From Turritopsis dohrnii (lineage: Eukaryota; Cnidaria; Hydrozoa; Anthoathecata; Oceaniidae): a stretch of 64,000 bases of DNA. This document shows, one piece after another, positions 1 through 64,000 of this stretch. The translations under genes and the position numbers were made by a program. The stretch is from positions 1,178,001-1,242,000 of the forward strand of contig BQMF02000036.1 in NCBI GenBank assembly GCA_027922465.2, in the 5' to 3' direction. Every line of letters begins with the position of its first letter. Position 1 is the stretch's first letter. The notes beneath the pieces were generated by a model. The model was given only the letters and a program-made list of their open reading frames with translations, did no database searches and had not been told where the DNA came from.

Positions 1-2967
1 CGCCAACAACGAGAATCTTCCACTCTACCCGCAGCTGCCGAAAGATAGATTCGACGAAAAAGGGCGCGGGATACTAAACTGTCTGCTGGCTTGGTTAATT
101 AATATGGCATGTTCTCAAAGAAACTGCACACTTTCGTTGTTAACGGCGACTTTGCATTTAACGGTTCCATCATTTTTAGTGTTTTGTTTTTTGTTTTCTC
201 AGAGGACTAGAAAAAACGTTCACGCGAATTTTCCCCGGAAAAAAAAGGTTTTTTTTTTTTTTTTTAAAAGATTATTTTCACCGAATTTTCATCGTTTGTA
301 CAGCAGACTTTAATATTTTCCGTTCCAATAATTTTTCTTTTTCTTTTTTTTTTTCCATTACTGTATTTTCTATTTTCTTTGTTATCGGATATTCTGCAGA
401 ACAAAGTGTTCTATAAAATATTTTTTAAACCAAATTTTTGTCGTTTCCTTTGCGAATTTTTGTCTTCTCCACCGGGGATCCCCTACCGCCTGTCCATTCA
501 CAGGTGCTTCTGCCTTGGTTTCATAACGTTATTTCGAAACACTTGGGGACAGAAAAGACAAAAATCTCTTGTGTTTTAGTCGATTCTGTAGGATTGCGCA
601 TGATGAGAAATTATTGCGCACGATTTGACTAAATGTAATATATGTTCCTATTTGCCTAAAATTCCGTGTGGGATTCATCACCACCAACTTTTTTCTGGAA
701 TTGCCTCGATTTTCTGGGCAGACATTACATTAAATGAAAAGAGCTTTAAGGCCAACCAATCGATCGATTTTTAATGCGACACTCAAAATGACGTGAAAAT
801 GACGAAAATTCTAACCGACGCTCAATTTCTATTTAAGATTTTTGTCTTTATGATCGGAGAAATTTATTCAGCTAATTCTTCACAGCACCGTTGTAGATCT
901 TCCATTTTGATTACGTCATATTGTTTACAACGTTTTATATATACCAAATGCGAATCAAAAACATCCGTTCATGGTAATGTGCAATCAGCCAGCAATAAGA
1001 ACTTCATTCAAGTTGCTGCATTGCTTAATTATAAATCTGTTCCGTATTTTTCAATCAAAACAGTTGTTCATCGCAAAAACACTCCAAATCATGTCTTCTA
1101 TAAAGAAAATTTTACCGACCCTTTTAAACAGGCTAAATTGACCAAGAGGCAACGAACCAGAAAGTCTACCCAAAAATCTCCATCAATCCCGTTTGCAAAA
1201 AGTTTTGAAAGCTAGCAGATTTTCAAAGGCCAAAAGGATGATCTTGGGAGTATGTTTGCCTATGTGCCACCTATTACTGTTGCTTTTTGTAAGATTACAT
1301 TAAAGTGAAAAAAGATAAGTTTGGTACCAATCTATGCAATTTATATTCTGCGTATTTAAAGATTGCGTTAAATTTTCTAGGGTGAATGTTGGCTATATTG
1401 TCAATTGATTAATTTCCTTTGTAGCTATGTTCTTATGTGACTTTTTATATTTGCATGACATTAATTTTTGTGATTATATTCAAACCACAGAAAATGAATG
1501 CACTTTTACGGCTTTATTAGCATCTTATGATTGATAAATTGCTTCCACGATCGCCATTGTGAAAACATAATAAAAGCAAACACTATTTACAAGATTATCT
1601 AACAGAGGTTTCAGGGCAAATCAATAACCTCGTATCAACCTGTACATAGAACAAGCCGTATTTGCTTGGCTTTTGGAGATAGAACCTAATAATTTTAAGG
1701 CGTTATAGCGAATAAAGAGATAAAACAATATCAGACTTCGTTTGAAGGAGATTTTGCCCTTGTTTTTGGAAAAACCTCACGGAAAAAGAACGAAATGATC
1801 CTGAAAAGCTTGAAAACAATCGGGGTATATTTTTTCCAAAAATGGAGATAGAACAAAATAATTGTCACCTAACGATATTACAAATTGTCGTTTTACGCGT
1901 TTTCTTCTTTAACTGTCCAATGTGATCATGATCCATAAAACCTTTTTATGTTTTTTTTCTTTTTTCTTTATGTAAACTTTGGCTATTTTTTGTTTTGAAT
2001 CAAAGTTTTAAACGCAGATTTCTAATGGATTTTTCGCTTGAATTTTTTTTTAAAATAAAAAGTTTTTTTCTTGCTGTTACAGAATTTCTTTAAGAAATCT
2101 TATTTTGATTATGAAATACGTATTTATGGTTTCAGTTCAAACATTTCTTTTTTTTTGTAGCAAATACTTTCTGATATTACTTGTTAAAGCCTTATTTACA
2201 CTTTTTGAAAGGTATGTTAGCATCAGTGTGACTTAGGCCTAAGAGATAACGAAAAGTAACAGAGTTTTGTGCAGATTTTTTTTAACTTTAAATCTATTTG
2301 GTTTGCATATTACAAGTTAATTTTGAAAAGGCTACGCTATGTCACATAGTTACACTACTCATTAAACTATTTGTTGTATTGTAAAACTTTTTAACCATCT
2401 TTTATATGAACAATTATGTTCTTCCAATTGGAAAAGTAATCCTAAAGAAAGTTCTCAATTTTAGTGTAATTGGAAAACCGTGAAGACCAGCATCCGTCAA
2501 GGAGTTTTCAAATCTGATCTTCTATTTCAATCCTTGTTCTCTTCAAAACAATGGAAATGATGTCATAAAACAGTGCTTGTTCTTTAATTGACCGTTGGCC
2601 GATTAAATAGTTTTTCAAACTATCTAGTTTGTCCTGAAGTTCATTTCATGCCATCATGTCAACTCTGTGAATGAAGGGAGTTATTTTATGCTTGTTTCGA
2701 TGCATTCAAAGTTACAGGTGTTATGACTGGAGCCTCAATGCTACTTGTCTAGTGACTTTGATCATAATGCGAGACAGTTCTAGAAACGATTTTGAGCGAT
2801 TGTTGAGCAGCTGCGAGGCTTCCAAAAAACTGACTTTGTCGAAATATTTATGCATATAAGTTAGTATCAGGTCCCAACATTGAACCCTTTTAAAGAAGGG
2901 TAGCTTTCTAGTTATACATATAGAAAAGATCTGTTTCAAAAATTTTTTAGTTCTTTTGTCCATCCGC

Positions 2968-3102
2968 GTTAATAAAATGCTCTTATGAAGGTCATTGAAG
3001 CCAATCGCGTTAATTTGATTCCTTTCTCAAGTTCTCTTTGGGCAAGCGCGTTAATTTCATTCGTGTTAATTTAATGCATTGTTAATTTCTGTCTTCGTTA
3101 AT
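2968..3102 (+). promoter_or_regulatory. Cluster of six GTTAAT motifs upstream of the unit's gene
   Basis: GTTAAT occurs at 2968, 3009, 3050, 3065, 3081 and 3097, all on the plus strand and mostly in the context CGCGTTAATTT. The last copy ends about 105 bp before the ATG at 3207. The cluster recurs in the second unit from about 6930. GTTAAT is the known half-site of HNF1-type homeodomain proteins; use as a promoter or enhancer here is inference from position only. Confidence 0.3.
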
Positions 3103-3206
3103 TTCCTAGAATAAGGTATATTTCTTATGTCTAGAAGATAATAAGAATTCAACTATAATTCAATAATCCTTTGGTTGTGTCAGATATATAATAAAACTCA
3201 TTCAAG

Positions 3207-3873
3207 ATGGTGATGGTAGCTACAGATATAAAGGGCATGTTGTCCATTTCCATTAAGTCGAGACACGACAGCCATACAGATCGATATAATCGAATTTTCA
3301 TGGCCAAGCTGTTCTTGGTTAGCTCGTTGCGGATGGGCATCAGCTGGTTTCAATACGCTTTGATCGTCTTACGGTTTGCTTTGATTTTCGGAATCGTCAT
3401 TCCTATTCTCGGGTTAATTCTGCTGATAGTGCACTACGCTATCGGGATTTTCGGAATCAAGTAAGTTTTCTTTGTTGTTTGTCCAACAAGACGCTAATCA
3501 GTCTCTTATTATCTTTTGAAACAACAAGGCATTACGTAACCTATTTCTCGCTTATACCAGACAGAAATACGGTGTAACCTCTAATAGCGACCACTTCTAG
3601 GGATCAACTCGAAATGGTCGCTGTGGGGAGGTTTTTTATGAGGGACCAAAGTTAAGTGGTCGTTGCGCAGAATTGATCGCTATTGGAGGTTGCACTGTAG
3701 CAAAGCTTTGACCACAAGCTTAAATGAGTTCATCTTGTTACACGAAGCTATAACTTTATTATAATCTAATATTTCTGCATTGTTTTTACAGAACACGCGG
3801 ATCCGGCAGTAAGAAGATCTACAAAGCTCTCAACTTCCGTGAGCTTGAGTATTTGGAATTCCTAAGAAAGTGA
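3207..3873 (+). CDS. Small multi-pass membrane protein, copy A (two exons)
   Basis: Exon 1 is 3207-3460 and exon 2 is 3792-3873, joined by a GT-AG intron (phase 2), giving 111 residues and a TGA stop. The N-terminal ~30 residues are polar and contain the run RHDSHTDRYNR. They are followed by a hydrophobic segment (residues ~30-48) and a long hydrophobic stretch (~50-83) rich in I, L, V and F that could span the membrane once or twice. The tail is basic then acidic (KKIYKAL..ELEYLEFLRK). The 'D..DRxNR' start faintly recalls innexin N-termini, but the cysteine-bearing extracellular loop of innexins is absent, so I do not assign the family. The intron holds a 128 bp MITE. The frame stays open for another ~57 codons after the TGA (separate entry). 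Expression is unproven. Confidence 0.5.
3570..3697. mobile_element. MITE with TA target duplication, in intron of copy A
   Basis: A 128 bp element flanked by TA on both sides. The left end CGGTGTAACCTCTAATAGCG and the reverse complement of the right end (CAGTGCAACCTCCAATAGCG) are near-perfect terminal inverted repeats. TA duplication and 'CAGTG' ends fit a non-autonomous Tc1/mariner-like element. It sits in the same place in both full units, so it predates the tandem duplication. Confidence 0.75.
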
Positions 3874-4044
3874 AACGTCATTCTTTTCGGCGAGGTAATG
3901 GAAAAACTACGTGAGACCATACTTGGACCAAACGCACCCATGGATGACGAATACCCACCTCGTGGCGCCAACAACGAGAATCTTCCACTCTACCTGCAGC
4001 TGCCGAAAGATAGATTCGACGAAAAAGGGCGCGGGATACTAAAC
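3871..4044 (+). other. Open frame continuing past the TGA of copy A
   Basis: From the TGA at 3871-3873 the same reading frame stays open. It includes an ATG at 3898 and a protein-like stretch rich in P, N and E (MDDEYPPRGANNENLPLYLQ) up to about GRGILN at 4044; after that the reading becomes low-complexity and T-rich. The TGA and the downstream stretch are identical in copy B (TGA at 7833). Possible readings are the decayed C-terminus of a longer ancestral protein, stop-codon readthrough, a separate small ORF or chance. The sequence alone does not decide. Confidence 0.3.
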
Positions 4045-7000
4045 TGTCTGCTGGCTTGGTTAATTAATATGGCATGTTCTCAAAGAAACTGCACACTTTC
4101 GTTGTTAACGGCGACTTTGCATTTAACGGTTCCATCATTTTTAGTGTTTTGTTTTTTGTTTTCTCAGAGGACTAGAAAAAACGTTCACGCGAATTTTCCC
4201 CGGAAAAAAAAGGTTTTTTTTTTTTTTTTTAAAAGATTATTTTCCCGAATTTTCATCGTTTGTACAGCAGACTTTAATATTTTCCGTTCCAATAATTTTT
4301 CTTTTTCTTTTTTTTTTCCATACTGTATTTTCTATTTTCTTTGTTATCGGATATTCTGCAGAACAAAGTGTTCTATAAAATATTTTTTAAACCAAATTTT
4401 TGTCGTTTCCTTTGCGAATTTTTGTCTTCTCCACCGGGGATCCCCTACCGCCTGCCATTCACAGGTGCTTCTGCCTTGGTTTCATAACGTTATTTCGAAA
4501 CACTTGGGGACAGAAAAGACAAAAATCTCTTGTGTTTTAGTCGATTCTGTAGGATTGCGCATGATGAGAAATTATTGCGCACGATTTGACTAAATGTAAT
4601 ATATGTTCCTATTTGCCTAAAATTCCGTGTGGGATTCATCACCACCAACTTTTTTCTGGAATTGCCTCGATTTTCTGGGCAGACATTACATTAAATGAAA
4701 AGAGCTTTAAGGCCAACCAATCGATCGATTTTTAATGCGACACTCAAAATGACGTGAAAATGACGAAAATTCTAACCGACGCTCAATTTCTATTTAAGAT
4801 TTTTGTCTTTATGATCGGAGAAATTTATTCGCTAATTCTTCACAGCACCGTTGTAGATCTTCCATTTTGATTACGTCATATTGTTTACAACGTTTTATAT
4901 ATACCAAATGCGAATCAAAAACATCCGTTCATGGTAATGTGCAATCAGCCAGCAATAAGAACTTCATTCAAGTTGCTGCATTGCTTAATTATAAATCTGT
5001 TCCGTATTTTTCAATCAAAACAGTTGTTCATCGCAAAAACACTCCAAATCATGTCTTCTATAAAGAAAATTTTACCGACCCTTTTAAACAGGCTAAATTG
5101 ACCAAGAGGCAACGAACCAGAAAGTCTACCCAAAAATCTCCATCAATCCCGTTTGCAAAAAGTTTTGAAAGCTAGCAGATTGATTTCAAAGGCCAAAAGG
5201 ATGATCTTGGGAGTATGTTTGCCTATGTGCCACCTATTACTGTTGCTTTTTGTAAGATTACATTAAAGTGAAAAAAGATAAGTTTGGTACCAATCTATGC
5301 AATTTATATTCTGCGTATTTAAAGATTGCGTGAAATTTTCTAGGGTGAATGTTGGCTATATTGTCAATTGATTAATTTCCTTTGTAGCTATGTTCTTATG
5401 TGACTTTTTATATTTGCATGACATTAATTTTTGTGATTATATTCAAACCACAGAAAATGAATGCACTTTTACGGCTTTATTAGCATCTTATGATTGATAA
5501 ATTGCTTCCACGATCGCCATTGTGAAAACATAATAAAAGCAAACACTATTTACAAGATTATCTAACAGAGGTTTCAGGGCAAATCAATAACCTCGTATCA
5601 ACCTGTACATAGAACAAGCCGTATTTGCTTGGCTTTTGGAGATAGAACCTAATAATTTTAAGGCGTTATAACGAATAAGGAGATAAAACAATATCAGACT
5701 TCGTTTGAAGGAGATTTTGCGCTTGTTTTTGGAAAAACCTCACGGAAAAAGAACGAAATGATCCTGAAAAGCTTGAAAACAATCGGGGTATATTTTTTCC
5801 AAAAATGGAGATAGAACAAAATAATTGTCACCTAACGATATTACAAATTGTCGTTTTACGCGTTTTCTTCTTTAACTGTCCAATGTGATCATGATCCATA
5901 AAACCTTTTTATGTTTTTTTCTTTTTTCTTTATGTAAACTTTGGCTATTTTTTGTTTTGAATCAAAGTTTTAAACGCAGATTTCTAATGGATTTTTCGCT
6001 TGAATTTTTTTTTTTAAAAAAAAATGTTTTTTCTTGCTGTTACAGAATTTCTTTAAGAAATCTTATTTTGATTATGAAATACGTATTTATGGTTTCAGTT
6101 CAAACATTTCTTTTGTTTGTAGCAAATACTTTCTGATATTACTTGTTAAAGCCTTATTTACACTTTTTGAAAGGTATGTTAGCATCAGTGTGACTTAGGC
6201 CTAAGAGATAACGAAAAGTAACAGAGTTTTGTGCAGATTTTTTTTAACTTTAAATCTATTTGGTTTGCATATTACAAGTTAGTTTTGAAAAGGCTACGCT
6301 ATGTCACATAGTTACACTACTCATTAAACTATTTGTTGTATTGTAAAACTTTTTAACCATCTTTTATATGAACAATTATGTTCTTCCAATTGGAAAAGTA
6401 ATCCTAAAGAAAGTTCTCAATTTTAGTGTAATTGGAAAACCGTGAAGACCAGCATCCGTCAAGGAGTTTTCAAATCTGATCTTCTATTTCAATCCTTGTT
6501 CTCTTCAAAACAATGGAAATGATGTCATAAAACAGTGCTTGTTCTTTAATTGACCGTTGGCCGATTAAATAGTTTTTCAAACTATCTAGTTTGTCCTGAA
6601 GTTCATTTCATGCCATCATGTCAACTCTGTGAATGAAGGAAGTTATTTTATGCTTGTTTCGATGCATTCAAAGTTACAAGTGTTATGACTGGAGCCTCAA
6701 TGCTACTTGTCTAGTGACTTTGATCATAATGCCAGACAGTTCTAGAAACGATTTTGAGCGATTGTTGAGCAGCTGCGAGGCTTCCAAAAAACTGACTTTG
6801 TCGAAATATTTATGCATATAAGTTAGTATCAGGTCCCAACATTGAACCCTTTTAAAGAAGGGTAGCTTTCTAGTTATACATATAGAAAAGATCTGTTTCA
6901 AAAATTTTTTAGTTCTTTTGTCCATCCGCGTTAATAAAATGCTCTTATGAAGGTCATTGAAACCAATCGCGTTAATTTGATTCCTTTCTCAAGTTCTCTT

Positions 7001-7168
7001 TGGGCAAGCGCGTTAATTTCATTCGTGTTAATTTAATGCATTGTTAATTTCCGTCTTCGTTAATTTCCTAGAATAAGGTATATTTCTTATGTCTAGAAGA
7101 TAATAAGAATTCAACTATAATTCAATAATCCTTTGGTTGTGTCGGATATATACTAAAACTCATTCACG

Positions 7169-7835
7169 ATGGTGATGGTAGCTACGGATATAAAGGGCAT
7201 GTTGTCCATTTCCATTAAGTCGAGACACGACAGCCATACAGATCGATATAATCGAATTTTCATGGCCAAGCTGTTCTTGGTTAGCTCGTTGCGGATGGGC
7301 ATCAGCTGGTTTCAATACGCTTTGATCGTCTTACGGTTTGCTTTGATTTTCGGAATCGTCATTCCTATTCTCGGGTTAATTCTGCTGATAGTGCACTACG
7401 CTATCGGGATTTTCGGAATCAAGTAAGTTTTCTTTGTTGTTTGTCCAACAAGACGCTAATCAGTCTCTTATTATCTTTTGAAACAACAAGGCATTACGTA
7501 ACCTATTTCTCGCTTATACCAGACAGAAATACGGTGTAACCTCTAATAGCGACCACTTCTAGGGATCAACTCGAAATGGTCGCTGTGGGGAGGTTTTTTA
7601 TGAGGGACCAAAGTTAAGTGGTCGTTGCGCAGAATTGATCGCTATTGGAGGTTGCACTGTAGCAAAGCTTTGACCACAAGCTTAAATGAGTTCATCTTGT
7701 TACACGAAGCTATAACTTTATTATAATCTAATATTTCTGCATTGTTTTTACAGAACACGTGGATCCGGCAGTAAGAAGATCTACAAAGCTCTCAACTTCC
7801 GTGAGCTTGAGTATTTGGAATTCCTAAGAAAGTGA
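7169..7835 (+). CDS. Small multi-pass membrane protein, copy B (two exons)
   Basis: The tandem duplicate of the gene at 3207. Exon 1 is 7169-7422 and exon 2 is 7754-7835, with the same splice phases and the same TGA stop. The predicted 111-residue protein is the same as copy A in all parts I compared; the nucleotide changes seen are silent, for example CGC to CGT for the Arg just after the splice. Intact splice sites and unchanged protein in both copies fit either selection or very recent duplication. The third unit is cut off before this gene. Confidence 0.5.
7532..7659. mobile_element. MITE with TA target duplication, in intron of copy B
   Basis: The same 128 bp inverted-repeat element as at 3570-3697, at the equivalent position of the second tandem unit and flanked by TA. 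Confidence 0.75.
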
Positions 7836-9367
7836 AACGTCATTCTTTTCGGCGAGGTAATGGAAAAACTACGTGAGACCATACTTGGACCAAACGCACC
7901 CATGGATGACGAATACCCACCTCGTGGCGCCAACAACGAGAATCTTCCACTCTACCTGCAGCTGCCGAAAGATAGATTCGACGAAAAAGGGCGCGGGATA
8001 CTAAACTGTCTGCTGGCTTGGTTAATTAATATGGCATGTTCTCAAAGAAACTGCACACTTTCGTTGTTAACGGCGACTTTGCATTTAACGGTTCCATCAT
8101 TTTTAGTGTTTTGTTTTTTGTTTTCTCAGAGGACTAGAAAAAACGTTCACGCGAATTTTCCCCGGAAAAAAAGGGTTGTTTTTTTTTTTAAAGATTATTT
8201 TCCCGAATTTTCATCGTTTGTACAGCAGACTTTAATATTTTCCGTTCCAATAATTTTTCTTTTTCTTTTTTTTTTTCCATACTGTATTTTCTATTTTCTT
8301 TGTTATCGGATATTCTGCAGAACAAAGTGTTCTATAAAATATTTTTTAAACCAAATTTTTGTCGTTTCCTTTGCGAATTTTTGTCTTCTCCACCGGGGAT
8401 CCCCTACCGCCTGCCATTCACAGGTGCTTCTGCCTTGGTTTCATAACGTTATTTCGAAACACTTGGGGACAGAAAAGACAAAAATCTCTTGTGTTTTAGT
8501 CGATTCTGTAGGATTGCGCATGATGAGAAATTATTGCGCACGATTTGACTAAATGTAATATATGTTCCTATTTGCCTAAAATTCCGTGTGGGATTCATCA
8601 CCACCAACTTTTTTCTGGAATTGCCTCGATTTTCTGGGCAGACATTACATTAAATGAAAAGAGCTTTAAGGCCAACCAATCGATCGATTTTTAATGCGAC
8701 ACTCAAAATGACGTGAAAATGACGAAAATTCTAACCGACGCTCAATTTCTATTTAAGATTTTTGTCTTTATGATCGGAGAAATTTATTCGCTAATTCTTC
8801 ACAGCACCGTTGTAGATCTTCCATTTTGATTACGTCATATTGTTTACAACGTTTTATATATACCAAATGCGAATCAAAAACATCCGTTCATGGTGTAATG
8901 TGCAATCAGCCAGCATTAAGAACTTCATTCAAGTTGCTGCATTGCTTAATTATAAATCTGTTCCGTATTTTTCAATCAAAACAGTTGTTCATCGCAAAAA
9001 CACTCCAAATCATGTCTTCTATAAAGAAAATTTTACCGACCCTTTTAAACAGGCTAAATTGACCAAGAGGCAACGAACCAGAAAGTCTACCCAAAAATCT
9101 CCATCAATCCCGTTTGCAAAAAGTTTTGAAAGCTAGCAGATTGATTTCAAAGGCCAAAAGGATGATCTTGGGAGTATGTTTGCCTATATGCCTCCTATTA
9201 ATGTTGCTTTTTGTAAGATTACATTAAAGTGAAAAAAGATAAGTCTGGTACCAATCTATGCAATTTATATTTTAAAACTGCGTATTTAAAGATTGCGTTA
9301 AATTTTCTATGGCTATATTGTCAATTGATTAATGTCCTTTGTAGCTATGTTCTTATGTGACTTTTTA

Positions 9368-9385
9368 CTCAGCGACTTCGCTGAG
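9368..9385. repeat. Perfect 8-bp hairpin at the edge of the tandem array
   Basis: CTCAGCGA-CT-TCGCTGAG is a perfect inverted repeat with a 2-nt loop. It sits exactly where the third tandem copy stops matching copies 1 and 2, so it may mark the recombination or insertion breakpoint. Confidence 0.6.
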
Positions 9386-11346
9386 TATTAAAATAGGCCG
9401 ATTGTTTTTTTTTTCGTCCGGTAAAGGCTAGTGAATTAGACTTGTTTCCGCGCAATCACTGCACCATTTTGCTTTGCATCAATGCGTTCAACCCTAACCC
9501 TAATCCTTATTCTTCAGATTAATTTCAATTTGCTTTCGATAAGTTTTTTCCAAACTGCATAAAACTAAATGTGTTTATGTTACTATATTATCATTTGTTT
9601 ATTATTTTGCGCAAGTTATATATATTAGTCGTAGAAGTCAGCTAAAACTAACTGGATGTTAAGTGGCGATTACTTCTTGCACATTGTTTGAAGTAGACTT
9701 CAGTTTGAACTGCTGTAATAACTTTCATTGTATTATTATGATATATTTGTTTTTCCTTTTTATGCATCAAAAAAAATTCTCAAAAATAAATATTATATAT
9801 AAGCTAGTATACAGTATTTAATACGGAAAGTACAAAAGTATCAAAACAAAGTTGCATCCCTTATTGCTTTATTGCTTAACTTTTAAATATATATATACAA
9901 TAAAAATTGTATATTTTAGAATAATAAAAAAACAGGTATATATACATAGTGCATGCGTAAGTGAGTAAGTATATAACATTTAGATGTTTGCTTACAATGT
10001 AAAATATGATAGTGAAATGGTTTTATAATTTCAATGGAAAACCAGAGGAAAACGAACAAGATGCCCTTACGGGCAGAAAGATTTCTGCAAAATCAGTTGA
10101 AAAATGAAAATATGAAAAATGAAATTCTATAATAGCATTCTCGAAACTTGAATGATTTTGAATCATTGAATGGTTGAATAATTTCTACAATATATTACAT
10201 TCCTAATTACATGCTTCTCAGGACATTTTGAAGGCATAATTGACACAATGAGAAACTTTATTATAATGTATATATATACTGCCAATAAACTGAACAACAT
10301 GTTTGTTGATAGAAAATAATATAAAAGATACATGGATCCTATCAGATATCTTAATGAGTATGATCATGTATGAGTATGGAGACGGGTCTGTGACGTCATC
10401 AAAATGTTTGAACGAAGATATCTCTCTAACGGTTGACCATAGGAAAAGGATCCCATACATTTTTTTGATCAGTTTTTCGAGCTCTGCAACATGGGCACAC
10501 TTATTATTGGTAAATCCTTAATTTTATTTTTCGTGAACCCAACGCATACTGAAGGTGGACATGGGCGGCGAGCGACGCCGCCTTTACACAAGTGCAGTGG
10601 GTGTTTGTGGACCACCATGGATAGGCGTGCCCACGTTTTTGGTACATAGTCAAATAAGAAAGATGCAGAAAGGGAATTCTTATGACAAATTTGGTTTGAA
10701 AAAATAATTCTGAATTCACAAAGGAAGAGAACCAATGACAAACAATAATCAAACATCTTCGAAAAGGTTATGGTGCAATGTTCCCGTTTACACAATTATT
10801 TGAAACCAAAGGATGAATGGATTCGCCAAATAAATTAATCAATAATGATCAGTGCTCTCAATATGTCTGTTAAAGACGAGAAGTACTCAAGGGTTTTCTG
10901 AAATAGGACAGAATTTAAAATTTTATTAAAAAGTGTGCGTACATACCGTCATATGATGGCTTTCCTGTTCGAATGCTAAACAAAATAAAGTAATAGAAGT
11001 TTTCAGAACGCGGAGAAGACACAAGTCAAACCATAGAAATACGGTCAAACTACCGTTCCTCCATCACTCCCATCAAGTATTAAGTAATATAGCAAAGCAA
11101 TATCATTTCGTAAAGAGGGAATACTCATAAAACAAAATTGGTTCATGTGACTACGCGGACGAACGTAGGATGTTAAAAACATCATTTTTCATACACAGAG
11201 TAAAGATATTATGCTTAATCACTTCCTTCTAGCAAAACATACACTTATACTTCTTTCCCTTTATTTCTCTCGTTGTAGCCTATCCACGATTTACATTTGA
11301 CCTTCTGCTTATCAGACTTTTCCAGGAAGGATTTCCAAACAAAAGT
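9386..11346. other. AT-rich spacer without recognisable genes
   Basis: Very AT-rich, with (TA)n patches near 9885. There is a short telomere-like motif, AACCCTAACCCTAATCC, at about 9488. A locally GC-richer stretch lies at about 10540-10635 and includes the near-palindrome GGGCGGCGAGCGACGCCGCC. Open frames here are short, overlap on both strands and show no family features. Confidence 0.6.
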
Positions 11347-14300
11347 TTACCTTGGTTCGGTGGGCTGCAACAATGTTTCCGGAGTTGGTAATCTTTTCGA
11401 TAATTGTGTCATCAGATTGCTTGAAATGCTTGTTTTAAAAACCCTTATTTTCCCACTAGAATCCCATTTTTCAATCACCTTTCCAATCGTTGACTTTCTG
11501 CTTCCAAACAATGGAAGAGCAGAACAGTCGATAACAATAAATAAGATGTCGGATGTTGCTCGTGCAGCATTTTCTAGTATCGTGTGACGATGAAATTGCT
11601 CCGTGTTTGATAAGGGAATTACAACTTTCCGAAGTTGAAATCCACGACAACCATTACTATCTGTTAAAACGATTTTCCTTTTCCCATCAATTGCTTCGGA
11701 TATTTCTTGTTTCTCTTCCATACTTGGAATTTTGTTTTTACTTTCCAGACAAGGTGCATAAATTAAGACTTCCTTCTCAGCTACCTCTAGGGCATGGCGG
11801 ATCAGATGGAATTCTTCTTCGTCATGGCAGATGATGATATCACCAGCTTTTACATTTTGTATACACGTTGCAATCTTTAATATGACCATTTGTTTACTGT
11901 CAAATTTACCGGAACAGCACTTGCGTAAAATCTTTTCAATTTCCACAGTTGAAGGAACATATGTTAATTCCGGTATTTTCCCTTGATGTGAGTGACCCAC
12001 TTCCGTCGATTGATCAAAACGATATTTTATCAATATACCTTCCGTTGTTCGTTTCTTGGCATACTTACTCATTTGCTTCAGAGCATGTTCCTGACTTCTT
12101 ATTGGCATAGGAGGATTTTTCGTTTCTTTGGAGCATATTTCAATGATTACATTCTCAATGCTTGACTCTACAACACTTTGATAAAAGAATTCATCAATAG
12201 AATTGACCCTGGCGTACCTGAAACGACCTTCCTCATCTGAAAGTTCTCTTGCTGGAGGTTTTGGAATAGAGGTCTCCATTTTTTCAGTATAATAATAACG
12301 TGTTTCTTCATCATTGATAACATCTTTAGCAATCTTGAAATTAAAATCAGATTAGTTTTGTCATAAATATATAGGAAGTAACTTCACACCAAACTCATTT
12401 GAAAATTAAGATTTACCTCCAGAAGTTCTGAAATCTTCATAGAGTTTCGCATGTTCTTTTCTAACCGAACAGGGGACATGTTAAGATATGATTCATAAGT
12501 TTCCAATGCCAATTTCTTCGTTTCGAAAAATCTACCTCTAATTTCATATTATTCATGTTGAAATGCTTGAAATATGAGTGTCACAAAATTGAATCCCATT
12601 CTCGAAAGTGCTGCATTGATTGAGTTAACTTCAAGTTTGTTCATTTTAGATGCATTCAATTCATCGATGCATATGTGACATAGTCTACCAGTGTTCTTTT
12701 GTACCTCCTGAACATAGACTAAAATTTCCGAAACTTCTGGGATTCTCTCTACTCCCATTTCTGCAGCAATTTCTGATACATTGGTAATTCGCAAATTCAC
12801 CACTCTCAACATTCTGCAGTTTCAAATTTCTAAAATGTTTATCGATATGAAAGTCAATCAAACTAAACGGATCAAAACTTATATAAAATATTGTTGTTGG
12901 TTCTTTAGCCATCCGTGCCAAATATTCAGACTGCAAAGTAGCTACAACAGTTTTCCCACAACCAAATGCGGCATTGATGAATTTGTGTTTCCGAGGATCA
13001 ACAATGACTCTAATCTGCTCATCATTGGCTTGTAAGTGTATCAGCTGGTCATGAATATCGTCTGAATGTCTCGCCACTTCAATTGATGTGTTGGCAATGA
13101 AACCACAAACTTGAGCAATAAGTTCTTTCATGATTTCCTTTGAATCGAAGTTTTCAGTTATTTTCAAAACGTGAGGGAGTTCGTCACAAAGCCATTTTTT
13201 CATTATTCCAGTATCACTCAGTTGATCTTTCGTTAAAACTCTTGGCGCACAACCATCGCAAATTAAATTGTGTTTTCCTTCGAAAATTGTTGCTGCGAGT
13301 TTGTGGTTTTCAAGATTCGGCGCAGCAACAAAAGTGGCGAATTTTATTTTGGACCTGTCTATATTTTTTTGCCCAACCACGAATTCCATCACTTTGGTGA
13401 GATCTTCAACATCTTTGGAGCACTTTGCAAACTCATCGGTGATGTCTTTTGAATGAACGCTTCCAGTGACCCTGATATTTAAAATGGCACCCATCTTCTG
13501 ATGGAAAACCAAGATATGGTTGGAAAAATCTCGATGCTCTTCTTTCACCTTTGTTGTTAATAAAAAATTTCTGTGTTCTTGAATGTCTAAGTGTGTTATG
13601 ACAACTCCGCCATCTGGTTCCATTGATTCATGCTGGAGGCTTGCAAGACTCTCTCTAAGGCATTCTGCGACATCTTTTGTTGTATTATTTGATGAGTCCA
13701 TAAAGATATTTGGAAATATGGTCCATTCATAAAAATAGTCTTTATTGTTTTTTAACAAATTACATTCCAAATATTTTTCACACTGGCTGATCCAATCAGA
13801 TGCTGATAATTCCTTCATCTCCCTTTTTGATTGGAAGCAACGAAAATCACTTCGAAAAACTGTTTCACTTTCTTCAGCACCATCTGTTGGTTCTCCTATT
13901 TCTTTGTGAGTGATTAAGGTGTAACCTTCCTTTGGTGTATGATATTCAACCGAAATTTCTACCAAAACAAAATAAAATTATAATACATATTGGATACAAA
14001 AGATTGTTAGCCATAGCAGGGTGCAATATGTCTACAGAAATTATACCGTTCAGTGAAAATTCTCTGCTCACATACTGATGTCTGTTACCATCATCATCTT
14101 TATATTCGATGAAACATTTGTATCTGTTCTTCTTGTCCAAGCCATTCAGTCGGATATAAACAGACCCATTACATTCACATTTTTCAACCTCATCAAGATC
14201 GTAGACGATCATAGGAGAATCCTTCTGTTGTTTTGACTTAGTTTGCGTTGTGATGCTGGTCCAATGAGTATGATTTTCAGGAACTTTCAATATGCAATAA

Positions 14301-17300
14301 TCCTCTGTGGTTGAAATAATCTCTATTACATAGCTTTGTGGTGATACAATTTCGGGTGTTACAGCTAAAATTACCAGAAAGTTTGTATTAGATTTTCTGC
14401 TTTAAAATGGAGAATACAGAACAACATAAGGTTAAATTAGCATTCTATTCTATTCTATTCTATTCTATTTTTATAGAGTTAGCTATAAAAGGAAAAAGGA
14501 ATTGTTCAGTTGCACATTTTAAAACGCAGATATTTTACAACGATAAAAGAAGGCAAGTATTGGTCATTAAATAAAAGGGCAACAACGGAGCTATCTAACG
14601 CAAATTATTGGAAAAAGAAAAGTATCACAAGAACATTGTTTATTAATAACGATTAACAGACAGGGCAAGGAGACCCAAAGAAAACAATAAATATGTTTGA
14701 CCTTTTTCATTTTTAAAAAATGACAAAAAATGCTCGATGTCGACAGTGACCGAGTCCATAGTTCACTGACAGTCTCTAACACTGAAAAGAAATAATCGCC
14801 ACAATGCCACTTAACACTTACACAGGACAAAAAACTATGTACAATGACTTCGATACCTCAAGAGAAAACTTCACAGGTGCAGACGAACTGCGAAGCACGC
14901 TGTTTCGCGCAAAAAAGACTGCTATTTTTGAATGGTCATGCTAAGAACCAATATGTTGAATGTGTTAAAATTCTGTCTCTGGACACAAAAACAATGCAGC
15001 CGCCTGTAAACAGTCTACAAAAAATACAGTGCAATGTAATCATCAAAAAAGAACACACCACGCAAGAAGTAATTCATTACAAAACCTTCTTACGATACTA
15101 TGAACTTGTGAAATGTTGGCAATTAAAGTTTCAATAAACATATTGTAAGGAAATATTTGTTAATTCTTATCTTACTTATGCAAAACATTCCAGGAAATGT
15201 TAAATAAATAAAATGTAAGTAGCAAAACCGCAGGTCAATATTATGTATACACATACCTCGGACATTTTTTAAGGGGCTGATATGACCATCATCTAATAAC
15301 ACAATGGTATCAGTTGTTCGTTGAACACGTTCTGGATATATCAGGTGGCTTTGCAGGTAACAGTTGGACTTCTCATCTTTCCTTAGCATCTTGATGGTAA
15401 GTTGGAAAGCATTAGCCAGTCCATTCAACAACAAGATAAGTTGATAATCTTGGTGATAGCCAGTATCCTTGTATTCTTCAATAATTTCCAGAACGTCTCC
15501 ACCAACTAACACTCCATACCAGCTTAAATTGTCACTTATTTCTTTTGTCATTTCTTCCAAAACTTTCCTCTTGTCAGACGTTTTGTTTTTTAGCTTCAAA
15601 CATTCAACAAAGGAATGGATGAGAGAGTGTTTCTTAGGAACGATGCTGGATACTTCGGCACTGTACTGAGATTGGCTTTCATTTTCAGCAGAATGGCAAT
15701 TATGCCTAGTAATAAAGATGGGAACCAAATATGTCAAAACAATACTGAAAAATGTAACATACGTATTTTAACATATACATTCATTATACCTGAAGATGTT
15801 ATAAAGATTGCTAGGTTTGACTTGACTTGCGTCGACTGAAACAAAAACACTGGAACTGTTAAACATAAAGATGCGATAACAAATAAAGGGAAGGCGAACA
15901 CAGTGTTTTATTACCAATCTCCAATAGGATTTAGAGAACAGACATTCAAGTAAAGCTACATCCCTTTATTCAAAACAAGCAATGACAAAAGGGAAGATGA
16001 ACACAGCGAGTTACTACAAGTTCCCAGAAGGATTAAAAAAACAGAATTTCAAGAAAAAACAAACAATGACAATTGCACACCTTCTTCATCAACAATTTGA
16101 GATACTAGCTGCCGGTGATTCAAAAACATTAGCAGTGATTGCATATGTAACCATGTTGCTTCAGCAGGAAGTGTGGATCGATGCCATTCTTCAAGTATCA
16201 TACGGAGTCTTTTCTGCACATCATCAGGGTTATTGATTGAAATTGTTTGAATTTTATGATATGGAAGCAAGAAATGACCAATCACTCTCCAATCATCACA
16301 TGCTGAATTACAAATCTTCTCAAAGATTTTTATGCGTCTGGGTCTTTCCTGAAAAGTTTTATCCTCCAGTTCATCTAAAACGATGCGTAGGAACCTACTG
16401 AGTGTCTTAAGCATAATTAATACCATGGATGGTTCCAGAACTTGCACGAGATAGGATATGATAGAAAATTAAAGAAAGTTAGAGAAAAGTACTCCTTCTA
16501 CTTTTTAAAATTTACCTGCACATTAGCTAGATAAAATTCAGCAATACCTAAAATTCTCTGTGATATTCATTTCGTTATTTTGGCTCGCATAGAGAACGTA
16601 AATAATATATTATCTCATTTTTATTAACCAATAAAGTTTTGTTAACCAGTGGAATGTCATGGCATTTGTACACAGACAGTGCTCTATAACCATTCAACCT
16701 GCTAACTTTTATAGAGATTGTAAAGCTCAGGGAGAGGAATACATGCAATACAACCGCTGTTTCATACTACATCCCTTTTTGCTGAAATTATTTTTGACAC
16801 CCCATCAAGATTGTCTGAACCTGAAAAAACGTGTGATATCCCTGCTGGTTCTTGAGATATTCTTTAGTCAGTTCACTTAACTTGACCTGACTTGAGGTTG
16901 ATTTAAGCAGCTGCCAGAAGCCATCATCCGCCACCTTTGGACAATCTTTTGAGTGTATTTTCCCCAGTCCAAATGAGAGGTAAAAAAAAAAAAAAAAACT
17001 CTCGAATAGATATTAGAAAGCAGCACCATCTTACAGAGCTCGAAAAAATGTCCTTTCTATGACCAATTTTTCCATGAATATTTTATTGATGTCATAAGAC
17101 CTGACCTCAATTTTGCATCACCCCAACCCAAAAAGCAACAAATGTGGCCCAAAATGGCTTCAAGTTGACATAAATCAAAGATTTCGATAATGATGGCGAA
17201 ACCAATATGTCGATATCATAACACCAGTTTAAATAAACAGTTTATATGTCTGCTATAGCCTATACATACCTTTTTCCTGTGTGTGATTTTGAATGGAAGT

Positions 17301-18029
17301 GCCTATAAAATTTAACATTGGCTTATGGTGGAAATTTTCACGTCCATACCACATCCATTTTGGTGGGTGTTTCTCACGTGACTATTAGCTTTTGTGAATA
17401 CTTTTTCCCCCTATAACTTCTATTTCATAAACCGGAGTTCTTGCATTGTTTCTCAAGAATTGAATTGTTATTAACTTCATCAAAGTCAACATAAAACAAG
17501 TATAAACATTTATAAAGAAAACTTTTATAAAGAAAACTTTTCGGTATTAATTTGTTGATAATATGAGTTATAATGATTTGGTTTGGTTTAATGATTACAA
17601 ACCTTTGATATCTAACGGTGCAGGAGTCTGTTCTTCTGACAGTATGGCATTTTTTTCAATCAACACAAGATGGTCATTCATCTTTTTTATCAACCCTTTT
17701 CTTTCAGAGACAGGTGTATTGGAGAACATCTCCATGACGCAATCGAGCACTGGTCTGTCATCGGACCTTACACTACCAAATATCCTTTCCACTTCCACAT
17801 CATAGCTGAACAAGCGTTCACAAAAACGTTTGCCTCCTTGAAGATCACCGGCAAATCGATTTTCGATAAGAAAGGCAAACATACGAATATCTAAAGTAAA
17901 TAAATTTTCCTTACTAGAAAACTACTGACTTTAGTTTTAGCATGACTTTTATTATTATCAGCATGCTGGAATTTCCAATTTTAGGCAAATAGGCTACTTC
18001 AACTAACCTTCGTCAGCAGTTCCATCCAT
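11347..18029 (-). CDS. Death domain / OTU-like / Ig-FN3-like / SF1-helicase-like multidomain protein (disrupted)
   Basis: Eight exons join in phase: 18029-18008, 17890-17603, 16440-16081, 15835-15790, 15705-15257, 14364-14047, 13958-12417 and 12333-11347, about 1336 residues. Domains: helical N-terminus (~1-100); death domain (~138-222, with 'DDW..IG', 'ML..W' and 'ATW..L' landmarks); OTU-like region (~255-385) with serine near 266 where the Cys should be and His near 379; beta-rich Ig/FN3-like domain (~390-494); a possible restriction-nuclease-fold (NERD-like) segment (~600-720); then an SF1-type NTPase with Walker A AAFGCGKT (~824-831), Walker B-like HICIDE and a second RecA-like half ending in 'ENAARATSDILFIVI'. 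A net +1 frameshift near 12810 and an in-frame TAA at 12549-12551 interrupt the NTPase. The frame is open upstream of the chosen ATG to an acceptor at ~18098, so a 5' exon may be missing. Family assignments rest on motif reading; death domain and P-loop are the surest. An innate-immunity or cell-death role is inference. Confidence 0.75.
14442..14470. repeat. (TTCTA)n microsatellite
   Basis: About six tandem TTCTA units, in an intron of the death-domain gene. Confidence 0.9.
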
Positions 18030-18736
18030 TTCTGATTCAAACCATTTTTCTTTCACACAAACGAAATAATACAAATACGAGCGCAAGTATCTGTTTTGCT
18101 GTAGGACATAGGATGTACCCCCGTCGCCAGCTTTTAGATTTGCATTAAAGAAAACAATTACAAAAAAATTAGAAAGAAATTATCCTATTTCGTAGCCAGG
18201 GATTTGTCAAACAGAGAGGAAATACCGAGTACGAAGTTGCAATCTTTACCGATCGCAAATAAATTACATAAATTTATTCCCGTTTATTAATTTATAACAT
18301 TTCTCGTGTTTTCTCATAAACAGAATGCATACAATGTTGTACGGAGAACAGAACAGAAAATTTTCTGAACATAATGTTTTTATACTCAACTCTCCTTCCT
18401 TCACCATAGGCAGAACATAGTCGAACTGTCTGGAGGAGAGATAAGAAAATATCAGAAAAGGAAAACGTGCGATTACTAAACAATAATTCAGAGAGAAAAG
18501 AAAATTCGTGATAGTGTACTCCTCCATAAAACTTGACTATGTCTATATCCACCTCTGTTCACCTTCATGACACGATGCAAATATTTGCTATTGCAGAATC
18601 TGTAAGGTCACTCTTTTCTTCTCTTGTCTATAAGTTCCGTACTCATAAAGTCAGCTTTGTTTGCTTTGTCTGTGCTTGCTTTTTATCAAAACATACTCGA
18701 AAGATTCGGTTCTTTGTGAGACGCACGTGATTAATA

Positions 18737-19129
18737 AAGCCTGGTTCAGATCTGACGATTACGACGATTAAAAAAAAATCAGTCGTCATAAGCGCCAATC
18801 GCCAGGTCTGAACATTCTCAAGTATGTCAAAATACCAAATTCAAAACACACGATACTTCTTTCCCTTTTTAAGTTTGAACTTCTTTGTAAAATTTGCAGC
18901 ACGTGCCCACACGATCTTAAAACAATAGAATTGACGTAAAATTCAATAGATTTTTACATTACAATAGAGCGACTACGACGATAAAATTTTTTAATATTTT
19001 GTCGTCGTAAACGCCAGGCGTTTATGGCGATTACGACAATTACAAAAGTGTTCACATTAGACGATTACGACGATTACACTAAATTTTAATCGTCGTTATC
19101 GTCGTAATCGTCAGGTCTGAACCAGGCTT
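18737..19129. mobile_element. ~390 bp MITE with AAGCCTGGTTCAGA ends
   Basis: The left end AAGCCTGGTTCAGATCTGAC is mirrored at the right end (AAGCCTGGTTCAGACCTGAC in reverse complement). Internal GATTACGACGATTA-like repeats occur on both arms, and no coding sequence is present. It lies upstream of the death-domain gene on that gene's 5' side. Superfamily not assigned. Confidence 0.85.
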
Positions 19130-19689
19130 AAATGTTATTTGCTTCCATAACATTAAAATAATCTTTAAATTGCTAACTGTTGACGTAGATCTTTAACTCG
19201 AAATTACATCAGGGGGTACGACTAATTCACTTTGTTTACTTGATTTAATTTCCACCACCAGAGCTTGAGCAGCTGCGGCGCCAACGTCGATGACATCACG
19301 AGCAAAAGACGAAAATAACTAGATTACTACCGAATGAATGTTTGAAGAACTTATTTTTGTTAGAGAAATTATTCTAATCATGAACTTAAAACGACAGGAA
19401 GGTTACCAAGGGCGACTTCAAAACATGAATTTTCACGTTAAGAATAAAATTTTCTTACAAAATTTTCCCAATGGTGTCATTTAAGTAGTAGAACCTCTTT
19501 CTAAAAGCTATGTCCACATCAGAAGCGAAGCTGGTTGGTTAAATCACGTCACCGTCGCCGCTGCCGTCGCGATTTCTTAAGTTCTTTATTCCGTCACATG
19601 ACACGTCTAATTGTTGTTGTTTACAGTTAGGTTCGTGTGGCCAGAGATATGTAAATTTGGTGTGACAATTTGAGTTCATCAAACATCAT

Positions 19690-19785
19690 GCAGGAAGGTC
19701 TTACAAAAATTTTGAAACATCGAGGCATGACGTAATTTTGTGCTCGCTGACCCAAGCAAATTCAAAAAGGTTTTCATATTGAAGT
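19690..19785 (+). repeat. Dispersed repeat, copy 1
   Basis: Shares with 26193-26290 the run 'CAGGAA.GTCTTACAAAAAT..' and 'CTGACCCAAGCAAATTCA' with the same spacing. A weaker relative may lie near 29120-29190. Confidence 0.7.
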
Positions 19786-19840
19786 TTTGATGAACTCAAT
19801 TTGTCACGTGAAATGTAGGTTAAGTACTTTCGCTTGTCGC

Positions 19841-19868
19841 TACTATACTATACTATACTATACTATAC
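19841..19868. repeat. (TACTA)n microsatellite
   Basis: Five to six tandem copies of the pentamer TACTA. Confidence 0.9.
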
Positions 19869-20031
19869 CTATACTTCAACAACATCAATGTTTTTGGGAG
19901 GTGCAGATTTTGAAAAATGCTTGAAGGAAAGTCGTTTTTCACCAACCAAGGATAACGGTCTACCACGGTTTTTATGTATGTTGAGCAAACATGTTTTAAA
20001 AAAACTCAAAATGTTCATTTTAGTCCGAGCG

Positions 20032-20110
20032 CAACCTCGTACCCAGAGTTTCTTGCCTTTTCGATGTACGGACGATATACGAAAAAGCAAGAAACCCTGG
20101 GTACGAGGTT
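20032..20110. mobile_element. Short hairpin element with AACCTCGTACCCAG ends
   Basis: The left arm AACCTCGTACCCAGAGTTTC and the right arm (reverse complement AACCTCGTACCCAGGGTTTC) form a ~30 bp inverted repeat with a short loop. Related arms appear near 20430, 26820 and at 27528-27587. It looks like a solo MITE or foldback. Confidence 0.7.
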
Positions 20111-21100
20111 AGTCCGGGATTTCTATTCATACCATCTCCATTTTTATTTCATATCAAAATACTTCAAAGCATCTCAAAATCCATTGAACATTCGGGTCAA
20201 CGTGCTCTTAGAAAAACTACAATGGCTGCCATTAATTGTTGATAAATAGCGAATATGGTCTAAGAAAAAATTCCCCAATCAGAATGCGTGAAACAATATG
20301 CAAAGTAAATTTGAACCAGTGTCACATTTGTGTGCTCACACTCAGTAGGATGGAACAGAAATATTCATCAGTATATTTTCATCATTATACAAAGCTTCGT
20401 TGCAGCCATACGTATATCAAAATAGCAAAAAAAACCCTGGGCTCGAGGATGCAACTAAACAATCACAACTTTGCGCTGAACGTTCGTCACTTGTTACACG
20501 CTCTCCTTCGTAAGAATAAGTTTCGAACCTCAGTACTTTCCACATAAAATCAGCCTAGAAAGTTCTTTTATCGTTCTTGAGTTAGTACAGGAGAGTCTGT
20601 CAATTGCTTCTGGCACTTTCCAGGTTCAACGTTGTTATAAAGTATATTTTACCGAATAAAAGTGTTTAAGTTCAATACCTTCAGACCGATTGCACGTTCA
20701 AGTGAATAATGCTGTAGATATCTTCCGATTCAAAAATTACAGGTGTATACAAGCGCCATATATAGATTTAAGTAGACTAAACGTATAATAAACAAACTCG
20801 ACAACTCGCAGAAATCGAATTCTAGAGAGCCTATGAACTCATCTGAATTTAATTTACTTCCAAATTATTGACATTTTCCAGATGAGAGTCTCTGATTTTT
20901 TGGATCGAATCAGAAGAGATGAAATTCATATGAAATTTTTTCTAAACGTCAATAAACAATAGCAAAAACCCGTATGGAATAAAGCTATATATCAAAAGCA
21001 CCCTTAAATCTTCACATTGTCGTCAAAATATAAATATAACGACAGACAACTGGCTTCGTTTAATTCTAACGAGCTTGCATAATGGACGTTGGATGTTCAT

Positions 21101-23291
21101 CTATTTAGCAGTCATGTGTCTCATCAAAATATTGTTCAATTTCTCCAATCTCTTGATATCTTGAGCTTGTTCGGTACGATACTTTAAACACTAGACCGAA
21201 AGAATAAGTAACCGGAAATTATGCAGAAACTGAACTGATATTTCAGGTATTGAAATCTGTTGAGCTGCGGGAAGTTTCAAACATCTTCATAATACAAACT
21301 ACTACTCTCCCTACTCATTCACCACACATGTGCCCTGGGTGTGTTCCACTTGAAATATCAAATTTTAAATTAAAAGAACAGTTGATTTTTTTTCATACCG
21401 GAATGGATATTGGCAGAATTAAAGAGAGTTGAGATCAGTTTACTAGATAACTCAATGGTTTGGCTGAAGAGTTTTCAACCTGGTAGCATATGCAACAACA
21501 GCTTTTCTGTCAAGGAATCATCTCCTTTTAGAGCTCTTAATTTCCTGGCTTAATTACCGTTCAGTGCTTGGACCACCACCAATTACATTTCAAACATGAC
21601 ATAACTCATACGACCAAGAAAGTTCTAATGTATAACTTCAATTGATTTCGCCAAAAACCATCACATTATAATGGTACAGTCTACTCTCGATAAGTGGAAC
21701 CCCAGATAAGTGGAACTTATTTCTCCGGTCCCTGCATTAACAAACCTCTCTTATGGAACCATTAAGTAGTATTGTAGTATCAATTGAGAAAACTTCTACA
21801 GTAAAACAGCGCAATATTAACAGAGTTCAACTAAGTTGATGTTGGACTTTAATAATAAAATGGAACAAATGTATAATAAAATGATCTATATATACTTTTG
21901 ACTTACCACTTTGTCATCTGTCATTTTCAACACTAGCTTCCCATCACAGTTTCGATATTTTGTGACAAATCTCGTCTAAATTAAGAAAAACTACAGATTA
22001 TAGGGATGAGGAAATTCAAATAAAGTCATTTTCTTTCTGACATCATATGCTGCTCTAATTGTTGTTCTCCATCGATTTCCTTGACTGCAATCAATTACAA
22101 TTTTCATAAATAGTGCCCGAGGAGCTGGCAAATACAATCAATCAAAATATATATCCATAATAAAATTCAAAATAATTTATGAAGCGGAAAAGAGACATGG
22201 ATATGCAATTAGGAATCACTTGTGCAAGTCACAATGGCTTACAGAAAGCCTTTTGTGTAAATAAAGGAAGAAATTCTTTTGGTTTGCAATATCTTTCCAT
22301 TCTGTTTCATTTTTTTCCCAGTTTAAGAAACCTTTTTTCGTTGTGGTCAAAGATGGTATCTGGTAAACGTTTTCTCCCAAGAGGTTATAGAATGGCAAAC
22401 CTGTGGAACAATTTAGAGAAAAGAATTATAGCAGACAGTTTCCACTTGTGGCTGGTTGCTTTCGAACTAACTTCTGTATCATTAATCTGCAACTGAATAT
22501 GAGAACCGGCAAATTAAGTTAATTTAATACACAAACGGGTGCTACCTGTAATGTACGTTTCAAAATAATACATTACCAAATCGAAAAGTACGATATTTTA
22601 AAGTGGCCTTTCAAATTTGTGCTGAAGGCACCGAAATAATAAATGAAATAAAAATGCTTTTCTGACTGAAACTTTTTTGTTTCTAGAAAAATATGTCTGC
22701 TAGTACACATGTTATACTTGTTTATGAAATATGAAAACTTTCCTGGGGACAAATGGGTCACTGCTTCATGTTCCAAAGAAAAATTTTATTTCTTATCATT
22801 TGCTTGATGTGATTTTATAGTCAATTCTATATGGTCTAAGTACAAAACTACAATTGTCTGGTAGTAATAGATAATGAATGTTTTGTGTTCATACTTTGTA
22901 AATCGTTGACACATTATAAATATATGTGTTCTTTCCTCATCATTAATTTCTTAAAATTTCGACATGCATAATAATAAACCAGACCTATCTGGTTAACAAA
23001 ATATACATAATAACTTCATTCTCACAGACATATAAAATCATACCATAGGAAGACAATGTGTGGTTTGTATTTTTCAGATATGCAAAATTGTAACATTGAC
23101 AGTAGTTACACGATGAGTGACCTTTTAGCTTGCTTTTCTCCTTCCCCCTTACAGCTCTCTAAAACCTCACCCCTTGCGTAAACACTCCCAAAATATAAGG
23201 AAACCTTTGTTGACCGTACCTTGGATGGATTACTCAGAAATAGTTGCTCTGCTGCTTTAGCAAACTCTTCCCAGTTATCGATGTATGTCAT
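21101..23291 (-). CDS. SRP9: Signal recognition particle 9 kDa protein (SRP9)
   Basis: SRP9 pairs with SRP14 to form the Alu-domain heterodimer of the signal recognition particle, which binds the SRP RNA 5' domain and slows translation while the ribosome docks at the ER. Three exons, 23291-23220, 21975-21907 and 21190-21101, all join in phase 0 and give 76 residues (human is 86). Exon 1 gives the start with 'WEEFAKAAEQLFLSNP', exon 2 'RFVTKYRNCDGKLVLKMTDDKV', and exon 3 'YRTEQAQDIKRLEKLNNILM' and a short tail. All match the family order (WEEF..AAE.L, YRH.DG.L.LKVTDD, YKT.QAQDVKK.EK). The start is the first ATG before the WEEF motif. The gene is divergent from TAF6, 325 bp away. Confidence 0.93.
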
Positions 23292-23616
23292 TCTCCTATG
23301 ATCCTACGCTGACAAAAGCCAGGAAGAAAACGTTGCATTAATTCCATTACACTGATTGATCGCGTGGCCCCGAGATGTGATCATAAAAGTAAGCTGTTTT
23401 ACAGACCCGAATAAATCTGATCACAACTGCAATATATTTTCAAAAGAAAATTATGTTTTAAATTGTTTACATTTTGAAAGTCAATAAATGTTACCTTTTG
23501 AAATCTGCATAGATTTATTTATCGAAATTGTTTCAAAAGGATGTGATCTGTACTATGCTTCGTGCAGTTTTTTCTAAAAGTAATACCTTGACACTTAATT
23601 CTTCCAAAATCCCATC
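23292..23616. promoter_or_regulatory. Shared promoter region between SRP9 and TAF6
   Basis: Only 325 bp separate the two divergent start codons, so core promoters and 5' UTRs of both housekeeping genes must lie here or overlap. No TATA box stands out. The arrangement suggests a bidirectional promoter (inference). Confidence 0.5.
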
Positions 23617-25433
23617 ATGGCGGGTGTAGAAAGCACTGAAAAGAGCAAAGAGCAGGTTGAGGGAGCTTTTACCAACGAAATTGTCAAATGTATAGTAGAA
23701 TCAGTAGCATATGATAAACCAGCGGATGACGCTTTAAATTATTTAGCTGAGGAACTAACTTTCAGAGTTAAAGAGATTGTACAAGAGGCTACTAAATTTC
23801 AACATAAGTCAAAAAGAAAAGTTCTAAAACCTTCAGATATTGACCGTGCGTTGAGGGTAAAGAATGTAGAGCCTGTGTATGGTTTTTCCTCCGCAGATTT
23901 TGTACCATTCCGTTACGCAAGTGGTGGAGGTAGAGAGATATATTTTCAAGAAGATCAAGAGGTCGATTTGGAAGAACTAATTACCCACACTTTACCAAAG
24001 GCTCCGTTGGACTTTTCTCTAAAATCTCATTGGCTTGCAGTGGATGGAATTCAACCTTCCATCCCTGACAACCCACCTCCAATATCTAAAGACTTACAAC
24101 TAAAGGAGATTGTTCAGCCAGTCACAAAGGGTAACCATGTGAACGAGGTAAAAATTGAAAGTGGACACAATACAGGTGACGAAAAATCTGGATTGGTTAC
24201 CAAGGAAACTAAAAAAGAGCGAAAGAAACTTGAAGAGGCTAAGAAATTGATTTCTCAAAAGCAAGAAGAACAAAAATTCAAGCCCCTTGTGACACATGAA
24301 TTATCTGTTGAACAGCAAATATATTACAAAGAAATTACCGAGGCATGTGTTGGTTCTAATGAACCCAAACGAACAGAAGCATTGCAAAGTTTATCATCCG
24401 ATCCTGGTTTATATCAACTATTACCTAGGTTTATCACTTTTATTTCCGAAGGAGTCCGCATAAATGTTGGACAATTCAATTTAGCTTTGCTGATTTATCT
24501 GCTAAGGATGAGCAAAGCCCTCATGGAAAATTCAAGCTTATACTTCGAGAAATACTTGCACGAACTCATACCTGCTGTTATAACGTGCATTGTCAGTAAG
24601 CAGCTTTGTCCAAGGCCTGATTCTGACAACCATTGGGCCTTGCGAGATTTTGCAGCGAAATTACTTGCCCAAATATGTAAACATTTTAACAGTGCAACAA
24701 ATAACATCCAGTCTAGGGTTACAAAAACCCTATGTAAATCTTTATTCAATGAAGAAGCACCATTAGTTACACATTACGGAGCGGCAGCGGGACTTAGTGA
24801 ACTCGGGTTAGAGGTTCGTATATTTCTAATTGCTTATCCCAGTCGGCACATTACTTTGTTCAAAAATCTCCTATTACCCATAATCAAAATTGTCGACCAA
24901 TCGTCTACTTTTTGTCATAGAAATTTTTATCAAATTTTAACAGAAAATGAACTTTCCCATTCTTTATTTACTTTGAACAATATTCAAGATGGAGGTACGT
25001 TTAGAATATTCAAGCCACACAGGTTTTTCCCCTCCTCTATCCCTAAAGGTTTCTAGTAAACATGATTTCGTTTCTATTTTCTGTTGTTTCTTGGTTGTCG
25101 TAAATTTGTTTATAAACTTCATTCAATGAAATTGTGTTTGTTTTATAGGCCGTGAAATTCTTCATTTTGCCACGGCTAAAACTAGAAGGCGAATTAATAA
25201 AGAAAGCTTTAGAAAGCAACTCCAACGAAAAAGTCGCTGCAGAGAAGCTACAAGCTCGCTTGATCAAGGACTGTTCACTTGTGCTTGTGAAGACCAGGTC
25301 ACCACCTGATGTGCACAAGAATTACATCAATGAATATGGTTTTCTTGGTAATTCCATTTGTACTAAAATCATTCAAGTTCGCATGGCTCATACTAAATCT
25401 CCCCTCACACCAACAGTGAAAGTTGAAAAGTGA
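23617..25433 (+). CDS. TAF6: Transcription initiation factor TFIID subunit 6 (TAF6)
   Basis: A TFIID subunit that pairs with TAF9 through a histone fold; related paralogues serve in SAGA. Exon 1 is 23617-24813 (399 codons) and exon 2 is 25149-25433 (94 codons + TGA), giving 493 residues. Residues ~12-95 hold the histone fold (VESVAYDKPADDALNYLAEE, then KVLKPSDIDRALRVKNVEPVYG), followed by the signature 'FVPFR..GGGREIYF.ED.EVDLEELI'. After a charged linker (~170-225), residues ~230-490 form the HEAT-repeat domain, including 'HWALRDFAAKLLAQICK' and 'THYGAAAGLSELGLE' at the splice junction. The frame runs on past 24813 by chance; splicing at GAG|GTTCGT restores the conserved continuation 'AVKFFILPRLKLEG'. 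Human TAF6 is longer (677) because of a C-terminal tail missing here. Confidence 0.95.
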
Positions 25434-25647
25434 CATATGAATATATACTTATAATTTATTGAGAAAAAAAACATAGTCTTCCTTTGTGTCCTTCAAGCCT
25501 CGAATACCATTTGTGAATGATCTCATTTTGGTTTTGGTTTCCATGGTTTCGACACGCATTTAACCCGCGTCTGTGTTAAAATCTCTATATGTGCTCCAAT
25601 ATTTAGCGAAAAAGGAGAATGGTAACCAGAAATGAACGGCTCCATAT

Positions 25648-25752
25648 CGACTTGCAAAATCGTCAAAATGTCACTGCGACGGAGAGTGTTTTCATTGAAC
25701 CAATGGGTACAATTCTATATAAATTAGCTCTTTCGCAGTTATTTTTCAACTA
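25648..25752. mobile_element. CCCAGTGGG MITE family, degenerate copy
   Basis: The internal core 'AAAATCGTCAAAATGTCACT' and the GAGTGTTTTCATTGAA segment are recognisable; terminal CCCAGTGGG is eroded. Confidence 0.6.
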
Positions 25753-26055
25753 AGTCCTCATTCCTCAAAGGCTCTTAACAGTTTTTCCTAGACAAGATTT
25801 GTGCAAGATAATGTAGATGAGTTTTTTTGATTCAAGCTGAATGCGTTTTTCCTGAAATTCTGTTTCACTTTCGTATTTTGATACAGTTGGTACATTCAGC
25901 CTCGTTTTCAAAGCGAGTTTTCGTTCATCAAATCAGATGACCTTAACTGATCGTCTCTCGGACTGCATAAACTATCTTGAATGATAAATTCTTCGTGATA
26001 GATGAAACCTTTCAAATTCGACTTTCTGTAAGAGTAAAGTTCTCGTGACAATTTC

Positions 26056-26171
26056 CCCAGTGGGCAGAGTTCTCAAAAATTCACTCCGGCGAAGACCATT
26101 TTCATTAGTGTGTATATTTCTTTGGAAAATCACTCCTTCGCAGAGATTTTTCGAAGAAATTGCCCACTGGT
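26056..26171. mobile_element. CCCAGTGGG MITE family copy
   Basis: Starts CCCAGTGGGCA and ends TGCCCACTGG, with the family core (CATTTTCATTAGTGTGTATA.. / CACTCCTTCGCAGAGATTTT) between. Confidence 0.85.
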
Positions 26172-26192
26172 GTTCAGTTCCTCAAATTGTTC

Positions 26193-26290
26193 GCAGGAAA
26201 GTCTTACAAAAATGTTTGAAAAAAAAGAGACATGACGTCATTTTATACTCACTGACCCAAGCAAATTCATCAAGGTTTTCACCATAAAGT
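26193..26290 (+). repeat. Dispersed repeat, copy 2
   Basis: Matches 19690-19785, with the shared run CTGACCCAAGCAAATTCA followed by AAGGTTTTCA. Confidence 0.7.
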
Positions 26291-27527
26291 TCAGTAATGT
26301 TTAATTGACCTGACTTTCTATTAACTATAAAAATTTCTGATTTCCAGGTGTTTCCCCTTGTTTGAACCAAAACTTACCATTTTTCCAGGTCCTGTACCGA
26401 TTGCTAGCCTAGTCACGTGGGTTTTATCCCTGATCGATTTATCGCAGCGACTTTATACGATAATACTTTTAATAAATATACTTTTAAGATAAGTTTTATA
26501 ACGTAGTATTTAGCGTAATTTTAAAAAAGCATTAAAAAAAATCATTCTTGCCTAAGTACTTTCATAGTACAGTCGAATCTCTATAATTCGAACGAATTTT
26601 ATTATTGTTTCTTATCATTCCTTCGTCGTAAGTGAGCATTTGTAATTCGAACTCACCATTTATTCGGTCCCTTCGATGTTCCAGTATGTACCATGGTATC
26701 AAGCCAAAGATAGAAGAAGGAAACATTAAGATGAGAAGAAGATCAGATTTGACTTTGACAACATCCGTGAAGTCAAACTGCAACCCAAATAATCTAAATA
26801 AATTTACAAACAAACAAACCCAGGGTTTCTTGCTTTTGCACGACGGAAGATGGCGGCGAAAGAACGCATCCGTAGCTATAATATATCGAAAACGGATAAA
26901 CCTTGAGTTCAAAGTTGTCAAGCGACATTGAATTACAATAGAGGCATATTTGCAAAGTGGAAGCCCATAACTAAATATATTTTTGCTGTAAAACACAAAG
27001 TAGGCTAAGTATAACCAACTTAATTTGAGAGTGGGATTGGTGCCGAAGTGGGTTCTCCAGTTGAGCGGTTGCTATCCAGTGCAGCTTCCTTACAGGCCAC
27101 GTGGAGGGCCTTTAAATGCTCTAGAACACCGTTCGCAACGATAATAGCACTTTCTATGGGATAAATAAATTCTTTGAAATAATAGAAGCTTAGTGCCAAC
27201 AGTAATGAAGTGTATTATTCCACCTTCAGCAATTTGGATATTAGAAACTGCTTTGAATATATACAGGAAGACACAGAGTGAGTAGCCTTGTATCAAACAA
27301 ATCTCTTTTTTATTTAAGTAAGATGGGTTCGATAGCCTGTGTTTAATAACTACAAATATAACAAAACTTAAGAGTTAGCAGAGACGTCCATACTTTTCAG
27401 CCACTTCGTCATTCCCGTGTTCCAATGCGTCTGTTCTCTTCTGGCTTCTCTAAGAATCTGCTTTAGGAAAATTAACGGAAACGAAGTTGGTAATGTTGAT
27501 TCGGGGGATTAATTTTGAATGTTCTCC

Positions 27528-27587
27528 CAACCTCGAGCACAGGGCCCTTTCAGCTACAAGAAGATTGAAACAGACCCTGGGTTCGAA
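27528..27587. repeat. Foldback repeat with AACCTCG..CAGGG ends
   Basis: Left CCAACCTCGAGCACAGGG and right CCCTGGGTTCGAAAT are imperfect inverted repeats, related to the hairpin at 20032-20110. Confidence 0.5.
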
Positions 27588-27999
27588 ATTTTAATCTCCC
27601 TAAACCAACAAGTTTTTCAAGCAATAAGAATAAGACACTGGCAATTCTTCTTGTGTTGTTTAATTGTTTATTTTCTCGTAAATATGGGTTGTTTGCGAAA
27701 ATATATCTATTGTACAAAAATATAAGTGGTGTAAAACATGAAAATCACTAGTGAAAAAAAGTCTCGCCCTCAGCCTCTATTAACGCCCGACGTTTACCGA
27801 AACTATTCGAATGTGCGCCCTGTACGTACAAGAAATAATGCAGACAAACAAATGCAACAAATTAATGAATTAGTAGTCGCATCACGTGAACAGCTTAATT
27901 AATGTTTTTCTTCTGTAAGTGTGCACAGTTGTCAACTATACAAAAAAATCATTTTTTCAGTGCGCAGTGAATTCGGTAGTTACGGTATAAATGAGTATA

Positions 28000-28116
28000 C
28001 CCAGTGTGGTTAAAAATGTCAAGGCACTACGACAAAGAGCATTTTCATTGAAATAATGTGTAAAATACATTAGAAATGTACTCCTCCGCAGTGATTCAAC
28101 AAATTTGCCCAGTGGG
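28000..28116. mobile_element. CCCAGTGGG MITE family copy
   Basis: Left end CCCAGTGTGG, core GAGCATTTTCATTGAAATAA, right end TTTGCCCAGTGGG. Confidence 0.8.
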
Positions 28117-28120
28117 TATA

Positions 28121-28235
28121 TATACAGTCGACTCCCATAAACTCGAACTGTCAGGGGACCGGGAAAAAAGTTCGAGTTATCGAGGAGTTCGAGTTATCGA
28201 GCATTCGAGTTTCGGCGAGTCGATTGTATTATATA
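28121..28235. mobile_element. pogo/Tigger-like MITE
   Basis: Begins TACAGTCGACTCCCATAAAC with TCGAACT, and ends in the approximate inverse (..TTCGGCGAGTCGATTGTA). These 'CAGTCGACTCYCRTAA' ends are typical of pogo/Tigger-type Tc1-mariner elements. Internal GTTCGAGTTATCGAG is repeated. Confidence 0.65.
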
Positions 28236-28316
28236 CATAGATAGTGGGTATTATCAGTAGAAAATACACCTCATGTAAGGCTTAGCGAAATGCATGATGA
28301 TTGGTGTATATTATAC

Positions 28317-28433
28317 CCCAGCGGGCAATTTCGTCACATTCCCTGCGATGAAGAGCAATTTCATTTGAATAGTATGTATATTTCTATAGAAATGCACTCC
28401 TTCGCAGCGATTTTTCAACTTTGACCATTGGGA
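28317..28433. mobile_element. CCCAGTGGG MITE family copy
   Basis: CCCCAGCGGGCAATTTCGTC start, GAAATGCACTCCTTCGCAGC core, end TTTGACCATTGGG. Confidence 0.8.
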
Positions 28434-28547
28434 CTATCCATAAATTATCCGACATTGGAACACTCTTTATACTTTTTGTTTATGATGCAAACGTCACTAC
28501 TATTCACCTTGAAAACGAGGCGAAAGCAGCTGTGATGTAATTTATGG

Positions 28548-28670
28548 CCCAGGCGGCACATTCGTTAAAAAAACCACTGCGAAAGAGTGCACTTCTATAA
28601 AAATATACACACTATTTCAATAAAAATGCTCTTCGTCACAGTGTTTTTTTGACGGTTTTGTCCACTAGGG
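28548..28670. mobile_element. CCCAGTGGG MITE family copy (opposite orientation)
   Basis: CCCAGGCGGCACATTCGTTA start; the core reads in the reverse order (CAATAAAAATGCTCTTCGTC late); ends TTTTGTCCACTAGGG. Confidence 0.8.
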
Positions 28671-29397
28671 GATAGGAGTATAAAAAGTGTATGATGAAAA
28701 TAGACGCCTGCGTAAAAAGCAAGGCGGTGTTTTCGGCAGGTTCTCGTTGCTCGTTTTCGGTGATACAAAAGTCACGCCGAAAGAACTCGTGCATCAACGA
28801 GTGATCAGAAAAAGAAACCACATGCGAGTATTAAGATTTCATATCGAATTAACGAAAAATGACCAGGACGAAGTTTGAATTATGCTGAAGTTTGCGAAAA
28901 ATACGGGTAATTTCATGTAAGATTTCACGAAAACAGATCAGGTGAACTGATAAAGATTTCCGTGACTTTTCATGTACACACCCCACCAAAACCGAACTGA
29001 ACAATAGGTTATTTTTTACCAGTATATGATTTGCTGATCTTAAACAGAACAAAAAAAAAAATATTTTGTCTCACAAGATACTGTCTTCTCACGGTTGATA
29101 ATCTCTTAGCTTCGATTGAAACAATGAGGCATTATGCCAAATTTGCTTCATTAACCCAGTCGACAATAACAAGGTTTTGACCGTAAACTTTAAAGATCGT
29201 ATCTTGTCAGACAAACCTATAGAAAATAGAATTGTGATTTAAAAAAATCGAGGCAGCACAGTATACTCTCGCTTAACCGGATTTCAGACCATCAAAACGT
29301 CTGGTGAAACATTTGTCTCGATATTTCAAACATAATTGTAAGAATTTTCACCAAAACGTTGGATGGTGTGGAGTCATGAGATGAACAGCTCCGGTAT

Positions 29398-29537
29398 CCC
29401 AGCGGATAAATTCGCTTAAACAGTCAACAAAATCGTTAAAAGATCACTGCGAGGAAGGGTATTTTCAATGAATTAGTCCGCGTATTCCTATAATAATGTA
29501 CTCCTTCACCGTGATTTTCAACAAATTTATCCACTGT
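29398..29537. mobile_element. CCCAGTGGG MITE family copy, slightly longer
   Basis: TCCCAGCGGATAAATTCGCT start, core TCACTGCGAGGAAGGGTATT, end TTTATCCACTG. Confidence 0.7.
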
Positions 29538-29611
29538 TTAGGAGTGCTTTTTGTTGATCTTGTGACTGAATTGCGTTTCGATTTGCTCAGTAGTTCAAAT
29601 CATTTGAACTA

Positions 29612-29693
29612 CCAATCGAATGAGATTTGCGTCAACCAATCGTTGATATTGCGTCAACCAATCAAAAATCAGTTGAGATTTGCGTCAACCAAT
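29612..29693 (+). repeat. Short tandem repeat carrying four CCAATC boxes
   Basis: CCAAT occurs at 29612, 29636, 29658 and 29689; the last three lie in the shared unit GCGTCAACCAATC at spacings of 22 and 31 bp. The motif is the NF-Y site, but no nearby gene start uses it. Confidence 0.6.
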
Positions 29694-29789
29694 CAAAAAT
29701 CAGTTCACTCAGTCGCGCGACCACAGCGAATGAAGTGGAAACCGGCCTCGAGTTAATGAAAGTATACTGTACGTTCGAAACTTGACACC

Positions 29790-29909
29790 TCAGTGGGCAA
29801 AATCGTCAAAAAGTCATATGCAACGGAGAGCATTTTTATTGAAATTGTTTGTACATTTCTATAGAAATACACTCCTTCGCAAAGATCATCAACAAATTTG
29901 CCTACTGGG
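29790..29909. mobile_element. CCCAGTGGG MITE family copy
   Basis: CAGTGGGCAAAATCGTCAAA start, core GAGCATTTTTATTGAAATTG and ACACTCCTTCGCAAAGA, end TTTGCCTACTGGG. Confidence 0.85.
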
Positions 29910-30012
29910 TTCATTCTAATATCATTTCATTTTTGATTCGTTTTTCAAAACAGTTGTTCAAACATTAAAAAAGTTCAAATAGGCTTTGCTGATGAGAGAT
30001 CGAGAAGCATAA

Positions 30013-30085
30013 ATACAGTCAACGTCCGATAATTCGAACATTCGATAATTCGAACAATTTTTCGTCGCCTATCAGTGTTCGAATT
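30013..30085. mobile_element. Tc1/mariner (pogo/Tigger)-like terminal fragment
   Basis: TACAGTCAACGTCCGATAATTCGAAC on the left, and TTCGAATTATCGGAGGAC oppositely oriented on the right, make an imperfect foldback. Confidence 0.55.
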
Positions 30086-30210
30086 ATCGGAGGACTTCCA
30101 CGATCTTTCAGCCACAATACAATAATCCAGGCGCGTAAATTTCCCAATACTTCCCAAGGGCACCTATATCGAATTGGGCAGCTTCCATAGAACGTTTCAG
30201 GCACATTAAC

Positions 30211-33200
30211 CTATAGATATTCAGACTGGCAGCTTTCACAAAACGTCCCGGGCACCTCTACCTTTCTCCAACCACACTGCTTGCATCGCAAATTCTTCTT
30301 TTTCTCTTTTCGTAGTTTTTCCAATGTGTACGATTCGGATTTCAATCGGTTCTCTTCTTCGGAAGTTTTGGATAGATTTCGGTTATTTATATTCTGTATT
30401 ATGTGCTTCGTGCGATTCTCGTTCGGCAAAATACTATCATAAATCGTCTCGCGAACCTCAGTTTGATTGTTCGTATCGTTTCTTTTGTTTACATTGGGCG
30501 TGTCCAGATTATCGTATATGCTTTTTATCCGATCGTTTCCGGTCTTTTTCCCAGCGGCTTCCCTGTTAGCCTGACCTGAAGGAAACCTGTCTTTTTGTGA
30601 CGTCGGTTTCTGAATAGCCGACGTATTTTGAGCGACATCGCTGGTTGTCGTTCTTTTCACAAATTGATTGTCAAAATAAGACGGCTTGCCATGAGATGAA
30701 CCTATCGAAATATCCGGTTGCCGAACATTTTTTGCTTGAGACGATGCTTGGCGAGCAACCGTTTGTGCTGCAAGATCCTTTCTCTCCTCCTTAGAGGTTT
30801 TCTTAACATGATGGGTTTCAGGATTAATTGGTTTAACAGCGGCTAACCGAGAAACAGGTTTCGGGAAATTCGTGACCGTGTGGTGGAGATCATCCTGCTG
30901 GAGATCAAGATTTTCCAAAACAGATTCCATTTCACGAAGCTCCTTCTCGTCAATTGGTTTGGAATTTTTGCTGCCAACATCAGATTTTAAACTTAGCCGG
31001 GCCTTAGCCTAACAAAATATGACGGATATCAGGTTTTGAGTATGATGGCTAACTTGTGTTGGTTCTAAAAGGGGGCGAAAATAAAAACCATCCGACTTAC
31101 TTGCAGTAGAGCGTTATGATTTTGTAGATTGATAAGGTCATTGAGGTGGTGTTGGTGAAGAGGTGATCTGAGATAAGAAACCATTTGAATGCAATAAACA
31201 TACTGAGTGAATCAAGAAATAACACTTGGCAGAAACACAACAATGCTCGGAGTGGGGATATAAAAAATACTAAACTAAATCCACGGAAGTCACTTTTCGA
31301 AATTCATCTTGCCGAATCTTTTATTTTAACCAACTTTCCTTAAGCAATATCGAGTAGTGGTTGCTATATATGAACTGTGTAAATCATGCTACTTGAAAAG
31401 TAGTACGCTAGAACAACGTAAACGACAGGGAAATTATCATGCAGGCCAAAAAATTCAGTCCACTTCGGACATTAGATCGGACAATTTTTCATTTTATCTC
31501 CCGACAAGAAGGTAGCAGTTAACCCGAGTTATATCCACTAGGTGTGGTAAAATTTGGCGCAAAAATGTTCGTAACTTACACCGTCTCTTGAGCTGGCGGT
31601 TTTACATACGTACTTTCTTTGCAGTCGACAGGCGTTAGTGTGGAAGAAGCGCCCACATCCAGTATGGCGTTAAGTTTTTGGCGTAACGTTACAGAACGAT
31701 CGTAACTATATTTACGTCTGTCGTCTACGTATCGGATGAGGCTTTCGCTGATGCCGTTAAGTTTTGACGCGTCACGAAACACACCTACGACGACGGAAAG
31801 AATTCGAGTTAAAACAAGAACAAACACGTACTTCGTGTTTGAATGCACACTGTCCCTAATCGAACTCTCCATAATATACCATACGATTTCTAATTGAACT
31901 ATCTCCATAATATACCATACGATTTCTAATTGAACTATCTCCATAATACACCATACGATTTCGGAATGCCACAAGATATGACCATCAAAAATATCTCAAT
32001 GGGAAAAATAAAAGCGTTTGTCGAACGAAACTGATCTTGTCAATGACGTAATGGGGAGCGCTTATGCAAATCCCACCAGCAAGCAATTATATCATTGCAT
32101 CGTGGTAGTTTTATGATATATAATGAAGATAATTGTATACCTTGTCGGGGATAATTTCGTCGGGGAAAGGTGGCGAAATTTTTGCTTCGTGACGAAAATT
32201 TTGAAAAAGTGAAATTTATAAGAAAGTGTTAGTAAAATTTTGCAAAAATGACGAAATTTTCCCCGACGAAAACTTTTCCCCGACGAAATTATCCCCGATA
32301 AGGTAAGAGATACTACCAATTATTTTTCCCGTTTTTTTCCCGTCGGAATACCTTGAACTGCATTCACTGATCACTTTATATTCCAAACACTCAGATGGAG
32401 AGCACGCAGCTCAGTATACTCTCTTTCGCACTGCAAACTCTGGTGAAAGATACTTACTTGTGGCATTCGTACAAGATTGGAGAGCAAGTAGTATGTCACC
32501 CTCCTCCTCAGACAGCTCTGACTTCTGAAGTAAGTTGTCACCAGAGTTGACGAGTTTCTGGAAGTCTTCTACAAAGAGGAAAACACCCATTTATAAATGT
32601 CCTTACTGAAACTTTGAAAAAAAAAACAAGCAGGGAGGAGTGCCAGGGGAGATGAAATTTCGAACAACTATACTAACCTTGTGATTTGGTAACTTCGTAG
32701 AAATCATACGACGGTGGTCCATCATACGACGGCGGTCCATCAGTTGCGTCGACTTTCAAACGGCTATGGATTTCCGTCGCACCATTGCCATAGTTACAGT
32801 TCGAGCCATCGCCGACGTCGTATCGCTGATCGTGCGTCTTTCGGACAACATACCCGTCTCCGCTATCTTCGTCGTCGATCAAGGGAACAGAATGCCGATG
32901 GGAATTGTCGACACTCCTCCGCTCTTCCCCACGCTGACGATTCACAACATCCCTCTTGTTCAATTCGAATGTCTTATCTAACAGATCTTGATGCTTTTGC
33001 AGGTTCGAGATCTGTTTTCCGTTTGTTGCAGGCGCGTCGTTATTTGCTCCGACGTTCCTGCCGTCTAACGACCGAAATCCGACATCGGCATAGTAACTGA
33101 TCCGTTCCATAGAAACGGACTGGGGAACCACGTGATGCGGATCACTTGGCCTATTACTTGGCCTATTCTGTTTTTTGGGTTTTTGAGAGATAGGATTTAT

Positions 33201-36200
33201 ATTTTTCATGACATTGCCGAAGCGTTTTTTCAAGGAGCCACCCCGTTTCCTTTCTGTCGAATTGTCGGGATATCCGGAAGCGCTGTCGCCATGAGAACTA
33301 ACAGAAGAATCATAGATTGAATTGTCTGAAACACTTGTAGGTAGAAATCCGTTCGTTGTACTTTCAGTAACAGCTTTTCGACTGTTATACTCCGTTTCCA
33401 AGGCAACAGTTCGATCGTTATACGCTGTTTCAGGTGCAACAGACAAATGCGTCGAGTGTTCACCAAATGTCGGTTCAACTCCATTTTCCTCTTGTTTGTA
33501 CAAGAAATGTTGTCCTTGTGTTGTTCCGTTCACAAGCGGCGATTTAATCTTTTTCTGTGGTTTCGGAGACACTTGATGTTTCCTCGGGCTTCGTGGCGAC
33601 ACCGACGAACGATCACTAGATTGGCTTGTCGGCGTCGTTGCCGGAGAATTCGAACGCGAACGGCCCTTTTTACGGCGGTGCCTGTGTCCCTTATGTTTGC
33701 GATGTGTTGGAGATTTTGTCGGTTGCGCTAGCAGAGTCTCTTTAGAAACTACTTCTATATCCCGTGATGCTGTGGAGACGTCAATGCTACGTCCATCGGA
33801 GTTCGAATAGATGAACAGCAGCGGTTGGAATCGATTTCGACGGCATTTTGTAACGACATTATCCCAGTGACGCCCGAGCTTGAAAAAAAAACGTAATAAC
33901 TTTGTTTAAACACTGAACAGTGACTGAGTTTCATATCTAGCCTCGTTTTCATGGGATTTATTGTTCCACTGATTTCATTACTTAACAATTTAATAATAGT
34001 CTCCAACAGAAACTTCGAAATTCGGGAAAGGTCTATACAAGCATACTGCACGAGTAAATCATGCAGAGCATCCAGCTCTCAATCTTAACTCGAAGAAAAA
34101 TAAATTTTGAAAATATATTTTTGGAAGTAAGTTACATATAACAATGACTTGGTCACGTTCACCTACAAAGTGATGAGACACTTAAAGGATGAGACCTGCG
34201 TCTGTTTTAAACAAGTAAAACAAAAACAAACACAGGGCGCACTATACCAGCTCATGAGAGAGATACTTACTTTCTTAACATGGGCGTCGTCGAAGTAAAT
34301 CCACTCTTGCTCTTTGGTATTGTAGAAGAAGGAAACATAATGGCGGCCGTAATACGCCACCACGCCCACTAAGTGCAATTCAAGGCGTTTGTAGTCGTCA
34401 TCGGGAATGTTATCAAACAACTGTAAAGAAAGATTGTTGATTCCAATGGTGAATTTCTAACTTTATGAATTAATAGTCAAGCATATGATTATCATTTATG
34501 GTAAGGCTACAACAGCTATAACCGGGTGGAGTTCAAAGTCCCTTTTTAGCCTTCATTATCATTATACTTTTTGTTCAAAATCTTTATAACAGAGTTTGGA
34601 AGGATGAGGCATCAAACAAACGAGACAAATAAATTTGACAAAGTTGACACATGAAGTTTTAATGAAGATATAAAGCATAATATCCCAGTGGGCAAATTTG
34701 TTGAAAAATCACTGCGAAAGAGTGCATTTCTATAGAAACACAAACACTATTTCAATAAAAATGCTCTTCATCACAGTGACTTTTTTGACAATTTTTGACA
34801 AGCAGCAGAAGTTGATATGTTTCTTACATCAATCAAAAATAGAGTTTGACTATCACCGACACACTGTAAAACACTTGCAATATATTTTGAAGAGGGCATT
34901 TCTGTATTCCATATAATACCAAGCGTAACTGAAAGCGAAATAGAAAACTGTGATCAAAACTATATCATTGAAGGAGACAGGCATCTTGTTATGTCATTAT
35001 ATAGCATTATATAATGAAGTAAAAGTCCTTAAAACCAATATCATTGAAGCTTTATGTGCATAGTGCGTTTATACTTTAGTTTGAATTTAGAAGGTTTATT
35101 TACATGGAAATCAAACATGAATCACATTTCATTTTATCATCTTTCACTAGTTCAAATCAAGGAAGTTTGAAATCACAAAAAGGTTTTTACAATGGCAAAA
35201 CGCTTACCAACATCTGGGCAGTTGATTAGTGTCGTTTGCACTGATGTCATGACAGAATCACTGTTCTTGAAATAACAACGTTTTTCATCCTAAATCAAGA
35301 TGAGAATTCAAATGAAAATATAAAAGATAATTCACTCGCTTATGTTCGATTTTCACCAATACTTTGCCTTAGATATTAGTATGATTGATCAAGGCAAAAA
35401 GTGTTTTTCCTTCAGTTTCCTTAAGCTCAATCTTCTTGGATAAAACATATACAATACATTCCGCAATTTCAAAATGGGTATATATAATCTACCAATTTCA
35501 ATACTCAAATCACAAAATTTAAGTTGGCAAAAACATCTTCCTTCAAAATTTTCTTCTCTTAAAGTAATACACCATACGAATCAAAACAAAACAAAAATAA
35601 GCAGTTACCGGACATGGTCTTGATTCCCCTGAGTTTGCAGATTTTATCAATTGTCCAAATGTGTAGGGCTCGTCATTTTCTATATACATATTCGCTTGTT
35701 CACTAACGAAAAACGCAACAGAAATATTAACGAGATCTCCAAGATGCTGTTGATAATACTTAAAGCCGATTTCCATTCAACGCTTGTGCCCGAGCGAACG
35801 TAGAATTTTCCGTGCGGCCAAACAGCTGCAAATGGAAAGCAAAAGACACGATTGGCTGAAATTATCAGTGGACGTCAGCGGGCTTAAAAATAGTTTATTT
35901 TTGTTCGCTGAGCGGACATATGCACGCTTATGAATTAGCCAATGCGCATGCGTTCTACGTCACTCAGTGTGGATTACCTATGTTCGCGCGGATATTTTGC
36001 TGAATGGAAATCGGCCTTTACACTACATGAAGACACCTACACAAGCACTGATGCTGACACATAAGAAACAAACTGATAAAAAGATTTCGGTTCACCAGTT
36101 GCTTGACACTGACACGATGTCTAAAAAACAAAGATGACAAAATCAACTTGTAGTAACATCCTACTTGCTACATCTAAGCTTTAGGTCATGAGTGAGATCG

Positions 36201-39200
36201 GTTGTATTTCCATGAATCCAAAATGTGACAAAAAACAAAATTATGGAATAGTGAATAGGAAAATAAAAGCCCTTAAAACCTGATGAAAACTGAAAGATTG
36301 CAAATTTAGGAAAAGTATGGATGTGAACATTCAGTTAATGTTTTTTTCAGAAATTGAGGTTTTTAGATCTCAAATTGTAACATTTGTCTTTCAAGACAAG
36401 GAATATACATGGATTGGCAGCAGAATCTATAGGGATGGCACATACCAGGAATGTATTCCAAATTCTGTTTTGGTTAATCAATAAATCATATATTTATGTT
36501 TCGTATCAGAATGGTTTACAAAAACAATAAAAAGCAAATAAAAAAGCAAAATCAGATGTTTTTTTTTTGGAAGGACAGCTGCAATAAAAAGTGATTGAAA
36601 CGTAAATTGATGATAAAAAAAATCATACTTTATTGATGGTTTTAATTCTTTATTCTCGGATCCAGAAAATCATTGTGAATGAGATATCATTTAGACTGAC
36701 AATGCTGCACCCTAGCTGAATATTTGATGACCTGCTAATTGGAGGTTATTTTATCCAAATGAAAATTAATTTGGATAATGAATTCTTAGTCTAAATATGC
36801 AATTACTTCTAGTTTATTTTCATTCACAATTACACTAAGTGATTTACATAATAAGTTGTGCACCAGACAATAGAATCCATTAAAATCCCAATTTCGCTAA
36901 AGTTGTTAGAAAAATGTCCAGGTAAAATAACCTAAAAAAAACTACCTGTTCTAAAATATGTAACGCAAACTTCTGATGAGGTATGCAGTGTTTTGCTGAA
37001 CAAGCATCTTCCAATTCCTTGTTTGCCAGGTGACTGTGAAGCCGGTGAAGTATATTTTCCTTATGGGAAAAAGAACGATGTGAAACCATTGAAGAAAAAA
37101 GGGATTATCCCCCAAACAAAACAGGAGGCGAGACTTACAAAACATTCAGCTGCATCATCCATCCGACCTAGCTGAAACCGCTGGTCATCCTATACAAGTA
37201 CACACAAATTTGAATATAAGAATCCTTTTTTTAAGATGTAAAGCATAAACATAAATGAAAGTGGCTTAAGTTGACCTCAAATGCATTTGCCAGTGCATGA
37301 CGTAAGTCCTCCGGATCAAGCACTGTGGCCTCACTTCCTTCGAATTCCTTGAAAATCCTCTAGAAAAAAACAAATGTATGACTTCTTTCCATCTTCAATG
37401 CAAGTCATTTGAATTTCTTATAATGTTAAGTCTATACCTTCAATGCACAAAAAATGCATGCATCGCTCAGACATGCATGACCATGCAGAAGACGAAAACT
37501 TCTTCGAAAAACATTTAGATGCCATAATATCTATAACGAAGCATGAACTTAACTCTTTATTTCTTTTTTTTTGTCAAAGAAAATGCTGATATAATAATAA
37601 CTATACAAGAGGGCAACCAGGAAAGGATATGGAGCAAAGCTAGCAAAGCTGTTGGAATGCTTCCACAGTTGAAGTATAGGATACCCTCTTTGATATTAAT
37701 CTGGTTCGCACGAGTGTCTCGAAACAATATTTTGCTGCTTCATTCTGATGGTTTTTCCGTTGACGTGTTTTTCAAATTTACCAATTTTCTAGGTTCATGT
37801 GAGCCTCGTGAAGAAGTAGTCAACAGTCAAATGTCAAGAAGAAAGTCTGGATTCCGTTTTGAGGCAATTCATTTGCAAGAAAAACAATTCTAAATGATAT
37901 TATTATAATAGACCTACAATGTCACAAATCGGTAAAGTCAGATTAAAACAGACATTTGGAACTTATTTTTATCAGAAAAATCTAACAATTTTCCTTTATT
38001 TTCATTTGATTTTTATTTTCGATTCAAAGGGTTTATAAACTGTGCAATGAGGTCCAACAAATTCCAGCTTTTCGTCCTATCTCTTTAATTCACCTGTCCT
38101 AGTATTCTACTATCCCACTAGCCTGGATCAGAGTCTAATCTAGCCAAAAGAGTGTCCGTTGATCGGACGCTGCCCTCTGAGTTTTTGCGTTTGTCTTTTT
38201 AATTTATTTCACTTTAAAAACTTGGAAAATCATTATTGTATAGGGGGTTGGGGTCAGAGGTTTAACCCACTGAAATAAAGCTCAGGTTGCCCTTTTCCTT
38301 AAAAAAGTGCCCTGTGAACGTTCATAATGTGCCCTTTTTCCCTTCCACCGGACGCTGCCCTTCCATTCTAGATTAGACCTTGTGGGTAGCATTAAACATC
38401 ATGATTTCAAAACATTCTCATATCATGTCAAGTTTTAATCTGAAATCAGCTAAACTGTTTAAACAGGAAATACTTGAAAAAAAAAATAATCCAATCATAA
38501 TATAAAACCATGTGGGTCAATGACAATTTGTTTTATTTATGGCAACACTTGAATGTTTTTACAAAATATACATTTGAATGGTTAAGCCACACAACAAAAC
38601 AAGCAAAAGTAAATCCTGTTAATTGTCAACGATAACACAAGCACTTAAGGATGATATTATAAACAAAAGAATTATGAATGGTCGTATCATAGTCTAATTA
38701 AACGAAAAAGATACAGACTTCCTTGTTTTTTTAGCATCTTAATGATTACAAAACAATGAGTATAATCAGACAAACATGGGATGAAATTTAGGAAGTTTTA
38801 TATTTTGCAGACAATACTTATAAGAATTCTTAAAAAAAAAATAAAAATTCTGTTCTTTAAACAATTTTTAAAATTATATTTTTTTAATATTGGCAAACAC
38901 AGATTTTTTTTATTTCTTTAAACATTATTATTCTTATTTCAGAATAGCCAGTGACAGTACAAAATTATTGTAGAAATGACATAATAGATGACACCTAATG
39001 CTTAATAGATTGATGAAATGTCCTACCCATTCTTTCAAATTTACCTTAAATCCTCTTAGCAATATCTCAAGTTTTCAGCTCAAAGGAATTTTGAAATTTG
39101 CAATCAAAATCATTTTGGTCGCATAAACATTCCTTTCCAAAGTCAGTCAGTGAAATTTCACACTTTGTTTGACTGTTACAAAAATAGAAATGAAATAAAA

Positions 39201-39963
39201 GAATTGCAGTAATGGATACATAGACAATAAAATGGTATTTCACAGGTTATAGAAATTGTACAATAATTCTTTCAAGGTGTCACATTCTTGAAAAAATAAA
39301 TGAATGAGTTTCAGAGACAGAAACGTGGTATTTGTGAATTTACAAAGGAAAAACAGCCCAATGAATATAAAGATACTTATTCCCCAATGGACAGTCACGT
39401 TATATGTTAATCTAGAATGCAATCATCGTTGTTTTTTTCCGAAGTTATAATCATTGTTATATAGTGTATATAGTATATATAGTATTGAACAAAAAAAACA
39501 CACAGAGTTTTCACAATATTTCGATTTATTAAAAATCTTTGTCAAGTCTTGATGGCTAAACTTTATAACTCTTACACTCATTCATGGAAATGTGAAATCG
39601 AACTTAAATGTCATTTGTAATATCAATTTAATTATATACATGTTTTTTTAAAAAAAAACAATTTCATAAGAACACAAGTCTCACGTTAGATTTTATAAGC
39701 TCTTATAAGAAAAATGCGGAGTTTAAATGGTAATCAATTTAAATAGTGATTTCGTGAAAGCTGTATATAGTAATACTTACCTGAACACTAGCATTTAAAA
39801 AGCAATTATTATCCCCTGGTGAATTAAACAAGCCTTTACTTGGGAGACATAAGGACATGCGACTGCCAAGGCGTGGCCTGAAAGAATTTGTTGTATTGAC
39901 AGAAATAGAGAAGTCTTCTTCGAATGTATCATCATAATCATAGATTGAAGGATCATGCATCAT
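30211..39963 (-). CDS. Ubiquitin carboxyl-terminal hydrolase of the USP53/USP54 type
   Basis: Fifteen exons join with consistent phases: 39963-39781, 37530-37438, 37359-37276, 37189-37139, 37059-36946, 36120-36041, 35702-35609, 35289-35208, 34928-34828, 34420-34271, 33878-32678, 32568-32458, 31784-31580, 31167-31101 and 31008-30211; about 1137 residues. The USP domain fills ~45-375: Cys box [18 protein letters not shown] (nucleophile Cys54), [35 protein letters not shown], zinc-binding CQC and CP..KRC pairs, [10 protein letters not shown], His box YYGRHYVSF (His321), FDDA (Asp ~338), then [17 protein letters not shown]. These are the landmarks of USP53/54 (fly echinus). The rest is basic, Ser-rich and probably disordered, with tandem GPPSYD motifs, and ends in a C-x2-C..C-x2-C motif ([20 protein letters not shown]). 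USP53/54 were long called inactive but are now reported to be K63-chain-directed; Cys and His are intact here. MITEs occupy introns at 34683 and 32140. Confidence 0.93.
31866..31973. repeat. 36-bp minisatellite, three copies
   Basis: TCTCCATAATATACCATACG.. recurs at 31866, 31902 and 31938, a period of exactly 36 bp, inside a USP53/54-like gene intron. Because 36 is a multiple of three, it creates a spurious open frame. Confidence 0.9.
31974..32057. repeat. Dispersed repeat shared with NUP42 intron 7
   Basis: AATATCTCAATGGGA and GAACGAAACTGATCTTGTCA followed by GGGGAGCGC recur at about 55968-56045. Confidence 0.8.
32140..32303. mobile_element. 164 bp MITE with CCTTGTCGGGG ends and TA duplication
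   Basis: TA-flanked. Left end CCTTGTCGGGGATAATTTCG equals the reverse complement of the right end, CCTTATCGGGGATAATTTCG, with the inverted repeat extending about 30 bp. No coding capacity. Tc1/mariner-type by TA duplication. Lies in a USP53/54-like gene intron. Confidence 0.9.
34683..34800. mobile_element. CCCAGTGGG MITE family copy in a USP intron
   Basis: TCCCAGTGGGCAAATTTGTT start and CAATAAAAATGCTCTTCATC core; the right end is eroded. It lies within 30 bp of the splice donor of the exon 34928-34828. Confidence 0.8.
38132..38379. mobile_element. ~250 bp MITE with GTCTAATCTAG ends
   Basis: Left AGTCTAATCTAG and right CTAGATTAGACC are inverted repeats. GGACGCTGCCCT appears twice inside, near both ends. 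Lies in the first USP intron. Confidence 0.65.
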
Positions 39964-40596
39964 TATCCAAACAATGTTTTTTTTCTAAAAATAAGTGAAT
40001 AGCAACACACTTACGAGAACATACCTTTTACTATAAGACACTGCAACCTTGTTTTATAAACCTTACACTAGTTGTAAGTGTCAAAATTAGAAACTATCTT
40101 TTCAAAGAAAGAAGAAAAATGAAGATACTGTTTGAGAAAAGCCGTAATCAAGAGATTCCTAACGTCACAAAAGTAACAGATATAGTTCGTCAATATTAAG
40201 ATTGTTTACTAAGAATTATGGTAAAAAATAAATTAAAGGATTGCTGAAAAGAGCGATTATGCAAAGTGAATATCTTTTGCAGCGATAAGAAACTGTAAAT
40301 CGGTTATGAGTAAATAAATATATAAAGATATTTTATTTTGCCAATTTTATATTTTTTCTGTATTTTTATACAAACTGACCAACTTTATTTTGAAACCTTA
40401 TGAATATTTCAATCATATGCACTGAAATAATAAAATTCCATAAATTTACTAATTTGTGCCAGGAACAGAAAATGGGTCAGCCAGGCAGTGGGCTCAAACA
40501 ATATTTCTGATGCTCTCCTTTATCACTGAACTGACTGGCAAAAAATCTGTATGCTTTAGCAGTCACAAGGACAGGAAAACACTTCATCGTCATCGT

Positions 40597-40768
40597 AACA
40601 AGTGCGATATTTCCTTTTCGCACACCCCTAAATGTATCTGCCATACTGTTTTACTAGTTGGCTCTATATCACGAACATAAAAAATAACCCTAATCCTAAC
40701 CCTAGCCCTGACTCTAAAACATCCTAGATGGAGAGTGGGGGTGCGAAAAGGAAATAGCACCGTAACAA
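40597..40768. mobile_element. MITE with GTGCGA..TTTCCTTTTCGCAC ends
   Basis: TTTCCTTTTCGCACACCCC on the left and GGGGTGCGAAAAGGAAATAG on the right form an inverted repeat about 130 bp apart. A telomere-like CCCTAATCCTAACCCTAGCC lies between. Confidence 0.65.
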
Positions 40769-42057
40769 GCAGCTGTGTAAAAACAAACATATTATAACAC
40801 CACCAGAGCTTTGTTAATTATACCTCTGTCTCTAGTGGAGTATTGCATAATTTAAACCAAAACCTTTCTAGCAATAAGACCTGCTATGTACTTCTCTCAT
40901 CACATACCCTCTGAGGATGGTTGTTTTTGGGTTTTAGCACTTATTTTCTATCGCACACCACAACCAGACGAATCAGTCAACATAATCAAAAGGAGAGTGT
41001 TTATACCTTCAAATTGCAGGATGAATATTATTAAGATGCTGTTTTTCTTGAATAGGAAGCAATGTAGAAAGGTTTGATATCAGGAAATTTAAATTCATAT
41101 TCATTTATTCTCAATTAATAGTTTCTCTTGAGACACATCAATCAATCGATACAATCATCATGTTTTTTATATATGACACCATATTTAATAAGAACTTTGT
41201 TTTGCTGTACTATGTTGGCACATCAATCAAAAACAGAAATTGAAGATAAGCGATTTATGAATATCACTTTTTCTTATGAAGGTATACATCGAATGAACGC
41301 CGCAATAATTTGTTTCCTCACACCGCGACTAGTCTTCGAAATTCTGGCCCTCTGTGTCTTGTTGTTGTAGACTGTTTTATCTTTTTTGCCAGCTATGTAT
41401 CTGAATCCTTCTTAGGTATGAATTAATATTGATGTAATTATTCTAGATCTGCTGATGATTAAAATTATCATAGGTCCATGGCTATGCCATCTATCAGAGA
41501 GCGAGGAATCCATCTATTAGCTATGCATGGGATGACTTTTTGATGATTTTTTACACATTAAAAATGATCTTTATGAAAAGGTTTCATATTTTCATACGTA
41601 AAAGACCTTATTGCCTTTCTGCCATTGGTTTCTTTCCCTTTGATTCTGTAGAAAAATGACAAATTATAATTGGCATATAATTTTCTTCCTGGGGAAAGGA
41701 CTGTATAGTCTCGGCAAGTCAACTGGGTTGTTGTTAATCTACAACAGAAGCCATCCATGTTTTGCATGGCGAAGTCATTACGCGCATGGGTAAGAGAAAC
41801 ATTTTGAACCGTGATCATACCACGCCAAGGTCAGTGTAGTGGAGGCAAGCAAATGAAGCGGTGGATGATGTATTGTTCTTTTTAAATTAATTAAATTCTT
41901 AAATTTAAGAATTGTCATTTTGTATTGGAATAATGAAATTTTGTAAAATAATGAACTTTTTTACGCGGGCACTTAAACTGATGCGGACGGGTGACGCTTA
42001 ACTAATATAAAATTTCCATTGGTCTAAAAATTATGTTGATTAGGCATTATTATTATT

Positions 42058-42391
42058 AGGCCGACATCGAAAATGTGTTCGGTTCGGGTCATTTCAGGCT
42101 GTAAAAAAGGAGGCGGGTGGGCGGGTGGTATGACAGTCTCAATTTTATCAGGTTGAATCTTGCCACTCCCGAAATCAAATTTACCCAATGAGACTACTAA
42201 TTTCTCCTTTTTGATGGTTCAGATAAGTTCATTTTCGATGATTAGCGGTTCACAGTTAGCTTACGCGAATAAACGAATTTTGCAAATGGAATAATTTGCC
42301 GAACTTTTGCCCACCGCCCCCAAAACACCAAGTTTTCGTTATCAAAGTTAAGGGCCGCGGCTGACCCGAACCGAACTTCCGATGTCAGCCT
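42058..42391. mobile_element. ~330 bp MITE with AGGCCGACATCG ends
   Basis: Left AGGCCGACATCGAAAATG.. TTCGGTTCGGGTCA and right TGACCCGAACCGAA..CGATGTCAGCCTT are terminal inverted repeats of about 35 bp. Confidence 0.8.
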
Positions 42392-42946
42392 TATGCATTG
42401 GATGTTAACTTTAACATGAAATTTGATTGCTTTGCAGAGAAAAGATCTGAAATACATTGTTGGATACTGCCAATACTCTATGAGCCCAAATCAATACATA
42501 CTCTATCTGTCTAAATTTTTAAAATACTCACAAAAATAAATGAAACCAAAGCCCATTATATTTTGTTATAAAACGATAGATTTTTAGGTAAAAGTGTTCT
42601 CAAAGGCATAGTGGCATATTAAAATGTGTGTAAACCAGAAAAATATTGATTCTGTTACTGTAGTAAAATTGTTAGATTTGTCAAGTTATCATTTTGTTAT
42701 TTCAATTCTTTTCATTTCTATTCCCGAATAGGAATAGCAAATGTTTTGACCATGAACTACAATGCTGCAATTAAATAACCAGCGGACGGTGTCTAGATTG
42801 TTAAAACAAGAGCACCTGCCTTAGCGTTACAATGCAAAATGTGATAGTCTTTGTTAATTTAAAGTATATCCTTAAAATGAACTTTGTCCCATTTAACAGT
42901 CTGTTTAAAAGCTTTATTATAGGCGAGAGCAAAACATCTTAAAGAA

Positions 42947-43211
42947 CCCAGTGGGCAAAATCTTCAAAAAGTCACTGTGACAGAGAGCATTTTTATTGAA
43001 ATTGTGTGTAGATTTACAAAGAAATGCACTCCTTTGCAGAGGTTTTTAGAAATTTAAAGAAATGAGAAAGAATACTGACAGAAACTTCATAATTTTAATT
43101 TATTTCGGATACTTTTAAACGTTTTGGTATGCCATCCGACCAAATCAACATTTATACTTATATAGAAATGCACTCCTTCACAGAGATTTGTTAACGAATG
43201 TGCCAGCTGGG
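42947..43211. mobile_element. CCCAGTGGG MITE copy split or duplicated internally
   Basis: A left half (CCCAGTGGGCAAAATCTTCA.. to ..CACTCCTTTGCAGAGG) is followed ~110 bp later by a second right half (TATAGAAATGCACTCCTTCA.. to ..GTGCCAGCTGGGA). It could be two nested copies or one copy broken by an insertion. Confidence 0.65.
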
Positions 43212-45324
43212 AAGATTACTTTTGTGGCTTGTTGGATTGGTTTTCCTGTATATAAATACCCAGTTCTCTGTCTGTTTGTTGTCTGACTGTCTGCAGTCTT
43301 GGCATTTTATGGGGTGCGATCGCATTTGCACGCGCTGGCACATGCCTGCATCATACTTGGGCGTGCGATTTTATTATATAAATGGCACGCCTTAATCATG
43401 CAACTTGCACGCGCAAAAATTAATTTTTTGAATTGAATGAAATTCTTTTCATATCTTTAACAATTTTGTAGTATCCTGCATTTATTTGGAAGGCCTTTAG
43501 AATAGAAGATTGAAGAATTAACTCTATTTTGCTCAACGAAGTAACCGTTCGCAAGACGGTGTCCACATAAAGCGCAACACTCAAATTTTCTTTACTGCTT
43601 CATATCGAGCAAGTTTACTCCGGCGAAATTCGCTGACGAGTACAGAAATGTTGACCAATCAGAAATATTGTCACTAGGGAACATCGTGTCTGCAATTGAG
43701 TAGACACCAGTCGTTAGTCAAGATAAATCATATTTTAAAGGGAGCTGGAAACTAAGATGCTTTTTAATTTCATTGAATAGTCCTACTGTTACCACTTATG
43801 TTTTCATATTCTTTCGTGAGATGAACAAAGGAATTCGTATAACGAAGGAAATTTCAAAATTGCCTTAGCAACGGTGGCCGTTCTCCCTACCAACAACGAA
43901 TAATCACTTATTATACTTATTAATTTGTTGTCAATTGAGCACTAACGTTGAGTATGTTTATATGAGTATCTACGTGTGCCATTAAAAGCGCGTTTTAACT
44001 AACTCAAGGAGTGTTATAGCGAGCGTTAACGCCATCGGCCGCCTAATAATGTCAAGACTGAGAGTCGCATGCGTGCAATCAATCGCACGCCTGGAAATTT
44101 TTTCATCGACAAGACTGTGTCAAAATGGCAGATGGAAATATAGGGCTTTATTGTAGCTCTCCCTCATAATTAATGACTCATTCTAAACACTTTTAAAGAA
44201 CAATTTTTTTGGTTTCTGATCTTTGTAGAACAGGATATGTTTTGGAATGAACTGCAACTAATGCCAAAATGTACAGTACTACTCACGAATTAATATTGAT
44301 GTCTTTTATATGAAATATATTATACACCCAAGTAACTTGGTATGGATGTATAATAAAGGTTGAAACTTTTGCAGTTTTCGTGGATTTTAGCTAAATCCAT
44401 AAAGTTAAAACCAGCAAATTATCTTTAAAACAATGATTCCCACGTATTATTGCCCACAAGAGCAATTTTAATCATGTGATAACATCGTTTTTTGGGGTTT
44501 TTTTAATCTTGAAAATATTTTTTAACATTTTTATGTAATTTTCTAATTCAAAAAAAATTTTTTACCCAATATTTACCCGCAAATTGTAATCCGTGCAGAG
44601 ATGAACAGGGAAAATAATGAAATAAATAATGTAAATAAATAATAAAAACAGTCAATACCGCTAGAATTTTGGATGTATAGTGGTTGTCAAATCAGTAAAG
44701 AATTTTTGATGTCCATACCCTATACTTTCACGAACTTGAATTTTGCTTAAAATGACATCCAGTAAAAACCAATCTATTCCTTTGAGTTTCAATCTCATCG
44801 CCTGAGTAGTTCTTCCTTTTATAGCTTAAACTTTTTTATTATAATTTCTCGAATATTAAGCATTTGGTGGGTATCCTAAAAAAATTAACAATTTCTATTT
44901 CAAACTCAGAATTTCGTTAGGTTATGTGACTGAAACTGTTACATTCATGCAGTCAGCAGAAAAACAACATTCCAATATTAATTGATGCAACTGTAGATAA
45001 GATTTTTATTCTTTCGTCACATTTTTTTTTGAAAACCCATGTTCTGTCATTAGAAATGAACAAATTTATGATCTCACAGTCGGAATACAAAGACTTACAC
45101 CTTCCCTTTTATATATTATTTTGATCGCTTTAGCGTAATTAAAGTCTATAAAGCCATGTGATGAATGATTTAAAAAATGAAACAATTCAGTTTGTCTTGT
45201 TTTATTGCAACAATATTTACCGTATTTTCTCTATTAAACTCCCCCTCTCCAATAAATGTCCCTTTCAATCCTCAAAATATTCTATAAACACCCCTCTTTT
45301 TTTAACACGCCCCCCTTTTCAATT

Positions 45325-45326
<2 letters not shown>

Positions 45327-45358
<32 letters not shown>
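45327..45358 (+). repeat. Uninterrupted run of 32 G
   Basis: Poly-G tract inside a 'CCGTATTTTCT..TAAAC.CCCC' type dispersed repeat (about 45220-45530), about 360 bp upstream of SINHCAF. It could fold into a G-quadruplex; the exact length may be a sequencing or assembly estimate. Confidence 0.85.
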
Positions 45359-45359
<1 letters not shown>

Positions 45360-45719
45360 GGTTGATTGTGAGTTTGCAGTAAACAGCCTTATCAGTATAA
45401 TGAAGATGAAGATGATTTTGTCAATGTAGAAGATCTTTGAAACTTATCTATGTAAATAAATATTTTTGAAAGAACAAGAACGAAGTGTCCCTTTTTTAAA
45501 TAAACACCCCTCTCTGTGGTGCATATATCATGGGGCTAGTTTATGCAGTTCACGTATCATATCTGAAAATCAAACTTTTTGATATCTTTCCCTTATTTTC
45601 TTCATTTGGAGGCACTTAATGAACTGCTAAAACATTCCTACTGTTGCTAGGGAGGAATTACTTATCAGATGTATTAACAACATCTCATTGTGATTTAGAT
45701 TCTAGTAGAAGAGAAGAAA

Positions 45720-46487
45720 ATGCCGTCCGAGAGAAGAAATTTGTTTAGATCTATCGATGGCTGCACCATTTGCCGAATGAAGTCTGCACGGCATGCCTTT
45801 CAAGATTCAGCGAAATGGTCTAAATACTTTCAGGAATGCTTTAAGCTAAGTGAAAATCGAGCCAGTGAAATCTGCTACCTATGCATCAAATCTGTCAACA
45901 AGTGGCGACGGTCTTCTAAAAACGCCAAACCAGATTTCAGTTATGTTGTGGATAGTAAATTAGTCAATCAGCAACAGAGACGAAATTCGATTAAGAAGCG
46001 GCGTAGTTCTGCTCTTATCGAAATGGAGGTTGGAACCAAAGAGGAAAACAAAGTCGCTTTAATGGAAGAAGATGATCTACTCTCCGACACAGAATCTAGT
46101 GGTGATGATGCTGATGCGACAGGGGTTCCTAACACATACTTTGACACGCCTAGCCCTGATTCATTGGAAGTTTCCAGTGATTCTGACGGCAGAAGCACCA
46201 AAGATGCATCTTGCCAGACCTCGTTTTTGTTTCCATCGCTCACATCACCTCAAGCCAATGAATTCAAACTACCGTATATTGACTTGTCCAAATGGAGGCA
46301 GGAACAAATTTGCTGCGGTGTAATTTTCCGTGGGCCTGTTGGCGAGGTTCTCGTCGACCCGAAATGGCTAAACCCCAGCTGTGGTTTTTGCAATCGCAGT
46401 TGTAGTACCCCCACCACGAAAGAGGATCCCAAAGAAATCAGTATGTTCGACCAAAAGCTGATCAAACTGGTCGAATCCTCGTCTTGA
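45720..46487 (+). CDS. SINHCAF: SIN3-HDAC complex associated factor (SINHCAF/FAM60A)
   Basis: A subunit of the nuclear Sin3-histone deacetylase corepressor. A single open frame of 255 residues starts at ATG 45720. The N-terminal ~65 residues carry the family's zinc-binding pattern: 'YRSIDGC..C' type start (FRSIDGCTICRMKSARHAF), then CFKLSENRASEICYLC and KRW-like NKWRRSSK. A basic linker (~85-100) and an acidic Ser/Asp-rich middle (~110-165) follow. The C-terminal ~65 residues contain 'YIDLSKWRQEQICCGVIFRG' and 'GEVLVDPKWLNP', matching the conserved C-terminal block of FAM60A. Vertebrate proteins are ~220 residues, so the linker here is longer. No intron is evident in the coding part; a non-coding 5' exon is possible. 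Confidence 0.93.
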   Translation: MPSERRNLFRSIDGCTICRMKSARHAFQDSAKWSKYFQECFKLSENRASEICYLCIKSVNKWRRSSKNAKPDFSYVVDSKLVNQQQRRNSIKKRRSSALIEMEVGTKEENKVALMEEDDLLSDTESSGDDADATGVPNTYFDTPSPDSLEVSSDSDGRSTKDASCQTSFLFPSLTSPQANEFKLPYIDLSKWRQEQICCGVIFRGPVGEVLVDPKWLNPSCGFCNRSCSTPTTKEDPKEISMFDQKLIKLVESSS

Positions 46488-49400
46488 AAACTTTTTTTTT
46501 TCGTGTTTTACATAATACTACCAAAACCTATATGTATTGCTGTAGTTATTCTTGACAACTTCGATACTAGCATTAAAGTGGTTTCAAATGTTTGGCTGGA
46601 CTAGAGAAGTTCTCAATGAAGCTTCTGTTAAATTGATAATTTTGTGTGCATGGTGTTTTCCCAAAATGTGTTCCATAACATTATTAGAGAAAAAAAAACT
46701 ATTTTTTTAAGTCTTAGCATTTGTACATAATCCCTTTTTTTGTTCATGTGTAGTATTTTTTGGTTATATATATTTCATTGGTGTCGAAAGGTATTTGACA
46801 AGATGCAATACAGTGTAACTTCAAGTCACAGAAACTTTGTTTATTTTTATCCTTTATGTCATCTTGCTGTGGTTTTTCTGTGTTCATTTCTGTGGACTTA
46901 ATGTCAATTTGGTCATCAAGATGCAACTCTTTTGAAATTTATAGTTTTTTGTTTTGAAAGTGGTTTCGTTTTGTTTTTGTTTTTTTGTTTTTTTATTATT
47001 AAACTATTCTTGTCAAAGTTCCTTTTTCGGCTGAAGTAGAATACATAATAGTTTATTTTTCATATCGGGAATTAATTTTAAAAAAATTAGGTATTTTTTT
47101 TAAGAAATGTGTAATTAGTCCTTTTCCTCCTTTCTTTTTTTTTTCTTTATTAATGCGAAACTTCAGGGGCTGATCCGCTATATTTTCATTAAGTCGATAA
47201 TATGGATGAAAATGTTCTTTTTTGTTGTGGCTAGTTGTTGTTGTTGCTGATTTGTAGCTGCAGTTGATTTAAACTGTTCAATATTGTTTTTTGAAGAGCC
47301 GAATAAACATGGTTGTTTTACAGAAAAAATCTTAAGAAATCAGATATCAGGAATAGCGTGCAAAAATAAGGTTTTCCGTTTAATTTCTTCGTTAGAATCA
47401 ATATCTGCATAATTCTGAAAAACATTTTCGAAACCATTGAAACGAAATAATGGTTGGCCCCTCTAAGAAGTTTGTCTCCAATTCTTTATTTTTGGTGTTT
47501 GCCAAAACATATATTTGTTTCTCCTGTAAAATCACACATACTTACTTTCCTTTTTCAAGGAGATTCACCTATTGACCATTTCATTGGGTGAATATTGTAG
47601 TTTACGGTTGTACGAAAGGTGAATTTCGTTGACTGCAGGTTTTTTTTATATATATGCTATAATGCTAGAGGAAAGTTTTGTAAATAGATTATGAGAAATT
47701 TTATTCTCCCTTGTTATTTTGTTTTGTCGTTGTTATGAAATGGAATATTTGTTTCTGTAGCGACAGGTCAGTGTAGAATTGTTTCTGATGTCACTTTTCA
47801 TTCCTGATGCATAAACACACATTTAGTTTTATATTTTCTATATATATCTATGTATCAAAATCATTGTTTTGTTTCCTTCTCCTTTTCCATCCTTTGTTTA
47901 TTTTCATAAATTCATTTGATTTGCAATTAGGTCCTTTCCGAACATGTTATTTTCGTAATCCAAGGAGAATGTCCGTCTGTAATTTGAGGAACAACATGCA
48001 AAAGAAATATACGATAAATTATTTACAGAAAATGATGAAAAAATTGGTCATATCTTTAGTGTTCCAATGGTTTCTGTATATGTGATGCTCCAGGGGATTA
48101 TAGTTTTATAGTTGATATTGTTATCGCATTTGTCCATTTTAATGTCATAACGTTATTCGTATGATGTTTTGTGGTTTGTGATTGAAGTCCCCTGAAGTGT
48201 CTCACATACAGTTAGAAATTGACAATATTTTAAAAAAAGGTTTTTGCAAAGAGATGTCATTTGAAGTATCTACCCAATGGGCAAATTCGTTGAAAGATCA
48301 CTGCAAAGGGGTACATTTCTATAGAAATATACACACACTATTTCATTAGAAATGTTCTTTATCTCAATGACCTTTTGATAGTTTTGCCCACTGGGTGGAT
48401 GTACTTGGATTTCAACTTTCCTGATTTTGGATGATATCATTATAGCAAATGTTGTGTTCAGCTACGGTTGATATTCTGCCAAAAGGCCATTTGACTGCTG
48501 ATCATAAAAGATCTGTTGTCAAAGTTTAATCTAAGTTTTTGCTGCCTCAAGTTGATCGACAATGTTAGCTTCAAGATTATGATTGTATATGTAGGGATGT
48601 AATAAAATGTGTACTTAACTGGTCTGGTTGTCTGAAAATTTACTATATATATACTATTTACTAAGCCTATGTAACACTTTAGAGTTATGCTCATTTTATG
48701 CACTCAAAATCAATTTTTGAATGCCAATCTGTATGATTTCTGAAATTTGAGTTGAAGTTATGATGTAAATAATATTGAATGATAAGGCAGTTTACACAAA
48801 TGTGGCAGCAACATGGACAATGACATGAGCAAAAGTAAGGAAATGTTTTGATGTTCAAAGAATTGTTAGATTCATAAAATACGCTAAAACCTACAGTTAC
48901 TATTCTATAATCCCATATTATCTCACGAAACCTCTCAGGATGTCATAAGTAGTAAACTCTTTCTTATCGAAGAAGAAAACTAAGATTTATTGGAATTATG
49001 TCACAATCCTTGTTGACGTTACACTTGCGTTAACTCTCTATTGATGAATCGTGACTGAAACGTAAAACATAAATCGCCTTGAATATTTCTTCCCATCTCA
49101 TCTTTAGTTTGTGTTTCAAATCTGTATAGATTCCCTTCATTTCTTTAACCTTTTACTTCCAAGATTTTTGCCAACGTCACTCAGTATGTAAGCCATTCAT
49201 ATGAAACATTTTCTGTATACGACGACAACTTCAAAGTTTTTACTTCATCATCAGGTCTAGAATTGAAATAGTAAAACTCTGAAACTACTTGCTTAAATTT
49301 GCACCAAATAATATACATCCTTTGAAATTGTCGCAAACTATCAGAATGTTCGCTAGCTTATTCATGTTTTTTTTGTTTGACTTTTTTCTTCAACCTGTAT

Positions 49401-50565
49401 TCAGATGGGCACAAGTTCCAAAATGATGAAATTGTGTTATTTTTACATGTATGTTTCATTGGGATTATGCTCAAATGTTTTCCCTGCAGATATCTATTGT
49501 AAGAGTGTGTTATGCGTATTGTGATTTGTTAATTTTTTTTTTTTTTTGTGGTTTTGAAAGTGCGCAATGATATGAATATTCAATGCCAATTTTTTTGACG
49601 TTCTTCCCCCCTGTCCTTTTTCTCCTTCTTTCATGTCTATGTTGCGATGAATTGAACGATTTTTTAAAGGAGGTACGGCATGGAGTGTGATATTTTGGCG
49701 CTTTTTGCCAGCACTATTAATTGTTTAAATCGAAAACTACTCTATGCCGAAATCAAAAGAATTGCTCATGACTGTTGTGTATCTTCTAGAAGAATAGAGA
49801 ATACACATTGAAGAATAGGGAAGACATGTCAAATAGACCTCACTATTTTGTAAGTTGTCTGAAAGTTGATAAAAGTTGTATTGTGTCATCTTCCTGGAAA
49901 ACTACCTTTTGGGAAGTTGAACTGATTTCCACCAGGATCGTTTGTAGGCAAGTTAACTTTCGAAATAACGTGTTACAATCATAAGTTTGTTGTTATTGTA
50001 GATGTTAGTTGTATAGATGAGATTGTGAATTTTTTATTTAATCACTAAGAGAAGGAGGTTATTACATAATCTTTTTCATGAAACCTTCGCTCTTGTTATA
50101 TTTTGTTTTTAATCTTTTTCATCACCAGCAGAGCAAGAGATACAGAGCGATCTGAAACCCAGGAACAGTTCTAATTAAGCCTCTTGTGCCAGCATATGGC
50201 TAATAAGTTGATGGCTAATGTTTCTGATAACTGAACAACACTTGTGGAAAGAGAGATGCTCTTTATATTGTTATGATTTTGTTTCATCAAATGAGGGAAA
50301 AGATTAAGTCCATAACATGTAAATTTCTTCACCTGCTAAGAGGGATTTTACTTGGAAGTTTTTCTAGTATTTTAGCTATTATTTCAAATGGATTACTGAT
50401 GTATACTTCTTTATGAAAGTGAATGCGATGTTCTTTTATTTTGTGAGGCTATATTGGCAATCCTCCTTAGTGAGCATTTGAAAGGTATTTATAGATATGC
50501 TTGTATTACCGACACTGACGTTTAGTTTTTTTAGATGTGAAATAATGTAAAGTTCCATCATCGCC
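46488..50565 (+). other. Probable SINHCAF 3' UTR and intergenic DNA
   Basis: About 4 kb of AT- and T-rich sequence with no supportable gene. AATAAA occurs at 47302 and an AATAAAA-like signal near 48600, so the SINHCAF transcript may end at one of these. One MITE copy lies at 48273-48395. Confidence 0.45.
48273..48395. mobile_element. CCCAGTGGG MITE family copy (opposite orientation)
   Basis: CCCAATGGGCAAATTCGTTG start, core TATAGAAATATACACACACT, end GTTTTGCCCACTGGG. Confidence 0.85.
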
Positions 50566-53500
50566 ATGGTTGTTTGTCAGTTCTTCTTGCGAGGAACATG
50601 CAAGTTCGGCAATAACTGCAGAAATGAACATCCCAAAGGTTTGTTATTATTTCTACTGATAACTTGAGAAAAGATCAGTGGAAAGGTGTCTAAGACTCGA
50701 ACTAAAACTCAAAAATTTCATAAACTTTTTCTGGATTTCTCTCCAGCTTGCACTGCTTCCTCATGAAACGGTATCAATAACAGTCTGTCCTGGAGGTTCA
50801 ATTACGTAAACTTTTTCCTCATAAAATGGTATCAATAACAGTCTGTCTTAGAGACTCAAGTTGTCATTGTCTTAAGGGTTATTATTATCAAACTGTAAGA
50901 TCAGTATCATAGATTAACTTCAACATAGTTATTGAGAGATCATTGTATCGTGAATGATGAACTCTTCTGAGACAATTTGTTGATTTTTTCATCTTTCAGC
51001 GAATTCTGGTTTTGGCGGTAACAAGTGGTTTGGTGGAAGTGGAAGCGGTGGTTTCGGACAACAAAACGACAAATACCATTTTAATTCAAAGGTGAATTGT
51101 GTATGTTTTCAACTGTCCAATCATTTGAAAATTGTAATTTCGTAATTTTGTGTTGTAGTCGATCATTTGAAAGTCGTTTCCCGCGTGCATGTGTTTTAAC
51201 CAATCAATTTTATTCTTCATGGAAGCTTCTTTTGTTTTCCAATTTCAAACCAATTCTTCAAGAAATTCGACACAAAATTGCAAGGAAAAAGTTAAGTGAC
51301 GAACCAAGGTTTAGGTCGATAATTTTTAAGAAGTAATGACTTTAGACACTATCTTGATTATGGTGTAAACATTACCTGGATGAACCTCAAAGCAATGATG
51401 AAGGTTTTGCCATTGTTAAGATTCTGAAATGAAGTTGAAAAATAATGAAGCTGGTTTAGTTTCGATATGTTGAAATAATTTGTTGTTTTGATTAACAGGA
51501 AAGTGTTGTTAAGAGGAAAAGATAACCCGATCTTGGTTGATTTTATTGCACTGGCAGACATCTTGATTGTTTTCTCTCATAGACATCTGGCTTTAACTCA
51601 GCCTCTAATAAATCCTCTGGTTTCGGAGCACAGAACAAGAACCTAAACTCGTCCGATCAATATGCTGTCTTGTAAGTTTGTGTTTATATTTATGCTGAGT
51701 GAGACCTTGAGGCATAGGTTCATTATCATATTGCATCTTTAAATAGTAAGTTTTTTAAGGTTCTCGTATATACTGTAAGGCCTGGAATTGTTGCCCTGGA
51801 AAGTCCTGAGATTTGTTATTTGTTTCTGTAGTCCTTGCTGTATTTGTTACCCAAAAATTTATGCTATACTTGTTGCTTATCATCCTTCATGTCCTTGCTT
51901 CTGTTTATCTCCATCATTGATTTTATTTCCGTCGTTGATTTTATCTCCATCATTGATTTTATCTCCATCATTGATCAACACTTCTGATCTCTGGACAATT
52001 GTTCGCGGGGAGAGATTTGTCCCAAATAAAGTTGTTCCTTATTTTTCTATTATAGGCAGATTTAAAAGATTTTAAATGGTATTTGATGCACAGACCGATG
52101 TCTGTGAAGCTTCATACTCGATTATTATTGAAATGAATAAACTCTTCTACCTTTTAGGCAGCTGGTTAAGAAGGAATTGCGCGACTGGGACGTCAATAAA
52201 GTCTGGCCTCTGTCATGTTTTGCTGCACAGAAAGAACAGAAGTGCTTGCCAGGTGACTGGTGATGTTTTTTCTTTTTCTTTTTCATAGCCCCCATGTTTG
52301 TCAGTTGAAAACAAAGCTGTCAGGTGCACTCCTCACACCTATAGACTTTTCTTTGTTTCAATTAATCTTCAATTTCTATCTATCAATATATATCCGGAAT
52401 AACAATCGGCCTTTGACATACCAAAAAAATTTCAAAGGCTGGGTTATCACAAACGCTTTTTTTATGTTTAATGGTTAAGATCTCAAGTGGACAAAAGCTT
52501 CAGTCACTGCGATGAAGAGCATTTTTATTGAAATTGTCAGTATATTTCTACAGAAATGCACTCCATTGCAGTGGTTTTTAATAACTTTGTCCACTGGGAT
52601 ATGAATAGAGTTTCAATTTACCCAGAATAACTTCTTCTCTACTGATACCTATACGAAGAAGGTTGTTTTGCTTAGTGCGTTTTTAAAGCCCATTTACATA
52701 CGATAATCCAACAAGATTCACAAAAATCCGACTATATATTTCCCCATATGTATATATTTTCCCAAAGTTGTACATTGATAACCATTTAGCAAAATGTATC
52801 ATTAAATAATTACAACCGTCAACCTGATATTCATATAAAAATGCTGTCCATACTAATCAGGGTGGAACTGAACTTAGTACCACAAAAAACTTATTTTGAA
52901 CTTATTATGAAATGAAGATGAATGAACATCAAAAATGATAAGGTTTCTCTCACAATTTTTGCCAAGAATTTAAAAAGTGACAGAGAAGTTGCTATGGACA
53001 CAGCTAAATATTATAAGACCTATGTGACTAATATTTCCCCTTTAAACACCTGAATAGTTTTTTTAACGATTTATTTCCCACATTTAACATTTCATCTCTT
53101 GAATCATCTTAAAAGCTAACAGACCAACTAAAACTCTTCCACTGCCCAACTACAATTATTGAAAGAAAATATGGCGCACTACTTCATTGAAGACTAGCCT
53201 CTATTTTTTTTTTTTTTTTTTTTTTTTTAATCGATATGTTTCCTGCATCCATCAATATGGTTCTTCTTACAGAGAAAGCGTATAGGATAAAATATATATG
53301 CATGGTGTTACGTATAATGTATAAAAACGTATAGTAATAAATATTACGGACATAACTTATACTAAATTAGATTAAATTCTTTTCTACCTCGGCTAGCCAA
53401 AAGTTCAATGCTGAACTGCGACTATAAAAGTGAACGAAGATTAAGAAGAACAATGTATGTTTTGACATATATTTCGCTGGGGAAATAATAAGCGCACTAT

Positions 53501-56486
53501 TTACTTGAGGCTTGCGAACGTTGCTTCAATTGTTCAACAAGAAAACTCTTTAATGACCAATCTTGCTCTCAAGACTGTTACAGTCATGACTCGGACAGGT
53601 TGCCACCCCTCACCTCCCACTCGGGCGGTAAACACTCCGCCACTTGACCGCCAAGACTTTCTGGTTTGTGTTGTTCCCAATATATTCACCTGGACTACAA
53701 AGTATACAAAACTATCTTGTTTTTGTAAGATTCCCCAAAAAAGTTTCCTTTGGTGCAAGGAAACCAAAACCTTTTACAAAAATTTTTTTTAGCACTTCAA
53801 CCCAGTAGGCAAAATCAAAACCACTGCGACGGAGAGCATTTTCATTGAAATAGTGTATATATTTCTATAGAAATATACTCCTTTGCAGTGATTTTTCTAA
53901 AAAGTCTCCCACTGGAAATACACTTTATTTCCCTTCTGTGTGTAGATCTGCAAGACATTTCTCCTGAGGAGTTGCGCTGGGAAGCGTATCAATGCAAGGG
54001 GAATGGGAACTTGCAACCTTACGTAAGTTGATTTATTTATTTATCTCCTGCCATACATCAACTCCTCCAGATGGATATTATTGCTCTAAATTAGACGAAA
54101 AGTTGCTGAAAATTCACTGCGGGGGAGTACTTTTCTATTTAAATTATGCGTACTGTTTCAATGGAAATGCTCTTCGTCGCAGTGTTAGATTTTTCTTTCT
54201 TCTGTTTAGCTGGACGGTCTGTCTTCGATGAGTAACAAAGCAATGACGAGAAGAAATCAATTAAAAGGTTTGAGTGATCAGCAACTAGTAAGCCACGCCC
54301 AACTGTAATTCCTCATACCCAATGTGATTCCCACGCCCCAATGTAATTCCTCACACGCAAATGTATTTCCTCTTGTGTTAATCGTTATAAACGCCCATGT
54401 ATATCTGTCGGCTGTGGTTTTACAGCTATTTTGACTGTCGTTTGTTCCGGGACAGTATTTGAAAACCCACCATATCTGGTAGCAAACATCATATAAGACT
54501 AAAACGCGCCAAGTTATTCCGTTCCTTTTGCTGTTAAACTTGATTCACCGCCCCCACTGGAATAAGTGCCCTTACTATGGTTTCGCCCAAAACCGTTTTG
54601 AACCAACAGAGACGCCCTTTTAAATTTTCGCCATTACCTCCTATTCGGAAGCTTGTTTTTTTCCAGGCGTCTTTCGTGATGATTTGAACACATTCGGGCT
54701 TATTCCCCTCAGGTAAATTTGTAAATTTGTGGTAAATTTGTGATTGTGTATTTTTTAGTTACAAGAAATGCACGCTGCCAGCTCGTTAAAACAAGACCAG
54801 ACTTCAAGTGTTGGGCTGTTCTCAACCACTAATAACTCGAACAGTTTATTCGGCTCCAATCATGGTTCGGCGGGACTTACCGGTTCAAACACGCAGACAG
54901 GTGGACTTTTCAGTACCAACGCGGGAAGCAATACTTCAACTGGACTTTTTGGCTCAGGTGGTGTTGCCACGAACCCGTCAACCGGACTGTTCGGCTCGAA
55001 TAGTTCTAGTTTTACGGCATCCGGTGGACTCTTCGGTGCGAATGCTGGTAATAGCAACGCCTCGTCCTTATTCCTTGGTGGTGACTCGTCCAAATCCCTC
55101 TTTGGCTCCGGTAATCAACAAAATCCGTCAACGTCTTCGGGATTATTCGGGTCATCGTCCGGTACTCTCTTCGGAAACAATAGCGGAAGTGGTGGGTTAT
55201 TCGGTCGGCAAACTGGCGGCGGATTGTTTGGTTCCGTTCCGCAAACCAGTGACAACAGTAGTGGCTTATTTTCCTCTGGCTCATCCAGCAACACCGGATT
55301 ATTTTCTCAGAATAGCGGACAAACGGGTTTGTTTTCGGGCGCGAGTACTACAAGTAGTTTGCCGACGCCATTTGGGAGTTCGGCAGTTTCCAACCCGTTT
55401 GGTGGTACGAACGTCAGCAGTAATCAAGCGCACACCACAAGCAGTGGGGGACTATTCAGTACAACCAGTTCAACCAGCACAGGATTGTTCAGTTCCAACT
55501 CAAACAGCGGTGGAGGACTTTTTGCTTCCAAACCCAGTTTATTTACTGCCTCGCAACCTGCTGACAACAAAGGAGGAGGAGGGCTGTTTGGTTCGTCCGT
55601 CGCTCAACTAAGTTCACAACAGGTAAGATTGATGCGCGGAAATTGAAAAGAGTGTTATAAAGATGCAAAGCAGTAATTTCTCGATAACCCGGATAACAAA
55701 GTCACCAAGGAATCGTCGAACTTTCGAGTTATCGAGAATCTGTTGCAATAGAAGGATGGCTTTAATTTACAGCTTCGGTCAATGAATACATTCCTGGCTG
55801 AATTTTCACTGAAATTCTTTGCTTTTATTTGGAAATTGGATGTTCCTATATTTCAGTTATCTCCTTAATACTACTATACAATTAATACTTGCAAGATTTT
55901 GTTGTGTTGTGGAAGTTGTATGATACATTAGGAAGATAACTACCAGGACTGACGCAACAAGATATGATCTTTAAAAATATCTCAATGGGAATATAAAGGC
56001 GTTTGATGAACGAAACTGATCTTGTCAATGACATAACGGGGAGCGCTCGTCAAAATGTCACTGCAACGAAGAGCATTTTCATTGAAATAATGTGTGTATT
56101 TCTTTAGAAATGCACTCCTTCGCAGTGATTTTTCCAACTAATATGTTTAAATTCGAATAATATATTGTTAGATAAAAAAATCTCTAAGCTGTACTTTATT
56201 TGTCTCAGTTACTCTAGCTTGTCTAACATTTACTTTACCTTAGGTGTCAGCATCATCGAGTCAACAGCCATCCGCAGTTCTGAATCCTTTCTTATCCCAA
56301 GAACAACAAAATAAACAACGACAACAACAACAACAAGTCGATCAATTACAGCAACAGCAATCGGTTGCCGTAAAATCGTTCGTTACAATCCCGCCATTAA
56401 CACAAAGCGATATCGACAAATTCAAAGCTGAGAAGTTCACGTTGGGTCAAGTACCAACCTGCCCGCCTCCAATTGAGCTGTGTTGA
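50566..56486 (+). CDS. NUP42: Nucleoporin NUP42 (NUPL2/hCG1)
   Basis: A cytoplasmic-face nucleoporin that works with GLE1 and the DEAD-box helicase DDX19 in mRNA export. Eight exons join in phase: 50566-50638, 51000-51091, 51583-51671, 52158-52252, 53946-54022, 54210-54287, 54759-55622 and 56244-56486; 536 residues. Exon 1 is a CCCH zinc finger, C-x7-C-x5-C-x3-H ([20 protein letters not shown]). Exons 2-3 are Gly-rich with FG. Exons 4-6 hold the conserved helical segment ([19 protein letters not shown], then [13 protein letters not shown]). Exon 7 encodes ~285 residues of GLFG/GLFS repeats, about seven exact GLFG. Exon 8 has a poly-Q stretch and ends in the family's C-terminal motif [20 protein letters not shown], the GLE1-binding region in known homologues. 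Introns 4, 5 and 7 contain MITE copies. Confidence 0.95.
51908..51979. repeat. 18-bp minisatellite, four copies
   Basis: TCTCCATCATTGATTTTA and variants are repeated four times in NUP42 intron 3. Confidence 0.9.
52487..52599. mobile_element. CCCAGTGGG MITE family copy, NUP42 intron 4
   Basis: Left AGTGGACAAAAGCTTCAGTC, core GAGCATTTTTATTGAAATTG, right TTTGTCCACTGGG. Confidence 0.85.
53204..53228. repeat. Poly-T run (25 nt)
   Basis: Uninterrupted T homopolymer in NUP42 intron 4. Confidence 0.9.
53801..53915. mobile_element. CCCAGTGGG MITE family copy, NUP42 intron 4
   Basis: CCCAGTAGGCAAAATCAAAA start, GAGCATTTTCATTGAAATAG core, end GTCTCCCACTGG. It ends 30 bp before exon 5. Confidence 0.85.
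54096..54190. mobile_element. CCCAGTGGG MITE family copy, NUP42 intron 5
   Basis: Core TTCACTGCGGGGGAGTACTT.. and CAATGGAAATGCTCTTCGTC are clear; the terminal CCCAGTGGG is eroded. It fills half of the 187 bp intron 5 and ends 19 bp before its acceptor AG. Confidence 0.75.
55671..55746. mobile_element. pogo/Tigger-like foldback, NUP42 intron 7
   Basis: CAGTAATTTCTCGATAACCC on the left and GGTTATCGAGA-like GAGTTATCGAGAATCTGTTG on the right are imperfect inverted repeats. Confidence 0.6.
55968..56045. repeat. Dispersed repeat shared with USP intron (31974-32057)
   Basis: AATATCTCAATGGGA, GAACGAAACTGATCTTGTCA and GGGGAGCGCT match in the same order. Confidence 0.8.
56044..56142. mobile_element. 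CCCAGTGGG MITE family copy, NUP42 intron 7
   Basis: Core GTCAAAATGTCACTGCAACG, GAGCATTTTCATTGAAATAA and CACTCCTTCGCAGTGATTTT. Ends are eroded and abut the dispersed repeat. Confidence 0.75.
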
Positions 56487-57149
56487 CCCATTTGAAGATG
56501 GTCACCTACGTAAGCAGAAGCTGGTGGCATCGGGCACTTACCACTGCTAATTGAGCTACGCTGGTCTCGTGTCTTGGAGGTGGTCGCGCATACGTTGTTG
56601 AACTATTGTGTTGATAGGCGCATGCGCTACAGTTATCAATTTTTGAACAGTGGAGCGAGGCAGTAATTTTTGACTTCTAAAAGAAAACATTGGCTGTGTG
56701 TCGTTAGAGTTTTTAAACTTTCAATCTGTCCTTGGGGGCGCAATGATTCATTCATCCGCCCACCGACATGCAAGTTAGCGACCATTTGGAGTGATAAACA
56801 AGTGGGTAAAGACACTGACGTGTTACAGAGGTGTTCGGAATTATTAAAGGTGTTTTTGTGAAGGGAGGTGAATGAGACATCGCTGTGACGAATAAGCATG
56901 GTCAAACATCCCTGAACCAAATTTGTTCATGCTAACAGAATTTTAAAAAAAATTGATTTATTGATTGATTGGTTGTTCAGTGTTATTACCTTGTTAGTGT
57001 TTCCAATTATCAACGTTTATTTTTAAAGTTTCGTGCATTCTGAACATGAAGCAATTTCTCTTATATTGTTTATGCTGTCCGAAAGGTTCCAAAGAGAACC
57101 CAAGCTTTCATTCGTAGATTTCAAGGAAACGTGTCATTTTCCAGGTATA

Positions 57150-57400
57150 TGCAGTAGTGGCTTAGTGGTTAAAGCATTGAGCTTAGGAACCCAATATTGA
57201 GGATTCAAACCCCGCTGTGATCGGGTGTTGAAAAAGTCACGACTCCTGGAGGTACTGCAACTAGCTCGATTCCCTGATATATTTCGGGGAAAATGAAGGC
57301 TAGTCGGGGAGATTAACGCTATGATGAACATCCGGAATATGTAGCCGCACTCCTTTTAGTGGCTTCGGCCTTGAGTGGGGCGGGGGAAAAAAAGCGTCTC
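57150..57400 (+). mobile_element. tRNA-derived SINE
   Basis: The head has a pol III A box TGGCTTAGTGG (57158-57168) and a B-box-like GGATTCAAACC (57201-57211) at tRNA-like spacing. A non-tRNA body with 'GATTCCCTGATATATTTCGG' follows, and a short A tail near 57390. The match to tRNA is too diverged to name the isoacceptor. Confidence 0.65.
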
Positions 57401-57467
57401 CTGTACCATCAACTTCTTGGTAATGCTATGAGAAAGAATGAAAAGATATCATAGATGTTTATGTAAA

Positions 57468-57911
57468 TTACTTGAAAGAGGTCAGAAACACAAAAATTAC
57501 CACAAAACTTTGGAGTTTCGCACTCACCTCATCATCGCCACCAATTGCACAAACATCTCTGTCATCAATAAAATTCAGTCTAGAATCCAAAAAACATGGT
57601 TCCTCTTCTTCTACTTCTTCATCAGAAGATAATATATCTGATAACTCTTCGTCATCTGACTCCAAAACACTTTCTATAACTTCAGCCAACGACAGAGTCT
57701 TTCTTCGCTTCGCCATTTTTGTTTATGTTCAGATCTAATGAAAAACTATGTACAGATCTTTATTTTCACACAAATGGCAGTGTACATGTAAACTTTGAGC
57801 TTTCCTAGACCTGCACATAACATTTCGGCCCAAAACTCCTCCGCGTTGTTCAGAAATCCATCGTAGATCTTTTGTGGTCGTTAACGACCACATTTGACCC
57901 CAAAGAGTTAA
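57468..57911 (-). mobile_element. 5' end of a piggyBac-like element with transposase N-terminus
   Basis: On the minus strand the element starts at a TTAA (57911-57908), the piggyBac target site, followed by CTCTTTGGGGTCAAATGTGG and the 18-bp palindrome GTGGTCGTTAACGACCAC. About 190 bp in, an ATG at 57716 opens 82 codons starting MAKRRKTLSLAEVIESVLES and continuing with a strongly acidic D/E/S stretch, typical of piggyBac transposase N-termini. The open frame ends at 57468, or may splice near 57530 (GATGAG|GTGAGT). No DDD catalytic core follows, so this is a truncated copy. Confidence 0.6.
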
Positions 57912-58544
57912 CCACATCTTCCAGGCTACTGAATGCTTTGCTCTTGAAGCACCCATCTGTTCTATCATATAAAGAAAAGTATTTTCTCACTGGCTCGGAA
58001 AGTAGTCTTTATTTGTTGTGCTACCGTTTTCGTTTTTGGTTTGTTGTGCACGCTTTTCTCTTTGTTCATAACAAACTGCCTTTATTGCTTCACATTACAA
58101 CGTTACAAAAAATGATGAAACACAAGTGTGAAGTGAGGCCAAGTAGACGATCAAGTAAGAAAACTTGTTGATATTATTCCATTGTTTGCTTCAATCGTCA
58201 CTCACAAAAAATTATCACGTGCATGTTTTCATTCTGTTTCGGTCTGTTTCTATTTCATATAGATGTGAACCAGGCTTTAGATTTTGTTCCTTCATTGAAA
58301 GTGGCAATAATGAAATTAAAAATAATGCCGGTTTTTATGTTAAAAATATCGGTTTCTAAGGCTCTATCTACACTCCAAGTTATAATGACCCGACTTACCT
58401 CCGCCGACCCATCTTGCCCCATAACATTATAACATTAGATATAACATATAACATTGTTACAATGGCATGGAAAGAAGTGAGTATTATTATTCAAAAATAT
58501 TTATGCAGGTTAAATACACTTCTATCAATGTGTGTCCTGTTACA

Positions 58545-58612
58545 AAAAAGCAACAAAACAAACAAAAAAACCCAACAAAACAAACAAAAACAAAACAAAA
58601 AAAAAACAGTAA
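58545..58612. repeat. A-rich (CAAAA)n tract
   Basis: Irregular CAAAA/CAAAC repeats. Confidence 0.8.
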
Positions 58613-58651
58613 ATAAGATACGAAAAGGAGATACGACGGGTCAAATAAAAC

Positions 58652-58925
58652 GGAAGAACGAGTATGAAGTTAATTCGACGCCAAAATCTCGTTTATCAAG
58701 TCGTGGAGTCGTTTTAGATGTTGACTCGTGACGTCATTAATCGTTTTAGAAGTTAACGCGGTTCACAATAAGTCGACATACAAGTCGCTGAGTCGTTTTA
58801 GATGAACACTCGTTTTTCACTTTGAGGCGTTTTAGAAGTTGGGGTCGCTAGATGCTGTGTAATTGAGGCGCTTGGGAAGATTAGCCGTTTTAGATGTTCA
58901 GTCGGTTCAGAAAATGAGGCGGTGC
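58652..58925 (+). repeat. CGTTTTAGA-rich repeat, left arm of an inverted pair
   Basis: Contains about six copies of CGTTTTAGA[TA]G spaced 30-60 bp. The first ~160 bp (GAAGTTAATTCGACGCCAAA.. to ..GTCGTTTTAGATGAAC) match the reverse complement of 63016-63128. The two arms lie about 4.1 kb apart around LINE sequence. Confidence 0.8.
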
Positions 58926-59087
58926 AACCTGATTACCAGTTTCTCTAAGTCAGTGCTGGCTTTCACACAAAAACAGATTTTTGTGTCATATTTACATAAG
59001 TCATGATGCTGGTCGTCATGTTTTCTAGTAGTTGCATGAACAACGGGTCATCATCTGAAACGAACAAACTTCTAAAACGCCTTCATT

Positions 59088-59760
59088 TGATATGATATGA
59101 TATGATATGATACTTTATTTTTTGTTATAAGAAACATACATGGTTCACCTAGTTTATATAACAACGCTACATTATATAAGGTGCAGTTAATGCGAAATCA
59201 TAAATCGTGAGTAAAAGTACAATCGACTAGAATAACTATAAACTATAACCAGTTGTTTCCAAATAACACGGGAAACTCGTAGAAGATCATAATGATCTTA
59301 TCGTCGAGAACCGATTTAGTAGCTACAGCCAATGTTTCATTGTCTTAGACGTTTGGACAAGAATTTGTAATGTTCGGATTTTATAAGATATAGTATGATC
59401 TAATAAACAAGATGAGATGCAAAGGTAGGAAAATGAAACAAGGGTTGAGTTATAATTAGAAGTACTGTAACAGGTTTACAAATTTCTTTACATCTCTTTT
59501 TAATAGATTTTTGAAGATAGGTAAGGATTCACTGTCTGATAGAGAACATGAAGGAGTAACAAAAAGATTCCACAAGTGTGGTCCACGATATCTGATGCAG
59601 AATTGACTAAGTTTGTTTTTCAAATCGCGTATACGCGAGGTGTTTGGAATGCAAAACGATCGTCGTCGTGAAGCCAAAAAATAGCCTTGAAGCATATGAG
59701 GTAAAAATCACAGTCTAATACCGCCTTGCTTTTTTATGTAATGGCGATACAAACCGTTAA
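59088..59760 (-). mobile_element. 3' end of a non-LTR retrotransposon (LINE)
   Basis: On the minus strand an open frame (59695-59456) ends with a LINE ORF2 C-terminal signature, SQFCIRYRGPHLWNLFVT.. then FKNLLKRDVKKFVN. Non-coding sequence follows and a terminal (ATCAT)n tail at 59121-59088, the short-repeat tail many non-LTR elements have. It may be the 3' end of the RT element at 60534-63017, displaced by ~0.8 kb, or a separate 5'-truncated copy. Confidence 0.7.
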
Positions 59761-60533
59761 ATGAAAGAACTTCTTATTTACTTGAAATAAACTAAATCTG
59801 AAGATAAGTATTAATTGTTGTTGTTATTTTGGTTTTTTTTAATGAAAGATTCATTCTGTGAAATGTTCACTCGTTTTTTATGAGAACTGAGTTCTTAAAT
59901 GTTATCATAGTCACAAGAAAGAAACTGACTATGATTTTATGTTGAAAACAACTGGTTGATTATTGAAAAAGAATCAACAACGATTTTTTATATTTCATAT
60001 AAAAGAATAACTTCTGCTATCTTTTTAAAATTGTTTCTTTTCATGTGAAAAAGGAATAGAAAATTTGTTTTTTACTTAAGCGATAAGGGCTTCAAGCTCG
60101 TTTAAAAGATACTTTTTCAAGTGAGTTGTTTAGTGATTACCTTATCGGGTTTGCAAGTTAAGGCACAACCTTTTTCCGTGGAAAATAATCCACTGTTTAT
60201 GACTTATTAATCATCAAAAACGTCTACACCTATACTATATAGGAATTTTAATATTTTTCTAAAATATTTTCAACGTTTTTCTTACGACTGCTTGTATGAA
60301 CTCTCATAATGCATTAAATTCATTTCTTTTGTTTGTGAACAATTAAGTTGCTGGTGTCCATTTATTAAGCCTTGTTCACACTGAAAGTATTTGAGCAACT
60401 TTCTCACAAATATTTTTAAAGGCCGTTTTCTATACAGTGGAAAACTTACAAATGTATATACTTAAATTTTTTTTGTAACGTTTTGCGTACAAATCATCAA
60501 CTCTTGGTAGCATAAGATACGTGTTCTGCAATG
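59761..60533. other. AT-rich sequence between two LINE segments
   Basis: No coding or clear repeat structure seen. It could be LINE 3' sequence or an insertion separating the C-terminal fragment from the RT frame. Confidence 0.4.
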
Positions 60534-63017
60534 TCACAAAAATAGCCAAGAAACTTTCTTTTCCAATGGACACGCGATTTGTTTACATGTGAAGCATTTC
60601 TTGTTACAAATTGGTTTGACTAGCATTTTGTTCATTCGAGTTGTGTATTTGTTCTTGGCTTTAGGTGTATAGAGGTCATAGAAGACAGGTGGAGAGATTT
60701 TCATTTTACACTTAAACAGAAATGTTAGGGTTTGAAAAATATTTATCTCATAAAGCGTTAATATGGCACTCTCTTCAAAGAGAGGTTTAGTATGCGCATT
60801 GCGATCTTTGTTGTTTATAACTCTTATGGCATGTTTCTGACGACGAGCAAGAGAAATTAACTTACTTTTTTGTGTACTAGCCCATATTATGTTGGCATAG
60901 TTCAAATAACTATGTACAAAAGCATAGTAAAGTTGTTTTGGTAGATGTTTGTTCAAAATATGTTTTGCTTTATATAATACTCCAATCCCCTTTGATACTT
61001 TAGAGTTGATATATTGAATGTGGTCTGACCAATTTAAATTTTCATTAATTAACACACCAAGAAATTTTGTGACCGTGTCTCTTTTTAATTCAGTATCACC
61101 TATTGATAGTTTGGGAAGTTCATTTGGAATAAGAGATTTTCTTCTATATGAATGGAATAGTGAAAATTTAGTTTTCTTAACATTTAACGACAGTTTGTTT
61201 GCCTGAAACCATATGGTCACTTTTTGTAATTCTTCATTCATGTCACTGAAGAGTTTTTTTATGTCATGGTTTGATAGAAATAAGTTTGTATCATCTGCAA
61301 ACATTACTGGTTTAAGTTTTGATGAACAGTTCACAAAATCGTTCACATAGATTAAAAAAAGTAGAGGACCTAGTATTGAGCCTTGTGGTACCCCGCACGT
61401 TATATTCAGTGGTCTGGAAAGACCTTTGCTTCCAAAACTCACATGTTGCCTTCGGTTAGTTAAATAATTTTCAAGAATATTGTATGTGTTACTCCTAATG
61501 CCATAGTGCTTGAGTTTTCGAAGTAAAATCTTGTGATCAACAGTGTCGAATGCTTTTGATAAATCAATAAATATCCCGAGCGTAAATTTACCATCATTGA
61601 AAGATTCAGTGATGTCGTTGACTAGCTGAAGAATCGCATGTTCTGTGGATACGTTTTTTTGAAATCCAAATTGTTTGGGGAAAATTAATTTCTTTGAAAT
61701 CAAGTGATTATAGATTCGATTATATAATATTCTTTCTAGAATCTTTGAAAACACTGGAAGTACAGATATTGGTCTATAATTACCCATAATTGAGGGGTCA
61801 CCTGCTTTAAATACTGGTGTGACTTTTGCAACTTTAAGTTGATCTGGAAAAATTCCTTCGTTAAAACATTTTTTAAATATCTTATACAAGGGTATTTTGA
61901 TTTCATCGTAAACGTCTAGGACTACATTACTTGTTATATCATCAATTCCAGCTGCTTTATTTCTAATTAAGTTATTAAATGCGACTTCAAACTCGTGAAA
62001 TGTAATTTCTTCATCGTCAATTATTAAGTCGTTCTTGTTCAGGTATTCTTCGAAATTAGTGTTTGTTTTTGGAATTTTCTCTGCTAAAATTGAACCTATA
62101 TTGGCATAGAAAGTATTAAATTCTTCAGCTTTTGACGTTTCGTCATACAACATTCCTCTGTCAGTTTTGAGCATTTTTGGTAGTGCTTTTGGAGTAGTTT
62201 TACATTTTCCGGTTATTTCTTTCATTATTTGCCAGGTCATTTTGGAGTCATTTTTGTACTTTTCAATTTTTGATCTATAATAGATACTTTTTGCTTTCTT
62301 TTTAATTTTTTCAAAGAGATTTTTATAGGATTTGTATTCACTTTCTGAAGATACTGTTTTACTTTTAAGATATTTTACATATAATTTTTGCTTTGTCTAA
62401 AGATTTTTTTATACCATTCGTAATCCAGGGCGATTTTAAATCCTTCTGTTTATAAGAAATCTCTTTAAGGGGAAAATACTTATTATAAAGTTCAGTAAAT
62501 ATCTTTAAAAAGCTTTCATATGTTTCATCACTATTATGAGATTGCTCAAGAAAGTCAGAGGCGTAGTTAAGGTCAGTCAAAAAAAGTGGAGGAGTTCGAC
62601 ATTACGATATTTCTTTTCAGTCTTAAGCGGCGATTAGGTTACTTGCACGCTTTCCTTTTCTACCCTAAATGACTTAACTCTCCTCCACAAATTTTGACTG
62701 ACCTCTGGCTACGCCTCTGAAAGTTCCAGTCCATTTTCTGCAAGTTAGCCTTGAATTGGATTTTCGAAGATGCATTAAAAATACGTTTTCTGATTATGAG
62801 TTTTTCTTTCGATCGAGTATGTTTATTAAGAGAAACAAATATTGGGAAATGGTCTGAGACATCTGATTTTATTATGCCTGTGGTAAGAGGATGTTCATAA
62901 AAACGGTTGGTTAAGATATTATCAATAAGTGTTGCAGTTGTACTTGTTACTCTCGTAGGTTTATTAATTAAAGGTACTACGCTGTGAGCAAAGGCATTGT
63001 TATAAAATTCTGTGACA
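60534..63017 (-). mobile_element. Non-LTR retrotransposon: endonuclease C-terminus + reverse transcriptase
   Basis: The RT frame (62240-60534, 568 codons) contains the conserved blocks NKAAGIDDI, GNYRPISVLPVFSKILE, IDLSKAFDTVDHKILL, GVPQGSILGPLLFLIYVND and the catalytic MFADDTNLF, then KFLGVLINENLNW. Upstream, 62580-62400 gives the linker (YESFLKIFTELYNKYFPLKE), out of frame with the RT by 1 nt near 62395. 63017-62720 gives the end of an APE-type endonuclease (..PTRVT..., SDVSDHFPIFVSL). The N-terminal endonuclease is missing, and a 164 bp MITE splits the linker. This is the jockey/CR1-like kind of LINE; clade not resolved. Inactive by truncation and frameshift. Confidence 0.9.
62556..62719. 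mobile_element. hAT-like MITE inserted in the LINE
   Basis: The ends CAGAGGCGTAG and CTACGCCTCTG are inverted; inside them GGTCAGTCAAAA / TTTTGACTGACC and GTGGAGGAG / CTCCTCCAC continue the inverted repeat. The element is flanked by direct repeats AAAGT (62551-62555 and 62720-62724). Removing it leaves the LINE endonuclease-RT linker uninterrupted, so it inserted after the LINE. Confidence 0.85.
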
Positions 63018-63130
63018 GTTCATCTAAAACGACTCGACGACTTGAATGTCGACTTATTGTGAACCGCGTTAACTTCTAAAACGATTCGACGACTTGACAA
63101 ACGAGATTTTGGCGCCGAATTAACTTCATA
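63016..63130 (-). repeat. CGTTTTAGA-rich repeat, right arm of an inverted pair
   Basis: The reverse complement matches 58652-58815: GTTTATGAAGTTAATTCGGC, GCCAAAATCTCGTTTGTCAA, GTTAACGCGGTTCACAATAA. Confidence 0.85.
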
Positions 63131-63259
63131 AACGAGACTCACGAAGATTAATTAGGTCAGAAAAAAAAAGCAAACAGACAAGCTAAGTATATCGACAAAA
63201 GCTTAATTAAGACCATAATGACCCGTGGAAAACGGGTCCGTTTATCATCAGTTCTGAGC

Positions 63260-63940
63260 TCAAATTGCCACAAAAGAAACACCGAACTGTTCCTTAAGTA
63301 GCGTTTTGAACTCAGCAGGAGACTCCTCTTTTCTCAAATAGAGTGGCAGTTCATTATAAATCCTAAGCGCCAGTAAAGTAAAAAGATTTACGTGCATATT
63401 CTGTTCTCACACGTGGGAGACGCAGTACAAAATTATTTCTTCGAGTGACAGTTCGATGCTGAACTATCGAGAAATAATCATTAAAGTTCTCACAGATGTC
63501 ACCATTCAGACATTTACGCACCCTTTTACGCCCCTTGTTTGGTTTGAACTCTCAAATTGAGACTCGATGGATAATAATGGCGTCGACTTGTGCTCTTCTC
63601 ACCGATTACTTTGATAGCGCGCGGCTGCTATGAAGTGATTTCAGCTGATGGAGACGCGGTTTGGTCAAGTCAAGAAATAGGACTCCCCACAGTAGTAGGT
63701 GTCAGGAACGGCTGGATCATCAACTGATACAGCAGCTTGGATGATGCAGCATCTAGGTACCATCCCCAGTTTACCTAACAGCCTCAGTCGTGTCCACTGC
63801 ATTTGCGATAACTCTTCTCAAAGTGTGAGTTCAGGTTTAGGGAACTGTCAATCTCGATCCCTAGGTATTTGTAGCTAGCGCATAATGAAATATGCCTTAT
63901 ATTGTCCTGTCGGTCTTTATTTAGGAATTCTCAACTCAAG
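63260..63940 (-). pseudogene. Decayed LINE ORF2 C-terminal fragment
   Basis: On the minus strand, pieces in changing frames read YKYLGIEIDSSLNLNSHFEK (near 63880-63820) and end with YNELPLYLRKEESPAEFKTL..EQFGVSF before a TGA at 63262-63260. This is the C-terminal part of a non-LTR ORF2 distinct from the 60.5-63.0 kb element. Several frameshifts and stops make it a relic. It may continue past the window's right edge. Confidence 0.7.
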
Positions 63941-64000
63941 CATAATTAGCATAATTAATTAATTAGTTGAAAAAACTGATTGCAGATAATAAGTGGAGCC

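Follow-up and report, generated by a model that had tools for sequence, protein, structure and literature searches.

Gene structure

The locus occupies the minus strand of a 64-kb window (the whole stretch of DNA that was analysed); all coordinates here are positions within this window, and the gene is read from 18029 to 11347. Eight exons were found in this interval, 4012 nt in total, with GT..AG borders at all seven introns and with exon end phases (1, 1, 1, 2, 1, 1) that agree from exon 1 up to the entry of exon 7 (Table 1). To this extent the eight-exon chain proposed in an earlier, sequence-only reading of the same DNA stands; exon 7, however, is not one open frame, and the frame change and TAA within it were absent from that reading. 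Exon shuffling would be expected to yield symmetric phase-1 units, and exons 2, 3, and 6 and the pair 4+5 have this form. Please note that the reading frame 5' of the ATG at 18029 stays open to ~18179, so the 5' end of the gene is not fixed and 18029 is a putative start. A cassette exon was considered at 16945-16821 and rejected because it exits in phase 0, which is incompatible with exon 3; its codon score was +1.5 versus +2.8 on the opposite strand.

Table 1. Features of the locus, in positions of the 64-kb window.
Feature	Position	Strand	Remarks
Exon 1	18008..18029	-	MDGTADE; splice and phase
Exon 2	17603..17890	-	phase 1-1; N-terminal region
Exon 3	16081..16440	-	phase 1-1; probable death domain, residues ~138-222
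Exon 4	15790..15835	-	short linker exon; splice and phase
Exon 5	15257..15705	-	OTU-like region
Exon 6	14047..14364	-	phase 1-1; beta-rich region
Exon 7, first part	12808..13958	-	alpha/beta-looking region, then Walker A
Reading-frame change interval	12685..12821	-	stops in both frames; by text near 12806-12821
Exon 7, second part, exon-8 frame	12417..12807	-	Walker B and motif IV-like stretch
In-frame TAA, second frame of exon 7	12549..12551	-	in the frame holding Walker B and continuing into exon 8
Exon 8	11347..12333	-	C-terminal NTPase half; motif V-like and VI-like stretches; TAA at end
AATAAA poly(A) signal	11260..11265	-	81 nt past exon-8 stop

Between 11.0 and 18.3 kb there are five stop-to-stop frames that reach 139 codons or more, all on exons of the gene; 300 simulated Markov-1 sequences had 0.12 such frames on average and never more than 2. 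Codon usage was trained on four long neighbouring frames, and each of ten pieces was then scored in six frames. The gene frame was top of the six in four pieces, i.e., exon 5 (+20.5), exon 6 (+9.4), the first part of exon 7 (+31.3), and exon 8 (+39.9). It was not top in the other six: exon 2 (+2.5 versus +4.8 in another frame), exon 3 (-2.1 versus +0.7 for the best frame), exon 4, the second part of exon 7 (+0.2 versus +1.2 for the best frame), the exon 1 extension, and the rejected cassette. At the Walker B stretch, codon evidence ranges from neutral to mixed: in a self-trained scan the exon-8 frame is ahead at 12818-12639, and the entry frame is ahead at 12698-12519 despite many stops there.

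The neighbouring genes are ordinary eukaryotic ones, with TAF6, FAM60A, and an FG nucleoporin among the eight frames scanned. Rfam at gathering thresholds and ARAGORN gave nothing in the window, and a tblastn search of the window for a second copy returned, besides the gene itself, two chance matches at E 6.7.

Frame change and stop in exon 7

The frame in which exon 7 is entered is closed by a stop at 12687 and the exon-8 frame by a stop at 12824, so the frame switch must fall within 12821-12685. As sequenced, translation in the entry frame stops at residue 918, 87 residues beyond Walker A. Either the gene itself is disrupted or there are errors in the sequence. Among the GT-AG pairs listed, 19 are able to shift the frame and 35 to excise the TAA, eight of the latter leaving the Walker B codons (12680-12657) intact. 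The single-intron rescues (20 listed of 30) each delete Walker B; combined-intron rescues that keep it exist but rely on weak donors (GTCTGA, GTTTTG, GTGACA). Given the frame change and the stop, the present copy may therefore do nothing.

It is possible, if somewhat doubtful, that the locus is a relic, i.e., a decayed paralogue without protein-level function here, any function being carried by intact relatives elsewhere in the genome. In favor of decay, one exon holds both the frame change and the TAA at 12551, and exon 2, exon 3, and the second part of exon 7 have indecisive codon scores; however, seven of the eight exons retain open frames and GT..AG borders, and codon signal is still clear in exons 5, 6, and 8 and in the first part of exon 7, so that any decay would be recent, and a sequence error is also possible. 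A relic may be compatible with the explanation that we favor below, since the latter concerns the intact kind.

We consider it unlikely that the animal itself carries an intact gene and that both lesions are consensus mistakes of sequencing or assembly. Just two lesions occur across the 4012 nt of exons. An alignment of 3969 columns between two copies of a tandem repeat in the window shows 23 substitutions and 8 indels, three of the indels lying beside T runs; either errors or real divergence could account for this. Against such mistakes, no long homopolymer lies near 12806-12821, the second lesion takes the form of a stop triplet, and both lesions are in the same exon.

The NTPase half and the region before it

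Walker A (AAFGCGKT, residues 824-831) and an acidic Walker B (CHICIDEL) are both present, yet sit in two DNA frames. LEKNMRNS, TDSNGCRGFQ, and ARATSD, at residues 994, 1231, and 1263, come in an order that we take to resemble SF1 motifs IV, V, and VI. Of 20000 shuffles of residues 795-1337 searched for Walker A, acidic Walker B, and L..[NATV].R in order, 310 had the first element, 10 the first two, and none all three, with a pattern that was devised after the sequence had been seen.

On one NTPase fragment, the STAND-type NPHP3_N is the best Pfam model (E 0.0078), followed by Rho_N (0.015) and ResIII (0.046), and its match runs from Walker A to past Walker B with 16.9 bits versus a cut-off of 24.8. 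With two other protein cuts, ResIII is ahead of NPHP3_N (0.02 versus 0.072 and 0.1 versus 0.26), and both models are under the cut-off on every cut. UvrD-type, AAA_11/12, and DUF2075 models were absent among the Pfam matches listed, and the PDB matches of the NTPase, as of the region before it, included none that was meaningful. The SF1-type P-loop NTPase of the sequence-only reading keeps its Walker motifs, but it has no SF1 profile match and the frame break and stop fall inside it; the SF1 assignment is by motif only, and a STAND-type NTPase is a live rival. In that rival, the NTPase would act as a NACHT-like switch, the protein would be SAMD9-like or an NLR-like one with a death domain, and the likeness of the C-terminal motifs to SF1 would be coincidental, a reading that seems improbable to us: the NPHP3_N match that speaks for it falls short of the cut-off and loses its lead to ResIII on the two other cuts, and the order of the three C-terminal stretches looks like that of SF1 motifs IV, V, and VI. 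In its favor, a death domain joined to STAND is already a known design (PMC5445408).

The first part of exon 7 ahead of Walker A is alpha/beta-looking and NERD-like only by eye. The NERD-like nuclease fold earlier suggested as possible is unsupported by sequence: no NERD match to this region came from the Pfam, NCBIfam, or PDB searches, and in LNIRVTG, by eye the only plausible core strand, the E-x-K expected of PD-(D/E)xK residues reads N-I-R.

The N-terminal region, OTU-like region, and beta-rich exon

The exon 2 product is helical by eye, and sequence searches with it gave no family or other meaningful match. For exon 3, the best match among PDB sequences is FADD (E 0.032 over query 39-118), which accounts for 10 of the 15 matches listed, all one protein; the second is a designed TIM barrel, nearly equal at E 0.034. 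The Pfam Death domain model was absent among the matches listed at E<=10, and a single-sequence structure model has helices only, but at a mean pLDDT of 44.7, too low to be relied on. Taken together with the negative codon score, these results leave the death domain of exon 3 as probable, with marginal support. It is very unlikely that exons 1-3 (helical region and death domain) and exons 4-8 are two adjacent genes, as the missing codon signal of exon 3 and the 1162-nt intron 2 between exons 2 and 3 might suggest, because phase-1 joins fit at both edges of exon 3.

For exon 5, OTUD1 (4bop) is the second of two PDB matches (E 0.99), behind an antibody chain (E 0.41); the OTUD1 match is collinear and ends at the GH pair. 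The OTU model was absent among the Pfam matches listed, and the structure model of the exon 5 peptide, made without homologues, is likewise unreliable, with a mean pLDDT of 36.1. Active OTU enzymes carry the catalytic signature Asp-Gly-x-Cys ... His. Here, KKHS (Ser266) stands by eye at the place expected for Asp-Gly-x-Cys, and His380 is retained in DDGHI; the OTU-like region is thus predicted to be catalytically dead, and the OTU label itself is weak. The exon 6 product is beta-rich, Ig/FN3-like by eye only, and had no meaningful match in Pfam or other sequence searches; the beta-sandwich proposed earlier is likewise by eye only, in an exon with clear codon signal.

Homologue searches

No family was above the cut-off in Pfam (pieces scanned and whole chain), NCBIfam (three pieces scanned), or PADLOC (whole chain). 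Protein searches found 5218 word-sharing candidates for the whole chain scored on residues 200-1337, none at E<=0.001; 308 when scored on residues 795-1020, none at E<=1; and 1506 for the 383-residue exon-7 frame, again none at E<=1. Pattern-matching stretches in viral contigs (4, 1, and 25 for the exon-7, exon-8, and exon-5 proteins) and in prokaryote genome contigs (4 and 7 for the exon-7 and exon-8 proteins) encoded no relative. These missing homologues are weak evidence, because the animal-protein share of the searched collection is uncertain.

Proposed explanation

For exons 3-7, the best reading is an in-phase fusion in which a death domain is followed by an OTU-like region, then a beta-rich exon, and then a P-loop NTPase. 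We tentatively favor, at somewhat less than even confidence, the explanation that the locus is a fast-evolving animal gene built by exon shuffling, in the order helical region, death domain, dead OTU-like domain, beta-sandwich, and then a P-loop NTPase whose motifs are SF1-helicase-like. The NTPase half of intact relatives, together with the preceding alpha/beta region, would bind foreign or misplaced nucleic acid, and NTP binding would drive a conformational change or oligomerisation; the death domains exposed in this way could recruit a FADD-type adaptor and so start a cascade through caspases or NF-kB. The dead OTU and the beta-sandwich would serve for binding or restraint rather than as enzymes.

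A bolder version, which as a whole we regard as rather unlikely, posits an undescribed class of immune sensors in animals, with an SF1-type NTPase coupled to a death domain, a dead OTU that would read ubiquitin or a ligand, a beta-sandwich, and a nuclease-like domain that has lost its activity, i.e., a phase-1-shuffled SF1 counterpart of death-domain RLRs, the present locus being a recently broken copy of an expanded family. Intact relatives, if they exist, would bring an SF1-type NTPase into the set of motors that feed directly into death-domain signalling and would make a dead OTU domain a component of an animal immune sensor. Given the symmetric phase-1 form of exons 2, 3, 4+5, and 6, they would also offer a clear-cut example of exon shuffling one domain at a time. 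Should this copy be no more than a relic, it would be a fossil of such shuffling.

Comparison with known systems

NERD/helicase nuclease-helicases occur in prokaryotic defence, and the RIG-I-type helicase of RLRs belongs to SF2. The prokaryotic proteins are alike in having, by eye, an alpha/beta region ahead of a P-loop NTPase, but differ in that neither a NERD nor a PADLOC match was obtained here and that E-x-K is replaced by N-I-R. The order death domain, OTU-like region, beta-rich exon, P-loop NTPase is undescribed among the literature matches listed (full-text search; titles and abstract openings). The general idea, however, is not as novel as was claimed, because invertebrate fusions of death domains with helicase-type or NTPase sensors are already in print (PMC8998645, PMC5445408).

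Cnidarians and brachiopods have DEDD2-clade TRADD-N fusions, some joined to Mov10, DDX60, or RLR-like receptors, which likewise place a death-like domain within chimeric marine-invertebrate proteins (PMC8195603); they differ in that TRADD-N was absent among the Pfam matches listed here and OTU is absent from the main text of that paper. In the invertebrate death-domain RLRs (type A1), grafting of N-terminal domains is linked to exon-intron changes and, as proposed here, the death domain is N-terminal to a helicase-type nucleic-acid sensor (PMC8998645). RLRs differ, however, in having a RIG-I-type helicase and a RIG-I C-terminal domain, both absent among our Pfam matches listed at E<=1; here, the NTPase is SF1-like or STAND-like and is accompanied by an OTU-like region and a beta-rich exon. 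SAMD9 relatives carry death-superfamily N-termini and share the plan of a homotypic death-fold adaptor, an enzyme-like module, and then a P-loop NTPase; their core (PMC5445408) consists of AlbA, Sir2-like, STAND-like NTPase, TPRs, and an OB fold, none of which was among our Pfam matches listed at E<=1, and OTU is absent from the main text of that paper. The locus is best read as an exon-shuffled death-domain NTPase sensor, without proven membership in either family, that would work like death-domain RLRs or SAMD9 relatives.

Exon chain and coding signal

The minus-strand gene is broken as sequenced. Its eight exons are listed in the table below, separated by introns of, in order, 117, 1162, 245, 84, 892, 88 and 83 nt. 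The sequence-only reading had proposed eight GT-AG exons with matching phases; the GT-AG borders hold throughout, and the phases match as far as the start of exon 7, within which the frame changes. Upstream of the ATG at 18029 the frame is unbroken to about 18179 (minus strand, 18003-18179) and contains the protein-like text FNANLKAGDGGTSYVLQQNRYLRSYLYYFVCVKEKWFESE, so the N-terminus is provisional, and the first exon is perhaps longer.

Exons and polyadenylation-type hexamer of the gene (window positions)
Feature	Position	Strand	Remarks
exon 1	18029-18008	minus	GT..AG bounded; end phase 1
exon 2	17890-17603	minus	GT..AG bounded; end phase 1
exon 3	16440-16081	minus	GT..AG bounded; end phase 1
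exon 4	15835-15790	minus	GT..AG bounded; end phase 2
exon 5	15705-15257	minus	GT..AG bounded; end phase 1
exon 6	14364-14047	minus	GT..AG bounded; end phase 1
exon 7	13958-12417	minus	GT..AG bounded; two reading frames
exon 8	12333-11347	minus	last exon; TAA at 11347
AATAAA	11265-11260	minus	81 nt after the TAA of the last exon

All five stop-to-stop frames of at least 139 codons in 11.0-18.3 kb lie on the exons of the gene, whereas 300 Markov-1 simulated sequences averaged 0.12 such frames and never held more than 2. For codon usage, a test was trained on four neighbouring long frames and each piece was scored in six frames. The gene frame came top in 4/10 pieces, with scores of +39.9 for exon 8, +31.3 for exon 7 over its first 1148 nt, +20.5 for exon 5 and +9.4 for exon 6. 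In the other six it was not the top frame; there it scored +3.4 for the extension upstream of exon 1, +2.5 for exon 2, +1.5 for exon 4, +1.5 for a candidate cassette exon at 16945-16821 that was rejected, +0.2 for the remainder of exon 7 and -2.1 for exon 3. What keeps exon 3, with its putative death domain, in the chain is therefore its open frame and the phases of its splice sites rather than its codons.

Two lesions in exon 7

Walker A sits in the frame in phase with exons 1-6 (entry frame), which ends with a stop at 12687. The Walker B text CHICIDEL (12680-12657) is in a different frame, which continues into exon 8 (exon-8 frame) and has stops within exon 7 at 12824 and 12551. Because the exon-8 frame stops at 12824 and the entry frame at 12687, the frame change is confined to 12821-12685; by the text, its site is near 12806-12821. 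To this the TAA at 12551 adds a second lesion; both had escaped the sequence-only reading. Translated alone, the entry frame gives 918 residues, ending 87 past Walker A. A self-trained codon scan of exon 7 was mixed, with the exon-8 frame leading at 12818-12639 and the entry frame at 12698-12519, though it is stop-rich there.

Splicing was considered as a remedy: 19 GT-AG pairs could shift the frame and 35 could excise the TAA, 8 of the latter (donors 12629 and 12584) sparing the Walker B codons. There are 30 single-intron solutions, and Walker B is lost in all 20 of those listed; combinations of introns are available, but rely on weak donors such as GTCTGA, GTTTTG and GTGACA. The simplest readings are that the gene is disrupted or that there are two sequence errors.

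Domain assignments

Pfam gave no match above the cut-off for the scanned pieces or the whole read-through chain. The death domain proposed for exon 3 has FADD, a protein of the death-domain family named beforehand, at the top of the PDB list (10 of the 15 sequences listed at E<=10; best E 0.032), aligned across the entire domain. The ten FADD entries repeat one protein and therefore count as a single independent match; the runner-up is a designed TIM barrel (E 0.034). We consider this predicted domain marginal. Exon 5 had two PDB matches, an antibody chain (E 0.41) and then OTUD1 (E 0.99); the OTU-like proposal keeps an OTUD1 alignment reaching the GH pair of the query, but with that E-value and behind the antibody chain. 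OTU proteases have an Asp-Gly-x-Cys active site, and since exon 5 reads KKHS where this is expected, the OTU-like region is predicted to be catalytically dead, a weak assignment. Exon 6 gave matches at chance level only, and single-sequence AlphaFold2 gave no usable model of exons 3 and 5.

Searches of PDB, Pfam and NCBIfam with the stretch before the NTPase gave nothing meaningful. The NERD-like fold placed there is a reading by eye that found no support in these searches, and the expected E-x-K is N-I-R. In read-through numbering, Walker A is at residues 824-831 and Walker B at 922-929, followed by LEKNMRNS (994), VLTDSNGCRGFQ (1231) and ENAARATSD (1263), which we read as resembling SF1 motifs IV, V and VI. 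Of 20000 shuffles, 310 matched the pattern for Walker A, 10 matched it for both Walker motifs, and 0 matched the full pattern with the motif IV-like stretch; the pattern had been devised after seeing the sequence. The NTPase had no meaningful PDB match. With Pfam, one fragment ranked NPHP3_N (STAND-type, E 0.0078) before Rho_N (0.015) and ResIII (0.046), and ResIII was ahead on other cuts (0.02 versus 0.072; 0.1 versus 0.26), all below the cut-off. The motif IV-VI-like stretches speak for the SF1 class named earlier, and the lead of NPHP3_N on that one fragment speaks against it; the NTPase may be of either type, SF1 or STAND.

Other features of the window

Pfam matched four of eight other long frames (TAF6, FAM60A, FG nucleoporin and reverse transcriptase). 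A non-LTR-type retrotransposon (60534-63019, minus strand) has a 620-codon reverse transcriptase frame (RVT_1 E 2.7e-37) with a 119-codon frame upstream. Positions 1-9300 hold a unit of ~3.96 kb repeated head-to-tail, in two full copies and a partial third; an alignment of the two full copies has 23 substitutions and 8 indels in 3969 columns. Its recurring frames have 239 codons (3874-4593) and 238 codons (7836-8552), the latter without a Pfam match. At 18739-19129, a short element that looks like a MITE has inverted ends gcctggttcag...ctgaaccaggc flanking repeated ACGACGATT-like units. The frame containing MTYIDNWEEFAKAAEQLF (23106-23303, minus strand) presumably resembles the start of SRP9, and one containing LVPRVSCLFD...NPGYEV (20024-20242) is reminiscent of repeats common in predicted anthozoan proteins, which hints at a cnidarian source.

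Discussion

Exon 2, exon 3, exons 4+5 as a unit and exon 6 are each in phase 1 at both ends, and each holds one proposed domain; symmetric same-phase one-domain modules are the pattern expected of exon shuffling. We consider this a real and unusual animal gene, probably assembled by shuffling. An intact relative would most likely be a death-domain NTPase sensor, for which we infer the ligand, switch and partner as follows: the NTPase half would bind a ligand, probably nucleic acid; NTP would then drive a switch; and the death domains would thereafter cluster with a FADD-type adaptor, while the dead OTU and the beta-sandwich may be binding or restraining modules. Of this model, the sequence parts are what is observed.

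No relatives were found in the protein collection or in the viral and prokaryotic nucleotide collections, and the domain order was not described in the titles and opening lines of abstracts among the matches listed in full-text literature searches, most subscription journals being outside them. Published accounts describe invertebrate RLRs with a death domain ahead of the helicase and with domain grafting linked to exon-intron changes (PMC8998645), SAMD9 relatives with death-superfamily domains ahead of a STAND-like NTPase (PMC5445408), and cnidarian and brachiopod fusions of death-like/TRADD-N domains to Mov10, DDX60 and RLR-like receptors (PMC8195603). OTU is absent from the main text of the latter two papers.
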